Source: Bacteroidales bacterium
Lineage (GTDB): Bacteria > Bacteroidota > Bacteroidia > Bacteroidales > M50B96
Reading direction: 5' to 3'
Assembly: GCA_021740905.1 (NCBI GenBank)
Contig: JAIOYV010000015.1
Coordinates: forward strand, 1 to 64,000
Length of the DNA stretch: 64,000 nucleotides
Shown here: piece by piece, positions 1 through 64,000 of the stretch
How the letters are laid out: every line of letters begins with the position of its first letter
Numbering within the stretch: the first letter of the stretch is position 1
Position numbers and translations under genes: made by a program
The notes under the pieces: model-generated
Databases searched by the model: none
What the model saw: only the letters and a program-made list of their open reading frames with translations
Told to the model about the DNA's origin: nothing

Positions 1-163
1 TACAAATGTTCGAGTTTGCTAGCCACCAATAGAACGGAACAAGGTATTACTGGTGTAAAGAGCGGTATTGCTGATGTGCTACGAACCGCCGAATACGAGA
101 CCCGTACGTTCGGTGGTGTGAGAGGCGCATCCCGGCTATTTTAGCCGGGGCCGTCTACTCGAT
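1..163 (+). mobile_element. 3' end of a group II intron (domains V and VI), cut by the window edge
   Basis: Positions 90-122 fold as a group II domain V: ACCGCCGAA pairs with UUCGGUGGU over nine base pairs, with a CG bulge and a UACG/CGUA tip helix. Positions 123-163 fold as domain VI: CCCGGCUA/UAGCCGGG with a small loop, a lower GAG/CUC helix and an unpaired A (in CUAC) that fits the branch point. The element ends in AT at 163, the usual AY 3' end. The exon resumes at 164 with TAT in the frame of the downstream repeat protein. One short frame at the left edge stops at 30-32 and could be the tail of the intron-encoded reverse transcriptase, but too little is visible to say. The 5' part lies outside the window. 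Confidence 0.8.
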
Positions 164-1942
164 TATAGCTACACTTCGCCATCGGGTGTGGTGTATACAA
201 ATTCAGGGGTTTATGTAGATACAATCGCAAATGCTGCCGGGTGTGATTCCATTATTTCGATTGATGTAACAATCAATGAGGCCAGTTTCAGCAGCATGAA
301 CGTCTCACAGTGTTACAGCTATACAGCACCCTCTGGAAATATCCTGACCACCTCCGGGACTTACAACGATACGGTCTCCAATTCAGTAGGCTGTGACTCA
401 GTGATTATGATCAACCTTACCATTTATGATCAGTCAACAAGTTCGATTACAATTTCAGAATGTGAAACATATACCTCTCCGGCAGGAAATATCCTTACTT
501 CAACAGGCATTTATACTGACATAATTCCAAATGCTGCCGGTTGTGACTCCATTATTACCATCGACCTTACCATTAACCAAAGCACAACAAACAATTTGGT
601 TGTGGCTGAATGTAGCGGCTATACTTCGCCTTCGGGAATTATTTATACTACATCAGGCAGTTATGTAGATATTATCCCAAATGCAGCCGGATGCGATTCA
701 ATAATTAACATTGATCTATCCATCAACAATACGATTAGTTCAATTACAGCCTCCGAATGTTATAGCTACACTTCATCCTCGGGTGCAGTGTTTACCATTT
801 CCGGAATTTATTCTGATACCATTCCGAATTCGGCAGGGTGTGATTCGATTATTCAAATCGACCTCACCATCAATGACAATACAACCAGCAACCTCATTAT
901 TGCTGAATGTTATAGTTACACCTCTCCTTCAGGAAATATGTATACCACTTCGGGAATTTATTTCGATACCATTCCCAATACAGCAGGGTGTGATTCAATG
1001 ATTGTCATCAACCTGACCATTACGGACAATACTTACTCCAGTATTTCGGCCTCCGGTTGCGGAAGCTATACATCGCCTTCCGGGATGGTTTACGCTACTT
1101 CGGGGACTTATGCGGACACCATTTCGAATTCGGCTGGTTGCGACTCGATTATCACAATCGACTTATCCATTTACGAAGCCACGTCGAGTATCATTTCGGT
1201 TACAGCCTGCGATGCCTATACTTCACCATCTGGAAATACCTGGATAACTTCCGGAACCTATACCGATATTATCCATAACTCGAACGGCTGCGATTCGGTA
1301 ATTACCATCCATCTTACCATCAGCACCGCTACCTACTCGTCGATGAATGCTTTTGAGTGTGGCTATTACGTTGCACCCTCAGGAGCTATTCTTAACACAA
1401 CTGGCACCTATCACGACACAATCTCAAATGCCGGGGGCTGCGATTCCATTATCACTATCAACCTTGTGCTTTCATCGTTGGATTTGACTGTGGCACAGAA
1501 TGGGGCAGTACTTACAGCGAACCAGGGGGGCGGCAGTTTTCAGTGGCTCGATTGTGATGACAATTTTGCCATCATACCGGGTGCCAATTCTGGCACTTTT
1601 ACAGCCACCCAAAACGGGAACTATGCAGTGCAAATAATTTTCGGGAATTGCCGCGACACGACCGGGTGTCTTGAGGTCACCAACATTGGGGTAGACGATT
1701 TGCAATCCCAGTTCTTTGAAGTTTTTCCTGTGCCGGTCGACGACCATATATACATCCAACTTCAACAGAAAGAAAAATCCGCAAGGCTTCAACTATTCAA
1801 TATTGAAGGAAAAGAAGTATTCGGCCAGGTATATTCCGATATTGATAAAATCGATTTTGATTTTCCATTCCCGGCAGGAATGTATCTTATTTTGATTCAA
1901 ACGAAAGATTTTAGAAAGGGGCAGAAAATTATTCAGCGATGA
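164..1942 (+). CDS. Cys-paired repeat surface protein with T9SS type A sorting domain (5' part beyond the intron)
   Basis: The visible part is about nine tandem repeats of roughly 46 residues. Each carries a Tyr/Thr/Ser-rich segment (CYSYTSPSG-like) followed by TSGTYxDTIPN and GCDSIIxIDLTI, so there are two cysteines per repeat that could form an internal disulphide. A non-repeat domain follows (LDLTVAQNGAVL onward), then a T9SS type A sorting domain of about 75 residues (FFEVFPVPVDDHIYIQ to the end). Such repeats occur in Bacteroidota exoproteins and are presumed adhesive; the function is inferred. The open frame extends upstream of the GTG at 188 to the intron junction at 164 and reads YSYTSPSG, an exact continuation of the repeat, so 188 is not a true start. 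The signal peptide should lie in the 5' exon outside the window. Expression needs intron splicing, or else the gene is broken. Confidence 0.85.
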   Translation, partial: YSYTSPSGVVYTNSGVYVDTIANAAGCDSIISIDVTINEASFSSMNVSQCYSYTAPSGNILTTSGTYNDTVSNSVGCDSVIMINLTIYDQSTSSITISECETYTSPAGNILTSTGIYTDIIPNAAGCDSIITIDLTINQSTTNNLVVAECSGYTSPSGIIYTTSGSYVDIIPNAAGCDSIINIDLSINNTISSITASECYSYTSSSGAVFTISGIYSDTIPNSAGCDSIIQIDLTINDNTTSNLIIAECYSYTSPSGNMYTTSGIYFDTIPNTAGCDSMIVINLTITDNTYSSISASGCGSYTSPSGMVYATSGTYADTISNSAGCDSIITIDLSIYEATSSIISVTACDAYTSPSGNTWITSGTYTDIIHNSNGCDSVITIHLTISTATYSSMNAFECGYYVAPSGAILNTTGTYHDTISNAGGCDSIITINLVLSSLDLTVAQNGAVLTANQGGGSFQWLDCDDNFAIIPGANSGTFTATQNGNYAVQIIFGNCRDTTGCLEVTNIGVDDLQSQFFEVFPVPVDDHIYIQLQQKEKSARLQLFNIEGKEVFGQVYSDIDKIDFDFPFPAGMYLILIQTKDFRKGQKIIQR

Positions 1943-2368
1943 CAAAGCGTTAACAAAAAAATAGTGGAACGCAGATCAAACGGATTTTCAAACGCGTATA
2001 CAATCGGTTAATGATTCAAGAAGTCAGCGAAAATTAGCGTTGCTTGCATCTGTGTTATCAGTGTTCCAATCGTAAACGAAACGACCTTGAGATTTAATTC
2101 ATAAATAGGAAGTCGAATAAATATTTTAATTTGAAATGAGATTATATACTCAAATGATGAATTTAGAAATTTCATTCATCAACAAAAATAAGCCGTTCAC
2201 CATTTTGTAATTTTTTTTATCACCCGTATATTTCCATTCATGACTCCTTTCTTTAATTTCATCACATTGCTGTAAAATATTGAAACATAGACTGTTCGTT
2301 CTTCGTAAAAAGAGGCAAATGAAAATGAAATTTTAAACAAATATTTATAAACTTAAAAACAATTTATT
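1943..2368. repeat. Intergenic region with a small imperfect inverted-repeat element
   Basis: No gene is seen in this 426-bp gap. Positions 1965-1978 (TGGAACGCAGATCA) and 2055-2068 (TTATCAGTGTTCCA) form imperfect terminal inverted repeats, 11 of 14 matching, around about 76 bp. This resembles the small non-coding repeats common between Bacteroidota genes. The remaining 300 bp are very AT-rich and should hold the promoter of the DUF4402 gene, but no confident -33/-7 pair was identified. Confidence 0.4.
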
Positions 2369-2881
2369 ATGAAAACTATCAGCAAACTCTCCGCCCTCGC
2401 AATCGTAATGATCCTTTTTGCCACAAGCACTTTTGCACAGGTCACAGCTACGGCTTCTGCCTCAGCACAAATCCTAACTCCAATTGCCATTACCAAAACG
2501 GTTGATATGAACTTTGGTAACCTTGCAGTGAACGCAACATCAGGAACAATTGTCCTGACCCCTGCCAGTTCGAGATCGAACACAGGTGGTGTCACTTTCC
2601 TAAACGGAAACAATGGAACCGTAACCGCAGCATCTTTCACCGTTACAGGACTTGCAGATGCAACCTATTCCATTACCTTGCCTGCCGGTGCAACAACCAT
2701 TAGCTACTCGGGCAACGATATGACAGTTGATTCTTGGACCAGCACCCCAACTCCTACCGGAACGCTTACAGGTGGTACTCAAACTCTCAACGTAGGTGCA
2801 ACTTTGAATGTACCCGCAAGTTCACCCGCAGGATTGTACACATCGGCTACCCCTTTCGAAGTAACCGTAAATTATAACTAA
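2369..2881 (+). CDS. DUF4402 domain-containing secreted protein
   Basis: The 170-residue product has a Sec signal peptide (MKTISKLSALAIVMILFATSTFAQ, cleavage after about residue 23). The mature Ala/Thr/Ser-rich all-beta domain starts with the DUF4402 pattern (ITKTVDMNFGNLAV) and ends in the typical short beta strand (PFEVTVNYN). DUF4402 proteins are small secreted or surface proteins of unknown function, often suspected to be pilin-like or matrix components; that role is inference. The ATG is preceded by an A/T-rich leader without a Shine-Dalgarno, usual for this phylum. A strong hairpin terminator lies about 75 bp downstream, so it is probably monocistronic. Confidence 0.85.
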   Translation: MKTISKLSALAIVMILFATSTFAQVTATASASAQILTPIAITKTVDMNFGNLAVNATSGTIVLTPASSRSNTGGVTFLNGNNGTVTAASFTVTGLADATYSITLPAGATTISYSGNDMTVDSWTSTPTPTGTLTGGTQTLNVGATLNVPASSPAGLYTSATPFEVTVNYN

Positions 2882-2954
2882 GATTAATAAGCGATAAACG
2901 CGGACAAACTAATAGAGACGGAAATCGCTTTTAGTTTATCCCACAGGAATTGAT

Positions 2955-2990
2955 AACATGGAATGGGCCCGGCTCATTCCATGTTTTTTT
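2955..2990 (+). terminator. Rho-independent terminator after the DUF4402 gene
   Basis: AACATGGAATG (2955-2965) pairs perfectly with CATTCCATGTT (2975-2985) around a GC-rich loop and is followed by a run of T to 2990. It is oriented to end the plus-strand transcript of the DUF4402 gene. Confidence 0.85.
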
Positions 2991-3071
2991 ATGCCATGTT
3001 TGACGAGGGGCAAAGGATTAAGTTGAAAACGCATGGGAGTTATAACTGTTTCCCCTTCTTCCTGATCCACT

Positions 3072-3593
3072 CTATTTCAGTTTTAACGGGGTCTTGCAAT
3101 ATGCTTTTCTTCCACAATTGTCGCAATGCTTTCCCATCCAAACGGTGTCGAATTGCTCCATTAGTTGGTTGATGAACTGCTTGTCATCAGTTATCATCCC
3201 GGTTTCAAAATTGCGGTTGTTCTCACTTTTCAACCCTAAGCCGGCCCCTGTTAAATTGGCCGAGCCGAAATATGCAAAGGTCGAATCAATTATTATCATT
3301 TTAAAATGGACCCGTGGGCACAACCCCATTTCAATATTTTTTTGAAGTAAGGGATATTTCTTGAGGCTGGTTTTAAAATTAACCCCTGGTTCCTTGGCAT
3401 GAAGTATCCGGATGCCTACCCGTTTGCGCGATAATGCATCGAGGACGGACAAAAAGGAAACTGCGCGTGGTGCCGCTTTTACGTGCAGGTCTTTAATGTC
3501 GGCGGTGCCTATCCATACAAACTCTTTGGCGTATTTCACCTTTTCGATTACCTTGGTGTAATGGTCGTGGTTATGTATTATATTTTGCGACAT
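3072..3593 (-). CDS. Phospholipase D-like (single HKD) protein
   Basis: The 173-residue protein carries one PLD-superfamily motif: H96-x-K98 (HFK), D103, then FGSANLTGAG with S111 and N113. One motif per chain is typical of members that act as dimers, such as Nuc-type nucleases. No signal peptide is seen. The C-terminus has a cysteine cluster (HCDNCGRKAYC) that may bind metal. Residues 24-30 (FVWIGTA) match the first beta strand of the fold. It lies 39 bp downstream of, and on the same strand as, the SLATT gene, so the two are probably co-transcribed. The substrate (nucleic acid or phospholipid) cannot be told from sequence. Confidence 0.8.
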   Translation of the reverse strand: MSQNIIHNHDHYTKVIEKVKYAKEFVWIGTADIKDLHVKAAPRAVSFLSVLDALSRKRVGIRILHAKEPGVNFKTSLKKYPLLQKNIEMGLCPRVHFKMIIIDSTFAYFGSANLTGAGLGLKSENNRNFETGMITDDKQFINQLMEQFDTVWMGKHCDNCGRKAYCKTPLKLK

Positions 3594-3632
3594 TGGGATA
3601 ATATTGCTTTCCTCTGCATAGCGAATACAGAC

Positions 3633-4139
3633 TTAATCAGTATTTTCAGTTCCTCGCAAATCGGCCCTGGCCTCCAAATTCTTTTCCATATCGGGAGCAC
3701 CTCTAATTTTCATCCAGTATTTCAATGTATCCTCCAGGATCAGATCTAATCTAATTTTGAATTTATTAAGCTCCTCTGTTGTTATTTCATTGGGATCGAT
3801 ACCTGACCTCCAGAAATCTAAATCCCGTTGAAGGTCTTTAAGACGTACAAATGTTACTGTTTCTCTCACCCAAAGGGCTTTGGGATCAAAAAAAGCTTCA
3901 TACGCAGAAAGTACTGTAATACTTGCACCTAATACGAGAGAGACATTACTTAAAGCATTCGTTAAACTGGCATCGCCGAACTTAATTCCAAGCAAAACTG
4001 TAATAATTGCCGCAAGAAGAACAGAGATAATCTTTAGACGGAAAGCTGTTTTTTTATACCGTGAAGATTCATTCTTGTATCTGTCTGTTAGTGTTTTAAG
4101 TTCTTTGGTGAAAAATTCAACCTGTTCGTTTGTACTCAT
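3633..4139 (-). CDS. SLATT/DUF4231-like two-helix membrane protein
   Basis: The 168-residue protein has a charged, probably coiled N-terminal helix (residues 1-30), two hydrophobic helices at about 32-52 (LKIISVLLAAIITVLLGIKF) and 62-84, and a long helical C-terminal tail rich in Asp, Glu and Arg. This is the SLATT / DUF4231 arrangement. SLATT proteins are predicted pore-forming effectors in nucleotide-signal and other conflict systems. The gene begins a likely two-gene unit with the PLD-like gene. The family assignment rests on topology and motif feel, so moderate confidence. Confidence 0.7.
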   Translation of the reverse strand: MSTNEQVEFFTKELKTLTDRYKNESSRYKKTAFRLKIISVLLAAIITVLLGIKFGDASLTNALSNVSLVLGASITVLSAYEAFFDPKALWVRETVTFVRLKDLQRDLDFWRSGIDPNEITTEELNKFKIRLDLILEDTLKYWMKIRGAPDMEKNLEARADLRGTENTD

Positions 4140-4300
4140 ATTATACTTTTATTTGATATAGCATATACAAATACAAATGTAATAATATAATAGTGAATCG
4201 GTAAAGGTGCTTCCTACTGGCTAATGTAAAATACATTCAATCCATATACTAAAGGCTTTATTCCACTGGGTAATCTAATTTGAATTGTGGCCCATTCCTT

Positions 4301-4606
4301 TTATTTCTTTTTAGCTTTTTTCTTTTTGGGCTTTGGCTCGGGAAGTTCCTTCACCGAAACCCGCACCAATTCGCTCAGCCATTCCCGGTCTTCCAATTTG
4401 TCTTCGATAAGAAAACTATTCTTTGCACCAGGGTAGGGTGGGGCTTCAACCGGATTTTTAATAAATGATCTTCCTGCCTCGGTAGGTTTTATAAAGAGCT
4501 TGTTGTCGCACACGAGACCAAATATTTTCCCTTCAGAATAAATACCAAACTCACCAAACATGTGCTTGAAGGAAATCTGGCCTGCATTTTCAATCTGGTC
4601 AACCAC
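4301..4606 (-). CDS. TfoX N-terminal-like protein, frameshifted near its start
   Basis: The product matches the TfoX/Sxy N-terminal family of small cytoplasmic proteins: HMFGEFGIYSEGKIFGLV, then KLFIKPTEAGRSFI and PPYPGAKNSFLIED, with a lysine-rich tail. Only a GTG at 4606 opens this frame. The natural start looks like the ATG at 4637, which reads M-A-S-K and then runs into a run of five A (minus strand; 4625-4629). One A fewer would give MASKQEFVEFVVDQ in frame with the rest. So the gene carries a +1 shift after codon 4: a real mutation, a sequencing error, or a slippage site. Family function outside competence regulation is unclear. Confidence 0.75.
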   Translation of the reverse strand: MVDQIENAGQISFKHMFGEFGIYSEGKIFGLVCDNKLFIKPTEAGRSFIKNPVEAPPYPGAKNSFLIEDKLEDREWLSELVRVSVKELPEPKPKKKKAKKK

Positions 4607-4643
4607 AAATTCTACAAATTCTTGTTTTTGATGCCATGATACT

Positions 4644-5102
4644 TCATTCTAAATCATTTGCAATCACATTCACCGTCAATGTCTGCCCGATTCCAAGTTT
4701 TGGGATCAAAGCATGAAAAGTTACGATGGGGGCAATCATAGTTGCATTTAGAGTAAATGTTACGGTTAATTCCTGATCCCCCGATTTGCACTTTTCGATT
4801 AATTTATATTCAATTGAATCATACCCACTGGTCAAGCCCTTTTTGCCAAGCACTAAATCGTAGATGGTGAAATCGATTTCTGGCTGGCAAGGTCCTTCGG
4901 CTTGTGCCTCAAAATCTTCCTGATTGTTGAAGATTATGAATTGTTCGTACAAGCTTAACTGGATTTGGTATTGGGTGTCGGTACACCCATATTCATTTTC
5001 GAGACTGGTAATCTCTACTATTTTATCCTCACATTCTTTGTCGCACGACTGACTCGCAAAAGCGACAGAAAGGATTATCATACATTTAATCAGTTTCTTC
5101 AT
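4644..5102 (-). CDS. Hypothetical lipoprotein
   Basis: The 152-residue product begins with a lipoprotein signal (MKKLIKCMIILSVAFASQSC, lipidated Cys at residue 20). The mature part has four further cysteines and a beta-rich C-terminal half ending TVNVIANDLE. No family was recognised. It precedes the TfoX-like gene on the same strand, the stop lying just upstream of that gene's presumed ATG, so co-transcription is possible. Confidence 0.7.
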   Translation of the reverse strand: MKKLIKCMIILSVAFASQSCDKECEDKIVEITSLENEYGCTDTQYQIQLSLYEQFIIFNNQEDFEAQAEGPCQPEIDFTIYDLVLGKKGLTSGYDSIEYKLIEKCKSGDQELTVTFTLNATMIAPIVTFHALIPKLGIGQTLTVNVIANDLE

Positions 5103-5283
5103 ACTTCCGGTTTTAAAGTGCGTAAGTGAAATGATGTTTTTTAATGAAGTCGCATTATACGTCTTTTATACAAAACTACAAAAATAGGGTTTACGAAACT
5201 TTGGCTGATCAGAATCAAACTTTAGGAATCATGCTCTTTGCGACCCTTTGAGCCTTCCTGTTTTTGTGGCCTTTTTGTTTCAA

Positions 5284-6744
5284 TCAAAACATATAAGCCA
5301 TTGAGAAATAAGTTGCCCTGTTTTTAAAGTCACTCATATTCGCATCTTTTGCCAGGCTCGACAACCCGAGACTAAAGTTTACACTCACAAAAACGGAGTT
5401 TTGCTCAAAGCCAAATCCATAAACAATACCTGTTTCGGTTTGCTCAAATGAATTATCAAAATCCAACGATTTTCCGTTGGCCGTACCACTAAAGTGGTAT
5501 CTGTAATATGCCCCAAGGGTAGCATAAACCCGTGGATTGTATCCGCCACCAGAACTCGCTATAACAAGGCTTACTGGGATCTTTAAGCTGTGGACCCTGA
5601 AGTTTCCGGTTTCGTAATCGCTTGCCGAACTCGAATACAACACCTCCGGTTGAAGTAAAAAGTGTTTCGTAATTTTTATTTGAGACACAAGGCCCACCTC
5701 GTAACTGAACCTTCGTTTCCCGTTAAAAAACTCGTTTGGATACGCATGAAAACTACTCCCAACATGTGCTTTTACCCCATATCTAAAGAAGGGCTGGCCT
5801 GATTGTTTTGCAGCAACCATCAATTTTTTGTTGGGCACAAGCGAGTCTTTATTGGCAAGTTCAATGGTTAACTCAAAAAGCAAACCTGCGATTTTTTCCA
5901 TCCCTTCGTAGTCGATGGTTTCCCTATCGTCTTCTGGTTGGTGGTAGGGGCCAACAATCCCTGAGGTTACGTGAATGGCCGGGATGCCTATGTCGCCAAA
6001 GGGTTTCGAATCTGTCCTGCCCGATAAACTCTCCGGGATCTCCTTTAATTTTACTTCATGCTTTTTCGCAATTCTGTCAAGTAGTTCTATGCCCCCTGTT
6101 AAATTCGCCATGGCTCCCATTATCAGGGAATTGCTTTCGGCATACCGGCCAACCATGTCAATGCTCATCATCAGTTTTACATTTTCAATTGGGATAACAT
6201 TTTGCCCAATAAAATCTATGGAACCCCGCAAACCACTCTCTTCTCCATCGAATGCGATAATAAGCACACTTCGTTTCAACTTCTCTTTTTGCTGAACCAA
6301 GGCCCTGCCAAGCTCAATTATGGCCGATGTTCCAGACGCATTATCATCGGCCCCATTGTACACAACTTTTACCCCATCAATGTATGTGTACGAAAGGTGA
6401 TCGTAATGGGCACCCAAAACAATGTATTCATTTTTCAACTTAGGATCGGTGCCTTCAATAATGCCCACCACATTGTTCCCTTTCAACATAGATTGCCCTA
6501 CCCGGGTGTAAAAAGGGTGAAAATATCCTTCCCCTGCCGGTGCAATGCCAATTTCTTTAAAGAGGTTCGCAATATATATTGCAGCTTTAAGGCCACCCTC
6601 AGTGGATAATCCGCGCCCTTCAAGCGAATCGCTGGCTAAATAGTAAACATGCTTTTTTAACGAATCGGCAGGGATTGTTACCTGCCCAATTGTGCTTAGG
6701 CTTAGGAATAGTGCTAAGGCGCAAGTTATTAGGTTTCTGGTCAT
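5284..6744 (-). CDS. M28 family zinc peptidase fused to an outer-membrane beta-barrel domain
   Basis: The 486-residue protein has a signal peptide (1-20) and an M28 metallopeptidase domain (about 25-300). The co-catalytic zinc ligands are present: H113 (GAHYDH), D134 (GADDNASG), the E168-E169 pair (DGEES), D196 (IDMVGR) and H268 (YHQPED). The domain should act as an aminopeptidase or related exopeptidase. Residues from about 320 to the end (RYGVKAHVGSSFHAY onward, last residue Phe) have alternating hydrophobic strands like the OmpA/PorT-type barrel family (OMP_b-brl_2). So the peptidase is predicted to be anchored in the outer membrane by its own barrel. Most M28 enzymes end near residue 300-350, so this fusion is unusual. 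Confidence 0.85.
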   Translation of the reverse strand: MTRNLITCALALFLSLSTIGQVTIPADSLKKHVYYLASDSLEGRGLSTEGGLKAAIYIANLFKEIGIAPAGEGYFHPFYTRVGQSMLKGNNVVGIIEGTDPKLKNEYIVLGAHYDHLSYTYIDGVKVVYNGADDNASGTSAIIELGRALVQQKEKLKRSVLIIAFDGEESGLRGSIDFIGQNVIPIENVKLMMSIDMVGRYAESNSLIMGAMANLTGGIELLDRIAKKHEVKLKEIPESLSGRTDSKPFGDIGIPAIHVTSGIVGPYHQPEDDRETIDYEGMEKIAGLLFELTIELANKDSLVPNKKLMVAAKQSGQPFFRYGVKAHVGSSFHAYPNEFFNGKRRFSYEVGLVSQIKITKHFLLQPEVLYSSSASDYETGNFRVHSLKIPVSLVIASSGGGYNPRVYATLGAYYRYHFSGTANGKSLDFDNSFEQTETGIVYGFGFEQNSVFVSVNFSLGLSSLAKDANMSDFKNRATYFSMAYMF

Positions 6745-6865
6745 AGTGTTTGAATATGATTTAGACTTTGGTTTTTATATTATTCAGAGATTCCAAAAGC
6801 ATACGTGGCTAGCCAAGTAGCACTGTTTTTCACATGAGTTATGCGACTTTTTCATTGCCTATGCT

Positions 6866-7801
6866 TTATTCTATTATAAATTTTCCAGTCGAGATCAATT
6901 GTTTGTCGGTGGCGAGTTGGAAAAAATAAAAACCATTTGCCAAACCTGTTCTTTTAATGATTTGTTGGTTTGATGCCGGGTTATTGCTCCGAATCGTTTT
7001 CACAAGCTTGCCCTGGTAGTCAAAAACGGTCAATGTAGTTTTTTCATTTTTGGGATTATCAAAAAGTATCGTTGCAAAGTCGTGAAAAGGATTGGGGGAA
7101 ATGTTGCATGGGTTGATTTCAGTAAATTCAAATTTGCCCAAAGTCCCACCCGAAAGAGATACATCATCAATCCATAATGTCGTCCCTACGGTTACTCCAT
7201 TTCCGGGAAATGCACGGATAAGATTCCCTGTCTCGGCTAAAGCTTTGCTTGTTGCAAATACGATTTGAATGATATTGGGAGTATCCGGTACAAAATAATA
7301 TATGGGGATTGTCATCGGGGTATAGGTATTGGTGTCGTTGATAATTGAGACATTTCCTTCGCCCACAATTTGTTCAACATGCCCTGTGTTGTCAAGCGTA
7401 TGCAACTTGACATAAACAAATCCGGTGTCCAGCCCCATCCGGTTGAATTTGTAATAAAAATTGAGTTCTCCAGGCCGTTGGTTATAGGGGATCCCGAAAG
7501 TATAATAAGGATAACCAGGACTGCCATAAGCTAAATAACCCATAGTAATTGCAGAAGTAAAAGGACCATCATCCGCTTCCAGTTTAACAGCGTAGTTGCC
7601 ACTGTGTGAATTTGAGGTTCGCCATGCTGTGAGAGGAATAGGATCTTCTGGTACGGATGCAGCAAATGCAGTAGTCATCCAACTTACCGGATAAAAAGGA
7701 GTATAAGTGGTATCCCATTGCTCTATCCCCCCATTGATTACTTGTTGCCCATGTAGATTTACACTAAAGACCAGGGTGAGAATTAATAATCTAAATTTCA
7801 T
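6866..7801 (-). CDS. Secreted protein with PCMD-like N-terminal domain and T9SS sorting domain
   Basis: The 311-residue protein has a signal peptide (1-18, ending HGQ). The N-terminal beta-sandwich-like domain opens with NGGIEQWDTT and SGNYAVKLE, as in carbohydrate-binding or PCMD-type domains of Bacteroidota exoproteins. The T9SS type A domain (about 232-311) contains ISPNPFHDFATI, LTVFDYQGKLVKTI and ANGFYFFQL. It is expected to be secreted by the type IX system. The ligand is unknown. Confidence 0.8.
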   Translation of the reverse strand: MKFRLLILTLVFSVNLHGQQVINGGIEQWDTTYTPFYPVSWMTTAFAASVPEDPIPLTAWRTSNSHSGNYAVKLEADDGPFTSAITMGYLAYGSPGYPYYTFGIPYNQRPGELNFYYKFNRMGLDTGFVYVKLHTLDNTGHVEQIVGEGNVSIINDTNTYTPMTIPIYYFVPDTPNIIQIVFATSKALAETGNLIRAFPGNGVTVGTTLWIDDVSLSGGTLGKFEFTEINPCNISPNPFHDFATILFDNPKNEKTTLTVFDYQGKLVKTIRSNNPASNQQIIKRTGLANGFYFFQLATDKQLISTGKFIIE

Positions 7802-7937
7802 AGCATCATCTTTTTAAGGATTTGAAAAACTCGCCGATATTTCAATTGACAATTTTGTATTTCATTTAGTTGCCCCTCTTTTTTATTTAACTTTAAAGAT
7901 AGCATTCAATCACCACATATCATACATTCCCGATATA

Positions 7938-8630
7938 CTATTGAATTTCCCTCAGCTCCTTCAAATACTTCCGCACATAGTCCTCTTTCTTTTTCAGCTT
8001 GTATTGCATGATATAGCGCGGGTGTTCCAGTGGAACTATTTTTTCAAAGTACTTCCTCTCTTTGTTCAACTTTAAAAGGTATTTGTAATTTTTGCCATTG
8101 CCCAGGCAATAACAGACATCCCTATTGATCCCAAAAGAAAGCTGGGCTTCGAGAGATTTTATGATGAATGGTTCAACGATTGACAGCAACTCCCGACTGT
8201 CGTAATAGTTATAATTTTTCTCCTTTCCGTTTTGGCTGTCAATAACAAAGCCCAAGGGGCAAACAGCTCCAATATAAAATTCAGCATAAAATTGGCTGGC
8301 CCCGCCAAAAGCTGAAATCATTTCATATACAAAGGCTGAGGATAGTTCGTGGGTTTCTTTTCCTTGAAAATCAAGTTTGCAATGTTCTTTCAATTGTTTG
8401 GGGTCGGTAAATGGGATTCCGGTTACCCCGGCACCAAACCGGCCGGGATTAATGCCCAGGATGATTCGTCGGCTTTTGTTGTCGGCATAATATTTTCGGT
8501 AAAACTCGGAGGAAATTTGCAGGGCTTCCGGGTTTTCAGCATAAGGGTTCATTATCCTGATGCCATCTGGCAAAGGATCGCTGAAATTCAACTGTTGGTT
8601 AAATCGAATGATCTTTTCTGCAATTTTCAT
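7938..8630 (-). CDS. SMUG2-type uracil-DNA glycosylase (DUF4918 family)
   Basis: The 230-residue cytoplasmic protein has the family 3 uracil-glycosylase motif 1, here LGINPGRFGAGVTGIPFTD (residues 58-76), and motif 2 as LEHPRYI near residue 205, corresponding to the HPS/HPR DNA-intercalation loop. Length and motifs fit the SMUG2 / DUF4918 family, which excises uracil or related bases in base-excision repair. It shows no functional link with the neighbouring exoprotein genes. A hairpin just upstream separates its transcript from the giant gene before it. Confidence 0.85.
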   Translation of the reverse strand: MKIAEKIIRFNQQLNFSDPLPDGIRIMNPYAENPEALQISSEFYRKYYADNKSRRIILGINPGRFGAGVTGIPFTDPKQLKEHCKLDFQGKETHELSSAFVYEMISAFGGASQFYAEFYIGAVCPLGFVIDSQNGKEKNYNYYDSRELLSIVEPFIIKSLEAQLSFGINRDVCYCLGNGKNYKYLLKLNKERKYFEKIVPLEHPRYIMQYKLKKKEDYVRKYLKELREIQ

Positions 8631-8650
8631 TTACCAAAGAAACAAAGAAA

Positions 8651-8680
8651 AGCCGGCAATTGCTCACCGGCCTTTCATTC
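8651..8680 (-). terminator. Terminator of the giant protease/SprB gene
   Basis: Read on the minus strand, AAAGGCCGG and CCGGCTTT pair around a short loop and are followed by TTCTTTG. It sits between the giant gene (ending at 8954) and the glycosylase start (8630). Similar GCCGGTG...CACCGGC hairpins follow the third paralogue and the remnant at 40 kb. Confidence 0.65.
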
Positions 8681-8920
8681 CTCATTTCATAATCATCCTT
8701 CTCAAGTCATAAAAGTGCCCCCGGGTCCCAGATTCCCAGGGGCGAGGTTCTAACCAAAAGTTCACCAGAAATTAACCTGCGAGTAAACCAGACTAGAGTT
8801 TTTTGTACCTTTCTCCATTGTTGAAAACTTCTTTTCTGTTAAGCAAACTATCTGGGTAGTATTAAAGGTTTGGAGTACTGGAGGGTTGGAGCATTGGGGA
8901 GGTCGTTACCAGGTTCCGCC

Positions 8921-8949
8921 CATCACTCCATCACTCCATCACTCCATTC
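8921..8949. repeat. Short 8-bp tandem repeat
   Basis: Three copies of CATCACTC and a partial fourth lie directly after the stop codon of the giant gene. The rest of the 8631-8953 gap holds the terminator and no gene. Confidence 0.6.
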
Positions 8950-8953
8950 TTTT

Positions 8954-11900
8954 CTACCTGCCTACTTCCATTTGCTTTGTGCAAACAAAGTCGTTGGCAA
9001 TTAGCCTATAGAAATAAGTTCCCATGGCATATTGGCTGCCATCCAGTTCGATGCTGTGTTGCCCGGCCTGGAATTCACCTTCAGCCGCAACATCCATCAC
9101 ATTGCCCAATACATCGTAAATGGTAAGGCTTATGTTGGATGTTTCGGGGAGGTAAAATGCGATCCGGGTTGTCGCGCCATAAGGGTTCGGAACGTTCTGA
9201 TCGAGCGAATAAGCCATTGCATCCATATTGGTAAAGCTAACCTTATTGGCTATTTGGATGGCATCGCGTTCGTACAGCCCATCGCCTTCAGTCCATGATT
9301 CGATTGTGATCCCCTGCTCCAATTCTCCGTTCCATGTCCGCAGTTCAAAGCCCTCGGCATAAGTGAGGCCATCGGTTTCAGGGGTCAGGTCATCATCGCC
9401 CCAAATTGGGATAGCGAGGTTGCTGCCGTCGAATATGGCACTTCCTACCAGTAGGCCTTGGGAATTAAATACCCCAACTTCATCACCAATCATTGGTAGA
9501 TTTAGGAAGGCCGATGTTGGGAACCCTATGGTCATATTGTTGCCTGTGGCAGCCGGTTGTTGATAAAACATTGGCTGCATTGGCTCAACATTCAGTTTTG
9601 AAGGAACCGAATTAGCCGGGTAGGTAAGGGTAGATGTAGCATTCAGCTTGATCTGGTAACCTTGACCGGGCAGCATATTCCCAATGCCGTTCACTCCAAA
9701 GGCCGGCCAGTACACGGCTCCGCCTCCATTTTTCATGATCGCGATGTTCGACACGATGGGTGACATCATTGCAACTGCATCGCCTGGTACCTGGCGGAGA
9801 TAGGCGATTATGCTCCATCCTGCTGGGATAGTGATCGGTGTAAGCTCAGGTACAACTGCCGTTCCCGTAACAGGTAGCATTGCACTAGCGTTCATCTTAA
9901 CCTGATAACCTTGTCCCAATACGGCATTTCCGATGCTATTTACCCCAAATGCTGGCCAATACACTGCACCTGCTCCATTTTTCACAATAGCGGTGATAGT
10001 TACAACCGGAGCAAATATGGAATCGATCAAAGGTTGAACTGGAATAATGTAGGTTGAGATAATGCTCCAACCTGCTACCAAATTGATATTTTGCACATCC
10101 AATCCGCCTGGCTCGGTAATTTCAATAGTTTCATAAGCAGTGCAACCATTCGAATCGCTAACAGTTACATCGTAGTATCCTGCCATCAAACCTGAAATAT
10201 CCTGGGTCAAGGCCCCGGTCGACCACAGATAGGTGTAGCCCGGGTTGCCACCCGAAACAGTAAGGTCGATGGCTCCATCGGCCCCACCTGCTGTGCTTAC
10301 ATCGGTTTTGGTGTATGTAATAAGCAGTGCAGGAGGTTCAGATACCACATAAGAATTCATATATAGACAGCCATTGGCATCGGTTATGGTTACAGAATAC
10401 GTTCCGGCCACCACACCAATTAAATACTGGCCTGTATATCCATTGCTCCAGTTGTAGGAGTAGGGCGAAATAGCCCCTGTTGGATAAACATACACTTCGC
10501 CATCGTTGCCACCAAAACAGCTTGTGCTAACAACCGTATTAGTGACTGTCAAAAGTGTTGGTTGGTTGATTGTCCAACTTCCTGTAGCAGTACTGCCCAT
10601 AGCATCGGTTACGGTTACAGAATAGGTCCCGGCTATAAGCCCTGCTGGGTCGGCAGATACTGATCCATTGCTCCACAGATAGGAATAAGGAGGTACTCCG
10701 CCACTTACAGTGGAATTGATTTCACCATTGTTCCCACCATAGCAGGTTACATCGGCAGTAAATGCAGTAACATACAAAGTGGGCGCTGATCCATCGTTCA
10801 CCACATAACTTTCAATTTCGGTACATCCATTGGCATCGGTAACCGTGAGTGTATAAGTCCCTGCTATGAGGTTATAGATATTCTGAGCATTCGATCCTGT
10901 GGACCAGGCATAAGTATAAGGTGATGTTCCTCCCAGTGCATAGGTCGAAATCCATCCGTCGTTGCCACCTGCTACGGTAACATGGTTGATGTTCTCGGTG
11001 ATGTAAACTGCCGATGCAGGCTGACTGACGAAATAAGTATCATTATCAGAACATCCGTTGGCATCGGTAACCGTGAGACTGTAAGCGCCCATTGTTAAAC
11101 CTGAAATAGAATTTCCAGTGCCACCATTGCTCCAATTATAATAATAAGGCGCAGTTCCTCCCGAAACAGAGGCCGATAATGAGCCATCGTTTCCACCATA
11201 GCAACTTGCATTGGTATAAGAGCCAACAATAACAATTTGAGCCGGTTGGTTGACAGTAAATGACGCATAAGCCACCTGACTGTAGAAATCGGTTACAGTT
11301 ACTGTGTACACTCCTGCCCCAAGGTTATTCTGATCGATGGCTGCAGAGCCATTCGACCAAAGAACGGTGTATGGATTAGAACCACCATTGATGGTCATGT
11401 CAATAGCACCATCGTTGCTACCATAGCAGGACGCATCGGTAACAATTCCTGACAAGCTCATAGAACCCACTGTTCCGTCAAGTACGGTGAAGCTTTGGGA
11501 GTTGCCACAACCATTGCTGTCCATTACTGTCAGCACATTAGTACCAGCCATTAAACCTGTAATGGTTGGTGTGGTTTGTCCACCTCCCCAACTATAACTA
11601 TAAGGTGGTGTACCACCACTTGCAGAAGCTGCAATAGAACCATCGGAGCCTCCGGCTAAAGTGACATTGGTAACTGTACCTGTAATGCTGATTCCGGTAG
11701 GTTGTGAAATTGTTTGTGTCCCGGTTCCGGTACATCCATTGGCATCGGTAATGGTAACCCAATAAACCCCGGCTATAATGTTTGCCCTGTCCTGTGTAGT
11801 TGCACCATCATTCCATAAGTAGAAATAGGGTGATGTGCCTCCGCCTACGGTAAGATTAATCGTACCATCAGAGCCACCGTAGCAAGTTACATTTGTTTTT

Positions 11901-14900
11901 GTATAGGCTTGGGTAAGTACCGATGGTTGTGTAATAGTTCTACTTCCGGTTGCAGTGCATCCGTTTGCATCGGTTACGGTAACTGAATATGTTCCGGCTG
12001 TCAGGTTTGTCCTGTCCTGGGTCGTTACCCCACCATTCCAAAAATACGTGTAGGGAGTCGTTCCACCCGTTACGTTCATATCTATGGATCCGTTTGAACC
12101 TAAGAAACAACTCACATTGACAGAGGTAAACCCAACAACAACATAAGTAGAGGGTTGTGTTATGGTTTGTGTGCCTGAAGAAGTACAACCATTATAATCT
12201 GTTATGGTAACCGTGTACACACCTGCAGAAAGGTTTGTTCTGTCCTGGGTGGTAGGACCATCATTCCAAAGATATGTATAAGGTGTAGTTCCCCCACTTA
12301 CGGTTAAGTTAATTGCACCATTCGAACCACCAAAGCAACTCACATTTGTTTTTACAAAGGATTTGGCGATGGCAGAAGGTTGTGTGATGGTCCATGAGTT
12401 TGTGACAACACACCCATTTGCATCGGTACAGGTCAGCGAGTAAGTTCCTGAAGGAAGATTAAATTGGTCTCCGAGAGTACTCCCATTGCTCCAGAGGTAG
12501 GTATCAGGGGGAGTGCCTCCCCATAATGAGATATTAATGCCTCCATCGTTTCCACCATAGCAACTTACATCGGATGTTAAACCACTAACATTATACACTG
12601 CCGGTTGAGTAACCGTAAAGCTATTTGTAACCTGAAGCCCATACGAGTCGGTGGTTGTGAGTGTATAGGTGCCAGCAGTAAGGTTTGACCGGTCGCCTTG
12701 GGTTGCCCCATTGTTCCAAAGGTAGGTATAGCCGGGAGTTCCTCCTGTAACTGTAATATCGATGGCACCGTTGCTCCCACCATTGCAGGAAACATTGGTG
12801 GTTACTCCGCTTACAGAAAGATTGGTATTCCAAACTACATTGTTGTTCGGATCATAATCGAATGCTTCTCCTGCAAAGCTGCCCATGTAATTCATCATGG
12901 TTACTGTACCTGCACTTGTGCCTTTTCTTACGTTATAGGTGCTGACCCCCTGGCTTGGGAAATTGGCATAGTTGATTGTGAAATTCTGAGTGTTTTCTAC
13001 ATCAAGCAATGCTCCGCCTGATTGCCCTGGCAAGAAAGTACAATGGTTAAAAGAATGGCTGGTATTTACAAAACCACCAGTCCAGATATAAACTCCCCAG
13101 GTGTCAACGCCTGAGAATGATGCCCATTCGGCAGAAACAGTTCCTCCTGAGAAACAATTGAATTGCCAGTAGTTAGCATCGTTGGATTCGAGCACTGCCA
13201 GGTGGCCTTCGGAACCAATCGCTTCAAATACGCCTCCTGAGTTAATGTTCAGATGACCTGAACTACCTATATTCAATTCAGAATCATCATCCATATTAAA
13301 CTCTCCTGAGCTGTTTATAATAACATCACCAATAACCCTGATAAGGTTGCCATCGGCCCATAAATGGCCATAATTGATGGTCAAGTCGTGGTTGTTCAAA
13401 ATGATTAAATCTGAATTTAGGTTTACCCCACCACTCAAACTTGTGGAATTGATAACCACATCTCCAAAGTAACCGGAATATCCCACTTCTTCGAGATATT
13501 GGGTTGAACTGCCTTCGAAATGTACGGTTGCATCGTAGGCAAACCAGGCGCCACTGGCAGCTACTGTCAGGTCTCCTTCCAGATAATAATTCTGGCCGGT
13601 ACCCACATCAATCCAGTCGCCACTTGTAATTGTCAGGTCACCAGTTACCCGGAAGCCATCGTAGATGTTTAAGTTTGACTGGTACGTTTTGTCGACTATT
13701 AAATTTCCGAATTCAACTTCTGTTGAAGATAGGTTGAGAGCCTGATCGCCAGTGCCATTGAAAGTGAAATCGTTACTCAGATTCATTTCTGACAAGCCTA
13801 TTACTGTGGTGATTATGGTATTGTAATCGGTCAAGTTGCCGCCAAGGAATACTTCAGTGTAGAGGTCATTGGCATTGAAACCGGCTCCGTTCTCAATAAT
13901 CAGGTCGTTGTCGATTGTCATAATTGAACTTGGATCCATTTCATAAGTGCCATCAATAACATGCAAGCTGCCTTGTAAACAATGAACACTTTTTCCGGTT
14001 GCTTGCACCACACCATCGAAATTAGCATAGGTCTTGTCAATTACCAATTCATCAAAATCCTCATCGGTGTAGATGTTAGAAGTGTTTGGACCGTAGAAAC
14101 ATACCACGTCATCGTATTCGTAAAAATTGTATGTATTACCATTGTTTGTCCAGTCACCACCCACATAAAGGGTGTCACTTGGGGCGGCAAGGATTCCACC
14201 ATCAATAAGTACATCATTGCTGATTCTTACTGTATTTGTATTGCAATCGACCATTCCGGATGTCTTGTTAACATGCAAGTTATACAGTGCCGATCCCTGG
14301 TAGCCCATGTTAAGGAAAGAGGTAGCATTTGATCCATAGAACTCCAGTGTGCCTCCTGCCGGTGCCCATTCATCATATACCGAAAAACTGTTGGGAGTGC
14401 GTATTGTCCCTCCGGTAATATTAGTAGTTAGCGTGTAGGATGAATTATTAATGTAAATACTTCGGTCGATAAAGTCGAGCACTCCGTTACTCATCGTGAT
14501 GGAAGCATTTGCATAGTAAGGCCAATAGCTATCGATCGCACCTCCATGCACATTCATTGTTCCATTGGTAATATTTATTGTTCCGTTTAAATCAATATAA
14601 CCGCTTGCATCCTGGGTAATATCGAGTAATCCATAGGGACCGGTGACTTTAAATGTGCCATACAGGCCATTCTCCGCAAGGTCGCCCACATATATGCTTC
14701 CATTATAAGCTTCGATGGTCCCGTACAAGTATAATCCAAGTACTGATGAACCCATGTCAAGATCATCAATATTTACTTCCACACCTGAATAGTAGGCATT
14801 AAAATTACCGGCAAGGCCTAAAAACATATTGTCGATATTCACGTCGTGGAAAGCAAAGGCATTGCCATAACAGTAATAATTGTTGGTTATATTGGTGAGC

Positions 14901-17900
14901 CCATAGAAAAGCACGTTTGATCCTCCAGAGTTATGTTGAAAATCATAGAATGTTTCACCATAACAATACTGGTATCCACTGCTTCCATTAAATATTACTT
15001 TTCCGACTTGTTCGTAGAATCCGAATGTGCCAGATTGGTTGGTCCAGTCTTCGCCAACTGTGATTGTTAGATCGTTGCAATCGAAGTTGCCAGTTTCAAT
15101 AAATACATCACCTTTAACTACCAGTGAATCGGAATAGGTATTACCTAAGCCAAGACTATTGCCAGTTCCCACATTGATTCTTAAATTATTGAAATAGTCG
15201 CCAACATTCGGTTTTAGTGTAATAGTAGGATTACCGGCAAATTCAACAGTTCCAAAATTTGCTAAAAAATGGCCCCCGACATTGTTGAAAGAGCTATTAA
15301 AAATCACTTTCTCAGAAGAATAAATATTGAAAGCTGAATAGCTATAAATATAAAGGTCTCCATTTATTACAAGGTCTTCTCCCGACAATGCGCTTACACC
15401 GATATATGCGCCGCCGGTTTTAGCAGCATATATTTTATTGAAATAGCAATCGGCTTCGTAACTTCTGATATAAGCTGTTGTTGCACCAGTAAACCATACA
15501 TTACCATTTGTCATATGCACATTGGCTCCAAATTCAAAATTCCAGTCACCAGATACACGGAATTCACCATTAGCAACCATGTTGGCTTGAGAACCTGACT
15601 CCCAGATGATGTCGTTGCAAAACAGGTCGGCATTGTCGTCATACATCCTGATCGTTCCGTTTACAACAACGTTCTCTTCAACTGTGAGGTCATAAGCACC
15701 AATGTGTAAAGTAGCCCCACTTTCTATGGTAACATTCTTTGCACTGGCATTGGCCACATATACATAAGGGCTGTAAGTTGTTCCTGATGGGATTACTACA
15801 TCGGTGGTTGCTGTTGGAACAGTATTGTCGTTCCAGTTTCCGGCTGTGTTCCAGTTGCTCGAAACATCGCCTTCCCACAAACCTGCCACTGTCGTTTCTG
15901 AATTTATTGTCACCGATGCTGAGTTTGCATCGTTGGACCAGATAAGAAATCCATAATAGTCGCCACCAGGTATGGTTACAAAGAATGTTTCATTTGCTGT
16001 TCCACTGTTAGTAGATCTGGCCAGGTAGTCATTCCTGTTCAGGTAGTAAGGCCCGCCCCCATAGGAGCTAAACAGGGCCATGTCGAGGTTGGCACTTCCA
16101 GAATTATAATTCATAGTGAATTTATACGTGCCGGCAGCAAGGTAAATATCCCACACTTCCACCACATCATTGGCTGTCCAACTATGAGTTTGAGATACAC
16201 CCAATGTAAGAGATTCTGTTCCTCCTTCGTATTCGGTACGAGCTGTGGCTGTTCCCGAAAATTGATAGCATTGTACACCCCGTGTAGTATTACTAAGGTG
16301 ATGTTGGTCGAACAGAATGAAATCGTTATCAACAGTATAAGCTGATGCTATTGCCTCGGTGGCAAAGGTATTGCTGGTGTACATTTTTATGCTCCAGTTG
16401 TCAGCTGAGCGTATACCTACAGCACCCCATTTTGAGTTGGTATTATTAATCTGATAATAGGTAGGGTCTGTAGTAGTATTAACAGCAACATCATCTGATA
16501 GGGTAACAATGGAACCGCCCGTGAAAAACTTTAAATTACCCCAGCTTCCGTCGGATGCAATAAGAGTTCCTCCACTCGAATACATTTCTATTTTAACCCT
16601 TCCTTGAGATGAGCTTAACCCGCTTGGTATTGTCCATAAATAGGAGCCGTCGCAAGGTGTATTTGCAATAATTGTAGTAAAAGTTGAACCAGCATTGGTC
16701 GAATACAATAACTTACAATACGCTCCTGAATACGTATCGTAGCTCCAGGTAATTTCATACACATTCCCTGAGTAGAGGATTTCGCCATTTCCATTGTGAT
16801 TATAGGCAGGATCACCTTGGGGCGTAAGAATTTCGATATGCGAACCGTAAGCACCACCAGGATAGATTTCCGAAATTCGATAGTTAAGTGTGTAATTCCA
16901 CCAGTCGTTTGGTGGGTCCCATGTATTATGAACGATCATAAAATTATCACTACCAATAACCTCATACCCTATTGCTGTCATTGAATGGTTGTCTACACCA
17001 CAATGCCAGGGACGGTTGGCGTTGATTTCGCCTATCTGCTGGTTCCATTTTGCAGTGCTTGTCCCAAACGAATAAAAGGTGGTTGTTTGTGAAAAATTAT
17101 ACGAACCACACATAGCCGAATTGGCAGCGTCAACTACACCCGGCCCAATAGCATTTGATCCAGTACTTCCGGTGCTATAATTTGTCCCCATTTGTATGGC
17201 ACATGCCTCCTGTGAAGTTGTGATATTATAATCAGGACCGCCATTTCCCGATTCGTAAAAGTGGTGTTTTGTTAGGTTTCCATAGTCATTCGAGGAGTAA
17301 TCGCTGTAGTTGTCCCAATAATCTAAAAGCATACCTCCGGCTGTCGGGCTACATCCATAGTGCCAGTCTAAAAACGGAACACATTCTTCCTGATAAGGAA
17401 TATATGTGGCGACTTGAACATTTTTTGTCTGATTTTCAGTTAAAAAATAATCCCAGTTTTCTTTTATACTCATTGGTATAACTTTGTTGATATCAAAATT
17501 ATCAACATACTCAACCTGGAATTCGGCAGGAGACAAAACCCTGGCCGGTGGAAAAATCCGTACATAAACCGATTCGTTGCCCGAATCGAACTTGTAGTAT
17601 TTTAACATAGGCGTTTGAAAATAAATCTTGTCTAAAACCGGCGTGCTCTTTCCTGTAAAAGAACTGGCAGCCATTTCACGAATTTCGTCATAAAAGGCAT
17701 ATTCATCGCTCATGGCAGCAATAAACCGCACTAATGAAGTACGATCGAGGCTAGTGCCAAAAATACAGTGTGCATACTCGTTAACTCCCCATCGTTGGTT
17801 TTTTGACATACTTTCGTTGTCCAACTCATTCTCTCCAAGATTAGTGGGGCGTCCTTCTTTTGGAAATTCTTTGCCGATGGCATAGTTAAACCCATAAGCA

Positions 17901-18091
17901 ATGACGTTTCCCGAAGGATCGTAATAAGGTATTGGTTCGGCTGCATCGACGTTGCCCCATCGCTGGTCGGCAAATCTATCGGCGGCCTCTTTCAGCTGTT
18001 CAATAGGAATAATGTCGCGCTTCATGTTCTGGGCGCTCACAGAAATTCCTATGCAAATACTTAAGATTAGTAATAAATTCTTCATAATCAT
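8954..18091 (-). CDS. Giant secreted papain-like protease, beta-solenoid, SprB-repeat, T9SS protein (3045 aa)
   Basis: Domains in order: signal peptide (1-20, SVSAQ); a propeptide-like region resembling the C10 inhibitor/propeptide (20-210); a papain-fold cysteine peptidase (about 235-420) with C247 in WHYGCSPTAGG, H369 in DNHSMTAIGYE and N389 in HNTWD; an Ig-like domain (430-530) and a PPC-like domain (to about 700). Then comes a long beta-solenoid opening with WEGDVSSNWNTAGNW (about 720-1740), 12 SprB repeats (about 1755-2665), two copies of an 80-residue GWSII/YWPAFGVN module (about 2675-2840), and a T9SS type A domain ending in FVCTKQMEVGR. The catalytic residues are intact, so proteolysis is expected, with surface attachment via T9SS and adhesion via SprB. 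Start may be the second ATG (18085), matching the paralogue at 23499. C10 versus C39-like family is uncertain. Confidence 0.85.
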   Translation of the reverse strand: MIMKNLLLILSICIGISVSAQNMKRDIIPIEQLKEAADRFADQRWGNVDAAEPIPYYDPSGNVIAYGFNYAIGKEFPKEGRPTNLGENELDNESMSKNQRWGVNEYAHCIFGTSLDRTSLVRFIAAMSDEYAFYDEIREMAASSFTGKSTPVLDKIYFQTPMLKYYKFDSGNESVYVRIFPPARVLSPAEFQVEYVDNFDINKVIPMSIKENWDYFLTENQTKNVQVATYIPYQEECVPFLDWHYGCSPTAGGMLLDYWDNYSDYSSNDYGNLTKHHFYESGNGGPDYNITTSQEACAIQMGTNYSTGSTGSNAIGPGVVDAANSAMCGSYNFSQTTTFYSFGTSTAKWNQQIGEINANRPWHCGVDNHSMTAIGYEVIGSDNFMIVHNTWDPPNDWWNYTLNYRISEIYPGGAYGSHIEILTPQGDPAYNHNGNGEILYSGNVYEITWSYDTYSGAYCKLLYSTNAGSTFTTIIANTPCDGSYLWTIPSGLSSSQGRVKIEMYSSGGTLIASDGSWGNLKFFTGGSIVTLSDDVAVNTTTDPTYYQINNTNSKWGAVGIRSADNWSIKMYTSNTFATEAIASAYTVDNDFILFDQHHLSNTTRGVQCYQFSGTATARTEYEGGTESLTLGVSQTHSWTANDVVEVWDIYLAAGTYKFTMNYNSGSANLDMALFSSYGGGPYYLNRNDYLARSTNSGTANETFFVTIPGGDYYGFLIWSNDANSASVTINSETTVAGLWEGDVSSNWNTAGNWNDNTVPTATTDVVIPSGTTYSPYVYVANASAKNVTIESGATLHIGAYDLTVEENVVVNGTIRMYDDNADLFCNDIIWESGSQANMVANGEFRVSGDWNFEFGANVHMTNGNVWFTGATTAYIRSYEADCYFNKIYAAKTGGAYIGVSALSGEDLVINGDLYIYSYSAFNIYSSEKVIFNSSFNNVGGHFLANFGTVEFAGNPTITLKPNVGDYFNNLRINVGTGNSLGLGNTYSDSLVVKGDVFIETGNFDCNDLTITVGEDWTNQSGTFGFYEQVGKVIFNGSSGYQYCYGETFYDFQHNSGGSNVLFYGLTNITNNYYCYGNAFAFHDVNIDNMFLGLAGNFNAYYSGVEVNIDDLDMGSSVLGLYLYGTIEAYNGSIYVGDLAENGLYGTFKVTGPYGLLDITQDASGYIDLNGTINITNGTMNVHGGAIDSYWPYYANASITMSNGVLDFIDRSIYINNSSYTLTTNITGGTIRTPNSFSVYDEWAPAGGTLEFYGSNATSFLNMGYQGSALYNLHVNKTSGMVDCNTNTVRISNDVLIDGGILAAPSDTLYVGGDWTNNGNTYNFYEYDDVVCFYGPNTSNIYTDEDFDELVIDKTYANFDGVVQATGKSVHCLQGSLHVIDGTYEMDPSSIMTIDNDLIIENGAGFNANDLYTEVFLGGNLTDYNTIITTVIGLSEMNLSNDFTFNGTGDQALNLSSTEVEFGNLIVDKTYQSNLNIYDGFRVTGDLTITSGDWIDVGTGQNYYLEGDLTVAASGAWFAYDATVHFEGSSTQYLEEVGYSGYFGDVVINSTSLSGGVNLNSDLIILNNHDLTINYGHLWADGNLIRVIGDVIINSSGEFNMDDDSELNIGSSGHLNINSGGVFEAIGSEGHLAVLESNDANYWQFNCFSGGTVSAEWASFSGVDTWGVYIWTGGFVNTSHSFNHCTFLPGQSGGALLDVENTQNFTINYANFPSQGVSTYNVRKGTSAGTVTMMNYMGSFAGEAFDYDPNNNVVWNTNLSVSGVTTNVSCNGGSNGAIDITVTGGTPGYTYLWNNGATQGDRSNLTAGTYTLTTTDSYGLQVTNSFTVTQPAVYNVSGLTSDVSCYGGNDGGINISLWGGTPPDTYLWSNGSTLGDQFNLPSGTYSLTCTDANGCVVTNSWTITQPSAIAKSFVKTNVSCFGGSNGAINLTVSGGTTPYTYLWNDGPTTQDRTNLSAGVYTVTITDYNGCTSSGTQTITQPSTYVVVGFTSVNVSCFLGSNGSIDMNVTGGTTPYTYFWNGGVTTQDRTNLTAGTYSVTVTDANGCTATGSRTITQPSVLTQAYTKTNVTCYGGSDGTINLTVGGGTSPYFYLWNDGATTQDRANIIAGVYWVTITDANGCTGTGTQTISQPTGISITGTVTNVTLAGGSDGSIAASASGGTPPYSYSWGGGQTTPTITGLMAGTNVLTVMDSNGCGNSQSFTVLDGTVGSMSLSGIVTDASCYGSNDGAIDMTINGGSNPYTVLWSNGSAAIDQNNLGAGVYTVTVTDFYSQVAYASFTVNQPAQIVIVGSYTNASCYGGNDGSLSASVSGGTAPYYYNWSNGGTGNSISGLTMGAYSLTVTDANGCSDNDTYFVSQPASAVYITENINHVTVAGGNDGWISTYALGGTSPYTYAWSTGSNAQNIYNLIAGTYTLTVTDANGCTEIESYVVNDGSAPTLYVTAFTADVTCYGGNNGEINSTVSGGVPPYSYLWSNGSVSADPAGLIAGTYSVTVTDAMGSTATGSWTINQPTLLTVTNTVVSTSCFGGNDGEVYVYPTGAISPYSYNWSNGYTGQYLIGVVAGTYSVTITDANGCLYMNSYVVSEPPALLITYTKTDVSTAGGADGAIDLTVSGGNPGYTYLWSTGALTQDISGLMAGYYDVTVSDSNGCTAYETIEITEPGGLDVQNINLVAGWSIISTYIIPVQPLIDSIFAPVVTITAIVKNGAGAVYWPAFGVNSIGNAVLGQGYQVKMNASAMLPVTGTAVVPELTPITIPAGWSIIAYLRQVPGDAVAMMSPIVSNIAIMKNGGGAVYWPAFGVNGIGNMLPGQGYQIKLNATSTLTYPANSVPSKLNVEPMQPMFYQQPAATGNNMTIGFPTSAFLNLPMIGDEVGVFNSQGLLVGSAIFDGSNLAIPIWGDDDLTPETDGLTYAEGFELRTWNGELEQGITIESWTEGDGLYERDAIQIANKVSFTNMDAMAYSLDQNVPNPYGATTRIAFYLPETSNISLTIYDVLGNVMDVAAEGEFQAGQHSIELDGSQYAMGTYFYRLIANDFVCTKQMEVGR

Positions 18092-18847
18092 TTAATTTAG
18101 TTTGGAATTCGGTTTAAAGTCACAGATTAATTTTTCCTGGAAATTCATTTCATGGCTCCTCCTTTTTTAGAACGATTAGTACCTCTTTTTTCATTTTTTT
18201 GTGAGTCTGGGTTTAATAGTAGCCAAAATTAAGCTAAAAGAAAGCACAAGTCAATAGCTATTTTCTATTTGGAGTGCTTTTATGAGTATTCGGTAGGTTT
18301 GATTGAGTATTTGGTAGAAAGGTGTTTCGGGTTTCGGGTTTCGGGATTGTCCATTCAGGATTGTCCATTGTTGGGTTTCTATGCACATACCAAGACGCAA
18401 GCCTTGCGTCTCTACGGGTGTTTATGATGAACCATCGCCAATAATTTAGGCAGGGTAGAGACGCAAGGCTTGGGTCTCGAAATACTGGATTTGCAGATCG
18501 GTAGCTAGGGGAGAGGAATTGTCGGTGCTGCCAGGGGCAATGCCGATAAAAAGACACCTCGGCAGAGGTGACATAGCGATAGAACAAGGATGGCGGCGAA
18601 TCCCGATGCCTTCGTAGATGGCATAAAGAATTGTCTGTGTGGATATCCTATTAGCGCACACATAGGGGGTGCTTAGGCCATTTCACAAATTCGTTCTATC
18701 GCTATTTGCCCCTTACGGAGGCATGATTAGGGTACAGTGCCGGTGTGGCTCGAAGTCACGCCGACACTCGGCGTACCGATAGCTCCCATGCCACCGCACA
18801 GTCTGTCCCGTACTACGGGAAATCCTTTCGTGTGGCAGCGAGGCAGC
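18092..18847. repeat. 756-bp non-coding gap with REP-like palindromes
   Basis: No convincing gene. AGACGCAA-GCC-TTGCGTCT (18393-18411) is a palindrome with an imperfect second copy at 18455-18479, of the kind dispersed between genes in many bacteria. Positions 18737-18790 (GCCGGTGTGGCTCGAA...) recur at 22259. Positions 18786-18836 match, on the opposite strand, a 45-bp element also found at 31490 and, more loosely, at 22165; it centres on a CCCGTA...TACGGG hairpin. The first 150 bp beside the giant gene should contain its promoter. Confidence 0.55.
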
Positions 18848-20548
18848 TTATAAAAATTCAAGAAACCTTTCTACCCGAAAAGAAATGACAATATCTGGTT
18901 TTAGTTCTTTGATAAGATTCTCGTCATAACTTGACCAAATATAGACTACTTCATAGAAGTGCAAAGAAAAAAACTGGACAATGGCCGTCGTGTAGGAATC
19001 GCGAAACATAACTACTTTTAGTTTATTATTGCAGCTATCGTTTCTTGTCCGGTGGGTAAGGTTGGGATACCCTTTTACATCCATCTCCCTATAATCCTTG
19101 CTTTTATCCTTCAAAGTATAAGCAGGTACCTGGTCATAATATCCATATATGCTATCAACGGCAATCAAATTTGTAAGGTCGCCACTTCTTTCTGTGGTAT
19201 AGGTTACATCGAAATCATCGACAGAATACGGAATAATATTTAGTACCGGATAAGTTTGATAAAAAAAGGCCTGATAGGCAATAAATGCCCCATCTTTGTT
19301 CCAGTGGGAGTCAAATTTCAGATACACATTTTTATGTTTTCTGGCTTCCAATAGTTCGCTCCTAACATCTACAAATAAGATCGGTTCTTCTTTAAAAGAA
19401 TTTACCATTTGATCGGCAAGCGAACTATCACCCATTATTTGTATCGTCATGGTTGTGGGCAGATTCTCAGGGTAGATGGTGTGCTTATCTGGCCAAAATC
19501 CAGGTATGTATTTGATCCCTATTAAATTCAAATCGTTCTTGCGTTTTATTTGCTTGTTTCGTAAAGCAATCAAGCTACTTGCCGACTGCACATCGCTGTG
19601 GCTATAATTATGCAAGATAATTTTGTGAACATCATATTGCGAGGTTAAAAAAAGAAAATTGTCGTTCCCAAATTGGACCAGCTCCGGTTTTGGGGAGGCA
19701 TGGAACAGACGGATTTTAATATTGCTCGACCATTTTATGATTGACTTCCGAAAGCCAAAATGATCTCTGTAGTAGGCTTCATATTTCGAAGGAAAATATT
19801 TGGACAGCACAAAATCCGGCTTTTCGGCTAATTTCCTTTTTTCGGTATTTTCTGTTATTTCATATCGGGTGAAATATTTATACACCGTAGGGAATGCTAA
19901 TAAACAAAAGAAAATTGAAATAAATCCGTATGAAAGGAGGGTGCTTTTTGTAGCTTTAAAATTTAACTGGTAATGAAAAACGGCAAGTGAAAGGGAGATA
20001 ATCAGGGCAATGATCACTGCCATTGATTTTTTTAATATAGGAGGCCCTTGTGTAAGTTCTGTGATTATTTCATTCAAAGGTTGGGCTGAAACCAGGTATG
20101 GATCGTATTTTCTGGCTATTGTTACTGTGTGAAAAGTATCATTCCTACAGCTTACAAATCGATTCCAAACAAAAACCTTGTTTAGGCTATCGCTAAAAAT
20201 CAGCGTGTCTAGTTCTGTTTTAAGGGTTAGAGATCTGATAAATATGGATTGCTGGTTGGGGTTTTCGCCCAGATCGATCCGAATTTTAGTAATGGCTGTA
20301 TCAAGCGGAATATCAAAGTTTAAAATTTGGAAGTCATTGCCTCCTTTCACATCCTGGCAAAAAGAATTTGGTTCAGAGAAATTTGGCTTTCCTTCCTGCA
20401 AATAGAAAAGCTGGATAAAATCCTTATCCTTCACTTGAATCTCAATTTCAATAGTAATTTTATCCTGTACCTGTTTTTCAAAATGAAGAAAATAAAGAAT
20501 AACTAAAAAACTGAAAAGGGCTATGAATATGGATACAATTTGTCTCAT
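18848..20548 (-). CDS. AlgX/AlgJ-like SGNH O-acetyltransferase partner
   Basis: The 566-residue protein has an N-terminal membrane helix (about 4-23), a periplasmic beta domain (30-165), two further membrane helices (about 176-195 and 208-226), then an AlgX/AlgJ/DHHW-type SGNH domain. Visible motifs are the family region around PSKYEAYYRDHFGFR, the Asp-His motif KFDSHWNKDGA and a nucleophile-like Ser in MFRDSYTTA. Such proteins take acetyl groups passed across the membrane by an MBOAT partner and place them on an exopolysaccharide or cell-surface glycan. The MBOAT gene lies 10 bp upstream on the same strand, so the two form an operon. The glycan acceptor is unknown. Confidence 0.8.
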   Translation of the reverse strand: MRQIVSIFIALFSFLVILYFLHFEKQVQDKITIEIEIQVKDKDFIQLFYLQEGKPNFSEPNSFCQDVKGGNDFQILNFDIPLDTAITKIRIDLGENPNQQSIFIRSLTLKTELDTLIFSDSLNKVFVWNRFVSCRNDTFHTVTIARKYDPYLVSAQPLNEIITELTQGPPILKKSMAVIIALIISLSLAVFHYQLNFKATKSTLLSYGFISIFFCLLAFPTVYKYFTRYEITENTEKRKLAEKPDFVLSKYFPSKYEAYYRDHFGFRKSIIKWSSNIKIRLFHASPKPELVQFGNDNFLFLTSQYDVHKIILHNYSHSDVQSASSLIALRNKQIKRKNDLNLIGIKYIPGFWPDKHTIYPENLPTTMTIQIMGDSSLADQMVNSFKEEPILFVDVRSELLEARKHKNVYLKFDSHWNKDGAFIAYQAFFYQTYPVLNIIPYSVDDFDVTYTTERSGDLTNLIAVDSIYGYYDQVPAYTLKDKSKDYREMDVKGYPNLTHRTRNDSCNNKLKVVMFRDSYTTAIVQFFSLHFYEVVYIWSSYDENLIKELKPDIVISFRVERFLEFL

Positions 20549-20558
20549 ATCTAAAAAA

Positions 20559-21974
20559 TTAAAAGCGATAGTAGATAAATGGATTGTATGTGGCCTGAGC
20601 CAGCTCGAATACAGTGAAGGTGAAAACGATTAGATAAGCACCCTGTTTTAAAACTGAAATCCATGTTTCATTTTTAATCTTTTCATGTATTTGTTTTGCG
20701 ATAATTTTTCTCAAAGGGGTTGCAAACAGAAGCCCTGTCAGGATGATTGATAAACTGTAAAAATTGAGATATATGAGCGGGTAAACATTGGTACCTTTTG
20801 AAAAAGTGAACATTTTGCTGAGAAAATTCGCGGCATGGTCGAGGTTGTCGGCACGGAAAAAGACCCAGCCCACGGCTACCACCAACAACAGATAAATCCG
20901 TTTCAGGAAATTGTATTTTTCAGGTATCGTAAAGGGCACCAACCTTTCAATCAAAAGAAAAAGGCCGTGATACAATCCCCAAACCACGAAATTCCAACTT
21001 GCCCCATGCCATAAGCCGGTTATGAAAAAAACGATTATCAGATTTACATAGGTCCTGTATTTCCCCAATCTGCTGCCACCTAATGGGATGTATAAATAGT
21101 CCCTAAACCAGGTTGACAATGAAATATGCCAGCGCCGCCAAAAATCTTTCACCGATTTGGCGATGTAGGGGTAGTTGAAATTCTCTTTAAAATTAAACCC
21201 CAACATCTTTCCCAATCCAATGGCCATGTCGGAATAGCCCGAGAAATCGAAATAGATCTGTAAAGAATAGCACACAACTGCCAGCCACGCCACCAAAGGG
21301 TTGAGTTGGGATGCCGTGGCATCGAAGGCGGTGTCGGCAATCAAGCCTACATTGTTGGCAATAATTACCTTTTTGGCCAAGCCCCGGATAAAACGGATGA
21401 TCCCAGCTTCGAGCATCTTCCTAGTGGTGACCCGGTCCTTTATTTCTTTGAATATGTCAGCATATCGAACTATTGGCCCGGCTATTAGCTGTGGGAACAA
21501 GGAAATGTAAAGCCCCAAATGGATTAAATTCTTCTGGCTTTTCACTACTTTGCGGTATACATCAATTAGGTACGACATATTCTGAAACGTGAAAAAAGAC
21601 ACTCCGATTGGGAGCGTTACCCCTTCCGCATTTATGTGCAGGTCGATTCCAATAATACTCAAGTTGTCGATCAGGAAATGGATGTATTTGTAGTATATAA
21701 GGACTAAAAGGTTTAATGAGATCCCGATACCCAAAATAATATTTGTTACTACCTGCCGCGAATGTTTTTGGCTGTAACCGATTAAAAGCCCAAAGATAAA
21801 ATTTACACATATTGAGCTTATCATCAGAAAAACAAGCAAGTACTCGCCCCAGGCATAAAAGAATAAGCTGGCTAAGAGGATAAACAAATTACGGAGCTTT
21901 TTGTCCAAAAGGTAATTTATTCCTAAAACAATGGGTAGGAATAGGAATAGGAAAAGGGTTGAGCTAAATATCAT
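20559..21974 (-). CDS. MBOAT family O-acyltransferase (AlgI/DltB-like)
   Basis: This multi-pass membrane protein of about 471 residues has the MBOAT hallmarks: MIFSSTLFLFLFLPIVLG at the start, SFFTFQNMSYLIDVYR, LFPQLIAGPIVRY, FWRRWHISLSTWFRDYLYI, and TGLWHGASWNFVVWG containing the catalytic-type His. It should move acyl groups from a cytoplasmic donor across the membrane to the AlgX-like partner. I use the ATG at 21974; a TTG 27 bp upstream (22001) also opens the frame but adds a non-conserved leader. Together with the downstream gene it forms a two-gene glycan O-acetylation unit. Confidence 0.9.
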   Translation of the reverse strand: MIFSSTLFLFLFLPIVLGINYLLDKKLRNLFILLASLFFYAWGEYLLVFLMISSICVNFIFGLLIGYSQKHSRQVVTNIILGIGISLNLLVLIYYKYIHFLIDNLSIIGIDLHINAEGVTLPIGVSFFTFQNMSYLIDVYRKVVKSQKNLIHLGLYISLFPQLIAGPIVRYADIFKEIKDRVTTRKMLEAGIIRFIRGLAKKVIIANNVGLIADTAFDATASQLNPLVAWLAVVCYSLQIYFDFSGYSDMAIGLGKMLGFNFKENFNYPYIAKSVKDFWRRWHISLSTWFRDYLYIPLGGSRLGKYRTYVNLIIVFFITGLWHGASWNFVVWGLYHGLFLLIERLVPFTIPEKYNFLKRIYLLLVVAVGWVFFRADNLDHAANFLSKMFTFSKGTNVYPLIYLNFYSLSIILTGLLFATPLRKIIAKQIHEKIKNETWISVLKQGAYLIVFTFTVFELAQATYNPFIYYRF

Positions 21975-22164
21975 TGTCTCTACTATTTTGCAGATTGGCA
22001 AAGGCTAATCGAATATTCATCTTGTCTGTGCAAATAAATTGTTGGGTTCAAAAATACCAATAATTTGAAGAGGGCGTACGACAAATTTAGCTCCATGTTA
22101 GAATTATTTTCCATTATATTCACTTCTTCTGGAGCAATGGAGTGATCGAGTTTTGGAGCGCATC

Positions 22165-22225
22165 CCACCTCCGCAAAGCTTGTCCCGTATTTCGGGACAG
22201 GCTGTGTGGTTTTGGTGCGGTAGCG
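22165..22225. repeat. Dispersed repeat with CCCGTA hairpin
   Basis: TGTCCCG-TATTT-CGGGACA (22182-22200) is a perfect hairpin inside a segment similar to 31490-31538 and, inverted, 18786-18836. The adjacent segment at 22259-22290 repeats 18737-18770. No gene is seen between 21975 and 22295. Confidence 0.5.
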
Positions 22226-22295
22226 GGGACTATTTTTGGATGAATTGTTCTCGTTAGGGTGCCGGTGTGGCTCGAAATCACGCCGAATCTTTTGT

Positions 22296-22772
22296 CTACG
22301 CAGATGTTTGCTTCAATTTTTCAAGGTCGAATTTTTTCATTTGCAGAAAGGCTTCGGTCACCTTTCCTGCTTTTGCCGGGTCGCTCATCAATTTGGGGAG
22401 GATGGCCGGGACAATTTGCCACGAAACCCCAAATTTGTCTTTTAGCCAGCCACACATGCTTTCCTGCCCGCCCTCGGTAAGCTTTTCCCAGTAGTGGTCT
22501 ATTTCTTCCTGGCTTTCGCAAAATACCTGAAAAGAGACGGCCTCGCTAAATGTGAAAATGGCCCCGCCATTTAAGGCTGTGAATGGCTGTCCGTTAATTA
22601 TAAAATCAACAGTCATAACAGTGCCTTCGGGCTTGCCATGATGTTCAAAGCCTTCTTTTCCGAAACGGCTGATGTTTTGTATTTCTGAGTTTTTGAAAAT
22701 GGAGGTATAAAAGCGGGCAGCTTCTTCTGCTTCACTATCGAACCAAAGACAAGGCGTGATTTGATTTTTCAT
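22296..22772 (-). CDS. VOC family (PhnB-like) protein
   Basis: The 158-residue cytoplasmic protein has the PhnB-like VOC pattern: ITPCLWFDSEAEEAARFYTSIF at the start, FTALNGG, FSEAVSFQVFCESQEEIDHYW and the C-terminal GWLKDKFGVSWQIVP. Members of this glyoxalase-fold family are annotated as 3-demethylubiquinone methyltransferase-like, but biochemical roles are mostly unknown. It lies next to an SRPBCC gene, a pairing seen often in small stress or detoxification clusters; the functional link is inference. Confidence 0.85.
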   Translation of the reverse strand: MKNQITPCLWFDSEAEEAARFYTSIFKNSEIQNISRFGKEGFEHHGKPEGTVMTVDFIINGQPFTALNGGAIFTFSEAVSFQVFCESQEEIDHYWEKLTEGGQESMCGWLKDKFGVSWQIVPAILPKLMSDPAKAGKVTEAFLQMKKFDLEKLKQTSA

Positions 22773-22965
22773 AGTTCATTTAATTAACCACAAAATTAGA
22801 CTATACCAATGACATCTTTTAATAAAAACGGGTAAAATAGAAGTGTCAGGAATGATTTAAGATATAAGATCAACGATTTTTGATTTACGATTTTGAGGGA
22901 TGATACACCTTTCTAATTTCGTTAATCATCAATCCGAAATCCTTTCTTTTAGTGCCATTTTTAAA

Positions 22966-23391
22966 TTATTTCCCTTCACAATGTTTTTTGAAATTATCCA
23001 ATATTGCCTGCCATCCACCTCGTTGCAATTCAATGCTGTTGGTGCTTTCGGCCTCAAAAGTTTCAACTACTTTTGTTTTGCCCTCAGTAGTCGAAAAAAG
23101 GATCCTGGCTTTTCTTCCATCTCCCATAGTATATTCGATTTCCTGGGTGGGAAGTATCTTGTCATTAATACCCCAGAAATCAAATCCCATGCTCCCGTCT
23201 TTGGCTTCCATGCGATAGCTGAATTTACCACCGGCCCGCAGATCATTCTCAGCGTATGGGCAACACCATTCCGGCGAAGCAAAATTCCAGTTTACAATAT
23301 CTTCGGGCTTTGTCCAGCACTTCCAGACCTTTTCGATGGGTGAGTTGATTTCGGCTTGCACTGTAATAATGCTTTTGTTTTTCGATTCCAT
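22966..23391 (-). CDS. SRPBCC/AHSA1-like domain protein
   Basis: The 141-residue single-domain protein has the AHSA1-type START-like pattern: INSPIEKVWKCWTKPEDIVNW, then YAENDLRAGGKFSYRMEAKDGS, and a C-terminal helix RGGWQAILDNFKKHCE. The fold forms a hydrophobic ligand cavity; the ligand is unknown. It is on the same strand as the VOC gene 193 bp downstream and may share its transcript. Confidence 0.85.
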   Translation of the reverse strand: MESKNKSIITVQAEINSPIEKVWKCWTKPEDIVNWNFASPEWCCPYAENDLRAGGKFSYRMEAKDGSMGFDFWGINDKILPTQEIEYTMGDGRKARILFSTTEGKTKVVETFEAESTNSIELQRGGWQAILDNFKKHCEGK

Positions 23392-23457
23392 AGATTTATG
23401 TTCTTTTAAAATCGAATAACAAATTTATTGGGTAAATGTTTGGGGGAGCCCAGTACC

Positions 23458-23491
23458 AAAACCTTGGAGGTTTTAAAACCTCCAAGGTTTT
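23458..23491. terminator. Perfect 34-bp palindrome, likely terminator of the 2585-aa gene
   Basis: AAAACCTTGGAGGTTTT is followed directly by its exact reverse complement. The palindrome sits 8 bp past the stop of the giant gene ending at 23499. A split copy (60733-60766) lies beyond the third paralogue. The T tails on both strands allow bidirectional termination; the sequence is also a dispersed repeat. Confidence 0.65.
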
Positions 23492-23498
23492 GAGAATT

Positions 23499-26400
23499 TT
23501 ATCTCCCCACCTCCATCTGTTTTGTTTCCACAAAATCATTTGCAATCAAACGATAAAAATAGGTACCGGTAGAATAATTTTGGTTATCCATTTCTACTGT
23601 ATGATTTCCTGCCGGGTATGAACCTTTGGCAAGAACCTCGATTTCATTACCCAGAATATCAAACACAGTGAGTGTAATTTCAGATTCTTCGGGTAGGAAG
23701 AACGAAATCCGGGCATTTGCGCTGAACGGGTTCGGGATATTTTGATAGAGCCTTATAGCTGTCAGTTCAGATGAAAGACTTGCAAGTTTGCCTACAATCT
23801 GGATGCTGTTTTCTTCATACTGGCCATTGCCTTCTGCCCAGCTTTCAACCGAAACTTGCTTTTCCGATTCACCATCCCAGATGCGAATGCTATAATCATT
23901 TCCGATTATCAAACCATCTGGTTCCGGGGTCAGGTCATCATCACCCCATAATGTAATGGCAGTGTTTCCACCTGTGTATACCCCGGCTCCAACCAATAGT
24001 CCGTGGCTATCGAACACACCTATTTCGTCGCCCATCATTGGGAGTGCATCAAAGGCAGTTTCAGGTATGCCCAGAGTCATGTTGTTGTCGGTGGGTAGAG
24101 GCAGGGCATAATATACCGGTTGTTGTGCTACCATGTCCGATTTGGATGATACCGAATTGGCCGGGTAAACCAATACCGATGCGGCTGTGAGTTTTATCTG
24201 ATATCCTTGCCCGCTTTGCATATTGCCAATCATGTTTAAACCGAACGATGGCCAGTAAACCGAGCCAGAACCATCTTTTAATATGGATAAATTCGACACG
24301 ATAGTTGACATCATTGTAACAGCATCGCCCGGCACTTGTCGCAGATAGCCAATCAAGCTCCAGTTATTGGGAATGGAAATGGGGGTGCTCTCGGGGGAAA
24401 CGGCCGAGCCTGTAATGGCAAGGGTTTGAGCCGAATTCATTTTCACCTGGTAGCCTTGTCCTATTATCATGTTGCCAATCATATTGAGATTAAAAGAAGG
24501 CCAGTATACTGCACCCGATCCATTTTTTACGATGGCAGTGTTTGCGACAACTGGCGCAAATACCGAATCGACCAAAGGATATATGGGAACAATATAGGTC
24601 GACATCAGGCTCCATCCCATTGGCAAGCTGATGGTTTGTACATCGAGCCCGGCTGGCTCGGTTACTTCGAAGGTTTCGTAGGCCGTACATCCGTTGGAAT
24701 CGATTACTGTGAGATTATAAAAACCTGCCGACAAGCCGATGTTATCTTCTGTTGTTGCCCCGTTCGACCAATTGTAAAGGAATGTTGGGCTTCCTCCTGA
24801 AACTGTGATATTAACGGCACCATTCGATCCACCGGTCATCGTCACATTTGTCACTGTTCCAGAAATGGATAGTAATGCAGGCTGTGTGATAGTCCGGCTA
24901 CCTGTGATAGTGCATCCGTGGCTATCAGTGATGGTAACTGTATAGGTTCCGGCTGGAAGGTTGATCCTGTCTTGCGAGTTGGCACCATTGTTCCAAAGAT
25001 AAGTGTAGGGTGAAGTGCCACCATAAACGGATAAATCGATTGACCCGTTTGATCCTCCGAAACAACTCACATTGTTGGATGTAAATGAAAGGGATAGGGC
25101 AAAAGGCTGGGTAATAAATGCCGAACCGCTTGCTGTACATCCATCGGAATTGGTAACGGTAACAGTATAATTCGCGGAAGCCAAACCTACACGTGATGCT
25201 GTTGTTGCACCATCGTTCCAACTATATGAATAGGGTGGTCCATAGGATGGATAAACCTGTATTTGTCCATCGTTATTTCCATTGCAACTTATATTGGTTG
25301 TGCTAATTGAAAGGGTTAATGGAGCGGGTTCGATAATCGTGGCAGATCCACTGCTATTACATCCATTGGAATCTGTTACCGTATATGTATAGGTTCCGGC
25401 AGACAGCCCGGGACGATAGGCTGTTGTTGCCCCATCGTTCCAGGAATAGGTATATGGGGCAAATCCATTGGAAGGATAAAGGTGGATTTCTCCATTGTTA
25501 GCCCCATAACAGGAAATATTTGTTGATACCAAGGTAACTTCAATGGCTGATGGTTGGCTTATCGTGTGACTGCTTATAAATGTACATTCGTAAGAATCAA
25601 TCACAGTTAGTGTGTAAGTTCCTGCCTGAAGATTGGAGATGGAACTTGTAGTTGCCCCCGTCGACCATAAAAAGGTATATCCGGGAATGCCCCCATAGGC
25701 GCTGGCATCTATTGATCCATTGCTTCCGCCAAAACAGGAAACGGATGAGGATGTAAATGATACTCCAAGTATAGGAGGTTCAATGATCTCATAAGAACCA
25801 GAAATTTCAAGCCCAAAAAGATCTGTTACTGTAACAGCATACATGCCAGGTCCCAGATTCGACCGGCTGGCAGCCGTAGCACCATCTGCCCACTGGTATG
25901 AATATGGCGTTGTGCCACCAGAAGGGGACATGTCAATTGTCCCATCGTTATCGCCATTGCACGAATAATTGATAATTAATGCACCAATTTGATAATCGGA
26001 CCACCAGTCTACCCGGTTGAAGTAGTCGGCATCATACGTTTCGCCTGCAAAACTCCCGAGATAATTTACAAATGTTACCTGTCCCCAATCATTGGGTTTT
26101 GATACATTGGCTCCTGAGGCACTCGGGAAATTGGCATAGTGTACTGTCAGATTCTGAGTGTTATCAATACTAAGCAAAACGCCATTGGGTTGTCCGGGCA
26201 AAAAAGTACAGTGATTGAAAGCATGTGCAGTGTCAACTATCCCTCCGGTAAAAATCTGGACTCCATAACTATCAACGCCCGAAAAAGTGGCCCATTCGGC
26301 AGAAACATAGCCTCCTGGAGCACAGGTGAATTGCCAGAAATTGGCATCGTCCGATTGGAGCATTACTTCGTGGTTTTGAGATCCTGATAATTCCAAAGTG

Positions 26401-29400
26401 GCTCCCCCAAGAATATCCAGATATCCACCCAGTCCAATTTTCAATTCTGAGTCGTCGTCCATTGAGAGGGTGCCATCATCATGGATCACAAGATTACCTG
26501 CCAGCCTGATGAGATGGCCATTTGCCAAAAGATAGCCATTGTCGATGGTGAGGTGATGGTTATTGGCAAAGATCATGTCGGTAAATAATTCGATGCCAGC
26601 TTGTGGTACGGTCTTGTTTATTGTCAAATTGCAAGCTATGGGATACGGAGAATAATTCTCAAACCTGCCCGAATTGCTGCCTTCAAAATGAAGGGTGCCG
26701 GTGCCATCCATCCAATAGCCCAGGTTGCTGACAAAAAAATCTTCTCCGATATAGTATTGCGAAGTAGAAACATAATCATCCCATTTTCCTCCCTGAAGGA
26801 TCAGGTTTTTATGTACCGTGAATCCCTTGTAATTATAAACCGTTGAGTTCGCTGGCTTATTTACCACTATTTCCTTAAAATTTACATCCGGACACGAGAG
26901 ATGAAAATCCTGATCGGTGGTCCCGGTAAAATGGATGGATGCCGAATCAGCAACTATTCCAGCATTGCTATTAATAGCAATATTGTAGTCGACAAAGTCG
27001 CCCATTATATCAATGATTGAAGAACCTACGTGAAAATGCAGCCCTGTTCCTGATTCAATGGTAAAATTTCCTGAAATCGACAACAGCGTAGAATAACCTG
27101 CACCATAATAGCCTTGACTAACGTGCATATCCTCTTGTACCACAATGCTTGTATTGTTTGATTGTATGGCCCAATTAGCGTTCCCGTAAATATTCGTTTG
27201 TTTAAGAATACTCAATGTGTAAAATTCTTCATTTTGAGTGATATAGGTAGGATTTTGACCATCAAAATAAACGGTACCCGTTCCTTCGTTAAAGGCAGCT
27301 GTTCCTGCATTATTTGTCCAATTTTTACCAACATACAGGGTTGGCGGGGCAATTAATATGCCTCCATCAATAATAACATCCCCACTGATCCGGGTGGTTG
27401 TGGTATTGCAATTTACCCATCCTGAAGTTTTGTTTACATGCAGGTTGTGGATTGACGAAGCTGTATTATTGATGGAAAGGTTGGAGTTGGCTGAACCATA
27501 AAATTCAAGGGTGCCGCCACCGGGATTGTAAATATCGTACACCGTGAAATTTTTAGGGGTACGGATTATCCCTCCTGTGATATTCGTTGTCACCGAATAG
27601 TTCGGCATATCGTAAATGGAGATATTCACATCCTGCACATCCAGAACGCCGCCCGACATTTGAAGAACAGCATTTCCACCGTATCCAATATCGCAGGTAA
27701 GGCCACCGTGCAAAACCATTGCTCCATCAGTTATGTCCAGGGTTCCGTTGATGTCGAGATATTCGCCTGAACCGGTTCCCTGCGTAATATCTATCAAGCC
27801 TGTTGCCGTGTGCACATCGAAGGTTCCGTACAAGCCATTTTCTTCTACATCGCCTACATAAATCTGACCTCCGTTGGCTGCCAATATTCCATAAAAATCA
27901 AATCCCAATAACGTAAAGCCCATGTCGAGGTTGTCGATAGTGGCCGCGCAGCCTGCATTTGCAGTGAACCTGCCCAATGAGTTTAAGTATAGGTAATGGA
28001 TGTCCATGTCTTCGTTTGCCCAGGTAAAGCCATTGCAGAAAAAGCCATTGGTAACGGTGGATTGCCCTTCAAAATATAAGAAGGACGCATCGGGTGTCTT
28101 GGCTACATCGTAAAATGTTTCGCCGTAGCAATATTGGGTAGGCCCGGTTCCATTGAAAATCACATACCCGATTCCTTCAGAAAAACCATACGTCCCGACA
28201 TAGTTCAGCCAATTGCCTCCTACGGTTATTGTATTGCTGTTGGAATATAATATACCACTTTGTATGGTCAGGTTTCCTTTTACCACCAACGAATCGGAAT
28301 ATGCATTATTCATATCGAGCCAGGTGGAAACGTTCACAATCAGGTTGTTGAAATAATCTCCAATATTGGGTGTCAGGTCTATTGCCGGATTGCCACCAAA
28401 CTCAAATGTCCCGAAAGCACAAAAGTAATGTCCATTGTTGATGAGCGAACCGTAAGTTGTAATTTTTGCCGGTGAGTAGGAGCCGAAGGTAGAACCGGCA
28501 TAAATCGTTATATCTCCGTTAATGGTCAGGTCGCTGGAAGAAGAACTGGACAAGGCAATAAAACAAGCCGATTTCTGACAGATGACATTATTGAATGAGC
28601 TGTTGGCCGAATTGTTTACAATGTAGGCACTGTTGATGCCCGAAAACCAGGTGGCCCCATTTGTCAATTGCACGTTGGAGCCTGGCTGAAATGTCCAGCT
28701 TCCATAGATATGAAATTCGCCGTTTGCCAGCATATTGACAGAGGAACCCGATTCCCAGTAAATATCGCTATAGCCATACAAATCGGCATTGGCGCTGTTC
28801 ATGGCAAGGGTTCCGAATATATGAACATCCTGTTGCACATCCAGGTCGTATTCGCCAATGGTAAGGGTGGCACCCGCCTGAAGGAGTAGCGATTTTGCAT
28901 TGGCATAATTGGTATTGATATACGGGCTGTACAATGTACCTGCCGGGATAATTACATCCATAGTCGATGTAGGTACAAAATTTCCTGCCCAGTTGCAGGG
29001 TGTATTCCAATCCGAAGAACAATCGCCTTCCCAAATCCCGGTTGTCAATTGCTGGGCGAGGATGGTTACATTGGCCGAATTATTACCATTGTTCGACCAA
29101 AGCACGAAACCATAGTAGTCGGCATTGCTGATGATGACACTAAAATACTCATTGACGGTTGAGGTTTCGGTTGAACTGGCAATATATTCGCTCCTGTTTT
29201 GATAATACTGTCCGTTGCCCGAACTAAATAAAGCCATGTCTAAGTATGCCCCATACGTATTGTAATTCATAGTAAATTTGTAGGTTCCAGGGGTAAGATA
29301 AACATCCCATATTTCCACAATTTTTCCGGCAGGCCATGCAAAGGTAAGGGGCGTTCCAACTGTTAAATACTCATTGTATCCTTCGAACTCCGTTTTGGCC

Positions 29401-31256
29401 GGATACGAACCAAAGGACTCGTACACTTCTACCCCTCTGTAATCAATAGGTAAATGATGTTGGTCGAAAACCACAAAGTCCACCTCAGTTTGTGCAGCAG
29501 AAGTCACAGCTACCGAAGGAAAATTGTTTGTTGAATAAAGGTCTAAATCCCAGTTACCCCACAAATAATTATCGGACCTGACGCCCACTACGCCCCACGT
29601 TGAATAAGGATGGAGAAGTTGATAATACGTGGGATTGGCTGTGGTATAAACAACCAAATCTGATTCAAGCAAGGTCATCCCGCTCCCGGTGACGAACGAA
29701 AAATTCCCCCAGCTTCCATCTGAGGCAATCAGGGTTCCTGTGCTGCTATAGACTTCGATTTTTACCCGTACGGTGGATGAAATCAAGCCTGAGGGGACAT
29801 TCCATAAGTAAGAACCATCGTTTGGGGTGTTTGAATCTATCCAATTTAAAGTTGTATATCCATCGGTAGTGTAATAAAGCTTGCAATATGATCCGGCATA
29901 GAATTTATAGTTCCAGGTTATTTCCCACACATTTCCCGAGCTTACCACTTCGCCATTTCCATTGTGGTTGTAAGCCGGGTCGCCATTGGGGCTGGTGATT
30001 TCAACATAAGAACCATATTGTCCACCTGGCGTAATGAAAATGAGCCTGTCGATTTGGGTATAGTTCCAATGATCATCGATGCCCGAGTTCCAGGTATTGT
30101 GGACCCGCATCATGGTATTGGAGCCAATTGTTTCGTATCCAATGGCAGCCACCGAGTGTCCGGGGATACTTGTAATGCAGGGCCTGCTATTGTCGATTTC
30201 CCCTTTAAATAAATTCAGTTTTGAGGTATTTCCGCCTACTGAATAAGAGGAGGAAGTCCATTGAGAAAAACTATAACTGCCGCAATTTGTCGAATTGGCT
30301 GCGGCAGCAATGCCCGGGCCAATATCGTCTTCGTCGGTATTTCCATCCGAGGGGTCGGTGCCCATATAGAGGTAACACGCATGTTGTGCGGTGCTTACAT
30401 TGTAGTCCGTCTCGGCCTGGACCGGGTCGTAGCGCTGGTAATGGTATTTCGACAGGTTGCCGTAATTATAGATCGAATATTTGGTGTAATTGTCCCAATA
30501 TCCAAGTATCATTCCTCCAGCTGTTGGGCTGCAACCAAAACTCCAGTCGAGGTATGGCATTTCTGAAGCATAAGGAATATCGACTGCTGAGTTCGTGCTC
30601 TTTAACGAATTTTGTTCACCCAAATAATACTCCCAGGCACCCGGTTCGGCCTTAGGAATTATTGAATCGATGTTGAATTTGGAAACATATTCTTCCTGAA
30701 ACTCTGAAGGGGAAAGGACTTTTTTCGGTGGAAATATCCGCACATAAACCGAACTTCCATTCGAGTCGTATTTGTAGTATTTCAACAGGGGGCTGTAATA
30801 ATAAATTTTATCGAGCACCGGCGATTTTGCACCCAATACTTCTGAGGCCATAGTCTCAATTTCATCTGCCAAAGCATATTCATCCGATAAAGCGTTGATA
30901 TATCGAATCAGGCTAATTCGTTCAAGGTTATTGCCCATTACCAGATTGGCATATTTGCCATTGCCCCACTGTTCCTCGTGCGAAAGATTGTTTTCCTCCC
31001 CTTGCACTTCAACACGCAAACTTTCTTTCGACGGAAAATCTCTACCCAAAGAATAATTGAAACTGTATGCCACAATATTATCGTTGGCATCATAATAGGG
31101 GATGGCCTGTGCAGCTCCAACTTGGCCCCATTTGCTTTGCGCAAAATGATTGGCTGCCTGTTGTAATTTATTTAGTGGAATGATTTTGCTTTGGTGCTTT
31201 TGGGCAAAGGCGGAAACCCCAATGAATAGACACACTAGCAAGAATAGATTTTTCAT
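23499..31256 (-). CDS. Giant secreted papain-like protease, beta-solenoid, SprB-repeat, T9SS protein (2585 aa)
   Basis: Paralogue of the 3045-residue protein with the same order: signal peptide (1-19), propeptide-like region (20-200), papain-fold peptidase (about 230-415) with C242 in FGCSPTAGG, H367 in PGHSVAAIGYE and N387 in HNTWN; Ig-like and PPC-like domains; a beta-solenoid opening with WEGDCSSDWNTPCNW (to about 1745). It carries six SprB repeats (about 1760-2195) instead of twelve, then the twin GWSL/YWPSF modules and a T9SS type A domain ending FVETKQMEVGR. The difference in length from its paralogue comes mainly from the SprB count. The catalytic triad is intact. A typical Bacteroidota secretion substrate; the protein target is unknown. 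Confidence 0.85.
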   Translation of the reverse strand: MKNLFLLVCLFIGVSAFAQKHQSKIIPLNKLQQAANHFAQSKWGQVGAAQAIPYYDANDNIVAYSFNYSLGRDFPSKESLRVEVQGEENNLSHEEQWGNGKYANLVMGNNLERISLIRYINALSDEYALADEIETMASEVLGAKSPVLDKIYYYSPLLKYYKYDSNGSSVYVRIFPPKKVLSPSEFQEEYVSKFNIDSIIPKAEPGAWEYYLGEQNSLKSTNSAVDIPYASEMPYLDWSFGCSPTAGGMILGYWDNYTKYSIYNYGNLSKYHYQRYDPVQAETDYNVSTAQHACYLYMGTDPSDGNTDEDDIGPGIAAAANSTNCGSYSFSQWTSSSYSVGGNTSKLNLFKGEIDNSRPCITSIPGHSVAAIGYETIGSNTMMRVHNTWNSGIDDHWNYTQIDRLIFITPGGQYGSYVEITSPNGDPAYNHNGNGEVVSSGNVWEITWNYKFYAGSYCKLYYTTDGYTTLNWIDSNTPNDGSYLWNVPSGLISSTVRVKIEVYSSTGTLIASDGSWGNFSFVTGSGMTLLESDLVVYTTANPTYYQLLHPYSTWGVVGVRSDNYLWGNWDLDLYSTNNFPSVAVTSAAQTEVDFVVFDQHHLPIDYRGVEVYESFGSYPAKTEFEGYNEYLTVGTPLTFAWPAGKIVEIWDVYLTPGTYKFTMNYNTYGAYLDMALFSSGNGQYYQNRSEYIASSTETSTVNEYFSVIISNADYYGFVLWSNNGNNSANVTILAQQLTTGIWEGDCSSDWNTPCNWAGNFVPTSTMDVIIPAGTLYSPYINTNYANAKSLLLQAGATLTIGEYDLDVQQDVHIFGTLAMNSANADLYGYSDIYWESGSSVNMLANGEFHIYGSWTFQPGSNVQLTNGATWFSGINSAYIVNNSANSSFNNVICQKSACFIALSSSSSSDLTINGDITIYAGSTFGSYSPAKITTYGSLINNGHYFCAFGTFEFGGNPAIDLTPNIGDYFNNLIVNVSTWLDMNNAYSDSLVVKGNLTIQSGILYSNSNTITVGGNWLNYVGTYGFSEGIGYVIFNGTGPTQYCYGETFYDVAKTPDASFLYFEGQSTVTNGFFCNGFTWANEDMDIHYLYLNSLGRFTANAGCAATIDNLDMGFTLLGFDFYGILAANGGQIYVGDVEENGLYGTFDVHTATGLIDITQGTGSGEYLDINGTLDITDGAMVLHGGLTCDIGYGGNAVLQMSGGVLDVQDVNISIYDMPNYSVTTNITGGIIRTPKNFTVYDIYNPGGGTLEFYGSANSNLSINNTASSIHNLHVNKTSGWVNCNTTTTRISGDVIIDGGILIAPPTLYVGKNWTNNAGTAAFNEGTGTVYFDGQNPTYITQNEEFYTLSILKQTNIYGNANWAIQSNNTSIVVQEDMHVSQGYYGAGYSTLLSISGNFTIESGTGLHFHVGSSIIDIMGDFVDYNIAINSNAGIVADSASIHFTGTTDQDFHLSCPDVNFKEIVVNKPANSTVYNYKGFTVHKNLILQGGKWDDYVSTSQYYIGEDFFVSNLGYWMDGTGTLHFEGSNSGRFENYSPYPIACNLTINKTVPQAGIELFTDMIFANNHHLTIDNGYLLANGHLIRLAGNLVIHDDGTLSMDDDSELKIGLGGYLDILGGATLELSGSQNHEVMLQSDDANFWQFTCAPGGYVSAEWATFSGVDSYGVQIFTGGIVDTAHAFNHCTFLPGQPNGVLLSIDNTQNLTVHYANFPSASGANVSKPNDWGQVTFVNYLGSFAGETYDADYFNRVDWWSDYQIGALIINYSCNGDNDGTIDMSPSGGTTPYSYQWADGATAASRSNLGPGMYAVTVTDLFGLEISGSYEIIEPPILGVSFTSSSVSCFGGSNGSIDASAYGGIPGYTFLWSTGATTSSISNLQAGTYTLTVIDSYECTFISSHTISQPSAIEVTLVSTNISCYGANNGEIHLYPSNGFAPYTYSWNDGATTAYRPGLSAGTYTYTVTDSNGCNSSGSATIIEPAPLTLSISTTNISCNGNNDGQIQVYPSYGPPYSYSWNDGATTASRVGLASANYTVTVTNSDGCTASGSAFITQPFALSLSFTSNNVSCFGGSNGSIDLSVYGGTSPYTYLWNNGANSQDRINLPAGTYTVTITDSHGCTITGSRTITQPALLSISGTVTNVTMTGGSNGAVNITVSGGSPTFLYNWSNGATTEDNIGLSAGFYNLTVIDSNGCTAYETFEVTEPAGLDVQTISLPMGWSLMSTYIVPIYPLVDSVFAPVVANTAIVKNGSGAVYWPSFNLNMIGNMIIGQGYQVKMNSAQTLAITGSAVSPESTPISIPNNWSLIGYLRQVPGDAVTMMSTIVSNLSILKDGSGSVYWPSFGLNMIGNMQSGQGYQIKLTAASVLVYPANSVSSKSDMVAQQPVYYALPLPTDNNMTLGIPETAFDALPMMGDEIGVFDSHGLLVGAGVYTGGNTAITLWGDDDLTPEPDGLIIGNDYSIRIWDGESEKQVSVESWAEGNGQYEENSIQIVGKLASLSSELTAIRLYQNIPNPFSANARISFFLPEESEITLTVFDILGNEIEVLAKGSYPAGNHTVEMDNQNYSTGTYFYRLIANDFVETKQMEVGR

Positions 31257-31560
31257 AACAACTCCTTTTTTATTTTAAGTGGAATCTTCGAAAACAAACT
31301 CAAAGAAAACCAGAAATTTTTCACTCCCTAATTCTATATTGGTCTGGAATTGATTTTACAATTGAAAAATATGAGTTTGAGCTAAGCAAAAAACCAAAGG
31401 TACGGATTTTCTGAATTCAATTTTGGAAATGTAAATCTATTTCGTTGAAACACCAGAAAATTTTCAGGCTTCAAGAATTAAAATCGCCTAAACCACCCGA
31501 AAGGATTTCCTGAAATACGGGACAAGCTGTGCGGTATATACTGTTTCCCATGTTTTAGCG
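31257..31560. other. Upstream region of the 2585-aa gene with a dispersed repeat
   Basis: AT-rich leader of the giant gene. Positions 31490-31538 (ACCCGAAAGGATTTCC...ACGGGACAAGCTGTGCGGT) match the element found inverted at 18786-18836. No gene is seen. Confidence 0.45.
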
Positions 31561-31729
31561 AACTTAGCGAAGCGTTCTCATGAACACAAAAGATATATTG
31601 TCTGTGAGTAACTTAGCGAAGCGGTCTCACGAACACAAAAGATATATTGTCTGTGAGTAACTTAGCGAAGCGGACTCATGAACACAAAAGATATATTGTC
31701 TGTGAGTAACTTAGCGAAGCGTTCTCACG
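31561..31729. repeat. 49-bp tandem repeat (three full units plus a partial fourth)
   Basis: Units start at 31561, 31610, 31659 and 31708. Each begins AACTTAGCGAAGCG, has a variable CTCAYGA segment, then GAACACAAAAGATATATTG and TCTGTGAGT. Units differ at only a few positions around the GTTCT/GGTCT/GGACT segment; the fourth breaks off after about 22 bp. No open frame runs through it. Confidence 0.9.
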
Positions 31730-31746
31730 ACCAAAGGGAGTAACTT

Positions 31747-31851
31747 ACCGCCATATATGAGATACGTAAGTACGGTGGTCCCGACTTTGAGTGCGGGATA
31801 AATGGAGAGAGGCGCACCCGGGCTATTTTAGCCGGGGCTGTCTACTCGGTT
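31747..31851 (+). mobile_element. Group II intron tail relic 1 (domains V-VI with a 24-nt insertion)
   Basis: A domain V-like helix (31747-31755 with 31771-31779, one mismatch) is followed by CCCGACTTTGAGTGCGGG (31780-31797), a small hairpin absent from the copy at 1-163. Domain VI (31804-31851) retains CCCGGGCTA/TAGCCGGGG and the CTAC branch-site motif. No intron 5' part or reverse transcriptase is nearby. Confidence 0.7.
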
Positions 31852-31869
31852 GTTCGGTTGTACTTTTAC

Positions 31870-31905
31870 TTTTTCGGCAACAAAAACGGTAGTCGGCAAT
31901 GCCGT
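31870..31905 (-). terminator. Possible terminator of the beta-barrel gene
   Basis: AAAAACGG and CCGTTTTTT flank a loop that itself contains CGGCAATGCCG. The hairpin is symmetrical and A/T-flanked, so it could end the minus-strand transcript from 32116-32787, but it may equally belong to the repeat elements around it. Confidence 0.35.
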
Positions 31906-31995
31906 TTTTTCAATTTTTACTATTGTTGATTGCCGATTCTTTTTGGTTCGTTGAAAAACGGCAATAAAAACGGCGGTTTTGCTGATACGTTGCGA

Positions 31996-32099
31996 ACCGC
32001 CGTATACGAGACCTGCACTACGGTGGTCCCGACTTTCAGCACAGGGTAAATGGTGAGAGGCGCATCCCGGCTATTTTAGCCAGGGCTGTCTACTGGATT
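31996..32099 (+). mobile_element. Group II intron tail relic 2 (domains V-VI with the same insertion)
   Basis: ACCGCCGTA pairs perfectly with TACGGTGGT (32019-32027), as in a functional domain V, although the tip helix is degraded. The inserted hairpin CCCGACTTTCAGCACAGGG follows (32028-32046), then domain VI (32052-32099) with CTAC near its 3' end. The preceding 20 bp (GCGGTTTTGCTGATACGTTG) align with the intron at 31-84. Confidence 0.7.
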
Positions 32100-32115
32100 A
32101 GGCGTATAATATGAA

Positions 32116-32787
32116 TTACAATCTAAATCCTAATGTAAGCATGAACAATGAAACCTTTTGATTATAATCATCCAATTTCCCATCATCCGTTCCATATTCA
32201 TATTCTCCTTCCATATCGTGTTCTCCAAGACCAAAGTATTTAAGCCCAATCTCAACCTTGTCATTAATTATCAACCCACCACCAATATTGAACCCGAGGG
32301 TTGTTGATAAATCATATTTTTCTTCATAGTCATCATCACCTTCTTCTTCCCATATAAAATCCGTCATTTTAAGCAAGCTTAGAGAAATTCCTGCTTGTCC
32401 AAATAAAGAAACCTGGTCATTGGCTTTAAAAGTATAATCAAGTCCTGCTGAAATAGGCAAATTGATATACTTAGGAAAAGTAAACTCAGATGTACTGCCT
32501 GCAAAATCTTCAATATCATCTTGAGCATCTTTGGCTATTGGATTAAGAATTACATCTAATCCACCAAAAAGTCCTAATCCATTATCTGTTAAAGGATAAA
32601 CATACTTTAGCCCAGCACCAAAACCAGTACCTGCCAAACCTGCATCATCATCATCAATATCATCGTCTCCAAAATCACCCATTGAAAAAGAAGGTCCAAA
32701 ATGTAAACTTATATATCCTTGTGAATAAGCTTGAAAACTAAACACAACTAAAATTGTGAAAATCGAAAAAAATCTAAATTTGTTCAT
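32116..32787 (-). CDS. Outer-membrane beta-barrel protein
   Basis: The 223-residue protein has a signal peptide (1-22, ending AYSQ) and alternating hydrophobic strands of an OmpA/PorT-type eight-stranded barrel: GYISLHFGPSFSMG, GTGFGAGLKYVYPL, FGQAGISLSLL and the terminal strand VSLFMLTLGFRL. Periplasmic or external loops are very acidic (DDDIDDDDAG, WEEEGDDDYEEKYD). Function beyond membrane insertion is unknown. Confidence 0.8.
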   Translation of the reverse strand: MNKFRFFSIFTILVVFSFQAYSQGYISLHFGPSFSMGDFGDDDIDDDDAGLAGTGFGAGLKYVYPLTDNGLGLFGGLDVILNPIAKDAQDDIEDFAGSTSEFTFPKYINLPISAGLDYTFKANDQVSLFGQAGISLSLLKMTDFIWEEEGDDDYEEKYDLSTTLGFNIGGGLIINDKVEIGLKYFGLGEHDMEGEYEYGTDDGKLDDYNQKVSLFMLTLGFRL

Positions 32788-32944
32788 TTGTTTAAAATTA
32801 TAAGTTAAAGAATAAAAATACTGAATGTATTAATTTTGATATTTTAAGGTTCAAGTTTATTCATTGTAATTCTAAAATCCATTTTATCTTTTAAGTAATC
32901 CCATCGTCATCAAATTTTACGACTTATCAAGAGACACAATTAAT

Positions 32945-33012
32945 AGTGGATAACGTGTTGTGGATGGCCTGTTGCGGTGTTTTTCGCAATTGGCTATTCT
33001 GCTTTGTTACCA
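32945..33012. repeat. Dispersed repeat B, copy 1
   Basis: The segment GATAACGTGTTGTGGATGGCC...GTTGCGGTGTTTTTCGC recurs at 37826-37890. Within it TGGCCTGTTGCG and CGCAATTGGCTA form an imperfect hairpin. It lies beyond the stop of the delta-60 gene and may serve as its terminator or be a cassette boundary. Confidence 0.55.
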
Positions 33013-33017
33013 ACTGG

Positions 33018-34415
33018 CTATTCTTTTAATAGCTTTTTAAATTTAATGGATTTACCATTTTCTAGTTTTAATAGATAAACACCAGATGCTAATTGACTTG
33101 CTTGAACTCTTGTTTTACCAGTGACACTTCCGTTTAAAACTACCTGGCCCGAGGTATTGAAAATTTCAAAGTTTAGTTTTTTACTATATCCTTTCACTTC
33201 AATTGTTAATTCATCAGAGAAAGGAACCGGATAAATAGAAATACCTTCTTCAATATGAGTGGAAGTAATTCCAATAGTAGATACCAATATTCTCGCAACC
33301 CTGTTTCTGCTCGTTCCGTTGTAGCTTTTAAAGCTACCTCCAATAATTATTTTCCCATCACTTTGTATGGCCGTTGTATATACACCATAATCTGCTCCTG
33401 TTCCCATATTAAATGAAGCATCAAGACTACCGTCGGCATTCAGGCGGGCTATACGATTTATGGCCGTTCCATTGTAGCTAGTAAAGTCACCTCCAATAAT
33501 TATTTTTCCATCGCTTTGTATGGTCGTTGTATTGACCCAACTACTTGCCCCTGTTCCCGGGTTAAATGAAGTATCAAGACTGCCATCAGGATTCAGTCGG
33601 GCTATGCGGTTTCTGGCCGTTCCATTGTAGCTAGTAAAGATACCTCCAATAATTGTTTTTCCATCGCTTTGCATGTCCGTCGTCAAGACAATGCTATTTG
33701 CCCCTGTTCCCGAGCTAAATGAAGCGTCAAGACTCCCGTTGGCACTAAGGCGGGTTATATAGTTTGTGCCTGTTCCATTGTAGTTTATAAACCAACCTCC
33801 AATAATTATTTTTCCATCATTTTGTATGGCCGTTGTATAGACATCGTCACTTGGCCCTGTTCCTGGATTAAATGAAACATCAAAACTACCGTCGTCATTC
33901 AGACGGGCTATGTGGATTGAGGCCGTTCCGTTGTAACTTGTAAATTGACCGCCAATAACTATCTTTCCATCGCTTTGTATGGCAATTGACTTGACACCGC
34001 CATCTGACCCTGTTTCCGGGTTAAATGAAGCATCAAGACTACCGTCTGCATTCAGGCGGGCTATGAGATTTATGGCAGTTCCGTTGTAGCTTGTAAAATA
34101 ACCTCCAATAATTATTTTTTCATCGCTTTGTACGGCGGTTGAATAGACACTATAATTTGCCCCTGTTCCCGGGTTAAATGAAATATCAAGACTGCCGTCT
34201 GCATTCAGTCGGGCTATGCGGTTTCTGGCCGTTCCATTATAGCTAGTAAAGATACCTCCAATAATTATTTTTCCATCACTTTGTATGTTCGTTGTCAAGA
34301 CCAAACTATCTGCTCCTGTTCCTGGGTTAAATGAAGTATCAAGAATGCCAGGTTGTGCATTGGTAAATAATGCTATCATACACATTAAAGCGGCTAAAAA
34401 TATAATTTTTCTCAT
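33018..34415 (-). CDS. Delta-60 repeat protein with T9SS sorting domain
   Basis: The 465-residue protein has a signal peptide (1-20, ending NAQ), seven repeats of about 52 residues each containing FNPGTGA, IQSDGKIIIGG and FTSYNGTARNRIARLNADGSLD (delta-60 / WD-like beta-propeller repeats), and a T9SS type A domain (about 390-465; ISIYPVPFSDELTIEV, FNTSGQVVLNGS, LASGVYLLKLENG). Seven repeats fit a seven-bladed propeller. DNA-level repetition is strong, so copy number could change by recombination. A secreted surface protein of unknown ligand. Confidence 0.85.
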   Translation of the reverse strand: MRKIIFLAALMCMIALFTNAQPGILDTSFNPGTGADSLVLTTNIQSDGKIIIGGIFTSYNGTARNRIARLNADGSLDISFNPGTGANYSVYSTAVQSDEKIIIGGYFTSYNGTAINLIARLNADGSLDASFNPETGSDGGVKSIAIQSDGKIVIGGQFTSYNGTASIHIARLNDDGSFDVSFNPGTGPSDDVYTTAIQNDGKIIIGGWFINYNGTGTNYITRLSANGSLDASFSSGTGANSIVLTTDMQSDGKTIIGGIFTSYNGTARNRIARLNPDGSLDTSFNPGTGASSWVNTTTIQSDGKIIIGGDFTSYNGTAINRIARLNADGSLDASFNMGTGADYGVYTTAIQSDGKIIIGGSFKSYNGTSRNRVARILVSTIGITSTHIEEGISIYPVPFSDELTIEVKGYSKKLNFEIFNTSGQVVLNGSVTGKTRVQASQLASGVYLLKLENGKSIKFKKLLKE

Positions 34416-34556
34416 TTTTGGAAAATATAATAAATTAATTATTCATTTTCAATGACATACAATTCTTGTGGGTATGTAATTTATTTTATCATTTCGTTTT
34501 ATATTCTTAATCTATTCCCCTGCAATTTAATTAATGTTCTTACTTTCTTTCGGCTT

Positions 34557-34755
34557 GTTGGTAACTACCCCAAAATGGGTCGATATACACAGTAGCATAG
34601 TCAATATTTCGCATGTCCTGTATTTGTATCTGGGCTACTTTTCAATTCTGGTGTTCCTTATTAAGTTCATCGTGATGGTGTTAAATTCATTTGCTTCCAA
34701 AAGTAACTAAAAGTTTGATTGGCAAGAAATATTTTACTAGTTAATTATCAACTAC
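34557..34755. repeat. Dispersed repeat A, copy 1
   Basis: About 200 bp starting GGTAACTACCCC and running through ATATTTCGCATGTCC, GTATTTGTATCTG, ATTCTGGTGTTCC, TTCATCGTGATGGTGTTAAA, AAAAGTTTGATTGGCAA and AATTATCAACTACC. Near-identical copies are at 39750-39960 and, shortened, 37249-37375. No coding potential. Starts and ends share the TAACTACCC / CAACTACCC motif. Confidence 0.8.
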
Positions 34756-34859
34756 CCGCAGCTATAGAATAATACCGATTACGAATTGATATGCGCCTTT
34801 CGTTCGTTTCCTTCCTAAAACCACATCAATTCAGTATCGGCATTCAGGCTATTTTAATT

Positions 34860-35047
34860 AGCGATCCCGATTTTTATCGGGAGACTTTGAGCGCATTTCA
34901 GAATGAAATTGGTATAATTTCGATTAAATTGCTGAAGTAGGGTTTAGCGCACGGAAACTATGCCCGCACTAGGGTGGCCCCGACTTTCAGTATGGGATAA
35001 ATGGTGAGAGGCGAGTCCCGGCTATTTTAGCCGGGGGAGTCTCAATT
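34860..35047 (+). mobile_element. Group II intron tail relic 3 (most decayed)
   Basis: Domain V is hardly recognisable (34946-34977), but the inserted CCCGACTTTCAGTATGGG hairpin and domain VI (35003-35047, CCCGGCTATTTTAGCCGGG) are kept. The 3' end reads GTCTCAATT instead of GTCTACTCGATT, so the branch-site A is lost. A separate hairpin CCCGAT-TTTT-ATCGGG lies at about 34867-34882. The rest of the 34416-35098 gap holds repeat A and no gene. Confidence 0.55.
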
Positions 35048-35098
35048 ACAACCAGTGCTTTTTTGACGGCCATAGTTTGTTAAACATGTTATACTTGC

Positions 35099-36601
35099 TC
35101 ATCTCAATTTTGCTTTCATATTTTCAGTTAAATAATATCCTCCAGTCTTTGGTGCTCCTTTAAATTCGATAATACCGACCTCTTTTGCTATTCTTAAATA
35201 CCTTTCAATTGATGGTTTAGACTTTCCTCTTTTAGTTGCAATGTCCATCGCATTAACTCCTTCTTTACCTAAAACAAGTTCCGTAATCTTCATAATATCT
35301 ATCCTTACACCATCATTTACACCATCAATTAGACCATCATTTACTCCATCATCTAACAAAGTATTTACACCATCAATTAGACCATCAATTAGACCATCAT
35401 TTACACCATCAGTTTTAGAAGTTCTTTTTTTTGCTGCTAATGCTTTAGGTCCATTAAATGTAAGTGTAATGCCATCAATATCATCTTTCCATGAAGGGTC
35501 TTTGAGACCTTCCTTTCTACATTCTTCAACTACTTTAATAGTACCTTTCCCAAGTTTGTCAATTAAACCTCTCATGAAAACAACATGTGCAATATCGGGA
35601 TTAACAGGATGAGAACGATGGTTTTTCTTTAATTCACTAACTTTCAAATCATCAGGCAAATGACCACTATTAGAAATTACAAAACTTTCGGGAAAAATAC
35701 TGATTGCAACACCACTAGAAGGACTGCTGTAATCTCTATGCATCAGGGCATTAATAACACCTTCTTGTAATGCTTTCTCAGGAAATCTGAAGTCAATTCT
35801 TCTCCATTGGTTTTTATCAAATACGCTGCGAGTTCCTAGATTGCCAAAGTAACGTTCCAGCTTATCCTGAATATCAAAGAGATTGCCTTCGAAAACTTCA
35901 TCCCGTAGTAAGGCATTGTAGGTTTTCCCTTCGCCGTATTCAGTGAGTCGGACACGAATTTGTGGCAAAAAACGACTGGGAGTTTTTGCAAATAATACCA
36001 CGCATGCATTTGTAAATGAGCTATTTTTGTACAATCCATAATTGGTGAGGAAATTCAATATGTCATTTCCTTCAAATATGCTACGATGGTATTCTCTTGA
36101 TTCTTTTATAGTCTGTTGTATCAGTTTTTTATCCAGGTCTTCCAAGTCCACCCCAAAAGCTGGTTGTCTTTCCCAATGTAATTCTGATTTTTGGCGATCA
36201 TGTAAAAGTTCAGAAATCTGTTGAGGAGTTGCTTTTACGGTGGAAACCCCCTTTCTGTAATAAATGTTTCCATCAAACAAATAGGGTTGTTTAGAGCCTC
36301 CTGAAACCTTCAGCAAGATCAAATCATTGTTATGGTATGGCTCAACCGAAATGGTAACCGGAGCTTCCGGCAGCAAAACATTCAGTAGGTAAATTTTTAA
36401 ATCATCAACCCATTTAGCTGAATTTTGGATGTGAAACGGAATTTTATCTTCGCTTACCCCTACCAGAATTCGCCCACCCTTGCCATTAAGGAAACTGCAA
36501 AGCACCTTGGCGATTTCTTCTTTACGAACAGACTCTATAAACTCAAGCCGTTCGCTTTCGCCTTCAAGAAGCATTTCTTTTATGAGTTGTTCGACTTTCA
36601 T
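35099..36601 (-). CDS. AlbA_2 (Schlafen-like) / HATPase protein with winged-helix C-terminus
   Basis: The 500-residue protein has an AlbA_2/Schlafen-type N-terminal domain (about 12-130; ESERLEFIES, FLNGKGGRILVGVSED, YYRKGVSTVKATPQ), a GHKL-like HATPase_c_4 region (about 265-385; EGVINALMHRDYS, ISNSGHLPDD, GLIDKLGKGTIKVVEECR) and a C-terminal winged helix (about 440-500). Between them is a repetitive acidic linker built from DGVN and DGLI units (about 397-432). Such proteins are annotated as RecG-related ATP-binding or transcriptional regulators, and some belong to defence loci. The ATG overlaps the stop of the upstream DUF4062 gene by 4 bp (36598-36601), so translational coupling is likely and the two products may act together. 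Confidence 0.8.
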   Translation of the reverse strand: MKVEQLIKEMLLEGESERLEFIESVRKEEIAKVLCSFLNGKGGRILVGVSEDKIPFHIQNSAKWVDDLKIYLLNVLLPEAPVTISVEPYHNNDLILLKVSGGSKQPYLFDGNIYYRKGVSTVKATPQQISELLHDRQKSELHWERQPAFGVDLEDLDKKLIQQTIKESREYHRSIFEGNDILNFLTNYGLYKNSSFTNACVVLFAKTPSRFLPQIRVRLTEYGEGKTYNALLRDEVFEGNLFDIQDKLERYFGNLGTRSVFDKNQWRRIDFRFPEKALQEGVINALMHRDYSSPSSGVAISIFPESFVISNSGHLPDDLKVSELKKNHRSHPVNPDIAHVVFMRGLIDKLGKGTIKVVEECRKEGLKDPSWKDDIDGITLTFNGPKALAAKKRTSKTDGVNDGLIDGLIDGVNTLLDDGVNDGLIDGVNDGVRIDIMKITELVLGKEGVNAMDIATKRGKSKPSIERYLRIAKEVGIIEFKGAPKTGGYYLTENMKAKLR

Positions 36602-37227
36602 ATTTTACCCTTTTTAAGTTCTTCTAATTCTTCTATTCGTTTTTGCATATCACCAAACTGAGTTTCTACAAATAACCTCACCTCATCCATATTTGAAAAG
36701 GATTGTACCCAGTTCTGTTTCACATCATTATACATATCCACTACCTTTACACTATCCAAAACTGAAGTTTTAGGAATCTCGAATTTTTTCCTTTTACCAG
36801 CCTTGGTGTACATTTTAGGTTGTAACAACTTCCTGAGAAACTCAATTTTTTCATGGGCAATAAACCACCTTGGTTTATCCAATCGTTTAGCTTCCAGAAA
36901 TTCATCGTGAGTAATTCCAGAACCATATCTTGGGAATATAATTCCAAAAAACAAATCACAATCGTAGACTGCTTTTAAACATGCTGCTTTCGTATTACTT
37001 ATATGCTTTGCAGCCACATAAACACTGCCTTCTTTAGACATGATTACTTTGTAACCATACTGCTGCCTAAGAATTGCTGCGATTTGGTCTAAATCTGATT
37101 CGGCACCATACACCGTTGAAGAAACCATAATGGTCAGCTGTTTCTTTTTTGACTCAGCAACCTTTTTCGGAACTGCTTTTTTTACAGTCGACTTCTTCTT
37201 CACCGTTTTGGATGCCTTCTTGGTCAT
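36598..37227 (-). CDS. DUF4062 domain protein
   Basis: The 209-residue protein opens with a Lys-rich 30-residue tail, then the DUF4062 pattern: IMVSSTVYGAESDLDQIAAIL, YKVIMSKEGSVYV, CDLFFGIIFPRYGSGITHDEF. DUF4062 has a flavodoxin/TIR-like alpha-beta fold and often sits at the N-terminus of STAND-type or other immune proteins. Here it stands alone with a coiled C-terminus (MQKRIEELEELKKGK). The stop overlaps the AlbA_2 start. A sensor or effector role in a two-gene conflict system is inference. Confidence 0.8.
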   Translation of the reverse strand: MTKKASKTVKKKSTVKKAVPKKVAESKKKQLTIMVSSTVYGAESDLDQIAAILRQQYGYKVIMSKEGSVYVAAKHISNTKAACLKAVYDCDLFFGIIFPRYGSGITHDEFLEAKRLDKPRWFIAHEKIEFLRKLLQPKMYTKAGKRKKFEIPKTSVLDSVKVVDMYNDVKQNWVQSFSNMDEVRLFVETQFGDMQKRIEELEELKKGKI

Positions 37228-37248
37228 TCACTATACTTTAATTAAATA

Positions 37249-37375
37249 TCAATTTTGGTGTTCCTTATTATGTTCATCGTGATGGTGTTAAATTCAATTG
37301 ATTCCAAAAGTAACTAAAAGTTTGATTGGCAAAATATATTTTACTGATTAATTTTCAACCAGCCGCTTTCAGTGG
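37249..37375. repeat. Dispersed repeat A, copy 2 (5' truncated)
   Basis: The right half of repeat A (from ATTTTGGTGTTCC to TTTTCAACC) in the gap between the DUF4062 gene and the DUF4236 gene. Confidence 0.75.
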
Positions 37376-37408
37376 TCAACTTTTCAGTCCACGTAATACT
37401 CAGCTTTA

Positions 37409-37786
37409 CTATTCCATTAAAAGCTTATTTATTCTTGAACGAATTGCTCCTTGAGTCCTGCCAAAAATTTCACTCAACTCTTTAACTGTTTTTCCTTTTC
37501 GAAAGAGACTAACTAATTCCTTATCAGCTTTATTCGTCCAGGGTTCATAGGCTTGTTTGTGAGTTGCTCTGGTTTGTTCAATATATTGGGGTACCGCTCT
37601 TTTTTCTTTTCTGTTTTTGGGTTTTCCTCCAAAAAAGAAACTAAACATTCCGAGTTTGATTTTGCCATAAGAGCGTGCTTTCCGATTGAAAATTGGAATT
37701 GAAAATCCAGTCCCACCTCTCCAAGGACTTAATCGCATTCCACTTTTTCCAAATGTAAATGGCCCTATTCTAAATCTTATTCTCAT
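37409..37786 (-). CDS. DUF4236-HTH small protein
   Basis: The 125-residue protein starts with a DUF4236-like module (MRIRFRIGPFTFGKSGMRLS, GGTGFSIPIF) and ends in a helix-turn-helix of the kind EPWTNKADKELVSLFRKGKT followed by VKELSEIFGRTQGAIRSRINKL, resembling SANT/MerR-like DNA-binding tails. It could be a DNA-binding regulator; function is unknown. It stands between two repeat elements and beside the restriction-modification pair. Confidence 0.65.
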   Translation of the reverse strand: MRIRFRIGPFTFGKSGMRLSPWRGGTGFSIPIFNRKARSYGKIKLGMFSFFFGGKPKNRKEKRAVPQYIEQTRATHKQAYEPWTNKADKELVSLFRKGKTVKELSEIFGRTQGAIRSRINKLLME

Positions 37787-37825
37787 GGTGAATTATATAC
37801 CAATAAGCGACTTTCTTACCTCGTA

Positions 37826-37890
37826 GGCAACGTGTTGTAGATGGCCAGTTGCGGTGTTTTTTGCCTTTGGCCATTCTGCTTCATGGCCTG
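37826..37890. repeat. Dispersed repeat B, copy 2
   Basis: GCAACGTGTTGTAGATGGCC...GTTGCGGTGTTTTTTGCC, matching 32945-33012; ATGGCC and GGCCAT form the stem of a hairpin. It lies beyond the stop of the methylase gene. Confidence 0.55.
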
Positions 37891-37894
37891 TATT

Positions 37895-38773
37895 TTAACT
37901 CCACCAGTCAAAGTTATCAGAAATAATGATTTCATTTTTTTGAATGTGGTGTGTTGTTTTCATGGGAATGGTTCTGAAGTCTAAATCATACTTCTCTGCT
38001 AAATTTCTGATTTCCCTGGTATCGTCATACGTAAGCATGAACTTTCCTTTTAGGGTAGATGTCAGAGAAAATAATTTATCATGGTCAATCTCAAAATGAG
38101 TGTAAAGTCTTTTCCCCGCAACCGTATATGGAGGGTCGATAAAAAAGTAACTCTCTTTATCATTTTTAGATTTACCCATTTCCTTAAAGGCATCGCCCAT
38201 TACAAATTCCAATTTGTTTTTAACATAACCAATTGCTATAATTCTATCTCTAAGAGTTTTTGGATACCAACGGGATTTAATCCCTTTTCCATTTTCTCCA
38301 TTTTTTAGCAATCCTGAACCTTTTGTGATTATTCCACCATGGTAAATCCTATTTTTTAGAATTGTACTAAATGCTTTTTCTTGTAAGGTTTTTTCCTCTT
38401 TTTGAAGAATTGTATTTGCATTTTGAGAGGTTAAATCAAAAGAATAAATTTTGTTAGCTAACCATTCATGGTCACCATTGATTATTATTTCCCAAACTGC
38501 TGCTATCTCTTCGTCAAGCTCAATCATTTCAATTCGATTGGCGAGATTTTCAAAAGCAGCAGTTAAACTAACAATCCCACCACCCGCGAAGGGTTCAATC
38601 AATTTCTTTTTGCTATTTGATTGTTTCAGCCATTTTCTAACAACAGGAATGAGCCACGTTTTACCCCCTGGATACCGGAATGGGCTTCTTTGTGGAACAG
38701 ACGCAACATTGACTACTTTAGCACTACTGACCTTTTTTTCTTTTGTCTCGAATATTGAGAATTGTACATCCAT
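37895..38773 (-). CDS. D12-class N6-adenine DNA methyltransferase (Dam-like)
   Basis: The 292-residue protein carries the D12 family motifs in order: RSPFRYPGGKTWLIP (motif X, about 29-43), IEPFAGGGIVSLTAAFEN (motif I, AdoMet binding, about 59-76) and FFIDPPYTVAGKRLY (motif IV, DPPY). It should methylate adenine N6 in a short duplex site. It is the downstream gene of a tight pair (3-bp gap) with a NotI-like endonuclease, so it is the modification half of a type II system. A DPPY adenine methylase beside a NotI-type nuclease is uncommon. Confidence 0.9.
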   Translation of the reverse strand: MDVQFSIFETKEKKVSSAKVVNVASVPQRSPFRYPGGKTWLIPVVRKWLKQSNSKKKLIEPFAGGGIVSLTAAFENLANRIEMIELDEEIAAVWEIIINGDHEWLANKIYSFDLTSQNANTILQKEEKTLQEKAFSTILKNRIYHGGIITKGSGLLKNGENGKGIKSRWYPKTLRDRIIAIGYVKNKLEFVMGDAFKEMGKSKNDKESYFFIDPPYTVAGKRLYTHFEIDHDKLFSLTSTLKGKFMLTYDDTREIRNLAEKYDLDFRTIPMKTTHHIQKNEIIISDNFDWWS

Positions 38774-38776
38774 AAT

Positions 38777-39664
38777 TTAACTACTTATTATGTCTGTTAA
38801 CGAAGGAGCATCGGGAGAGTTCTTTTCCAAATGTTCATCAAGACGGTTTTGTAAGATATTTATAAAATCAGATACATCTCCAGGTTCTGGAGTTGTAACT
38901 CTTAAAAGGGCGGGTTCAAATTCAGTGTAGATGGTATCAACAAGAACTAAATTATTTTGGTTTTGATCTTTGTTGAATACAAGGTCATATAAAAACCAAG
39001 CAATATCTGCTTTAGATTTAGTTGTTGTTGGAAGACTTGGAAGGGTTTCAAAGAATGATTTTTGAAGGGCTACAGTTTGTTTCCTTTTCCAAGATTGAAA
39101 AATTCCACCTTTATATAACATCTGAGGGATAAGCCTTTTTCTGGAGGAAGAAAGATAATCTGGTTTTGGATAATTATAAGCGGGTGGCCATTCAAAATCT
39201 ATTGAAGGTTTATTAATATAAGCTTCAAAAGGATTTCTCAGATTACCTGAAATATACACACCCTGTACTTCAAGTGAGACAAAATCAATTAATTGCCCCT
39301 TATGGTTATATTGAACTAAAACGAAATCAATATTCCCTGCGGACTGTCCATTTTTATCAGAGAGTTTAATTTCTGATAAAGAGGTCCAATTTGATTTTAG
39401 CCCAAACGCAAAATTAGCTGCATTTTCAATAATCAGCCATTCTTCTCTAAATCTGGTTGGACAAGTAATTACAGAAGTGTTATTGTGCCAAACACTACAA
39501 ACTCCCAATGGATTGTTTGCTTTATCTTTTGTACAGTTTGGTACTTTGTTATTGAAAGGACATAACTTCTGTTCTCTATATCGCTGTGCTTTAGCACTTG
39601 TATTTCCAATTGGAAAGCCAAACACTTCGGCAAGTGGACTCTTATTTTCTTGATTTTTTGTCAT
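38777..39664 (-). CDS. NotI-family type II restriction endonuclease
   Basis: The 295-residue protein has the four-cysteine iron-binding arrangement of the NotI family at C35 (LCPFN), C44 (NCTKDK), C56 (GVCSV) and C68 (ITCPTRF), followed by a PD-(D/E)xK-type centre with D113 (NIDFVLV) and E132-V-Q134 (SLEVQGVY), where NotI also uses Gln for the usual Lys. The tail includes YKGGIFQSWKRKQTVALQKSFF. The ATG at 39664 is preferred to a TTG two codons upstream. The cognate site probably contains A, given the adenine methylase partner, so it need not be GCGGCCGC. Confidence 0.85.
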   Translation of the reverse strand: MTKNQENKSPLAEVFGFPIGNTSAKAQRYREQKLCPFNNKVPNCTKDKANNPLGVCSVWHNNTSVITCPTRFREEWLIIENAANFAFGLKSNWTSLSEIKLSDKNGQSAGNIDFVLVQYNHKGQLIDFVSLEVQGVYISGNLRNPFEAYINKPSIDFEWPPAYNYPKPDYLSSSRKRLIPQMLYKGGIFQSWKRKQTVALQKSFFETLPSLPTTTKSKADIAWFLYDLVFNKDQNQNNLVLVDTIYTEFEPALLRVTTPEPGDVSDFINILQNRLDEHLEKNSPDAPSLTDIISS

Positions 39665-39749
39665 ACTCAAAGATATGTTATTTAGTCAGCCGATAGAAAA
39701 TTTGTACGAATTTTTAACATTGGCTTTTTTCAAGAGTCACAATCAATAC

Positions 39750-39960
39750 TGGATAACTACCCAGAAATGGGTCCCGAGACTCAATGGCATAGTAAAATAT
39801 TTCGCATGTCCCGTATTTGTATCTGTGCTACTTTTCAATTCTGGTGTTGCTTATTAAGTTCATCGTGATGGTGTTCAATTCATTTACTTCCAAAAGGATC
39901 TAAAAGTTTGATTGGCAAAAGATATTTTGTCATTTAATTATCAACCACCCTCAGTTACCG
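39750..39960. repeat. Dispersed repeat A, copy 3
   Basis: Full-length copy (GATAACTACCC ... AATTATCAACCACCC) matching 34557-34755. It closes the accessory block on the right. The rest of the 39665-40246 gap holds a terminator and a gene remnant. Confidence 0.8.
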
Positions 39961-40032
39961 GGTAATTGTAGAAAAGGAGCAATAGTTTAGGTGCGGCAAT
40001 CGCAAATTTGAGATTGTCAACTTAGTATAAGA

Positions 40033-40068
40033 TAAAAGGCCAGTGTTTGAGCACCGGCCTTTCAATCT
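40033..40068 (-). terminator. Orphan terminator hairpin of a lost SprB-type gene
   Basis: AAAAGGCC and GGCCTTTC with an inner GTG/CAC pair form the same kind of hairpin as at 8651 and 60784. It sits just past the stop codon of the remnant at 40089. Confidence 0.55.
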
Positions 40069-40088
40069 TTAATCGTCAAAATTGAAGG

Positions 40089-40190
40089 CTATTTTGCCAC
40101 CTCCATCTCTTTCGTTTCTACAAAATCGTTGGCTACAAGTCGATAGAAATAAGTCCCAGTGACATATTCCTGTTCATCTACTTCTATAAA
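40089..40190 (-). pseudogene. C-terminal remnant of a fourth T9SS/SprB-type paralogue
   Basis: About 32 codons read IEVDEQEYVTGTYFYRLVAN and then DFVETKEMEVAK and stop. This matches the ends of the three giant proteins (GTYFYRLIANDFVETKQMEVGR). Upstream the frame continues a few codons without homology, so the rest of the gene is gone. The terminator beyond its stop is still present. Confidence 0.8.
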
Positions 40191-40246
40191 AGGCGAAACA
40201 ATCCAATATGTCTTGTGGGTTATAAAAAAATAATATACTGTTTTAC

Positions 40247-40885
40247 TTATTGCTGATACACTTTATTTAAGGCTTCAGTTCGGTTTTGCACATGAAGCTT
40301 TTCGTAAATGTTGTGGATGTGTCGCTTTACAGTTTCTTTCGAAATAAACAATTCCAGTGCTATTTCTTTATAAAGAAAGCCTTTGGAGAGAAAATCAAGG
40401 ATTTCTTTTTCACGGTCGGTTAGTACTTCAACTGTTTCCGAGGGCTTGTTTTTTCGTTGCATTGAATCGACCACACGCCGGGCAATTTCGCTACTCATGG
40501 GCGACCCGCCCTCGTTGAGATCACGCACAGCCTCAAGAATCTGTGCCGGTGAGGTTCGTTTCAAAATATACCCTGATGCACCTGATCGCAAAGCATTAAA
40601 GATGTGGTCGTCGTCGTCATATACCGTACACATCATAAATTGGGCATTGGGCATTAAGGGTTTAATTCGATCCATACATTCAATCCCATCCATTCCTGGG
40701 AGATGAATATCCATCAGTACCACATCAATATCTTTGTCAGGCATATCTTCGAGGGCTGTTTCTGCATCCTCATAAACATGGATACATTCGAATCCTTCGG
40801 AGCCATTTATCAAAACGCGTAATGCATTTCGGATGTCATCGGTATCTTCAACAATGCTGACACTTATTTTCTTTTCGTTTATCAT
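40247..40885 (-). CDS. NarL/LuxR-family response regulator
   Basis: The 212-residue protein has a receiver domain (1-120) with acidic pocket E13-D14, phospho-acceptor D59 (VVLMDIHLPGMDG), a switch T (CTVYDDDD) and K109 (YILKRTS), then a LuxR-type helix-turn-helix (about 150-212; LTDREKEILDFLSKGFLYKEIA and SKETVKRHIHNIYEKL). No kinase gene adjoins it; the nearest histidine kinase, of the matching HisKA_3 class, is at 57797-60625. It could regulate the neighbouring exoprotein genes (inference). Confidence 0.9.
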   Translation of the reverse strand: MINEKKISVSIVEDTDDIRNALRVLINGSEGFECIHVYEDAETALEDMPDKDIDVVLMDIHLPGMDGIECMDRIKPLMPNAQFMMCTVYDDDDHIFNALRSGASGYILKRTSPAQILEAVRDLNEGGSPMSSEIARRVVDSMQRKNKPSETVEVLTDREKEILDFLSKGFLYKEIALELFISKETVKRHIHNIYEKLHVQNRTEALNKVYQQ

Positions 40886-41040
40886 AGTACAAAAATATAC
40901 CTGTTTTTATATATTTCCTGAAATCCTTTCAGATGCCATAAGATTCTGACATTCTGATGCAAACTTAAAAAATCATTTTAAATATGTAATATATAATTAA
41001 AAGAGATGAATTTCTATACTTCTTATTGGGCTCAATTATT

Positions 41041-41078
41041 AAAGAGGCTGCCGAAAAAGTGGCAGCCTCTTTAATTTT
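41041..41078 (-). terminator. Terminator of the 4311-codon giant gene
   Basis: AAAGAGGCTGCC (41041-41052) pairs exactly with GGCAGCCTCTTT (41061-41072) around an 8-nt loop, with A/T tails on both sides. It sits 15 bp past the stop of the giant gene and can act on the minus strand. Confidence 0.85.
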
Positions 41079-41092
41079 TGCTTTCCAGAGGA

Positions 41093-44000
41093 TTATTTAA
41101 TCAGGATAATCTTCTTTATTACATATAGGGCTTCCACAGTAACTTTCACCTGGTACATGCCGGCCTGAAATTGACTGCCGTCCAATATTACGCTGTAGAC
41201 TTGGTTTTCTGTAGCTTCTTCATTAAAAATTACATTGATCCTCTGACTTGAAACATTGAAGATTTCTACCAAAGCTTTATTGGTTTTAGCTAGTTCAAAC
41301 TCAATGACAACTTTATCGGAAAATGGGTTCGGATATGTTTTTAATTTAATATCCTGTCCTTCAAATCCTTCAATATCAATAGAAGAGGGCAATAAGGCTG
41401 AAGAGAGACTGAGCGTTGGGCCACAATTTCTCCAATTCCAGTAAGTATATTCTGCACCAGCATTCACTTCATTAGCAATAAAGAAACCATTCATATATCC
41501 TGGGTCCGAACATGACGCATTGCTTTTTACTTCAATCTCGCCGGCTGGTACATAAGCACTTACATTGAATGTGGTTCCTTTTGAGAATACTATTAATTTC
41601 CCCTTTTTCAAACTACCATTTCCATTCCCACAGCTACTACTGATGCTATTATTGCTATTATAAGAAGAGCTACTGGATGAATTGCCTGAAGAATTTCCGC
41701 AAGAACTGCCAGAAGAACTACTACCTGAAGAGTTCCCGGAAGAATTGCCACAAGAGTTCCCCGAAGAACTGCCAGTAGAATTTCCGGAAGAACTTCCGGA
41801 AGAACTGATAATAACATTTCCCGGAGCATAGGTTAAAGCCCCACCTGCGTTTACATTTTCGGGGGCATCTTCCATAACCGACCAGGAATCTGTTGAGATA
41901 TTGTATTTCCAGAAATCTTCATCATTATTTCCCCTTAAGGCAAAGATAGATACCCCATCGACATTCACTAATGAAGCACCCGATTTTACATTTTCCGGAG
42001 CATCTTCCAATACCGACCATGTATCCAACAAGATATTGTAACTCCAAAAGTCTTTTTCGTCATCGCCCCTATAGGCATAGATATAATTGTTTCCTGCATA
42101 TAGAAGTGCTCCGCCATCTTTCACATTTTCAGGTGCATCATCCATAGCCGACCAGGAATCAGTTGAAATATCATATCTCCAAAAATCGACCTTATCGTTT
42201 CCGCGAAAGGCATATAGGTAATTTCCGCCTGCATATACAAGAGCCCCTCCATATTTTACATTTTCAGGCGTATCTTCCATGCCCATCCATGCATCTAAAG
42301 AAATATCATATCGCCAGAAGTCCTTTTCACAACCCCCTCTAAGACCATAAATATAGTTCCCACCTGCATAAACAAGCGCCCCGCCATTCTCTATATTTTC
42401 AGGTGCATCTTCCATATCGGTCCATGTATCTGTCGAAGTATCATATCTCCAAAAATCTTTTTTATCATTTCCCCTGAAGGCAAATATGTCATTCAGCCCG
42501 GCATAAACCATTGATCCTCCTCCGCCTACATATCCTGGTGCATCCTCCATATCTGTCCATGAATCGGATGAAAGGTCGTATCTCCAGAAGTCTTTATTCG
42601 AATCACCCCTGAACCCATAAATGTAATTAGTTACTACAACTGGCGAATTGCCAGGAGGGATAACTGTAGGATTTGGATCTTCCCCCAGATAGAATACTAC
42701 ATTATACTGATCGGGGTTAATGATATTATATTGGTGGAATTTAGCTTCGTCCAATACTTTTACTTTTGTATCCTGCGTGAAAATGATCGCAATTGGATCG
42801 CAATTAGTAGAATTATTGGTGCTGATTTCTTCTATCTCAATTTCAGGACTTGTAAATGTTACGGTACATCCTCTGTCAATTTCAATTTTTCCAAACGCAT
42901 TTCCGTTAATCGTGACAACAGAATTCTTCTTGATTTTGATGTTGACATTATTATCGCTAACAGTGGTATTTGAATACTGGCTCACAGTTACAGTGCCATT
43001 GATAACCGGCTCTGAATTATAGTACATGGTAGGTAGGGTGGATTCGGCTGGGTCGAATATTGCGGTAGTAACCACTGCATTTGAGTATATATCGATATTA
43101 TCACCTTTTACAAACGACCCGGGTCCATTGACTTCGGAATATTGTTTAATTATTATTTCCTCACCAATACCAGTTAAGCCAACTGAACCACTTTGGACAT
43201 AGTTTCTCTTATCGAGCTTTAGGTCCTCAAAAGCAAGAATTGTGTACGAACTGATTAGCTCTTCTGGCGCAAAGATGTATTGAGCAACAGCATTCGAGAC
43301 ACATCCATTCAGGTCTGTAACGGTGACCGAATAATTGCCGGGATAGTCGGTAGCACTGGATAAGAAAATGGCTTGTGTGGTTTCGTTATTACTCCATAGA
43401 TATTGATTCCCCAAAGTAGTTGAGTTGGCCGTTAAAGTCACTCCATTACAGAAATCATCAGCGGAGCTTGTTGTAATAGTTACCACAGGCAATGGATGAA
43501 TTGTAACCGTAAATGAGCAAGCACTTGAATTTCCACTTGCATCGCTCACAGTCCAGCTAACTGCTGTTTCCCCCTCATTGAATGCCTGGCCATCCAGAGT
43601 GCCGGAACCCGTTGCAGTAGTTGCCCCTGAGAGAACAAAGCTGATTGCGACAGTGCCACAATTATCACTAAATGAGACTGGGTCAAACTCCCCGTTTGTA
43701 GCAGTATAATTATTGATTCCAGCTTGCAGTGCAGCGTCCTTACATCGGATTTGGTCAGCAGGGCAACTAACTATTGGGTCCATATTGTCGACCACAGTAG
43801 CAACTGCTGTTCCACTATTGCTATTACTATTCACGTCGGTTACTGTTAGGGTTACTGTATTCGGCCCTATATCCAAACAAGTGAATTCCGTAATATCGAG
43901 AGACATTGAAGCAATGCCGAAATTATCGAATGAGCCATTATCAATCATCGAAATTGTAATGGAAGCTTGTCCCAATGCATCAAGATAAATCGTTACATCT

Positions 44001-47000
44001 TGTGTAATTACAGTAGGAGGAACATTGTCGCCAATGGTAAGATTTGAAATAGTTACAGAAGTCTCTGCCATGCAATTATTATTGTCGGACACAGTTACGC
44101 TATAGGTTCCGGCAGGCAGCGAGGATAAGTCCTCAGCACTTTGTCCATTGATCCAGACATATAGATATGGCGCTGTGCCTCCTTCAACGGTAAGGTCAAT
44201 GGATCCATCGCTTGCAAAGTTGCTACTTGCATCCACGTGGGTTTCTGTCAGAGTTAACAAATTGGGTTCGGTTACGGTAATGGTCACATCGTCAGAACAT
44301 CCATTGCCATCGATGACATTGTATGTATAAGTGCCAGCGTTAACCGAGTATGTTCCTGTGCCGGAATATGAAGGTGTTCCACATGTTGCTGAAATAGTCA
44401 CCGTTGAGCTTCCTCCGTTGCATAATATTGGGGTGAACGAAGCATCAGCAATTAATTCATCCGGTTCTGTTGTGGTAATGCTTTCAGTTACTGTCAGGCC
44501 AAGAAAATCTTTTACAGTAACCGTATATTGGCCGGCCGGCACATTGATGATTTGGCCACTATAAGCTGGATTATCCCACTCATAATTAATGGGAGGAACA
44601 CCGCCGGTAACATCAACAGTAATTTCGCCATTACTTTCGCCGAAGCAAATTACATCTGTTGAGCTTAAAGTAACAGACATATTATTGAGCTGAATTTGCT
44701 GTTCATTGTCTGAGAAATCGAATTCAATGGGCGTTACATTGATTACCCTTGCAATAATTTGGGCGTGTATATCGGATGTTGTCCATGGGGTACTCACAAT
44801 ATCAACGCTATTAATGATTCCCGGAACTATTGAGATGGTTTGCTCAGAAAGGGTAGATTCTGCACCCTGGCCATTTACATAAATGAACTTTAACAGGCCA
44901 CTCCCCATAGTTTGTCCCTCGTTAAGAACCGACGCCGTGAAAGTAAGCTGTTGTCCCATGTCAGGGGTCATATCTGAAGAGGAAACACTTAATACATGAT
45001 AGTCGGGTGCATCACCAACTAAGAAGGCCTTGGTAGCTTCGTTGTTCATTTCATCCACTTCATTTATCAATTCGGTATTATCTATAATAGCCCTGAAAAC
45101 ATGAATACCTGGAACTGCCGATGACCATAAATTTGGAATAGATACGGAATTCATGCCTCCAGCTGGTAAGCCGGGAACATCAGTTGAGTAGAGTACTGTA
45201 TTGTCTACCTGTGTATAAAGTTCTATTTGACTAAAACCGGCACACCCAATATTTGTGTATGAAACATTAAATGAAATCTCCTCATTGATATCAGGATTAA
45301 TATTTGATGGAGAGATAAATGAAGAGAGGATTTTATAATCTGAGCTTTCTACTACATTGACAGTCAATATTATAATATTATTTGTTTCGTCAAGCTCCGG
45401 ATAGAGATTGTTAGGATCGGCAGTCATGCGAACCTGATAAATGCCTGGATGTGGATAATAAAATGTATTTGGCAAGCCAATGGAACTTGGGCAACCACAG
45501 CTATTTCCGGCATATTGAGACGCAGTTCCGAGGTTGACCCATCCGGTAAGACCAGGTCCGCTTATTTCGAACTTAACCTGAAAATTGGATGCTTCGTAAA
45601 TCCCAAGATTCCAATAGCCGATTTGCAGATCTGCAGGGCTGCAAAAATGTTGGGTTCCCTTGAATATGGGATCGCCGCCACAGTCGAGTTGTTCTAATTC
45701 AAACTCATAGCATAGAGATGCAGAATATGCGTTGTTATTTTCGAATTCTTCAGGAACATCATTGTCTACATCTGCTGTCACTGTGAGTGTCCCAAAAGGA
45801 ATAATGGGTACTGGTGTTACCACCGATAATGGAAGACTTTGCCCTGAAGTAAGAGTAACAGTTACAGTTTCGGAAATAACTGTTCCAGCTACATCAAAGT
45901 CAACAGTGAATGGCGTGGTAACAGGAAGTTGACCGGCATTCATGATGATTGCACTCACCGTTATATTACCCGGAGATTGAGGGTCGGCAGGTGTTACATT
46001 AGTGTATTCACAGCCCAATACCACAATGTCTGCCTGACAAGGTTGAAATACCAGGCTGATATCAGTATGATTATTTAGTTCTGACAGTTCCGTTACTAAA
46101 TCCGGGATATCTGCTATTAGTTCAAATTTGTATACATCGGTACTCGTTGGAGTTGTGAACGGGAAACTCAATATTTGATCTTCATTTGGATCTAGATTTT
46201 GTATTGTTTGTGAAATACTTGGGCTTTGAATTCCATTTACATAGATATTGTAATCACAGTTGAAATTACCAGTTGAAGCCAATCCAATATTCTTAATCGT
46301 AAAGTTGACCTCGTTATTTGACTGGCATTGCAAGCCATAAAGTACATTCCCTCCAAATACTGCAATATCAGGTAAGAGAGGAATAACAATAAGTGTTTTA
46401 TAGGCTGTATTATTCAACTCGTTCGATTCTACAATTATATCATAATAATCGATCGTAGAGCTAATGTAGCAGGAACCAGGGACCGACAAGGTTATTGAAG
46501 GCAACGGGATACTATAGGTTTCGCCGGAGCTTAATGCCGGAATTGAGAATTCTCCGGGTGAAGTGCCAGATGATAAGCCAATAAAAAGCGAGGTTGTTTG
46601 TGATATGGCCTGGCAATTATTGTGGACATATACTGTTCCTGAGAATGAAGTTCCCACTGGAATAATGTAGTTGCCTTGGCCATTGGGGCTTATTCCGGTC
46701 AGGTCAATAGATACTGAAAGGTCAGTAGGGCAGATGTAAACAGGTGGAGAAAGAGTGAATGTTCCTGATTGGTTCCCGCCCAGGGTATTATCGGTAATTT
46801 CAACTGTATAGTTATATAAACCAGGCGTATTGGGAGTTGTGTAAGAGTAGCAGAAATCTCCATTTTCATTGGTATAACCGTTTATCTGCTGGCCAGTTTC
46901 GGTAATGGTTATTACAACTTCTGCTCCTGCTACTGAGGGATCGAAATTCGGAATGCTCACATTTTCGTAGAAAGCACTTCCGCAAATCTGAATCACGGAT

Positions 47001-50000
47001 CCTGCAGGGATGGTAGATGGGACTGCATTTGTAGTTAACCCAACTGTACCCAAAGTTGCCAGGTTTCCGCAGATAAATGGCCTGATTGCCCTATTATCCA
47101 GTTCACTTGATTCATCAAGGACATCAAGCAGGTCAATGGTAACCTTAACAGGAACGAATGCTGCGATGCCTGGGGTTGTAACGAGATTGTTTACAACGGT
47201 GCTATGGCCAGCATTCAGACCTAATATAGTCTGAGGAGGATAGATTGTATTTGAGAATACGTCCTTCATTTGCACCACAAAACTTCCGGCATTTATACTT
47301 GAATTGTTCCGTATCACTGCACTTACACTAACAGTGGAGCTTAAATCAGGATTATTGTCGCTGAAGCTAATATCGGAAGATAAAATCGCAACATTCACCT
47401 TGCCTACAAGATTAGGTGGAGTGACTGTTACATAAAACTGACAAGTGGATTCATTTCCTTCTTCATCAGTGGCATTATAAGTTACTATCGTTGATCCCAC
47501 ATTAAATAATTCTCCCGGCTGATGATTAGAAGTAAAGCTGCTGAGTGCGCAATTGTCGGTAGCGGTAGGTTCTACCCAACTGACATGTGCCCCCCATTGG
47601 CCAGGTTCAACTTCAGCATCGATGGGTGCAGGACATCCTGATATGACAGGACTTTCGGTATCAACCACAGTAACAACTGCTGTTGCTGAACTGCTATTTC
47701 CGGAAGCATCTGTGGCGGTCAGTGTAACAGAGTGGGCTCCAACATCGGCACAAGTAAAGTTCATAATATCCAAAGCATAAGAGGCGATACCACAATTGTC
47801 GAAAGAACCATTATCGATCATCGGAACTGTGATTGAAGCCTGTCCCAAAGCATCAAGATAGATGGTTACATTTTGGGTGATTACAGTTGGGAAGATTGCA
47901 TCAACCACTGTTGTTGTTGCAGTTGCCGAAATAATATTTCCATTTACATCTGTGGCGGTCAGAGAAACTGTTTTTGCTCCAACATCGGCACATGTGAAAT
48001 CCAGAATATCCAAATCAATAGAGGCAATACCACAATTGTCCGACGATGTATTATGTATCATCGACTCTGTGATTGAAGCCTGCCCGGCTGCATCGAGATA
48101 GATTGTTGCATTTTGGGTGGTTACAGTTGGGAGGATTGCATCGACCACTGTTACTGTTGCTATTGCTGAATTAACATTTCCGTTTACATCGGTTACTGTC
48201 AATGTAACTATGTTTGTTCCAACATCGGCACAAGTGAAGTCCAGAAAATCCAAAGCATAAGTGTCGATACCACAATTATCGAATGAACTATTATCGATCA
48301 TCGAAGTTGTGATTGAAGCCTGTCCTGAAGCATCGAGATTGATCGTTGCATTTTGGGTGAGTATAGTTGGTGGTTTCGCATCAAGCACAGATACTGTTGC
48401 AGTTTCAGAAACAGAATATCCACCTGAAGCGCTTGCTGTAAGAGTAACCGTGGTTAGACCAATATCATTACAAGTGAATGAATTTGGAAGCACAGTAAGA
48501 GTATAGCTACAATTTCCACTCGTTCCATTATCAACGTCCTCAGGAATAAGTAGTGCTTGTCCGTTTTCATCAAGATATACATCAGCATCCTTAGTAAGAA
48601 CCGTAATCAATAGATTAGTACCATATTCATCGGCTCCAATATCTGGTGTGGTAAGGCTTCTTGTTTCTCCATCGATATCATCAGTGATACCAACAATAGG
48701 AGTACCAGCATCCTCTAAATAGACATTTGAAGTATGTAAATCTATAGCTGAAATAAATGTAGGATCAACAGAAAGAGAATGATCATCTTTTCCGCTGACT
48801 ATCTGTAAGTCAGCAAGGTTGGTTATATTACCGCTCCAATAGGCAAGGTTGGTACCTGTTGTGTAGTAATCATTATAATCAGATGAAACTATTCCATCAG
48901 GATAATAAATGACTGTTGAAAATCCACCACTCGAATTCATAAATATATTATTTTTTAGACTCAGATTACCACCACTTTCTTGGCGTAGGGCACTTGAGGA
49001 TGTAGGACCTCCTGTGATATTGATTGAATTGTAGTACACATTAAGATAAAAAGAGGCGAATACATGCATTCCATCCCAATCACTGGTGCCGGTACCAGTT
49101 AGGCTAATAAAATTATTTGCAATTAAACCCGGGTTGACAGCAGTTGCATCACAGCTATATATATACATACCTTTTTTGTAGTTTGTTCCATGAATATTGA
49201 CTTTGTTTCCAACTACATGAATATTGTCACAATTGCTGAAATATGAGCCAGTGACATAGGACCCACCAATCTGGTTATCTACTATATTGTTATCAAATTG
49301 GATTGAATTCTGATACTGGAAAAAGACTCCATATTTATAAAAATCTATTTCATTTCCTATAAAGACATTGCCTTGAGCAAGAGATGATGAACTTGCACCA
49401 TTACAATAAATTCCATAATTACCACCTCCTATAGCATTGTTCTCAAATGTATTATATTGGTTTAATGCTCCTGAATCTAAGACCACTGCACGTGAATAGC
49501 TGCTGGTTAATTGGTTGCATTGAATTAGATTGTTTTCAAAAACATTATGTTCTGCTCCATTTGTTAAATGAACAGCATAAGCGTAATTAGTTCCGGCAGC
49601 TTTAATGGTGAGATTCTTAAATGAAATGTATTCGGCCCCATCAAGTTTAACAACCCAATTATCTGCTTGACTGCTTGCACTATATTGAATTACTACATCC
49701 GTATTATCACCACTTGAAGATTGAAAGGTTATAGTATTTATGGTAGAAACTCCCGAAACCTGTCCTATTGCTATCTGCTCAGGATATGTTCCACTTTCAA
49801 CATTAAACACAACAGGGCCGGCTATACCACAATCTTGTAGCTGTGACACTGCTGATGCAAAATCGGTAAAATCAAGAGAAGAAACTCCAATTGTATATGT
49901 ACCTGATAATAGATTACAAATATTTATCTCAGCTTCTGTGGCATCGTTTAAGGCATACCCATCAGTTTGTCCGTTGGGAATTTCCGTCCATGCTTTCAGC

Positions 50001-53000
50001 TGTGTAAGTCCTAATGTGAAGTTATGAGTCTCTAAACTAATATTATTTTCCGTAGCACCGGATGTCAGGCTTCCTGTCCATGGATAAGAACCTACTATTA
50101 TTCCGTTTATCTGTAATTTTATTGTGGTTGAAATAAGTAGATCAGTTCCGAAGTTTTTGATTGAAACTTTTACAGAAATATTACCAGGTGAAGAAGGATT
50201 TAAGGGTTCATCAATAGCAATAACGCCTGCATCATTAGGTGGAGGAATGAATTCATCGGCACCAATATCAGGAGTTGTAGCATCTCGGGCATCTTCATCA
50301 ATATCAGTTGTGATCCCTGTAATTGGAGATCCCGCTTCATTAATAACAATTGAATGTGCATGAAGGTCGGTCGGGGAAGCAAAACCAGGATCAACAGAAA
50401 CCGAATTAACATCTTTTCCACTGGCTGCTTGTAAGTCAGCAAGGTTAGTCATATTCATGTAACCCCAATAGACAAAGTTTGTACCTGTTGTGTAGTAATC
50501 ATTATAATCAGATGAAGCTATTGCAGAAGGTTCATAAATAAATGTTGAATATCCACCACCTGAATTTATAAATATATTATTTTTATAATTCTGATTGTAT
50601 CCAACACCTATTTGAAATACAGCACGTGAAGAAGTGGAACTGGTAATGATATTGACTGAATTGTAATAAAAATTAAGATGAGAAGAGGCGGATATAATTA
50701 TACCATTACATATATAAGTCCCTGTACCAGTTATGCTAATAAAATTATTTGCAATTAAATTTGCATTAGCTACAGTTGCATCGCAGCCAGATATATACAT
50801 ACCTTGTTGAGTGTTTGATCCATGTATATTAACTTTGTTCCCAACTGCATGGAAATTGTCACAATTGTTGAAATAAGTACCATTAACTGAATACGCACCA
50901 ACCAGGTTGTCGACTATATTATTATCAAATTGGATTGAATTCTGGCCAGAGAACGCGGCTCCAAATTCAGAAAAATCTATTATTTCATTACCTACAAAGA
51001 CATTACCCTGAGCTGCACCAGAACAAGCAATTCCATTTTTGCCACCTTCTATAACATTGTTCTCAAATGTATTGTATTGATTTAATCCTTGTGAACTTAA
51101 GAAAACTGCATGTGCATAATCGTTGGTTGATTGGATACTTTGAATTATATTGCCTTCAAAAACATTATGTTCTGCTCCGTTTGTTAAATGCACTGCATAA
51201 GCATAAGTAGCTCCGGTAGCTTTAATAGTGAGATTCTTAATTGAAATATAATCGGCTCCATCAAGCTTAACAACCCAATTATCTGCAGAACTGTTTGCAC
51301 TATAATCAATTACAACATCAGTGTTATCACCACTTGCAGATTGAAAGGTAATCGTATTTATCGAAGAAACTCCCTGAATCTGGCCTATTGTTATCTGTTC
51401 AGTATAGGTACCACTTGCAATATTAAACACAACAGGTCCGCTTATGCCACAATGATGTAGCGGGAACAATGCTGAAGCAAAATCGGTAAAATCAGGGGAA
51501 GAACCTCCAATTGTATATGTACCTGTTAAAATATTACAAATATTTATCTCAACTTCTGTTACATCGTTTAACGCATAACCATCAATTTGTCCGTTGGAAT
51601 CTTCTGTCCATGCTTTCAACTGTGTAATCCCTACTGTGAAGTTATGAGTCCCTAAACTAATATTACTTTCCGTAGCACCTGATGCAAGGCTTCCTGTCCA
51701 CGGATAAGAACCTACTGTTACTCCGTCTATCTGTAATATTATTGTTGTTGAAGTGAGTGGATCAGTTCCAAAGTTCCTGATTGAAACTTTAACAGAAATG
51801 TTGCCGGGTGAAGCAGGATTTAAGGGTTCATCAAAAGCAATAACGCCTGCGTCATGCTGAGGGGGTGTGAATTCATCGGCACCAATATCGGGATTTGAGG
51901 CATCCCGGGCATCATCATCGATATCTGTTGTGATCCCTGCAATTGGAGTTCCTGCTCCATTAAGACTAATAGAATGTGCATGAAGGTCGGTGATAGAACC
52001 AAAACCAGGATTATCAGAAACAGAATTAGCATCTTTTCCATTTGCTGTTTGAAGGGCAGCAAGGTTTGTTTTATTGCCTTGCCAATATGCCAGATTTGTT
52101 CCTGTTGTGTAGAAATTATTATAATCAGATGAGACTATTGCTGTAGGAGTACCAATATATGCTGAATATCCTCCTCCCGAATTCATAAATATATTATTAT
52201 TATATTTCTGATTGCTGCCGGCTGATTGATAGACAGCACTTGAGAAGGTGGAACCACCGGTGAGATTGAGTGAATTGAAGTACACATTAAAATAAGTAGA
52301 GCTTCCTACTGCCATACCGTACCATGAGCTAGTACCGGTACCAGAAAGGCTAATAAAGTTATTTGCTATTAAACCCGGATTAACCGAAGTTGCATTACAG
52401 TTGTTTATAGATATCCCTTGTTGAGTGTTTGATCCATGAATATTGACCTTGTTCCCAACTGCCTGAATATTACCGCAAGAATTGAATTTAATACCCTCAT
52501 TGCCCAAAGCAAGTCCATTATCCACTATATTGCCATTAAATTGGATTGAATTCTGATAATAGAAAAAGGCTCCATATCCCGAAAAATCTTGTATTTCATT
52601 ATCTTCAAAGTCATTGCCTTGTGAAAAAGATGATGAACTACTATACCAGGTAATCCCATAATAGCCACCAGTAATTGTATTGCCAATAATCGTATTATAA
52701 TTATTCGATTCGTCGGTATAACTTCTGATACTGGTTGCATTCATGCTATTTGGAGAAATGCTTTGTATAATACAATTCGATAGTTCATTATAATCCGAAC
52801 CACCCCGGAATTCAACTACCCCCCCAAAAGAATGTGGTGTGGTTGATTTGATAGTAATGTTTTGGACAAGTACATAATCGGCCCCATAGAATGCCCACAC
52901 CCAGTTATTTGAATTTCCAGCCGATGCGTATTGCACAACCACCTCTGTGTTAATGCCGGAGGCAGATTGAAAGGTAATAGTATTTGTTGCAGAAGCCCCT

Positions 53001-54022
53001 GTTATTTCAGGTATGGTAATCTGCTCTGTATAAGTACCTGTCTCAACAGCAAACACAACCGGGCCGCATATTCCATTTACAGATAAAGCATTGACAGCGG
53101 TTGCGAAGTCAACAAAATCGCCGGTGGCCCCAATCGAATAAGTGCCATTTAATGATAGGTAGAAAGGTAATAATGATAAGGTGTTATTTGCAGGGCTTGG
53201 ATCAAAAGCACCATTGGGAAGCGAAGCAGTAATGACAATGTTATAGGTGTTGTTCTCAAAGTTTATATTCCCAAGCAGAATATTGGCAGTGCCCCCGATT
53301 GAGATAGGCGAGGTATATGAAATTTGGGTTTGTGCCACACCATCGAGGGTCCAGTCCAGGAGGAAATTGTTAACAGTATTCCCACCCATATTTTTTACCA
53401 CCGCATAAAAATTCGTTGTGCCGGAACAAATAGTAGTGGGTGATACACCAATCACAGCAATATCGTCATTATTGGCCGACATAATTGAAACAGTATAATC
53501 TTCTGTTTCACCGTAGGAATAAATACCACAGGGTGTGATCGACGAGGGTGTTGATGTTTCCTTGACAATAACCCTCATCCTGGTTGACCCTAGGCTTGAA
53601 GTAAGGGGAACTGTAAGCGGAATGGTATAAGTTGTATTACTACCTGAAGCTGTAGTATAACCAATGGCTTCATCTGCATCGGTAAAGTCATAATCCTGGT
53701 TCCAGTCGATAAAAACTTTTGCCCCTTTTGGGTAGTTCCCACCACAAGTACTGGTTGTTATAGTAATTGTATAAGAATCTCCCGGAGAAAGATCAGCAGG
53801 TGTTAAACCGGTGAAGTCAGTATATTTGGCACATATACTTGCTGTGTTGTTGCTAATACTATTCACATTACCAGTTAATCCTACGAAGTCAACTTCCGAG
53901 TCATACGTGCTTGAGGCTCCAGATGAACAATAAGTCTGGGCAGTTACCTCGCCCACAGTATTCAATAATAAGCCAAAAAGCATTAGGATACCTGTTAACT
54001 TTAGAGAGTCTAAATTTCTCAT
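41093..54022 (-). CDS. Giant multi-domain T9SS exoprotein: GEVED, triplicated beta-helix, HYR-like, CARDB, SprB, kelch-like propeller
   Basis: About 4309 residues; the ATG at 54022 is preferred to a TTG at 54028. Order: signal peptide (1-30); GEVED domain (about 30-180); a CARDB-like domain; three units of about 540 residues, each a parallel beta-helix followed by PDIGADE and a CARDB domain (about 285-1825); four HYR-like repeats plus one HYR domain (about 1830-2210); a series of CARDB domains (2210-3110); three SprB-type repeats (about 3116-3330); another HYR-like stretch; six kelch-like repeats of about 45 residues (FWRYDxSTDSW; about 3800-4066), enough for a six-bladed propeller. A Ser/Gly/Asn linker with four Cys follows (about 4070-4135), then a T9SS type A domain. 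Presumably a large surface adhesin; ligand unknown. Stands alone with its own terminator. Confidence 0.85.
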   Translation of the reverse strand: MRNLDSLKLTGILMLFGLLLNTVGEVTAQTYCSSGASSTYDSEVDFVGLTGNVNSISNNTASICAKYTDFTGLTPADLSPGDSYTITITTSTCGGNYPKGAKVFIDWNQDYDFTDADEAIGYTTASGSNTTYTIPLTVPLTSSLGSTRMRVIVKETSTPSSITPCGIYSYGETEDYTVSIMSANNDDIAVIGVSPTTICSGTTNFYAVVKNMGGNTVNNFLLDWTLDGVAQTQISYTSPISIGGTANILLGNINFENNTYNIVITASLPNGAFDPSPANNTLSLLPFYLSLNGTYSIGATGDFVDFATAVNALSVNGICGPVVFAVETGTYTEQITIPEITGASATNTITFQSASGINTEVVVQYASAGNSNNWVWAFYGADYVLVQNITIKSTTPHSFGGVVEFRGGSDYNELSNCIIQSISPNSMNATSIRSYTDESNNYNTIIGNTITGGYYGITWYSSSSSFSQGNDFEDNEIQDFSGYGAFFYYQNSIQFNGNIVDNGLALGNEGIKFNSCGNIQAVGNKVNIHGSNTQQGISINNCNATSVNPGLIANNFISLSGTGTSSWYGMAVGSSTYFNVYFNSLNLTGGSTFSSAVYQSAGSNQKYNNNIFMNSGGGYSAYIGTPTAIVSSDYNNFYTTGTNLAYWQGNKTNLAALQTANGKDANSVSDNPGFGSITDLHAHSISLNGAGTPIAGITTDIDDDARDASNPDIGADEFTPPQHDAGVIAFDEPLNPASPGNISVKVSIRNFGTDPLTSTTIILQIDGVTVGSYPWTGSLASGATESNISLGTHNFTVGITQLKAWTEDSNGQIDGYALNDVTEVEINICNILTGTYTIGGSSPDFTDFASALFPLHHCGISGPVVFNIASGTYTEQITIGQIQGVSSINTITFQSASGDNTDVVIDYSANSSADNWVVKLDGADYISIKNLTIKATGATYAYAVHLTNGAEHNVFEGNIIQSIQSTNDYAHAVFLSSQGLNQYNTFENNVIEGGKNGIACSGAAQGNVFVGNEIIDFSEFGAAFSGQNSIQFDNNIVDNLVGAYSVNGTYFNNCDNFHAVGNKVNIHGSNTQQGMYISGCDATVANANLIANNFISITGTGTYICNGIIISASSHLNFYYNSVNIITSSTSSRAVFQIGVGYNQNYKNNIFINSGGGYSTFIYEPSAIASSDYNDYYTTGTNFVYWGYMNMTNLADLQAASGKDVNSVSVDPGFASPTDLHAHSIVINEAGSPITGITTDIDEDARDATTPDIGADEFIPPPNDAGVIAIDEPLNPSSPGNISVKVSIKNFGTDLLISTTIKLQINGIIVGSYPWTGSLTSGATENNISLETHNFTLGLTQLKAWTEIPNGQTDGYALNDATEAEINICNLLSGTYTIGVSSLDFTDFASAVSQLQDCGIAGPVVFNVESGTYPEQIAIGQVSGVSTINTITFQSSSGDNTDVVIQYSASSQADNWVVKLDGAEYISFKNLTIKAAGTNYAYAVHLTNGAEHNVFENNLIQCNQLTSSYSRAVVLDSGALNQYNTFENNAIGGGNYGIYCNGASSSSLAQGNVFIGNEIDFYKYGVFFQYQNSIQFDNNIVDNQIGGSYVTGSYFSNCDNIHVVGNKVNIHGTNYKKGMYIYSCDATAVNPGLIANNFISLTGTGTSDWDGMHVFASFYLNVYYNSINITGGPTSSSALRQESGGNLSLKNNIFMNSSGGFSTVIYYPDGIVSSDYNDYYTTGTNLAYWSGNITNLADLQIVSGKDDHSLSVDPTFISAIDLHTSNVYLEDAGTPIVGITDDIDGETRSLTTPDIGADEYGTNLLITVLTKDADVYLDENGQALLIPEDVDNGTSGNCSYTLTVLPNSFTCNDIGLTTVTLTASASGGYSVSETATVSVLDAKPPTILTQNATINLDASGQASITTSMIDNSSFDNCGIDTYALDFLDFTCADVGTNIVTLTVTDVNGNVNSAIATVTVVDAILPTVTTQNATIYLDAAGQASITESMIHNTSSDNCGIASIDLDILDFTCADVGAKTVSLTATDVNGNIISATATTTVVDAIFPTVITQNVTIYLDALGQASITVPMIDNGSFDNCGIASYALDIMNFTCADVGAHSVTLTATDASGNSSSATAVVTVVDTESPVISGCPAPIDAEVEPGQWGAHVSWVEPTATDNCALSSFTSNHQPGELFNVGSTIVTYNATDEEGNESTCQFYVTVTPPNLVGKVNVAILSSDISFSDNNPDLSSTVSVSAVIRNNSSINAGSFVVQMKDVFSNTIYPPQTILGLNAGHSTVVNNLVTTPGIAAFVPVKVTIDLLDVLDESSELDNRAIRPFICGNLATLGTVGLTTNAVPSTIPAGSVIQICGSAFYENVSIPNFDPSVAGAEVVITITETGQQINGYTNENGDFCYSYTTPNTPGLYNYTVEITDNTLGGNQSGTFTLSPPVYICPTDLSVSIDLTGISPNGQGNYIIPVGTSFSGTVYVHNNCQAISQTTSLFIGLSSGTSPGEFSIPALSSGETYSIPLPSITLSVPGSCYISSTIDYYDIIVESNELNNTAYKTLIVIPLLPDIAVFGGNVLYGLQCQSNNEVNFTIKNIGLASTGNFNCDYNIYVNGIQSPSISQTIQNLDPNEDQILSFPFTTPTSTDVYKFELIADIPDLVTELSELNNHTDISLVFQPCQADIVVLGCEYTNVTPADPQSPGNITVSAIIMNAGQLPVTTPFTVDFDVAGTVISETVTVTLTSGQSLPLSVVTPVPIIPFGTLTVTADVDNDVPEEFENNNAYSASLCYEFELEQLDCGGDPIFKGTQHFCSPADLQIGYWNLGIYEASNFQVKFEISGPGLTGWVNLGTASQYAGNSCGCPSSIGLPNTFYYPHPGIYQVRMTADPNNLYPELDETNNIIILTVNVVESSDYKILSSFISPSNINPDINEEISFNVSYTNIGCAGFSQIELYTQVDNTVLYSTDVPGLPAGGMNSVSIPNLWSSAVPGIHVFRAIIDNTELINEVDEMNNEATKAFLVGDAPDYHVLSVSSSDMTPDMGQQLTFTASVLNEGQTMGSGLLKFIYVNGQGAESTLSEQTISIVPGIINSVDIVSTPWTTSDIHAQIIARVINVTPIEFDFSDNEQQIQLNNMSVTLSSTDVICFGESNGEITVDVTGGVPPINYEWDNPAYSGQIINVPAGQYTVTVKDFLGLTVTESITTTEPDELIADASFTPILCNGGSSTVTISATCGTPSYSGTGTYSVNAGTYTYNVIDGNGCSDDVTITVTEPNLLTLTETHVDASSNFASDGSIDLTVEGGTAPYLYVWINGQSAEDLSSLPAGTYSVTVSDNNNCMAETSVTISNLTIGDNVPPTVITQDVTIYLDALGQASITISMIDNGSFDNFGIASMSLDITEFTCLDIGPNTVTLTVTDVNSNSNSGTAVATVVDNMDPIVSCPADQIRCKDAALQAGINNYTATNGEFDPVSFSDNCGTVAISFVLSGATTATGSGTLDGQAFNEGETAVSWTVSDASGNSSACSFTVTIHPLPVVTITTSSADDFCNGVTLTANSTTLGNQYLWSNNETTQAIFLSSATDYPGNYSVTVTDLNGCVSNAVAQYIFAPEELISSYTILAFEDLKLDKRNYVQSGSVGLTGIGEEIIIKQYSEVNGPGSFVKGDNIDIYSNAVVTTAIFDPAESTLPTMYYNSEPVINGTVTVSQYSNTTVSDNNVNIKIKKNSVVTINGNAFGKIEIDRGCTVTFTSPEIEIEEISTNNSTNCDPIAIIFTQDTKVKVLDEAKFHQYNIINPDQYNVVFYLGEDPNPTVIPPGNSPVVVTNYIYGFRGDSNKDFWRYDLSSDSWTDMEDAPGYVGGGGSMVYAGLNDIFAFRGNDKKDFWRYDTSTDTWTDMEDAPENIENGGALVYAGGNYIYGLRGGCEKDFWRYDISLDAWMGMEDTPENVKYGGALVYAGGNYLYAFRGNDKVDFWRYDISTDSWSAMDDAPENVKDGGALLYAGNNYIYAYRGDDEKDFWSYNILLDTWSVLEDAPENVKSGASLVNVDGVSIFALRGNNDEDFWKYNISTDSWSVMEDAPENVNAGGALTYAPGNVIISSSGSSSGNSTGSSSGNSCGNSSGNSSGSSSSGSSCGNSSGNSSSSSSYNSNNSISSSCGNGNGSLKKGKLIVFSKGTTFNVSAYVPAGEIEVKSNASCSDPGYMNGFFIANEVNAGAEYTYWNWRNCGPTLSLSSALLPSSIDIEGFEGQDIKLKTYPNPFSDKVVIEFELAKTNKALVEIFNVSSQRINVIFNEEATENQVYSVILDGSQFQAGMYQVKVTVEALYVIKKIILIK

Positions 54023-54066
54023 ATTCAAAAAGTTTAGTTAAAATATATAATTTACATCTACGATTT

Positions 54067-54288
54067 TCACAAAGTCGAATTCTGTACCAATGGTCCGCTA
54101 ATACCATTTAATATCAAATCGTTTACTGAAGCATTGGTGGAACTGAAATCCCCACCTGATGCAATAGTATAATTGCCGCTCAACTGTCCAAATGCAGTAT
54201 TGGATAGTAGCAAGATAAATGTCCATGTTTTGAGTAAGGTTAATCCAAGTTTGGAACTTAACTTTAGAAATTTGTCTTTGTGCTTCAT
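54067..54288 (-). pseudogene. Truncated secreted beta-helix protein remnant
   Basis: The 73-residue frame has a signal peptide ending NTAFGQ, then LSGNYTIASGGDFSSTNASV and NDLILNGISGPL, which matches the opening of the beta-helix units in the giant neighbour (GTYSIGATGDFVDFATAVNA, LSVNGICGPVVF). It stops just after that segment (GPLVQNSTL), 39 bp before the giant frame. It looks like the surviving 5' end of a lost sister gene; a functional short secreted peptide cannot be ruled out. Confidence 0.7.
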
Positions 54289-54348
54289 ATTGCTTGAGTT
54301 TCAATTAATAATTCATTTATAATAATATGATCGATTTCAATTACCCAA

Positions 54349-54590
54349 ATTTATGTCACCACTCGGGGGCTTGCAATAACCCTTTCGGGTTATATTTTGG
54401 ATTTGTTGGAAAAAGCGGTTTTCATTTTTTGTAAGAGTATTTTCCTATAAAGCTTGTTCAGGGCTTAGGTGCGGGCTTGCACATGGCATTTCTCGTTGGT
54501 TTTGAGATTGAGTTATGAAATGACGCTCTAATACCCCTTTCGGGTTATAGGTAATTTTATCCCGGCTGGGTCAGGGTGATTTTAAACGTA
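54349..54590. repeat. Direct repeat D, copy 1, including a histidine-kinase-like tail
   Basis: Shares with 57376-57830 the blocks GGGCTTGCAATAACCCTTTC, TAAAGCTTGTTCAGG, GTGCGGGCTTGCACATGGC and ATACCCCTTTCGGGTTATA, and on the minus strand the codons KITLT, which match the extreme C-terminus of the kinase at 57797. Two ATAACCC-type hairpins are present (54376-54393 and 54531-54548). No complete gene lies in the 54289-54765 gap. Confidence 0.7.
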
Positions 54591-54765
54591 TTTAGAATTT
54601 GATATTAATGAGGAATTCTTGCGATGCATTTTGCCAAGTTCAAATAAGGATGAAAGAAAAGAACCTTCAGGTTAACACCTATTTACGGTACAAATAACAA
54701 AGGTTGACCTTTACGATCAACCTTTGCTTAAACCAAATTTTATTGGAGACTCTTATATTTCTCTC

Positions 54766-55851
54766 TTAATCTTTTACCAGACGAACAGAATATCCATTAC
54801 ATTTATCATAAGGATTAAACCACGGTCCAATGCCGTCGGCGGTAAATGATCCCATGACCGATGTGGCTGACTTTTGCATATAAAAGTAATCTGCACTTGC
54901 TCCTCCGGGAGTATAAGAGGCCCAAAATCTTCCTTGGACTCCAATTTTTGTATACGCGGAAATTATTGTATTTGAGTCTGCCGACCTGTATCCGCCAGAC
55001 AAAGCAGTTAAGCCAACGCTATTAACCGCACCGGTATTGGGAGATCCCCAATGTGCAAAGCCTGCTTCTTTAAGTTCACCTCCTGCAGTGTACCACCCAC
55101 CCAGATAATTGAGTAATGCCGTCACCTCACTTGATGTTGCCACGTGCCAGCCTACCGGTGCAATATTATGGTAATCAGTTACAGCAAACCAGTTGTAAAG
55201 CCTTCCATAGGTGGAAACATTAGATGCGTCATTGTCATAATTGCAAAATGCCCCCGAGGTTTGTGAGGCCCATGCTACGTCATTGCTTACTTTTGGTATA
55301 TCTGTACCATCCCTGTATTTTTTTGTTTTTAGATTTTTAACTGTCCATACCTGACCATTGATGTTAATGGAATGGTATACATTGCCACTTGCATCAGTTA
55401 CAGTTCCGTAATCAGTTAGAGCGGTGAACGTAATCTCGTTACCATATTTGACATTGCCATTGCTTTTAATAACATAAGCCCTTGCATGATAAACTGTATC
55501 ACCCTTTAGTCCCGAAAGAACACAAGTAAAACTACCACTACCAGAGCCAGAGATTACTTTATTATGTATTATTTTGGGATTAGGGTTTTTTCTGAAGCAA
55601 ATACCCTTTTCGGCAATACTTCCACCTCCACCACTTGTTTGAACATCACCACCAATGGTAGCCGTAGCCGATGTAACAAAAGTAGCAGCATCAGTAGTAA
55701 TTGCCATATCGCCGGATTTAAGATTTGATCCCAATTCCAATTCCAATTCCAATTCAGATTCAGGTAGAGGTTCTGATGGATCAAACAGTTCTGTTTTACT
55801 GCAAGAGAAAAACACAAGAGTTAGTGCTAGGACACTGATAGTTTTTTTCAT
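54766..55851 (-). CDS. FISUMP domain lipoprotein
   Basis: The 361-residue product starts with a lipoprotein signal (LALTLVFFSC, lipidated Cys at residue 17). A Glu/Leu repeat follows (ELELELEL, encoded by a CCAATT hexamer run), then a beta-sandwich region typical of Bacteroidota lipoproteins (about 45-145, ending KYGNEITFTA). The FISUMP domain (about 148-361) has GNVYHSININGQVWTVKNLK, YGRLYNWFAV, APVGWHVATSSEVTALL and the terminal NGYSVRLVKD. FISUMP function is unknown; these are surface-exposed lipoproteins. It is followed on the same strand, separated by repeats, by the truncated remnant and the giant gene. Confidence 0.85.
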   Translation of the reverse strand: MKKTISVLALTLVFFSCSKTELFDPSEPLPESELELELELGSNLKSGDMAITTDAATFVTSATATIGGDVQTSGGGGSIAEKGICFRKNPNPKIIHNKVISGSGSGSFTCVLSGLKGDTVYHARAYVIKSNGNVKYGNEITFTALTDYGTVTDASGNVYHSININGQVWTVKNLKTKKYRDGTDIPKVSNDVAWASQTSGAFCNYDNDASNVSTYGRLYNWFAVTDYHNIAPVGWHVATSSEVTALLNYLGGWYTAGGELKEAGFAHWGSPNTGAVNSVGLTALSGGYRSADSNTIISAYTKIGVQGRFWASYTPGGASADYFYMQKSATSVMGSFTADGIGPWFNPYDKCNGYSVRLVKD

Positions 55852-55946
55852 TTTGCTTAGGTTTTAAATTAATAAATCATTTATCTAATATTTCAATTAG
55901 TCATATAAGTGTAGCCAATCCCGCATTGGTGGCTAAGTCAAATAAA

Positions 55947-57314
55947 TCAATTGTCCCTGAGACAACGAACAGAGATACCTCTCGTCTTAACTTGGCTGTT
56001 CCTGATGATAAAGATATCGTCAGCTGTCAGCTTACGCAACATTGCTTCTGTAGATGAGTCTTCCGAAGACGACCAGAATAGGGAGGTTGACAGGGTAAAG
56101 AAGAAGTTGCCTTCGACGGCTCGGCTGCCACCAGGAAGAGCGGTGAAGCCACTCGAATTTGTAACTCCAGTATTGGTTGAATTCCAATGTGCTGTGCCAA
56201 CTTCCTTCATTTTACCACTTATGAAATAGCCACTCTGTTGAGAACTGCACACAACAGATGGATCAAGGAAGATAGTCATTGTGCACCACTCTGAATCAGT
56301 GGGTATATGCCAACCTGTCGGACATATCCCTTGTGTTCCTTCTGTCGTTGTGTAGCCCATCATTTCGTCCCAGTCGTATAAACCACCGTAAATGGTGCAA
56401 TTATTTATATCGTTGTTAATGCAATATTTTTCTATGATGCTATTATTGCTAGCTTCAGAATGATCGATACCGGTACTTACGCTTTCCACATAAGTACCAA
56501 TGTTCAGGTTCTTCGCCATCCAACATTGTGTGCCAATCTGCACGGTGGGATATATTTCTCCTCCATAATTGATATAAGGTGTTCCGGCGCACGGGCTGGG
56601 AGCATCAAAATGAAAAGTATAGGTTATGTAGTATTGGACTGTATCCAACATGCTATGATACATATTATCTGCATAGCCTTCCAGTAGTAATTGATCTCCT
56701 GTTGAAAGAATAAAAGCACTTTTTGAATTCTTTAGAGGCAATGCGCCTGATGATCCGTGTACAGGTGAAGATTGCTTCAGCTCAACACTGCCGGCATGAG
56801 TTAATTCATTGGCTGCATTGGTATTTGAGGCAGAATTTACTATTTTAAGAGAAGTGATTTCCTTGCGCCACTGTGCAGTAAGTATCAGGAAATAGTTATT
56901 TGCCGGTTTGAAATTAAAAGCATGAGTACCTGCCGTCACCACCTTATCGAACAACACCTGCTGCCGCCCTAAAAGGTCAGTTGTTCTAACCACCAATCTG
57001 TCACTTTGTGGTATAACTAAGCTTATCGTAGTTTGGTCTGTTACTGGGTTACTGCCCTCGTTGCGCAATGAAAATCTATTCTGGGGTTCGAGTGTTTCTG
57101 CTAGTCCTGACGCACCTTGAGTCAATACTGTATCAGGCCATATAAGTAATGTATCTCCTCCTTGGGTAAGATTGCTTACCCTGATACTATCGAGAGGTGC
57201 ATTTACATTATTATTTAAACCAGTAAAAGTAAGCTGGATAATCTGTGCCTCTCCCTTTTGCGGCAGCATTGAAAATAGATAAATGACTGCAAGTAAGTAA
57301 ATGATCTTTTTCAT
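55947..57314 (-). CDS. Secreted FISUMP domain protein
   Basis: The 455-residue protein has a signal peptide (1-23, ending GEAQ), an N-terminal beta domain that reads like a T9SS-type module placed internally (RFSLRNEGSNPVTDQTTISL and VRTTDLLGRQQVLFDK, about 80-150), and a C-terminal FISUMP domain (about 245-455) with GGEIYPTVQIGTQCWMAKNL, YGGLYDWDEMMGY, CPTGWHIPTDSEW and RGISVRCLRDN. It has no lipobox, unlike its neighbour 95 bp downstream. The pair probably forms an operon. Function unknown. Confidence 0.8.
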   Translation of the reverse strand: MKKIIYLLAVIYLFSMLPQKGEAQIIQLTFTGLNNNVNAPLDSIRVSNLTQGGDTLLIWPDTVLTQGASGLAETLEPQNRFSLRNEGSNPVTDQTTISLVIPQSDRLVVRTTDLLGRQQVLFDKVVTAGTHAFNFKPANNYFLILTAQWRKEITSLKIVNSASNTNAANELTHAGSVELKQSSPVHGSSGALPLKNSKSAFILSTGDQLLLEGYADNMYHSMLDTVQYYITYTFHFDAPSPCAGTPYINYGGEIYPTVQIGTQCWMAKNLNIGTYVESVSTGIDHSEASNNSIIEKYCINNDINNCTIYGGLYDWDEMMGYTTTEGTQGICPTGWHIPTDSEWCTMTIFLDPSVVCSSQQSGYFISGKMKEVGTAHWNSTNTGVTNSSGFTALPGGSRAVEGNFFFTLSTSLFWSSSEDSSTEAMLRKLTADDIFIIRNSQVKTRGISVRCLRDN

Positions 57315-57375
57315 ATTGTTTAAGTTTTTAGTTAATGGTTCATTTATAATAATGTGATATATTTTAATTACACAA

Positions 57376-57796
57376 ATTTATGGCACCACGCGTGGGCTTG
57401 CAATAACCCTTTCGGGTTATTTTTTAGATTGGTTGGGTAAGTGGCGTTTTTATTTTTTCGGGTTACCCTATTATACTTGAAATTGGATAAAAACTTGCAA
57501 GTGCAAAGCACGAAATTTCAAATTTCAAATTCCAAGCTGGTTTCATTACCAGGCCTGGGTTTTGGCTTTTTAAATTTAGAGTTTGGGGCTTCAAGAGAGA
57601 TGCCTAAACCCGCCTATCAGACGGGGATGTTTATCCCGCTCGTATTCTAAATTGGAAAGCTATATTTTGCAGTAGTGTTTTCCTGTAAAGCTTGTTCAGG
57701 ACTTCGGTGCGGGCTTGCACATGGCGTTTCTCGTAGGTGTTGGGATTGTGATTATGGAATGACCCTCCTATACCCCTTTCGGGTTATACCGATTTT
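57376..57796. repeat. Direct repeat D, copy 2, with an extra 170-bp segment
   Basis: Matches 54349-54590 in blocks, with an unrelated segment at about 57470-57640. ATAACCC-TTTC-GGGTTAT hairpins lie at 57403-57420 (followed by TTTTTT) and 57770-57787. The second can terminate the kinase transcript. An open frame at 57441-57650 has no support as a gene. Confidence 0.7.
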
Positions 57797-60625
57797 TCAT
57801 ACCGGCAATGTCAGGGTGATTTTAGTGCCCATACGATTTTCGATATTGAAATCGCCATTGATGCTTTTCATACGCTCACTCATATTTTTCATGCCGTTGC
57901 CGAATCGGTTCCATTCGCCGTTTGGCATCCCAATTCCGTTGTCCTGGATGATGACCGATAATTTATCCCTATGAAGTGCAAATTTCAACTCTGCTTCCGT
58001 TGCCTGTGCATGTTTCATGATGTTGTGAAGGGCTTCTTTTACTGCATAAAAAATGTTTCTGCGATGTTCGGAATTGATATGCGTTTTTTCAATATTGCCA
58101 CTTGATTCGATTTTAAGTTTTACTGCGGAGTTCTCAAAATATTCGGCAGCATACCTACGGATGTAAGCAACCGTGTTTTCGAGATAATCGTTGTTCGAAT
58201 TCAAGGCCCAGATAATTTCGCTGATGTTCGAAGAAAGCTCTTGTGAGATCGAAGAAATTTTTTCGGCTTCTTTTCGGGTCTCCGGTGTTTTTGACACTTT
58301 CTTTACCATTTCGCTCAGCAGCATAATCCTGGACAAACCTGAACCTACATCATCGTGCAGATCGGCACTTATGCGTTGACGCTCTTGCACAATGGCTTCT
58401 TGCTTCTCCAATTGTTTCTTTAGCCGGAAGCTTCGGAAGGAAAGTAAGCCTAACATCAGCAAGAGTATCGAGCTAAATAAAATCCCATTTCGCTGGAGTT
58501 TTTGTTTTTCGAGCAATTGGTTTTGCAATTGGCTGTTTTTGTTAAGAAGGGCCATTTCTGCTGCCTTTACGTTGGCTTCGGCCTGCTGGTATTCCAGGTC
58601 TTTTTGCGTCTCTGCCAATTTCAGTTGCTGAATCTCCATACTGTTGTTCATCAGCATGATCTGGCTTTTATTTTTTTCGCCTTCAAGCCGTGAAGCAAGT
58701 AGTGAGGCATTTTGATGCTCCAGTTGCAGGCTTTTAATTTCGCTATCCTTGTTTAACAGTTCAATCTCCCGGTCTTTTTTTTCTGTTTCGTACTTGATTT
58801 TCAGTCGCGACAATTCCTTGTCGTTTTCTTCATTGAGTATGCTATCTTTGTAAAGAGTGTACATTTTGTAATTTACCAAAGCCTGCTCGAAATTGCCCTG
58901 TTTACTGTCTAATTCAGACAAATATTTGTAACCAATTTTAATGGATTTTATATTTCCGATTTCCTTTGACAGTGAAAGACCTTCCTCGATATAGTTTTTT
59001 GCATCTTCAAAATTACCCAGTTGACTATAAATACTTCCAATATCCTGACAAGAGGAAGCAATTAACAGTGATTCTCCGATTTCTTTGCTTTTTTTCAAAC
59101 CAATCATAAAATATTTCAGCGCTTCGGAAAAATTACCCATTTGATGGTAGATATTACCCATGTTGTAATACGCAGTAGCAATAGTTCCTTTGTTCCCTAT
59201 TTCTTCAGCTATCTTTAAGGAAATATCTATATTTCGCAAAGCTTCCTGAAAATTATTCTGATTTACATAGACTCTACTTATATTGCCGTATGCTGTAGCA
59301 ATCATCCCTTTATTCCCTATTTCTTCAGCTATCTTAGCTGTTGCTAAATAAATATTTAGGGCTTCCGGATTATCGCCCATCGCAAGATAAATACCCCCAA
59401 TCTGGTTATAGCAAGAACTGATCCCCGGTTTATCCCTTAATTCTTCGCAGATCTTTAGTGAAGCAAAATAATTCTTTAACGATTCCGGATAATTGCCCAG
59501 TTGATTACAAATCTTTCCCATATTATGATACACTACTGCAATTCCCTTTTTATTACCGATTTCTTCATGTAGCTTTAAAGCAATATTATTATAATTCAAA
59601 GCTTCTGAATAATTTCCTTGTGCAATGTAAATGTTTCCTATATTTATGTATCCATTGGACAGGAACTCTTTATTCCCAAATTCTTCGCTTATCTTTACGG
59701 AAATTAACAGATTTTCTAATGCTTCGGAGTAATTTCCCTGCTCCATTAAGCATAATCCAATATTGCAATAGGTGCCACCACTGGCTGATTTATCCCCTAT
59801 CTCTTCATTTATATTCAGTGAAGCCAAGTAATTTTTTAAGGCTTCGGGATAATTACCCTGTCTGTGATAAATTATCCCGATATTGTTGTAACAGACGGCC
59901 ATGTCTTTCTTGGCCCCGATTTCTTCTTTAACTTTTAGTGCAGCAAAATAATTTTTTAATGCTTCCGGATAATTGTCTTGTCTTTCATAAGTATGCCCAA
60001 TATTGTAGTAAGAACCAGAAATACTTTTCTTTTCCCCGATTTCTTCTCTAATTTTCAGTGACGCAAAATAATTTTCCAATGCTTCCGGATAAATGCGCTG
60101 GATGTAATAGATATTCCCGATATTATTGTAAGAATCAGCAATTCCTTTCTTATCCCCGATCTCTTTTCTGATCTCTAAAGAAGCGAAATAATTTTTCAAT
60201 GCTTCCGGGTAATTGTCCTGGAGCGTATAAATATTCCCTATATGATGGTAAGCTTGAGCAATACCTTTCTTGTCATTGATTTCTTCATTGATCTCTAAAG
60301 AAGCGAAGTAATTTTTCAATGCTTCCGGATTATTTCCCTGTATCTTATTGATAGTGCCTAGATTATCATGGGTAATTGCTTTCCCTTTTTCATAACTTAT
60401 TTTATAAGCAAGGGCAAGTGCCGATTTAGCATATCGCATGGCATTTTCAAGGTCATTAATATCAATGTATTGCTTACTTAAAGAGATTAGATTACTCACT
60501 TTTGCTGTATCTTCTTTTGCGGTCTTTAAAACATTTTGCAGGGAGTCAATCAACGAATTGCTCTGACTATAAGATCCTACCATAGTGGCAAGCGCAAGTA
60601 TTAAAAGAATGATCCTCTTTTTCAT
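57797..60625 (-). CDS. TPR-containing sensor histidine kinase (HisKA_3 class)
   Basis: About 942 residues; the ATG at 60625 is preferred to a TTG two codons upstream. A signal peptide (1-21) precedes about 14 tetratricopeptide repeats of 40 residues (GNYPEALKNYFASLKIREEI type, about 40-560). A coiled-coil region (about 590-690), one membrane helix (GILFSSILLLMLGLLSF) and a HisKA_3 dimerisation domain follow, with the phospho-acceptor His near 756 in ISADLHDDVGSG. The HATPase domain shows KEALHNIMKHA, DNGIGM and GNGMKNM. The TPR part is expected in the periplasm as the sensor. The class normally pairs with a LuxR-type response regulator, such as that at 40247-40885. The TPR units are alike even at DNA level. 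Confidence 0.9.
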   Translation of the reverse strand: MKKRIILLILALATMVGSYSQSNSLIDSLQNVLKTAKEDTAKVSNLISLSKQYIDINDLENAMRYAKSALALAYKISYEKGKAITHDNLGTINKIQGNNPEALKNYFASLEINEEINDKKGIAQAYHHIGNIYTLQDNYPEALKNYFASLEIRKEIGDKKGIADSYNNIGNIYYIQRIYPEALENYFASLKIREEIGEKKSISGSYYNIGHTYERQDNYPEALKNYFAALKVKEEIGAKKDMAVCYNNIGIIYHRQGNYPEALKNYLASLNINEEIGDKSASGGTYCNIGLCLMEQGNYSEALENLLISVKISEEFGNKEFLSNGYINIGNIYIAQGNYSEALNYNNIALKLHEEIGNKKGIAVVYHNMGKICNQLGNYPESLKNYFASLKICEELRDKPGISSCYNQIGGIYLAMGDNPEALNIYLATAKIAEEIGNKGMIATAYGNISRVYVNQNNFQEALRNIDISLKIAEEIGNKGTIATAYYNMGNIYHQMGNFSEALKYFMIGLKKSKEIGESLLIASSCQDIGSIYSQLGNFEDAKNYIEEGLSLSKEIGNIKSIKIGYKYLSELDSKQGNFEQALVNYKMYTLYKDSILNEENDKELSRLKIKYETEKKDREIELLNKDSEIKSLQLEHQNASLLASRLEGEKNKSQIMLMNNSMEIQQLKLAETQKDLEYQQAEANVKAAEMALLNKNSQLQNQLLEKQKLQRNGILFSSILLLMLGLLSFRSFRLKKQLEKQEAIVQERQRISADLHDDVGSGLSRIMLLSEMVKKVSKTPETRKEAEKISSISQELSSNISEIIWALNSNNDYLENTVAYIRRYAAEYFENSAVKLKIESSGNIEKTHINSEHRRNIFYAVKEALHNIMKHAQATEAELKFALHRDKLSVIIQDNGIGMPNGEWNRFGNGMKNMSERMKSINGDFNIENRMGTKITLTLPV

Positions 60626-60732
60626 AAGCAATCAGAATGAAACAGGATGAAATTATAGTCTACTCAATAATGAGGTAAAACATGTTTTAAAACATAAAAT
60701 TAAACAAATATATGAAAATTTTGGAATAGCAA

Positions 60733-60766
60733 AACCTTGGAGGTTTTTTTCTAAACCTCCAAGGTT
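60733..60766. repeat. Split copy of the ACCTTGGAGG palindrome
   Basis: AACCTTGGAGGTTT and AAACCTCCAAGGTT separated by 6 bp; the same sequence as the perfect palindrome at 23458-23491. Both stand beyond the end of a giant SprB-type gene. Confidence 0.7.
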
Positions 60767-60783
60767 AATTGTAGTAAACTAGA

Positions 60784-60812
60784 AAAGCCGGTGCGCAAAC
60801 ACCGGCTTTTCA
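60784..60812 (-). terminator. Terminator of the third giant paralogue
   Basis: AAAAGCCGGTG and CACCGGCTTTT form a strong hairpin with A/T tails, 50 bp past the stop codon at 60864. The same hairpin type follows the other family members. Confidence 0.8.
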
Positions 60813-60863
60813 GGTCATAAGTGTCGGTGTGCCCCCAAAACACCCCGATACATTGATGAAAAC

Positions 60864-63800
60864 TTACCTCCCCACTTCCATTTGTTTTGTTTCCACAAAA
60901 TCATTTGCAATCAACCGGTAGAAATAATTGCCTGTGGCATAGTTCACACTTTTCATTTCAATCGTGTGATTTCCTGCCGGGAACGATCCTCTGGCAAGCA
61001 CCTCTATTTCATTGCCCAGGATATCAAACACTGTAAGACTAATTTCTGATTCTTCGGGTAGGAAGAAAGAAATGCGGGTGTTTGATTTGAACGGATTGGG
61101 CATGTTTTGATCGAGCCTGAATGTGGTTTCATCTTTTGATACCAATCTCATCTTGCCCACAATCTGGACGTCGTTCTGTTCGTAATGTCCATCCCCCTGG
61201 GTCCAGTTTTCAACAGAAACTTGTTTTTCAGAAATACCATCCCAGATGCTGATGCCGAAACCGTTTCCGGCTTGCAAGCCATCGGTTTCGGTACTTAGTT
61301 CGTCGTTGCCCCATAAGGTAATAGCTGTATTTCCACCTGAATATACGCCGGCTCCAACCAAGAGTTCGTGGCTATCGAAAACGCCAATTTCGTCACCCAT
61401 CATGGGGAGTGCATCAAAGGCAGTTTCAGGTATGCCCAGGGTCATGTTGTTGTCGGTAGGTACAGGCAGGGTAAAATATACCGGTTGTTGTGCTACCATG
61501 TCCGATTTGGAGGATACCGAATTGGATGGATAATATAGCACCGACGTGACATTCATTTTTATCTGGTAGCCTTGTCCTGGCATCATGTTGCCAATGGAAT
61601 TTACACCAAATGCAGGCCAGTAAACTGCACCGGCACCATTTTTCAAAATCGCAACGTTGGCCACTATGGGCGACATCATGGTAACAGCATCGCCTGGAAC
61701 CTGGCGGAGGTATCCAATTATGCTCCAACCAGCCTGGATAGAGACAGAGGTGGATTCAGGCACAGCAGCGGTTCCGGACACCTCAAGCGTACTATTTGCC
61801 ACATTCATCTTAACCTGATAACCCTGGCCGAGTATCATGTTGCCAATGGAATTGACCCCAAAGGCTGGCCAATAAACAGCTCCCGATCCGTTTTTCACAA
61901 TAGCTGTGTTCGATACTATCGGGGCAAAGACCACATTGGTGAGAGGATCTACCGGGTTGATATACGTTGACATGATACTCCAGCCAAGCGGCAGGACAAT
62001 ATACTGAATATCAAGTCCTCCTGGTTCGGTTATTTCGACAGTTTCGTAGGCTTCACAGCTATTCGAATCGTAGGCTGTTACATGGTAGAAACCTGCTGAT
62101 AGTCCAACCAGGTTCTGACTTGTGGCACCGTTTGACCAGATGAACGAATAAGGAGGTACTCCTCCTGTGACATTCAGTGTAATAGTGCCATCTGAACCTC
62201 CATTTGTGGTAACATTGACTGATGCACTTGCAATCGCCATTGCAGGAGGTCCGCTTAAATATGTATAACTGGCAAATTGATAACACGAATGGGCATCGAC
62301 AACTGTTAAGTTATAGGTACCCGGTGAAATTCCGGTAATGACAGGTGTATTTGCACCATTGCTCCAGTTGTAGCTGTAGGGCGGTGTTCCGCCCGAAACT
62401 GCAACTGAAATAGAATTCGTTCCAGCGCCAAAGCAATCGATATATGAAATGGTTTCAGATAGCGTTAGATCGGAAGGCTCAAAAACAGTGAAACTCGCAC
62501 TGGCTGTTTGACTGGCCCCATCACTAACGGTTACTTGATAAGATCCTGCCGACAGGTCGTATACAACACCGCTTGTTGCACTATTCGACCAACTGAATGT
62601 AAAAGGTGGGACTCCACCGATAATATTTAACTGAATAACTCCATCTGCTTCGCCATAACAACTTACATCGTACACAGTTCCGGATACAGCCAATGTTGGT
62701 ACACTGCCATCCAAAACCTGGAACGTTTCGCTATTCGTACAGCCACCGGCATCGGTAACAGAAATGGTATAATATCCTGCCGACAATCCAAAAATGTCCT
62801 GGGTTGCTTCGCCATTCGACCACAGATAGGAGTAAGGTGGAACCCCACTGGAAACCGAGGCGTTAATATATCCATCGCTGCCCCCAAAAGTAGTAGGATC
62901 AGAAACAACACCGGTAACCATAATTTCTGGTGGTTCTGTTACGGTATATATTCCTGTAACTACACAAGAATGGGCATCGGTACAAGTAACTGTATAAGTT
63001 CCTGCAGCGAGACCCGGGTTGTAAGTGCTGGTCACTCCGTTGCTCCATAAAATAATATCGGGTGGTGTCCCACCTGTGAGATAAAAGCTAAGCTCCCCGT
63101 TGTTTGCACCAAAACAGCTTGCATTGGTAACACTGGGATTTATTAAATAAGGCAACGGCTCGTAAACCGCTACCGTGTGTGTTTTTTCCGCCCCATAAAA
63201 ATCAGTCACTGTTACCGAATATATGCCTCCTGCAAGCCCTGTACGGTTCATTAATGTTGATCCATCGGACCATAAATAAGTATAGGCAGAGGTACCACCT
63301 GTGGTAATTATATTAATCATACCATCGTTGGCCCCATTGCAGGATACATGTGAAGTCAGATCTGTCACAGATATATCATTTGTCCAAATCAGACGATTGT
63401 TGGGGTCATAGTCGTTGGCTTCGCCAGCAAAGCTACCTGTATAATTTAAGAATGTAACTTGTCCCCAATCAGATTGCTTGGCGGCATTGTATGCGCTTGC
63501 TCCCTGGCTAGGGAAGTTTGCATAGTTTATTGTAAATGTTTGGTTATTTTCAAAAAACACTAATGCTCCTCCTGGTTCGCCTGGTAGGAATGTACAATGA
63601 TTGAAAGGGTGATTGGTATCTACTATTCCTCCAGGCCAAAAATAAACACCATAAGAATCTACTTCCTTGAAAGTACACCATTCAGCCGCCATTGTTCCTC
63701 CCGAAAAACAACTAAACTCCCAGAACATGAGATCGTTTGATTCAAAAACTACCTCATTCCCTTGTGTACCAATGGCATTTAATGTTCCTCCACTATTAAT

Positions 63801-64000
63801 TGCCAGGAGACTTGCATTACCCAGGTATAAATGGGAATTATCATCCATGTTTAATTCTGCTCCATTATTGATGTCCAGGTTACCATTGTTGATCCTGATA
63901 AGATTTCCATTTGTCCATAAGGTTCCGGCATTAATGTCCAGTTTATTACTTAAGAGAATTATTAAGCTGGAATTTAACTCAACACCTCCACTGGTGTTGG
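60864..64000 (-). CDS. Giant beta-solenoid, SprB-repeat, T9SS protein, 5' part outside the window
   Basis: The frame is open from the right window edge, through the Met codon at 63848, to the stop at 60864. Residues upstream of that Met read NTSGGVELNSSLIILLSNKL and NAGTLWTNGNLIRI, matching the solenoid of the other two paralogues, so the Met is internal. The visible part has the solenoid end, six SprB repeats, the twin GWSI/YWPAFGVN modules and a T9SS type A domain ending DFVETKQMEVGR. A papain-like domain is expected beyond the edge but is not seen. Confidence 0.85.
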   Translation of the reverse strand, partial: NTSGGVELNSSLIILLSNKLDINAGTLWTNGNLIRINNGNLDINNGAELNMDDNSHLYLGNASLLAINSGGTLNAIGTQGNEVVFESNDLMFWEFSCFSGGTMAAEWCTFKEVDSYGVYFWPGGIVDTNHPFNHCTFLPGEPGGALVFFENNQTFTINYANFPSQGASAYNAAKQSDWGQVTFLNYTGSFAGEANDYDPNNRLIWTNDISVTDLTSHVSCNGANDGMINIITTGGTSAYTYLWSDGSTLMNRTGLAGGIYSVTVTDFYGAEKTHTVAVYEPLPYLINPSVTNASCFGANNGELSFYLTGGTPPDIILWSNGVTSTYNPGLAAGTYTVTCTDAHSCVVTGIYTVTEPPEIMVTGVVSDPTTFGGSDGYINASVSSGVPPYSYLWSNGEATQDIFGLSAGYYTISVTDAGGCTNSETFQVLDGSVPTLAVSGTVYDVSCYGEADGVIQLNIIGGVPPFTFSWSNSATSGVVYDLSAGSYQVTVSDGASQTASASFTVFEPSDLTLSETISYIDCFGAGTNSISVAVSGGTPPYSYNWSNGANTPVITGISPGTYNLTVVDAHSCYQFASYTYLSGPPAMAIASASVNVTTNGGSDGTITLNVTGGVPPYSFIWSNGATSQNLVGLSAGFYHVTAYDSNSCEAYETVEITEPGGLDIQYIVLPLGWSIMSTYINPVDPLTNVVFAPIVSNTAIVKNGSGAVYWPAFGVNSIGNMILGQGYQVKMNVANSTLEVSGTAAVPESTSVSIQAGWSIIGYLRQVPGDAVTMMSPIVANVAILKNGAGAVYWPAFGVNSIGNMMPGQGYQIKMNVTSVLYYPSNSVSSKSDMVAQQPVYFTLPVPTDNNMTLGIPETAFDALPMMGDEIGVFDSHELLVGAGVYSGGNTAITLWGNDELSTETDGLQAGNGFGISIWDGISEKQVSVENWTQGDGHYEQNDVQIVGKMRLVSKDETTFRLDQNMPNPFKSNTRISFFLPEESEISLTVFDILGNEIEVLARGSFPAGNHTIEMKSVNYATGNYFYRLIANDFVETKQMEVGR

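Follow-up and report, generated by a model that had tools for sequence, protein, structure and literature searches.

The window analysed here, which covers bases 1-64,000 of contig C46 in the genome of a Bacteroidota-like bacterium (6.54 Mb in 160 contigs, 97% complete, 1.75% contamination), opens inside a group II intron truncated by the contig end. Its best explanation, which we consider probable, is an intron lacking an open reading frame (ORF) that was placed in a surface-protein gene by movement in trans and is removed from the message by splicing. The product of this host gene is predicted to be a repeat-rich surface protein secreted by the T9SS, and its two halves reside on different contigs (Table 1).

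The proposal of an earlier note that a group II domain V-VI ends at position 163 was confirmed by profile match, fold and covariation. The Rfam model Intron_gpII (RF00029) covers positions 84-163 end to end with 37.4 bits (E 5.8e-6 in 400 bases searched), just under its gathering score of 40, and no match was returned from the window at the gathering threshold. The matched segment represents a complete D5-D6 with CUCGAU as the 3' terminus of the intron, in agreement with the RAY 3' end, and the bulged A of D6 lies 7 nt before this end. D5 and D6 fold at −42 kcal/mol, compared with −26.5 (sd 3.5) for shuffled sequences (z −4.4; none of 200 as low). When aligned with seven relatives, 96.3% of cells were paired and 12 of 30 pairs were compensated, an extent reached by none of 500 shuffles; one of the compensated pairs, a U-A to A-U change in D5 (columns 17/35), is private to the window copy. 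The D5 triad is CGC within ACCGCCG, its second base being engaged in a G-U wobble. With 101 bits, the D5-D6 of the window is also the best in the genome, the 12 other copies scoring 85 or less.

A DNA search of the genome for similar repeats located the missing half of the gene on contig C110, whose reverse complement possesses a start that is signal-peptide-like as judged by eye, a LamG domain (PF13385), repeats, and the codons ACA GAA TGT followed by GTGTGCCCTGCATGAGC. The end of this contig reads GAA TGT^GTGTGCCC (the caret marks an intron boundary), so that a GUGYG intron start comes right after a Cys codon, and GTGTGCCC is found in relatives as well. The intron 5' end and the exon with a terminal TGT that the earlier note called for are both present on this other contig, and the repeat frame is retained; the reverse transcriptase (RT) also looked for in the intron was not there. 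On the other side of the intron, TAT AGC TAC ACT TCG continues the CYSYTSPSG repeat, as had been claimed, in frame with the ORF ending at 1942 and without a stop for 592 codons. Joining the halves at the intron boundaries resulted in one frame of 1409 amino acids with no shift and with a T9SS sorting domain at its end. The repeat period of 50 amino acids carries across the junction (ATEC^YSYTSPSG), and the Cys-to-Cys spacings of 49 and 50 amino acids on either side of the junction repeat match the rest of the gene. The junction being in phase 0 has a one-in-three chance and carries no weight alone. As regards the movement among repeats that the earlier note considered more likely in such a setting, four other phase-0 TGT^TA[TC] sites are present in the surface gene, none with an intron.

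By contrast, the unspliced C110 frame meets a stop after four intron codons (VCPA). Because the intron sits between two codons and carries this stop, a full protein is possible only via splicing. The sorting domain, for which the PF18962 and TIGR04183 scores exceed their cut-offs, is confined to the 3' exon. Splicing would restore a complete gene, as anticipated in the earlier note, and its failure would cost the protein this domain, so far as can be read from the joined and unspliced frames.

Table 1. Intron, exon and remnant features, in window coordinates unless a locus is named (caret, intron boundary).
Feature	Position	Strand	Evidence
3' part of intron domain 4, equivalent to the leader before the RT start in relatives	1..83	+	D4 alignment
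Hairpin in D4 shared by ORF-less copies; stem of 9 bp, with one mismatch in this copy, and loop GTGnAAAGAG	44..71	+	covariation
Domain 5 with CGC as catalytic triad and its helix at 85-93/109-117	84..117	+	Rfam match, fold, covariation
Domain 6, bulged (branch) A at 157	118..161	+	Rfam match, fold, covariation
Junction CUCGAU^T at the 3' splice site; the exon opens with T, as it does in relatives (TGT^T)	163..164	+	comparison with junctions of relatives
3' exon of 592 aa plus stop, made up of repeats and a T9SS type A sorting domain	164..1942	+	open frame, profile matches
T9SS type A sorting domain (Por_Secre_tail), missing from the unspliced product	1721..1933	+	PF18962 30.2 bits; TIGR04183 29.9 bits
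Decayed D5-D6 remnant, same family, insert between D5 and D6	31777..31856	+	R1 28.9 bits
Second decayed D5-D6 remnant	31988..32104	+	R1 32.0 bits
5' exon on contig C110, 817 aa	L033:223-2673	-	in-frame join

Given its CGC triad, the TGT^T junctions and the ACA/TGT pairing available in relatives, which correspond to the triad, insertion motif and short EBS1-IBS1 listed for group IIC-attC introns (S.ma.I2 and relatives, PMC7923331), the window intron is predicted to be group IIC-attC-like. Relatives from the same order possess the same intron ends and NTGT^T junctions, mostly inside attC-like GTTRRRY sites, together with an RT of about 440 amino acids. A conserved ACA(G/T) in D1 can form 3-4 bp with TGT in 14 of 14 relatives' introns with a readable site, while EBS1 of the window copy falls in its unassembled part (about positions 223-623, roughly 400 nt, an estimate presuming a build like that of the 786-nt C56 copy). 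D1-D3 being incomplete in the assembly of this copy, the assembled parts consist of bases 1-222 on C110 and the end of D4 through D6, and the sister copy on C56 supplies the remainder. Unlike group IIC-attC introns, the window copy occupies a protein-coding repeat and carries no RT: its junction reads ATGT^T instead of TTGT^T, so TGT^T is retained, but the site is not an attC, the sequence being GTTATAG rather than GTTRRRY. A hairpin upstream of IBS1 as the target was weak and not unusual against the rest of the gene, with the 80-nt upstream fold in the lowest 19% of the gene and the 60-nt fold not. An empty site was sought without success: the host's family is sampled by three genomes, all belonging to other genera, and related genes elsewhere show 25-42% identity. 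One further copy in the host (L011, intron start, on the reverse complement of C56) lies in an attC-like site (GCTAACGGCACTGGCTATGGCAAGTGCGGG...CCCGCATTTGCTATAGCTGATAT), and its 5' junction, GATAT^GTGTG, is without the usual TGT.

Eight RT-bearing relatives have a conserved D4 leader ahead of the RT ORF, which is split over two frames in L064 and whose end overlaps D5 in six of the eight (EPLYTRPVRTVV). A D4 alignment of these eight with four ORF-less introns showed the leader of the window copy joining D5 directly with no RT ORF in between and, because the leader runs straight to D5, we regard this copy as ORF-less. A TAG at positions 20-22 is in frame with the RT end of relatives. Just before D5, where the RT would sit, the ORF-less form possesses a hairpin with a near-invariant loop. 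Among 13 ORF-less copies from 11 genomes, 91.2% of its cells were paired and seven of nine pairs compensated, with a covariation of 0.652 against 0.275 in shuffles (none of 500 as high). The hairpin is present in six complete ORF-less introns, of which the host's is a composite of C56 up to window base 36 and the window thereafter, and in none of the eight RT-bearing ones, nor in L065, which is almost identical to L063. When descent of the ORF-less introns from one origin was tested on the ribozyme core, the tree uniting them was rejected (p-AU 0.0026), in a comparison where the free tree is without a well-supported branch and the host row is a composite of two copies. With these introns ungrouped in the weak core tree, the hairpin was either ancestral, passed between introns as a module, or acquired more than once.

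Searches with RVT_1, GIIM and the RT of a relative detected no group II RT in the 97% complete host genome, and only fragments were recovered: C17 carries a short C-terminal piece, and C56 an N-terminal one that contains a stop. The sole RVT_1 match in the genome, C141:34399-35106 (L021), was set aside as a helper because it scored 56 bits with RVT_1, lacked GIIM, and reached 102.7 with TIGR04416 against a cut-off of 300. This 400-amino-acid RT adjoins another ORF, and its motifs resemble those of a diversity-generating retroelement RT. By contrast, D4 contains an RT in relatives that share the intron ends, and the two of these RTs that were checked both pass TIGR04416 and GIIM. Among genomes with the ORF-less form, no GIIM match was found in the drafts G000 (the host), G171, G130, G072, G086 and G287; G119 has broken or partial matches only, and G143, G337, G343, G049 and G168 each have an open one. 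G116, a candidate for the same form, gave strong tail matches and no GIIM match. Missing RTs represent weak evidence because repeats often drop out of draft genomes.

Under the explanation we favor, an ORF-less intron would recently have been mobilised in trans and have landed in a Cys codon of the repeat. IBS1 (TGT) would pair with EBS1 (ACA), and either the bulged A157 or water would attack after TGT; the second step would join TGT to TAT, so that the 1409-amino-acid protein is made complete with the sorting signal at its C-terminus. An unspliced message would yield about 821 amino acids, with no sorting domain. Both the mobilisation in trans and the splicing in the cell are presumed here. 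The insertion into the surface gene is most likely recent, judging from the intron 5' halves on C110 and C132, which differ at one of 222 bases. Because of this recency, splicing cannot be deduced from the intactness of the 3' exon.

The same near-identity, leaving too short a time for the 3' exon to decay, is consistent with a possible alternative to which we give clearly less credence, namely that this recent ORF-less copy, with no maturase left, stays unspliced and disrupts the surface gene. The host having only the C17 and C56 pieces of a group II RT, and the decay of the majority of its intron copies, the others being incomplete in the assembly, point in the same direction. However, the intact D5-D6 with a compensated pair of its own argues against a dead insertion, RT-bearing introns are repeats that may be absent from a fragmented assembly, and the RT-free, ORF-less intron C.te.I1 can self-splice (PMC3919590, PMC4424553).

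Three decayed D5-D6 remnants of the same intron family are located at window positions 31740-32104 and 34950-35042, with a CCCGACTTTCAGTACGGGATAAATG-type insert between D5 and D6, and similar ones on C64, C79, C10, C132 and C69; in several of them D5 is abutted by ATGTTTTAGAG, which resembles exon sequence of relatives. The first remnant is immediately preceded (31560-31740) by a tandem-like repeat of about 57 bases (ACTTAGCGAAGCG...GAACACAAAAGATATATTGTCTGTGAGT), and similar pieces are also present within or close to other intron copies (C64, L069). The window also contains very long minus-strand ORFs at 8954-18091 (3045 aa), 23499-31256 (2585 aa) and 41093-54028 (4311 aa).

The physical linkage of C110 and C46 across the assembly gap is only inferred, because the ends of C64 and C56 also overlap the start of C46 (window 1-87 and 1-36, perfectly) and some 400 nt are unassembled. 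More than one left neighbor being possible, the two half genes might no longer be adjacent, through recombination between intron copies or by coincidence of assembly. We find this improbable: C110 and C46 each supply exactly what the other is missing, in frame and in repeat register, their repeats are 52-60% identical against 43% or less for other genes of the genome, and none of the remaining 5' flanks (C132, C56, C64) codes for repeats. A splice-gated switch producing secreted and truncated forms by design through partial splicing, for which the sorting domain being in the 3' exon only and the arrangement shared with C.te.I1 could speak, is very unlikely given the recent insertion, the lack of any alternative 3' exon seen, and the distance of 30 kb to the other D5-D6 copies on C46 with most long ORFs in between on the opposite strand.

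C.te.I1 in a surface-layer gene of Clostridium tetani is the nearest precedent for the window intron, sharing with it the ORF-less state, the lack of an RT and the kind of host gene. Most C.te.I1 transcripts are unspliced, the unspliced message gives a shorter protein and a switch has been proposed (PMC3919590). However, C.te.I1 has four alternative 3' exons and a shifted 5' site, tested by RT-PCR (McNeil, Simon and Zimmerly, PMC3919590), whereas the window intron has one 3' exon and a canonical GTGTG 5' end and belongs to an IIC-attC-like family. TeI3 of Thermosynechococcus elongatus, in which the ORF was deleted from D4 and copies spread by mobilisation in trans with a related RT (PMC2882425), resembles the present intron in its lost D4 ORF and dispersed copies and serves as the model for trans mobilisation. 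TeI3 descends from one shared deletion in one genome that kept its driver RTs; by contrast, the ORF-less form described here occurs in eleven genomes and shares a hairpin, and the ribozyme tree rejects a single clade.

What is new beyond the earlier note is the ORF-less state, the lack of a detected group II RT, the IIC-attC-like family and the shared D4 hairpin. A wider proposal, which we put forward tentatively and regard as rather doubtful, is that an ORF-less IIC-attC-like form is widespread in the order without resident RTs, is marked by a modular, exchanged GTGnAAAGAG hairpin, and here gates a T9SS protein. The host and five more draft genomes harbor the ORF-less form with no maturase-domain match, and Rfam, too, scores the window copy below threshold. 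The shared D4 hairpin offers a handle to find and test ORF-less introns missed by RT-based searches, and because the state of the surface gene is easily read out as spliced or unspliced, it lends itself to testing whether an intron can splice with no resident maturase.
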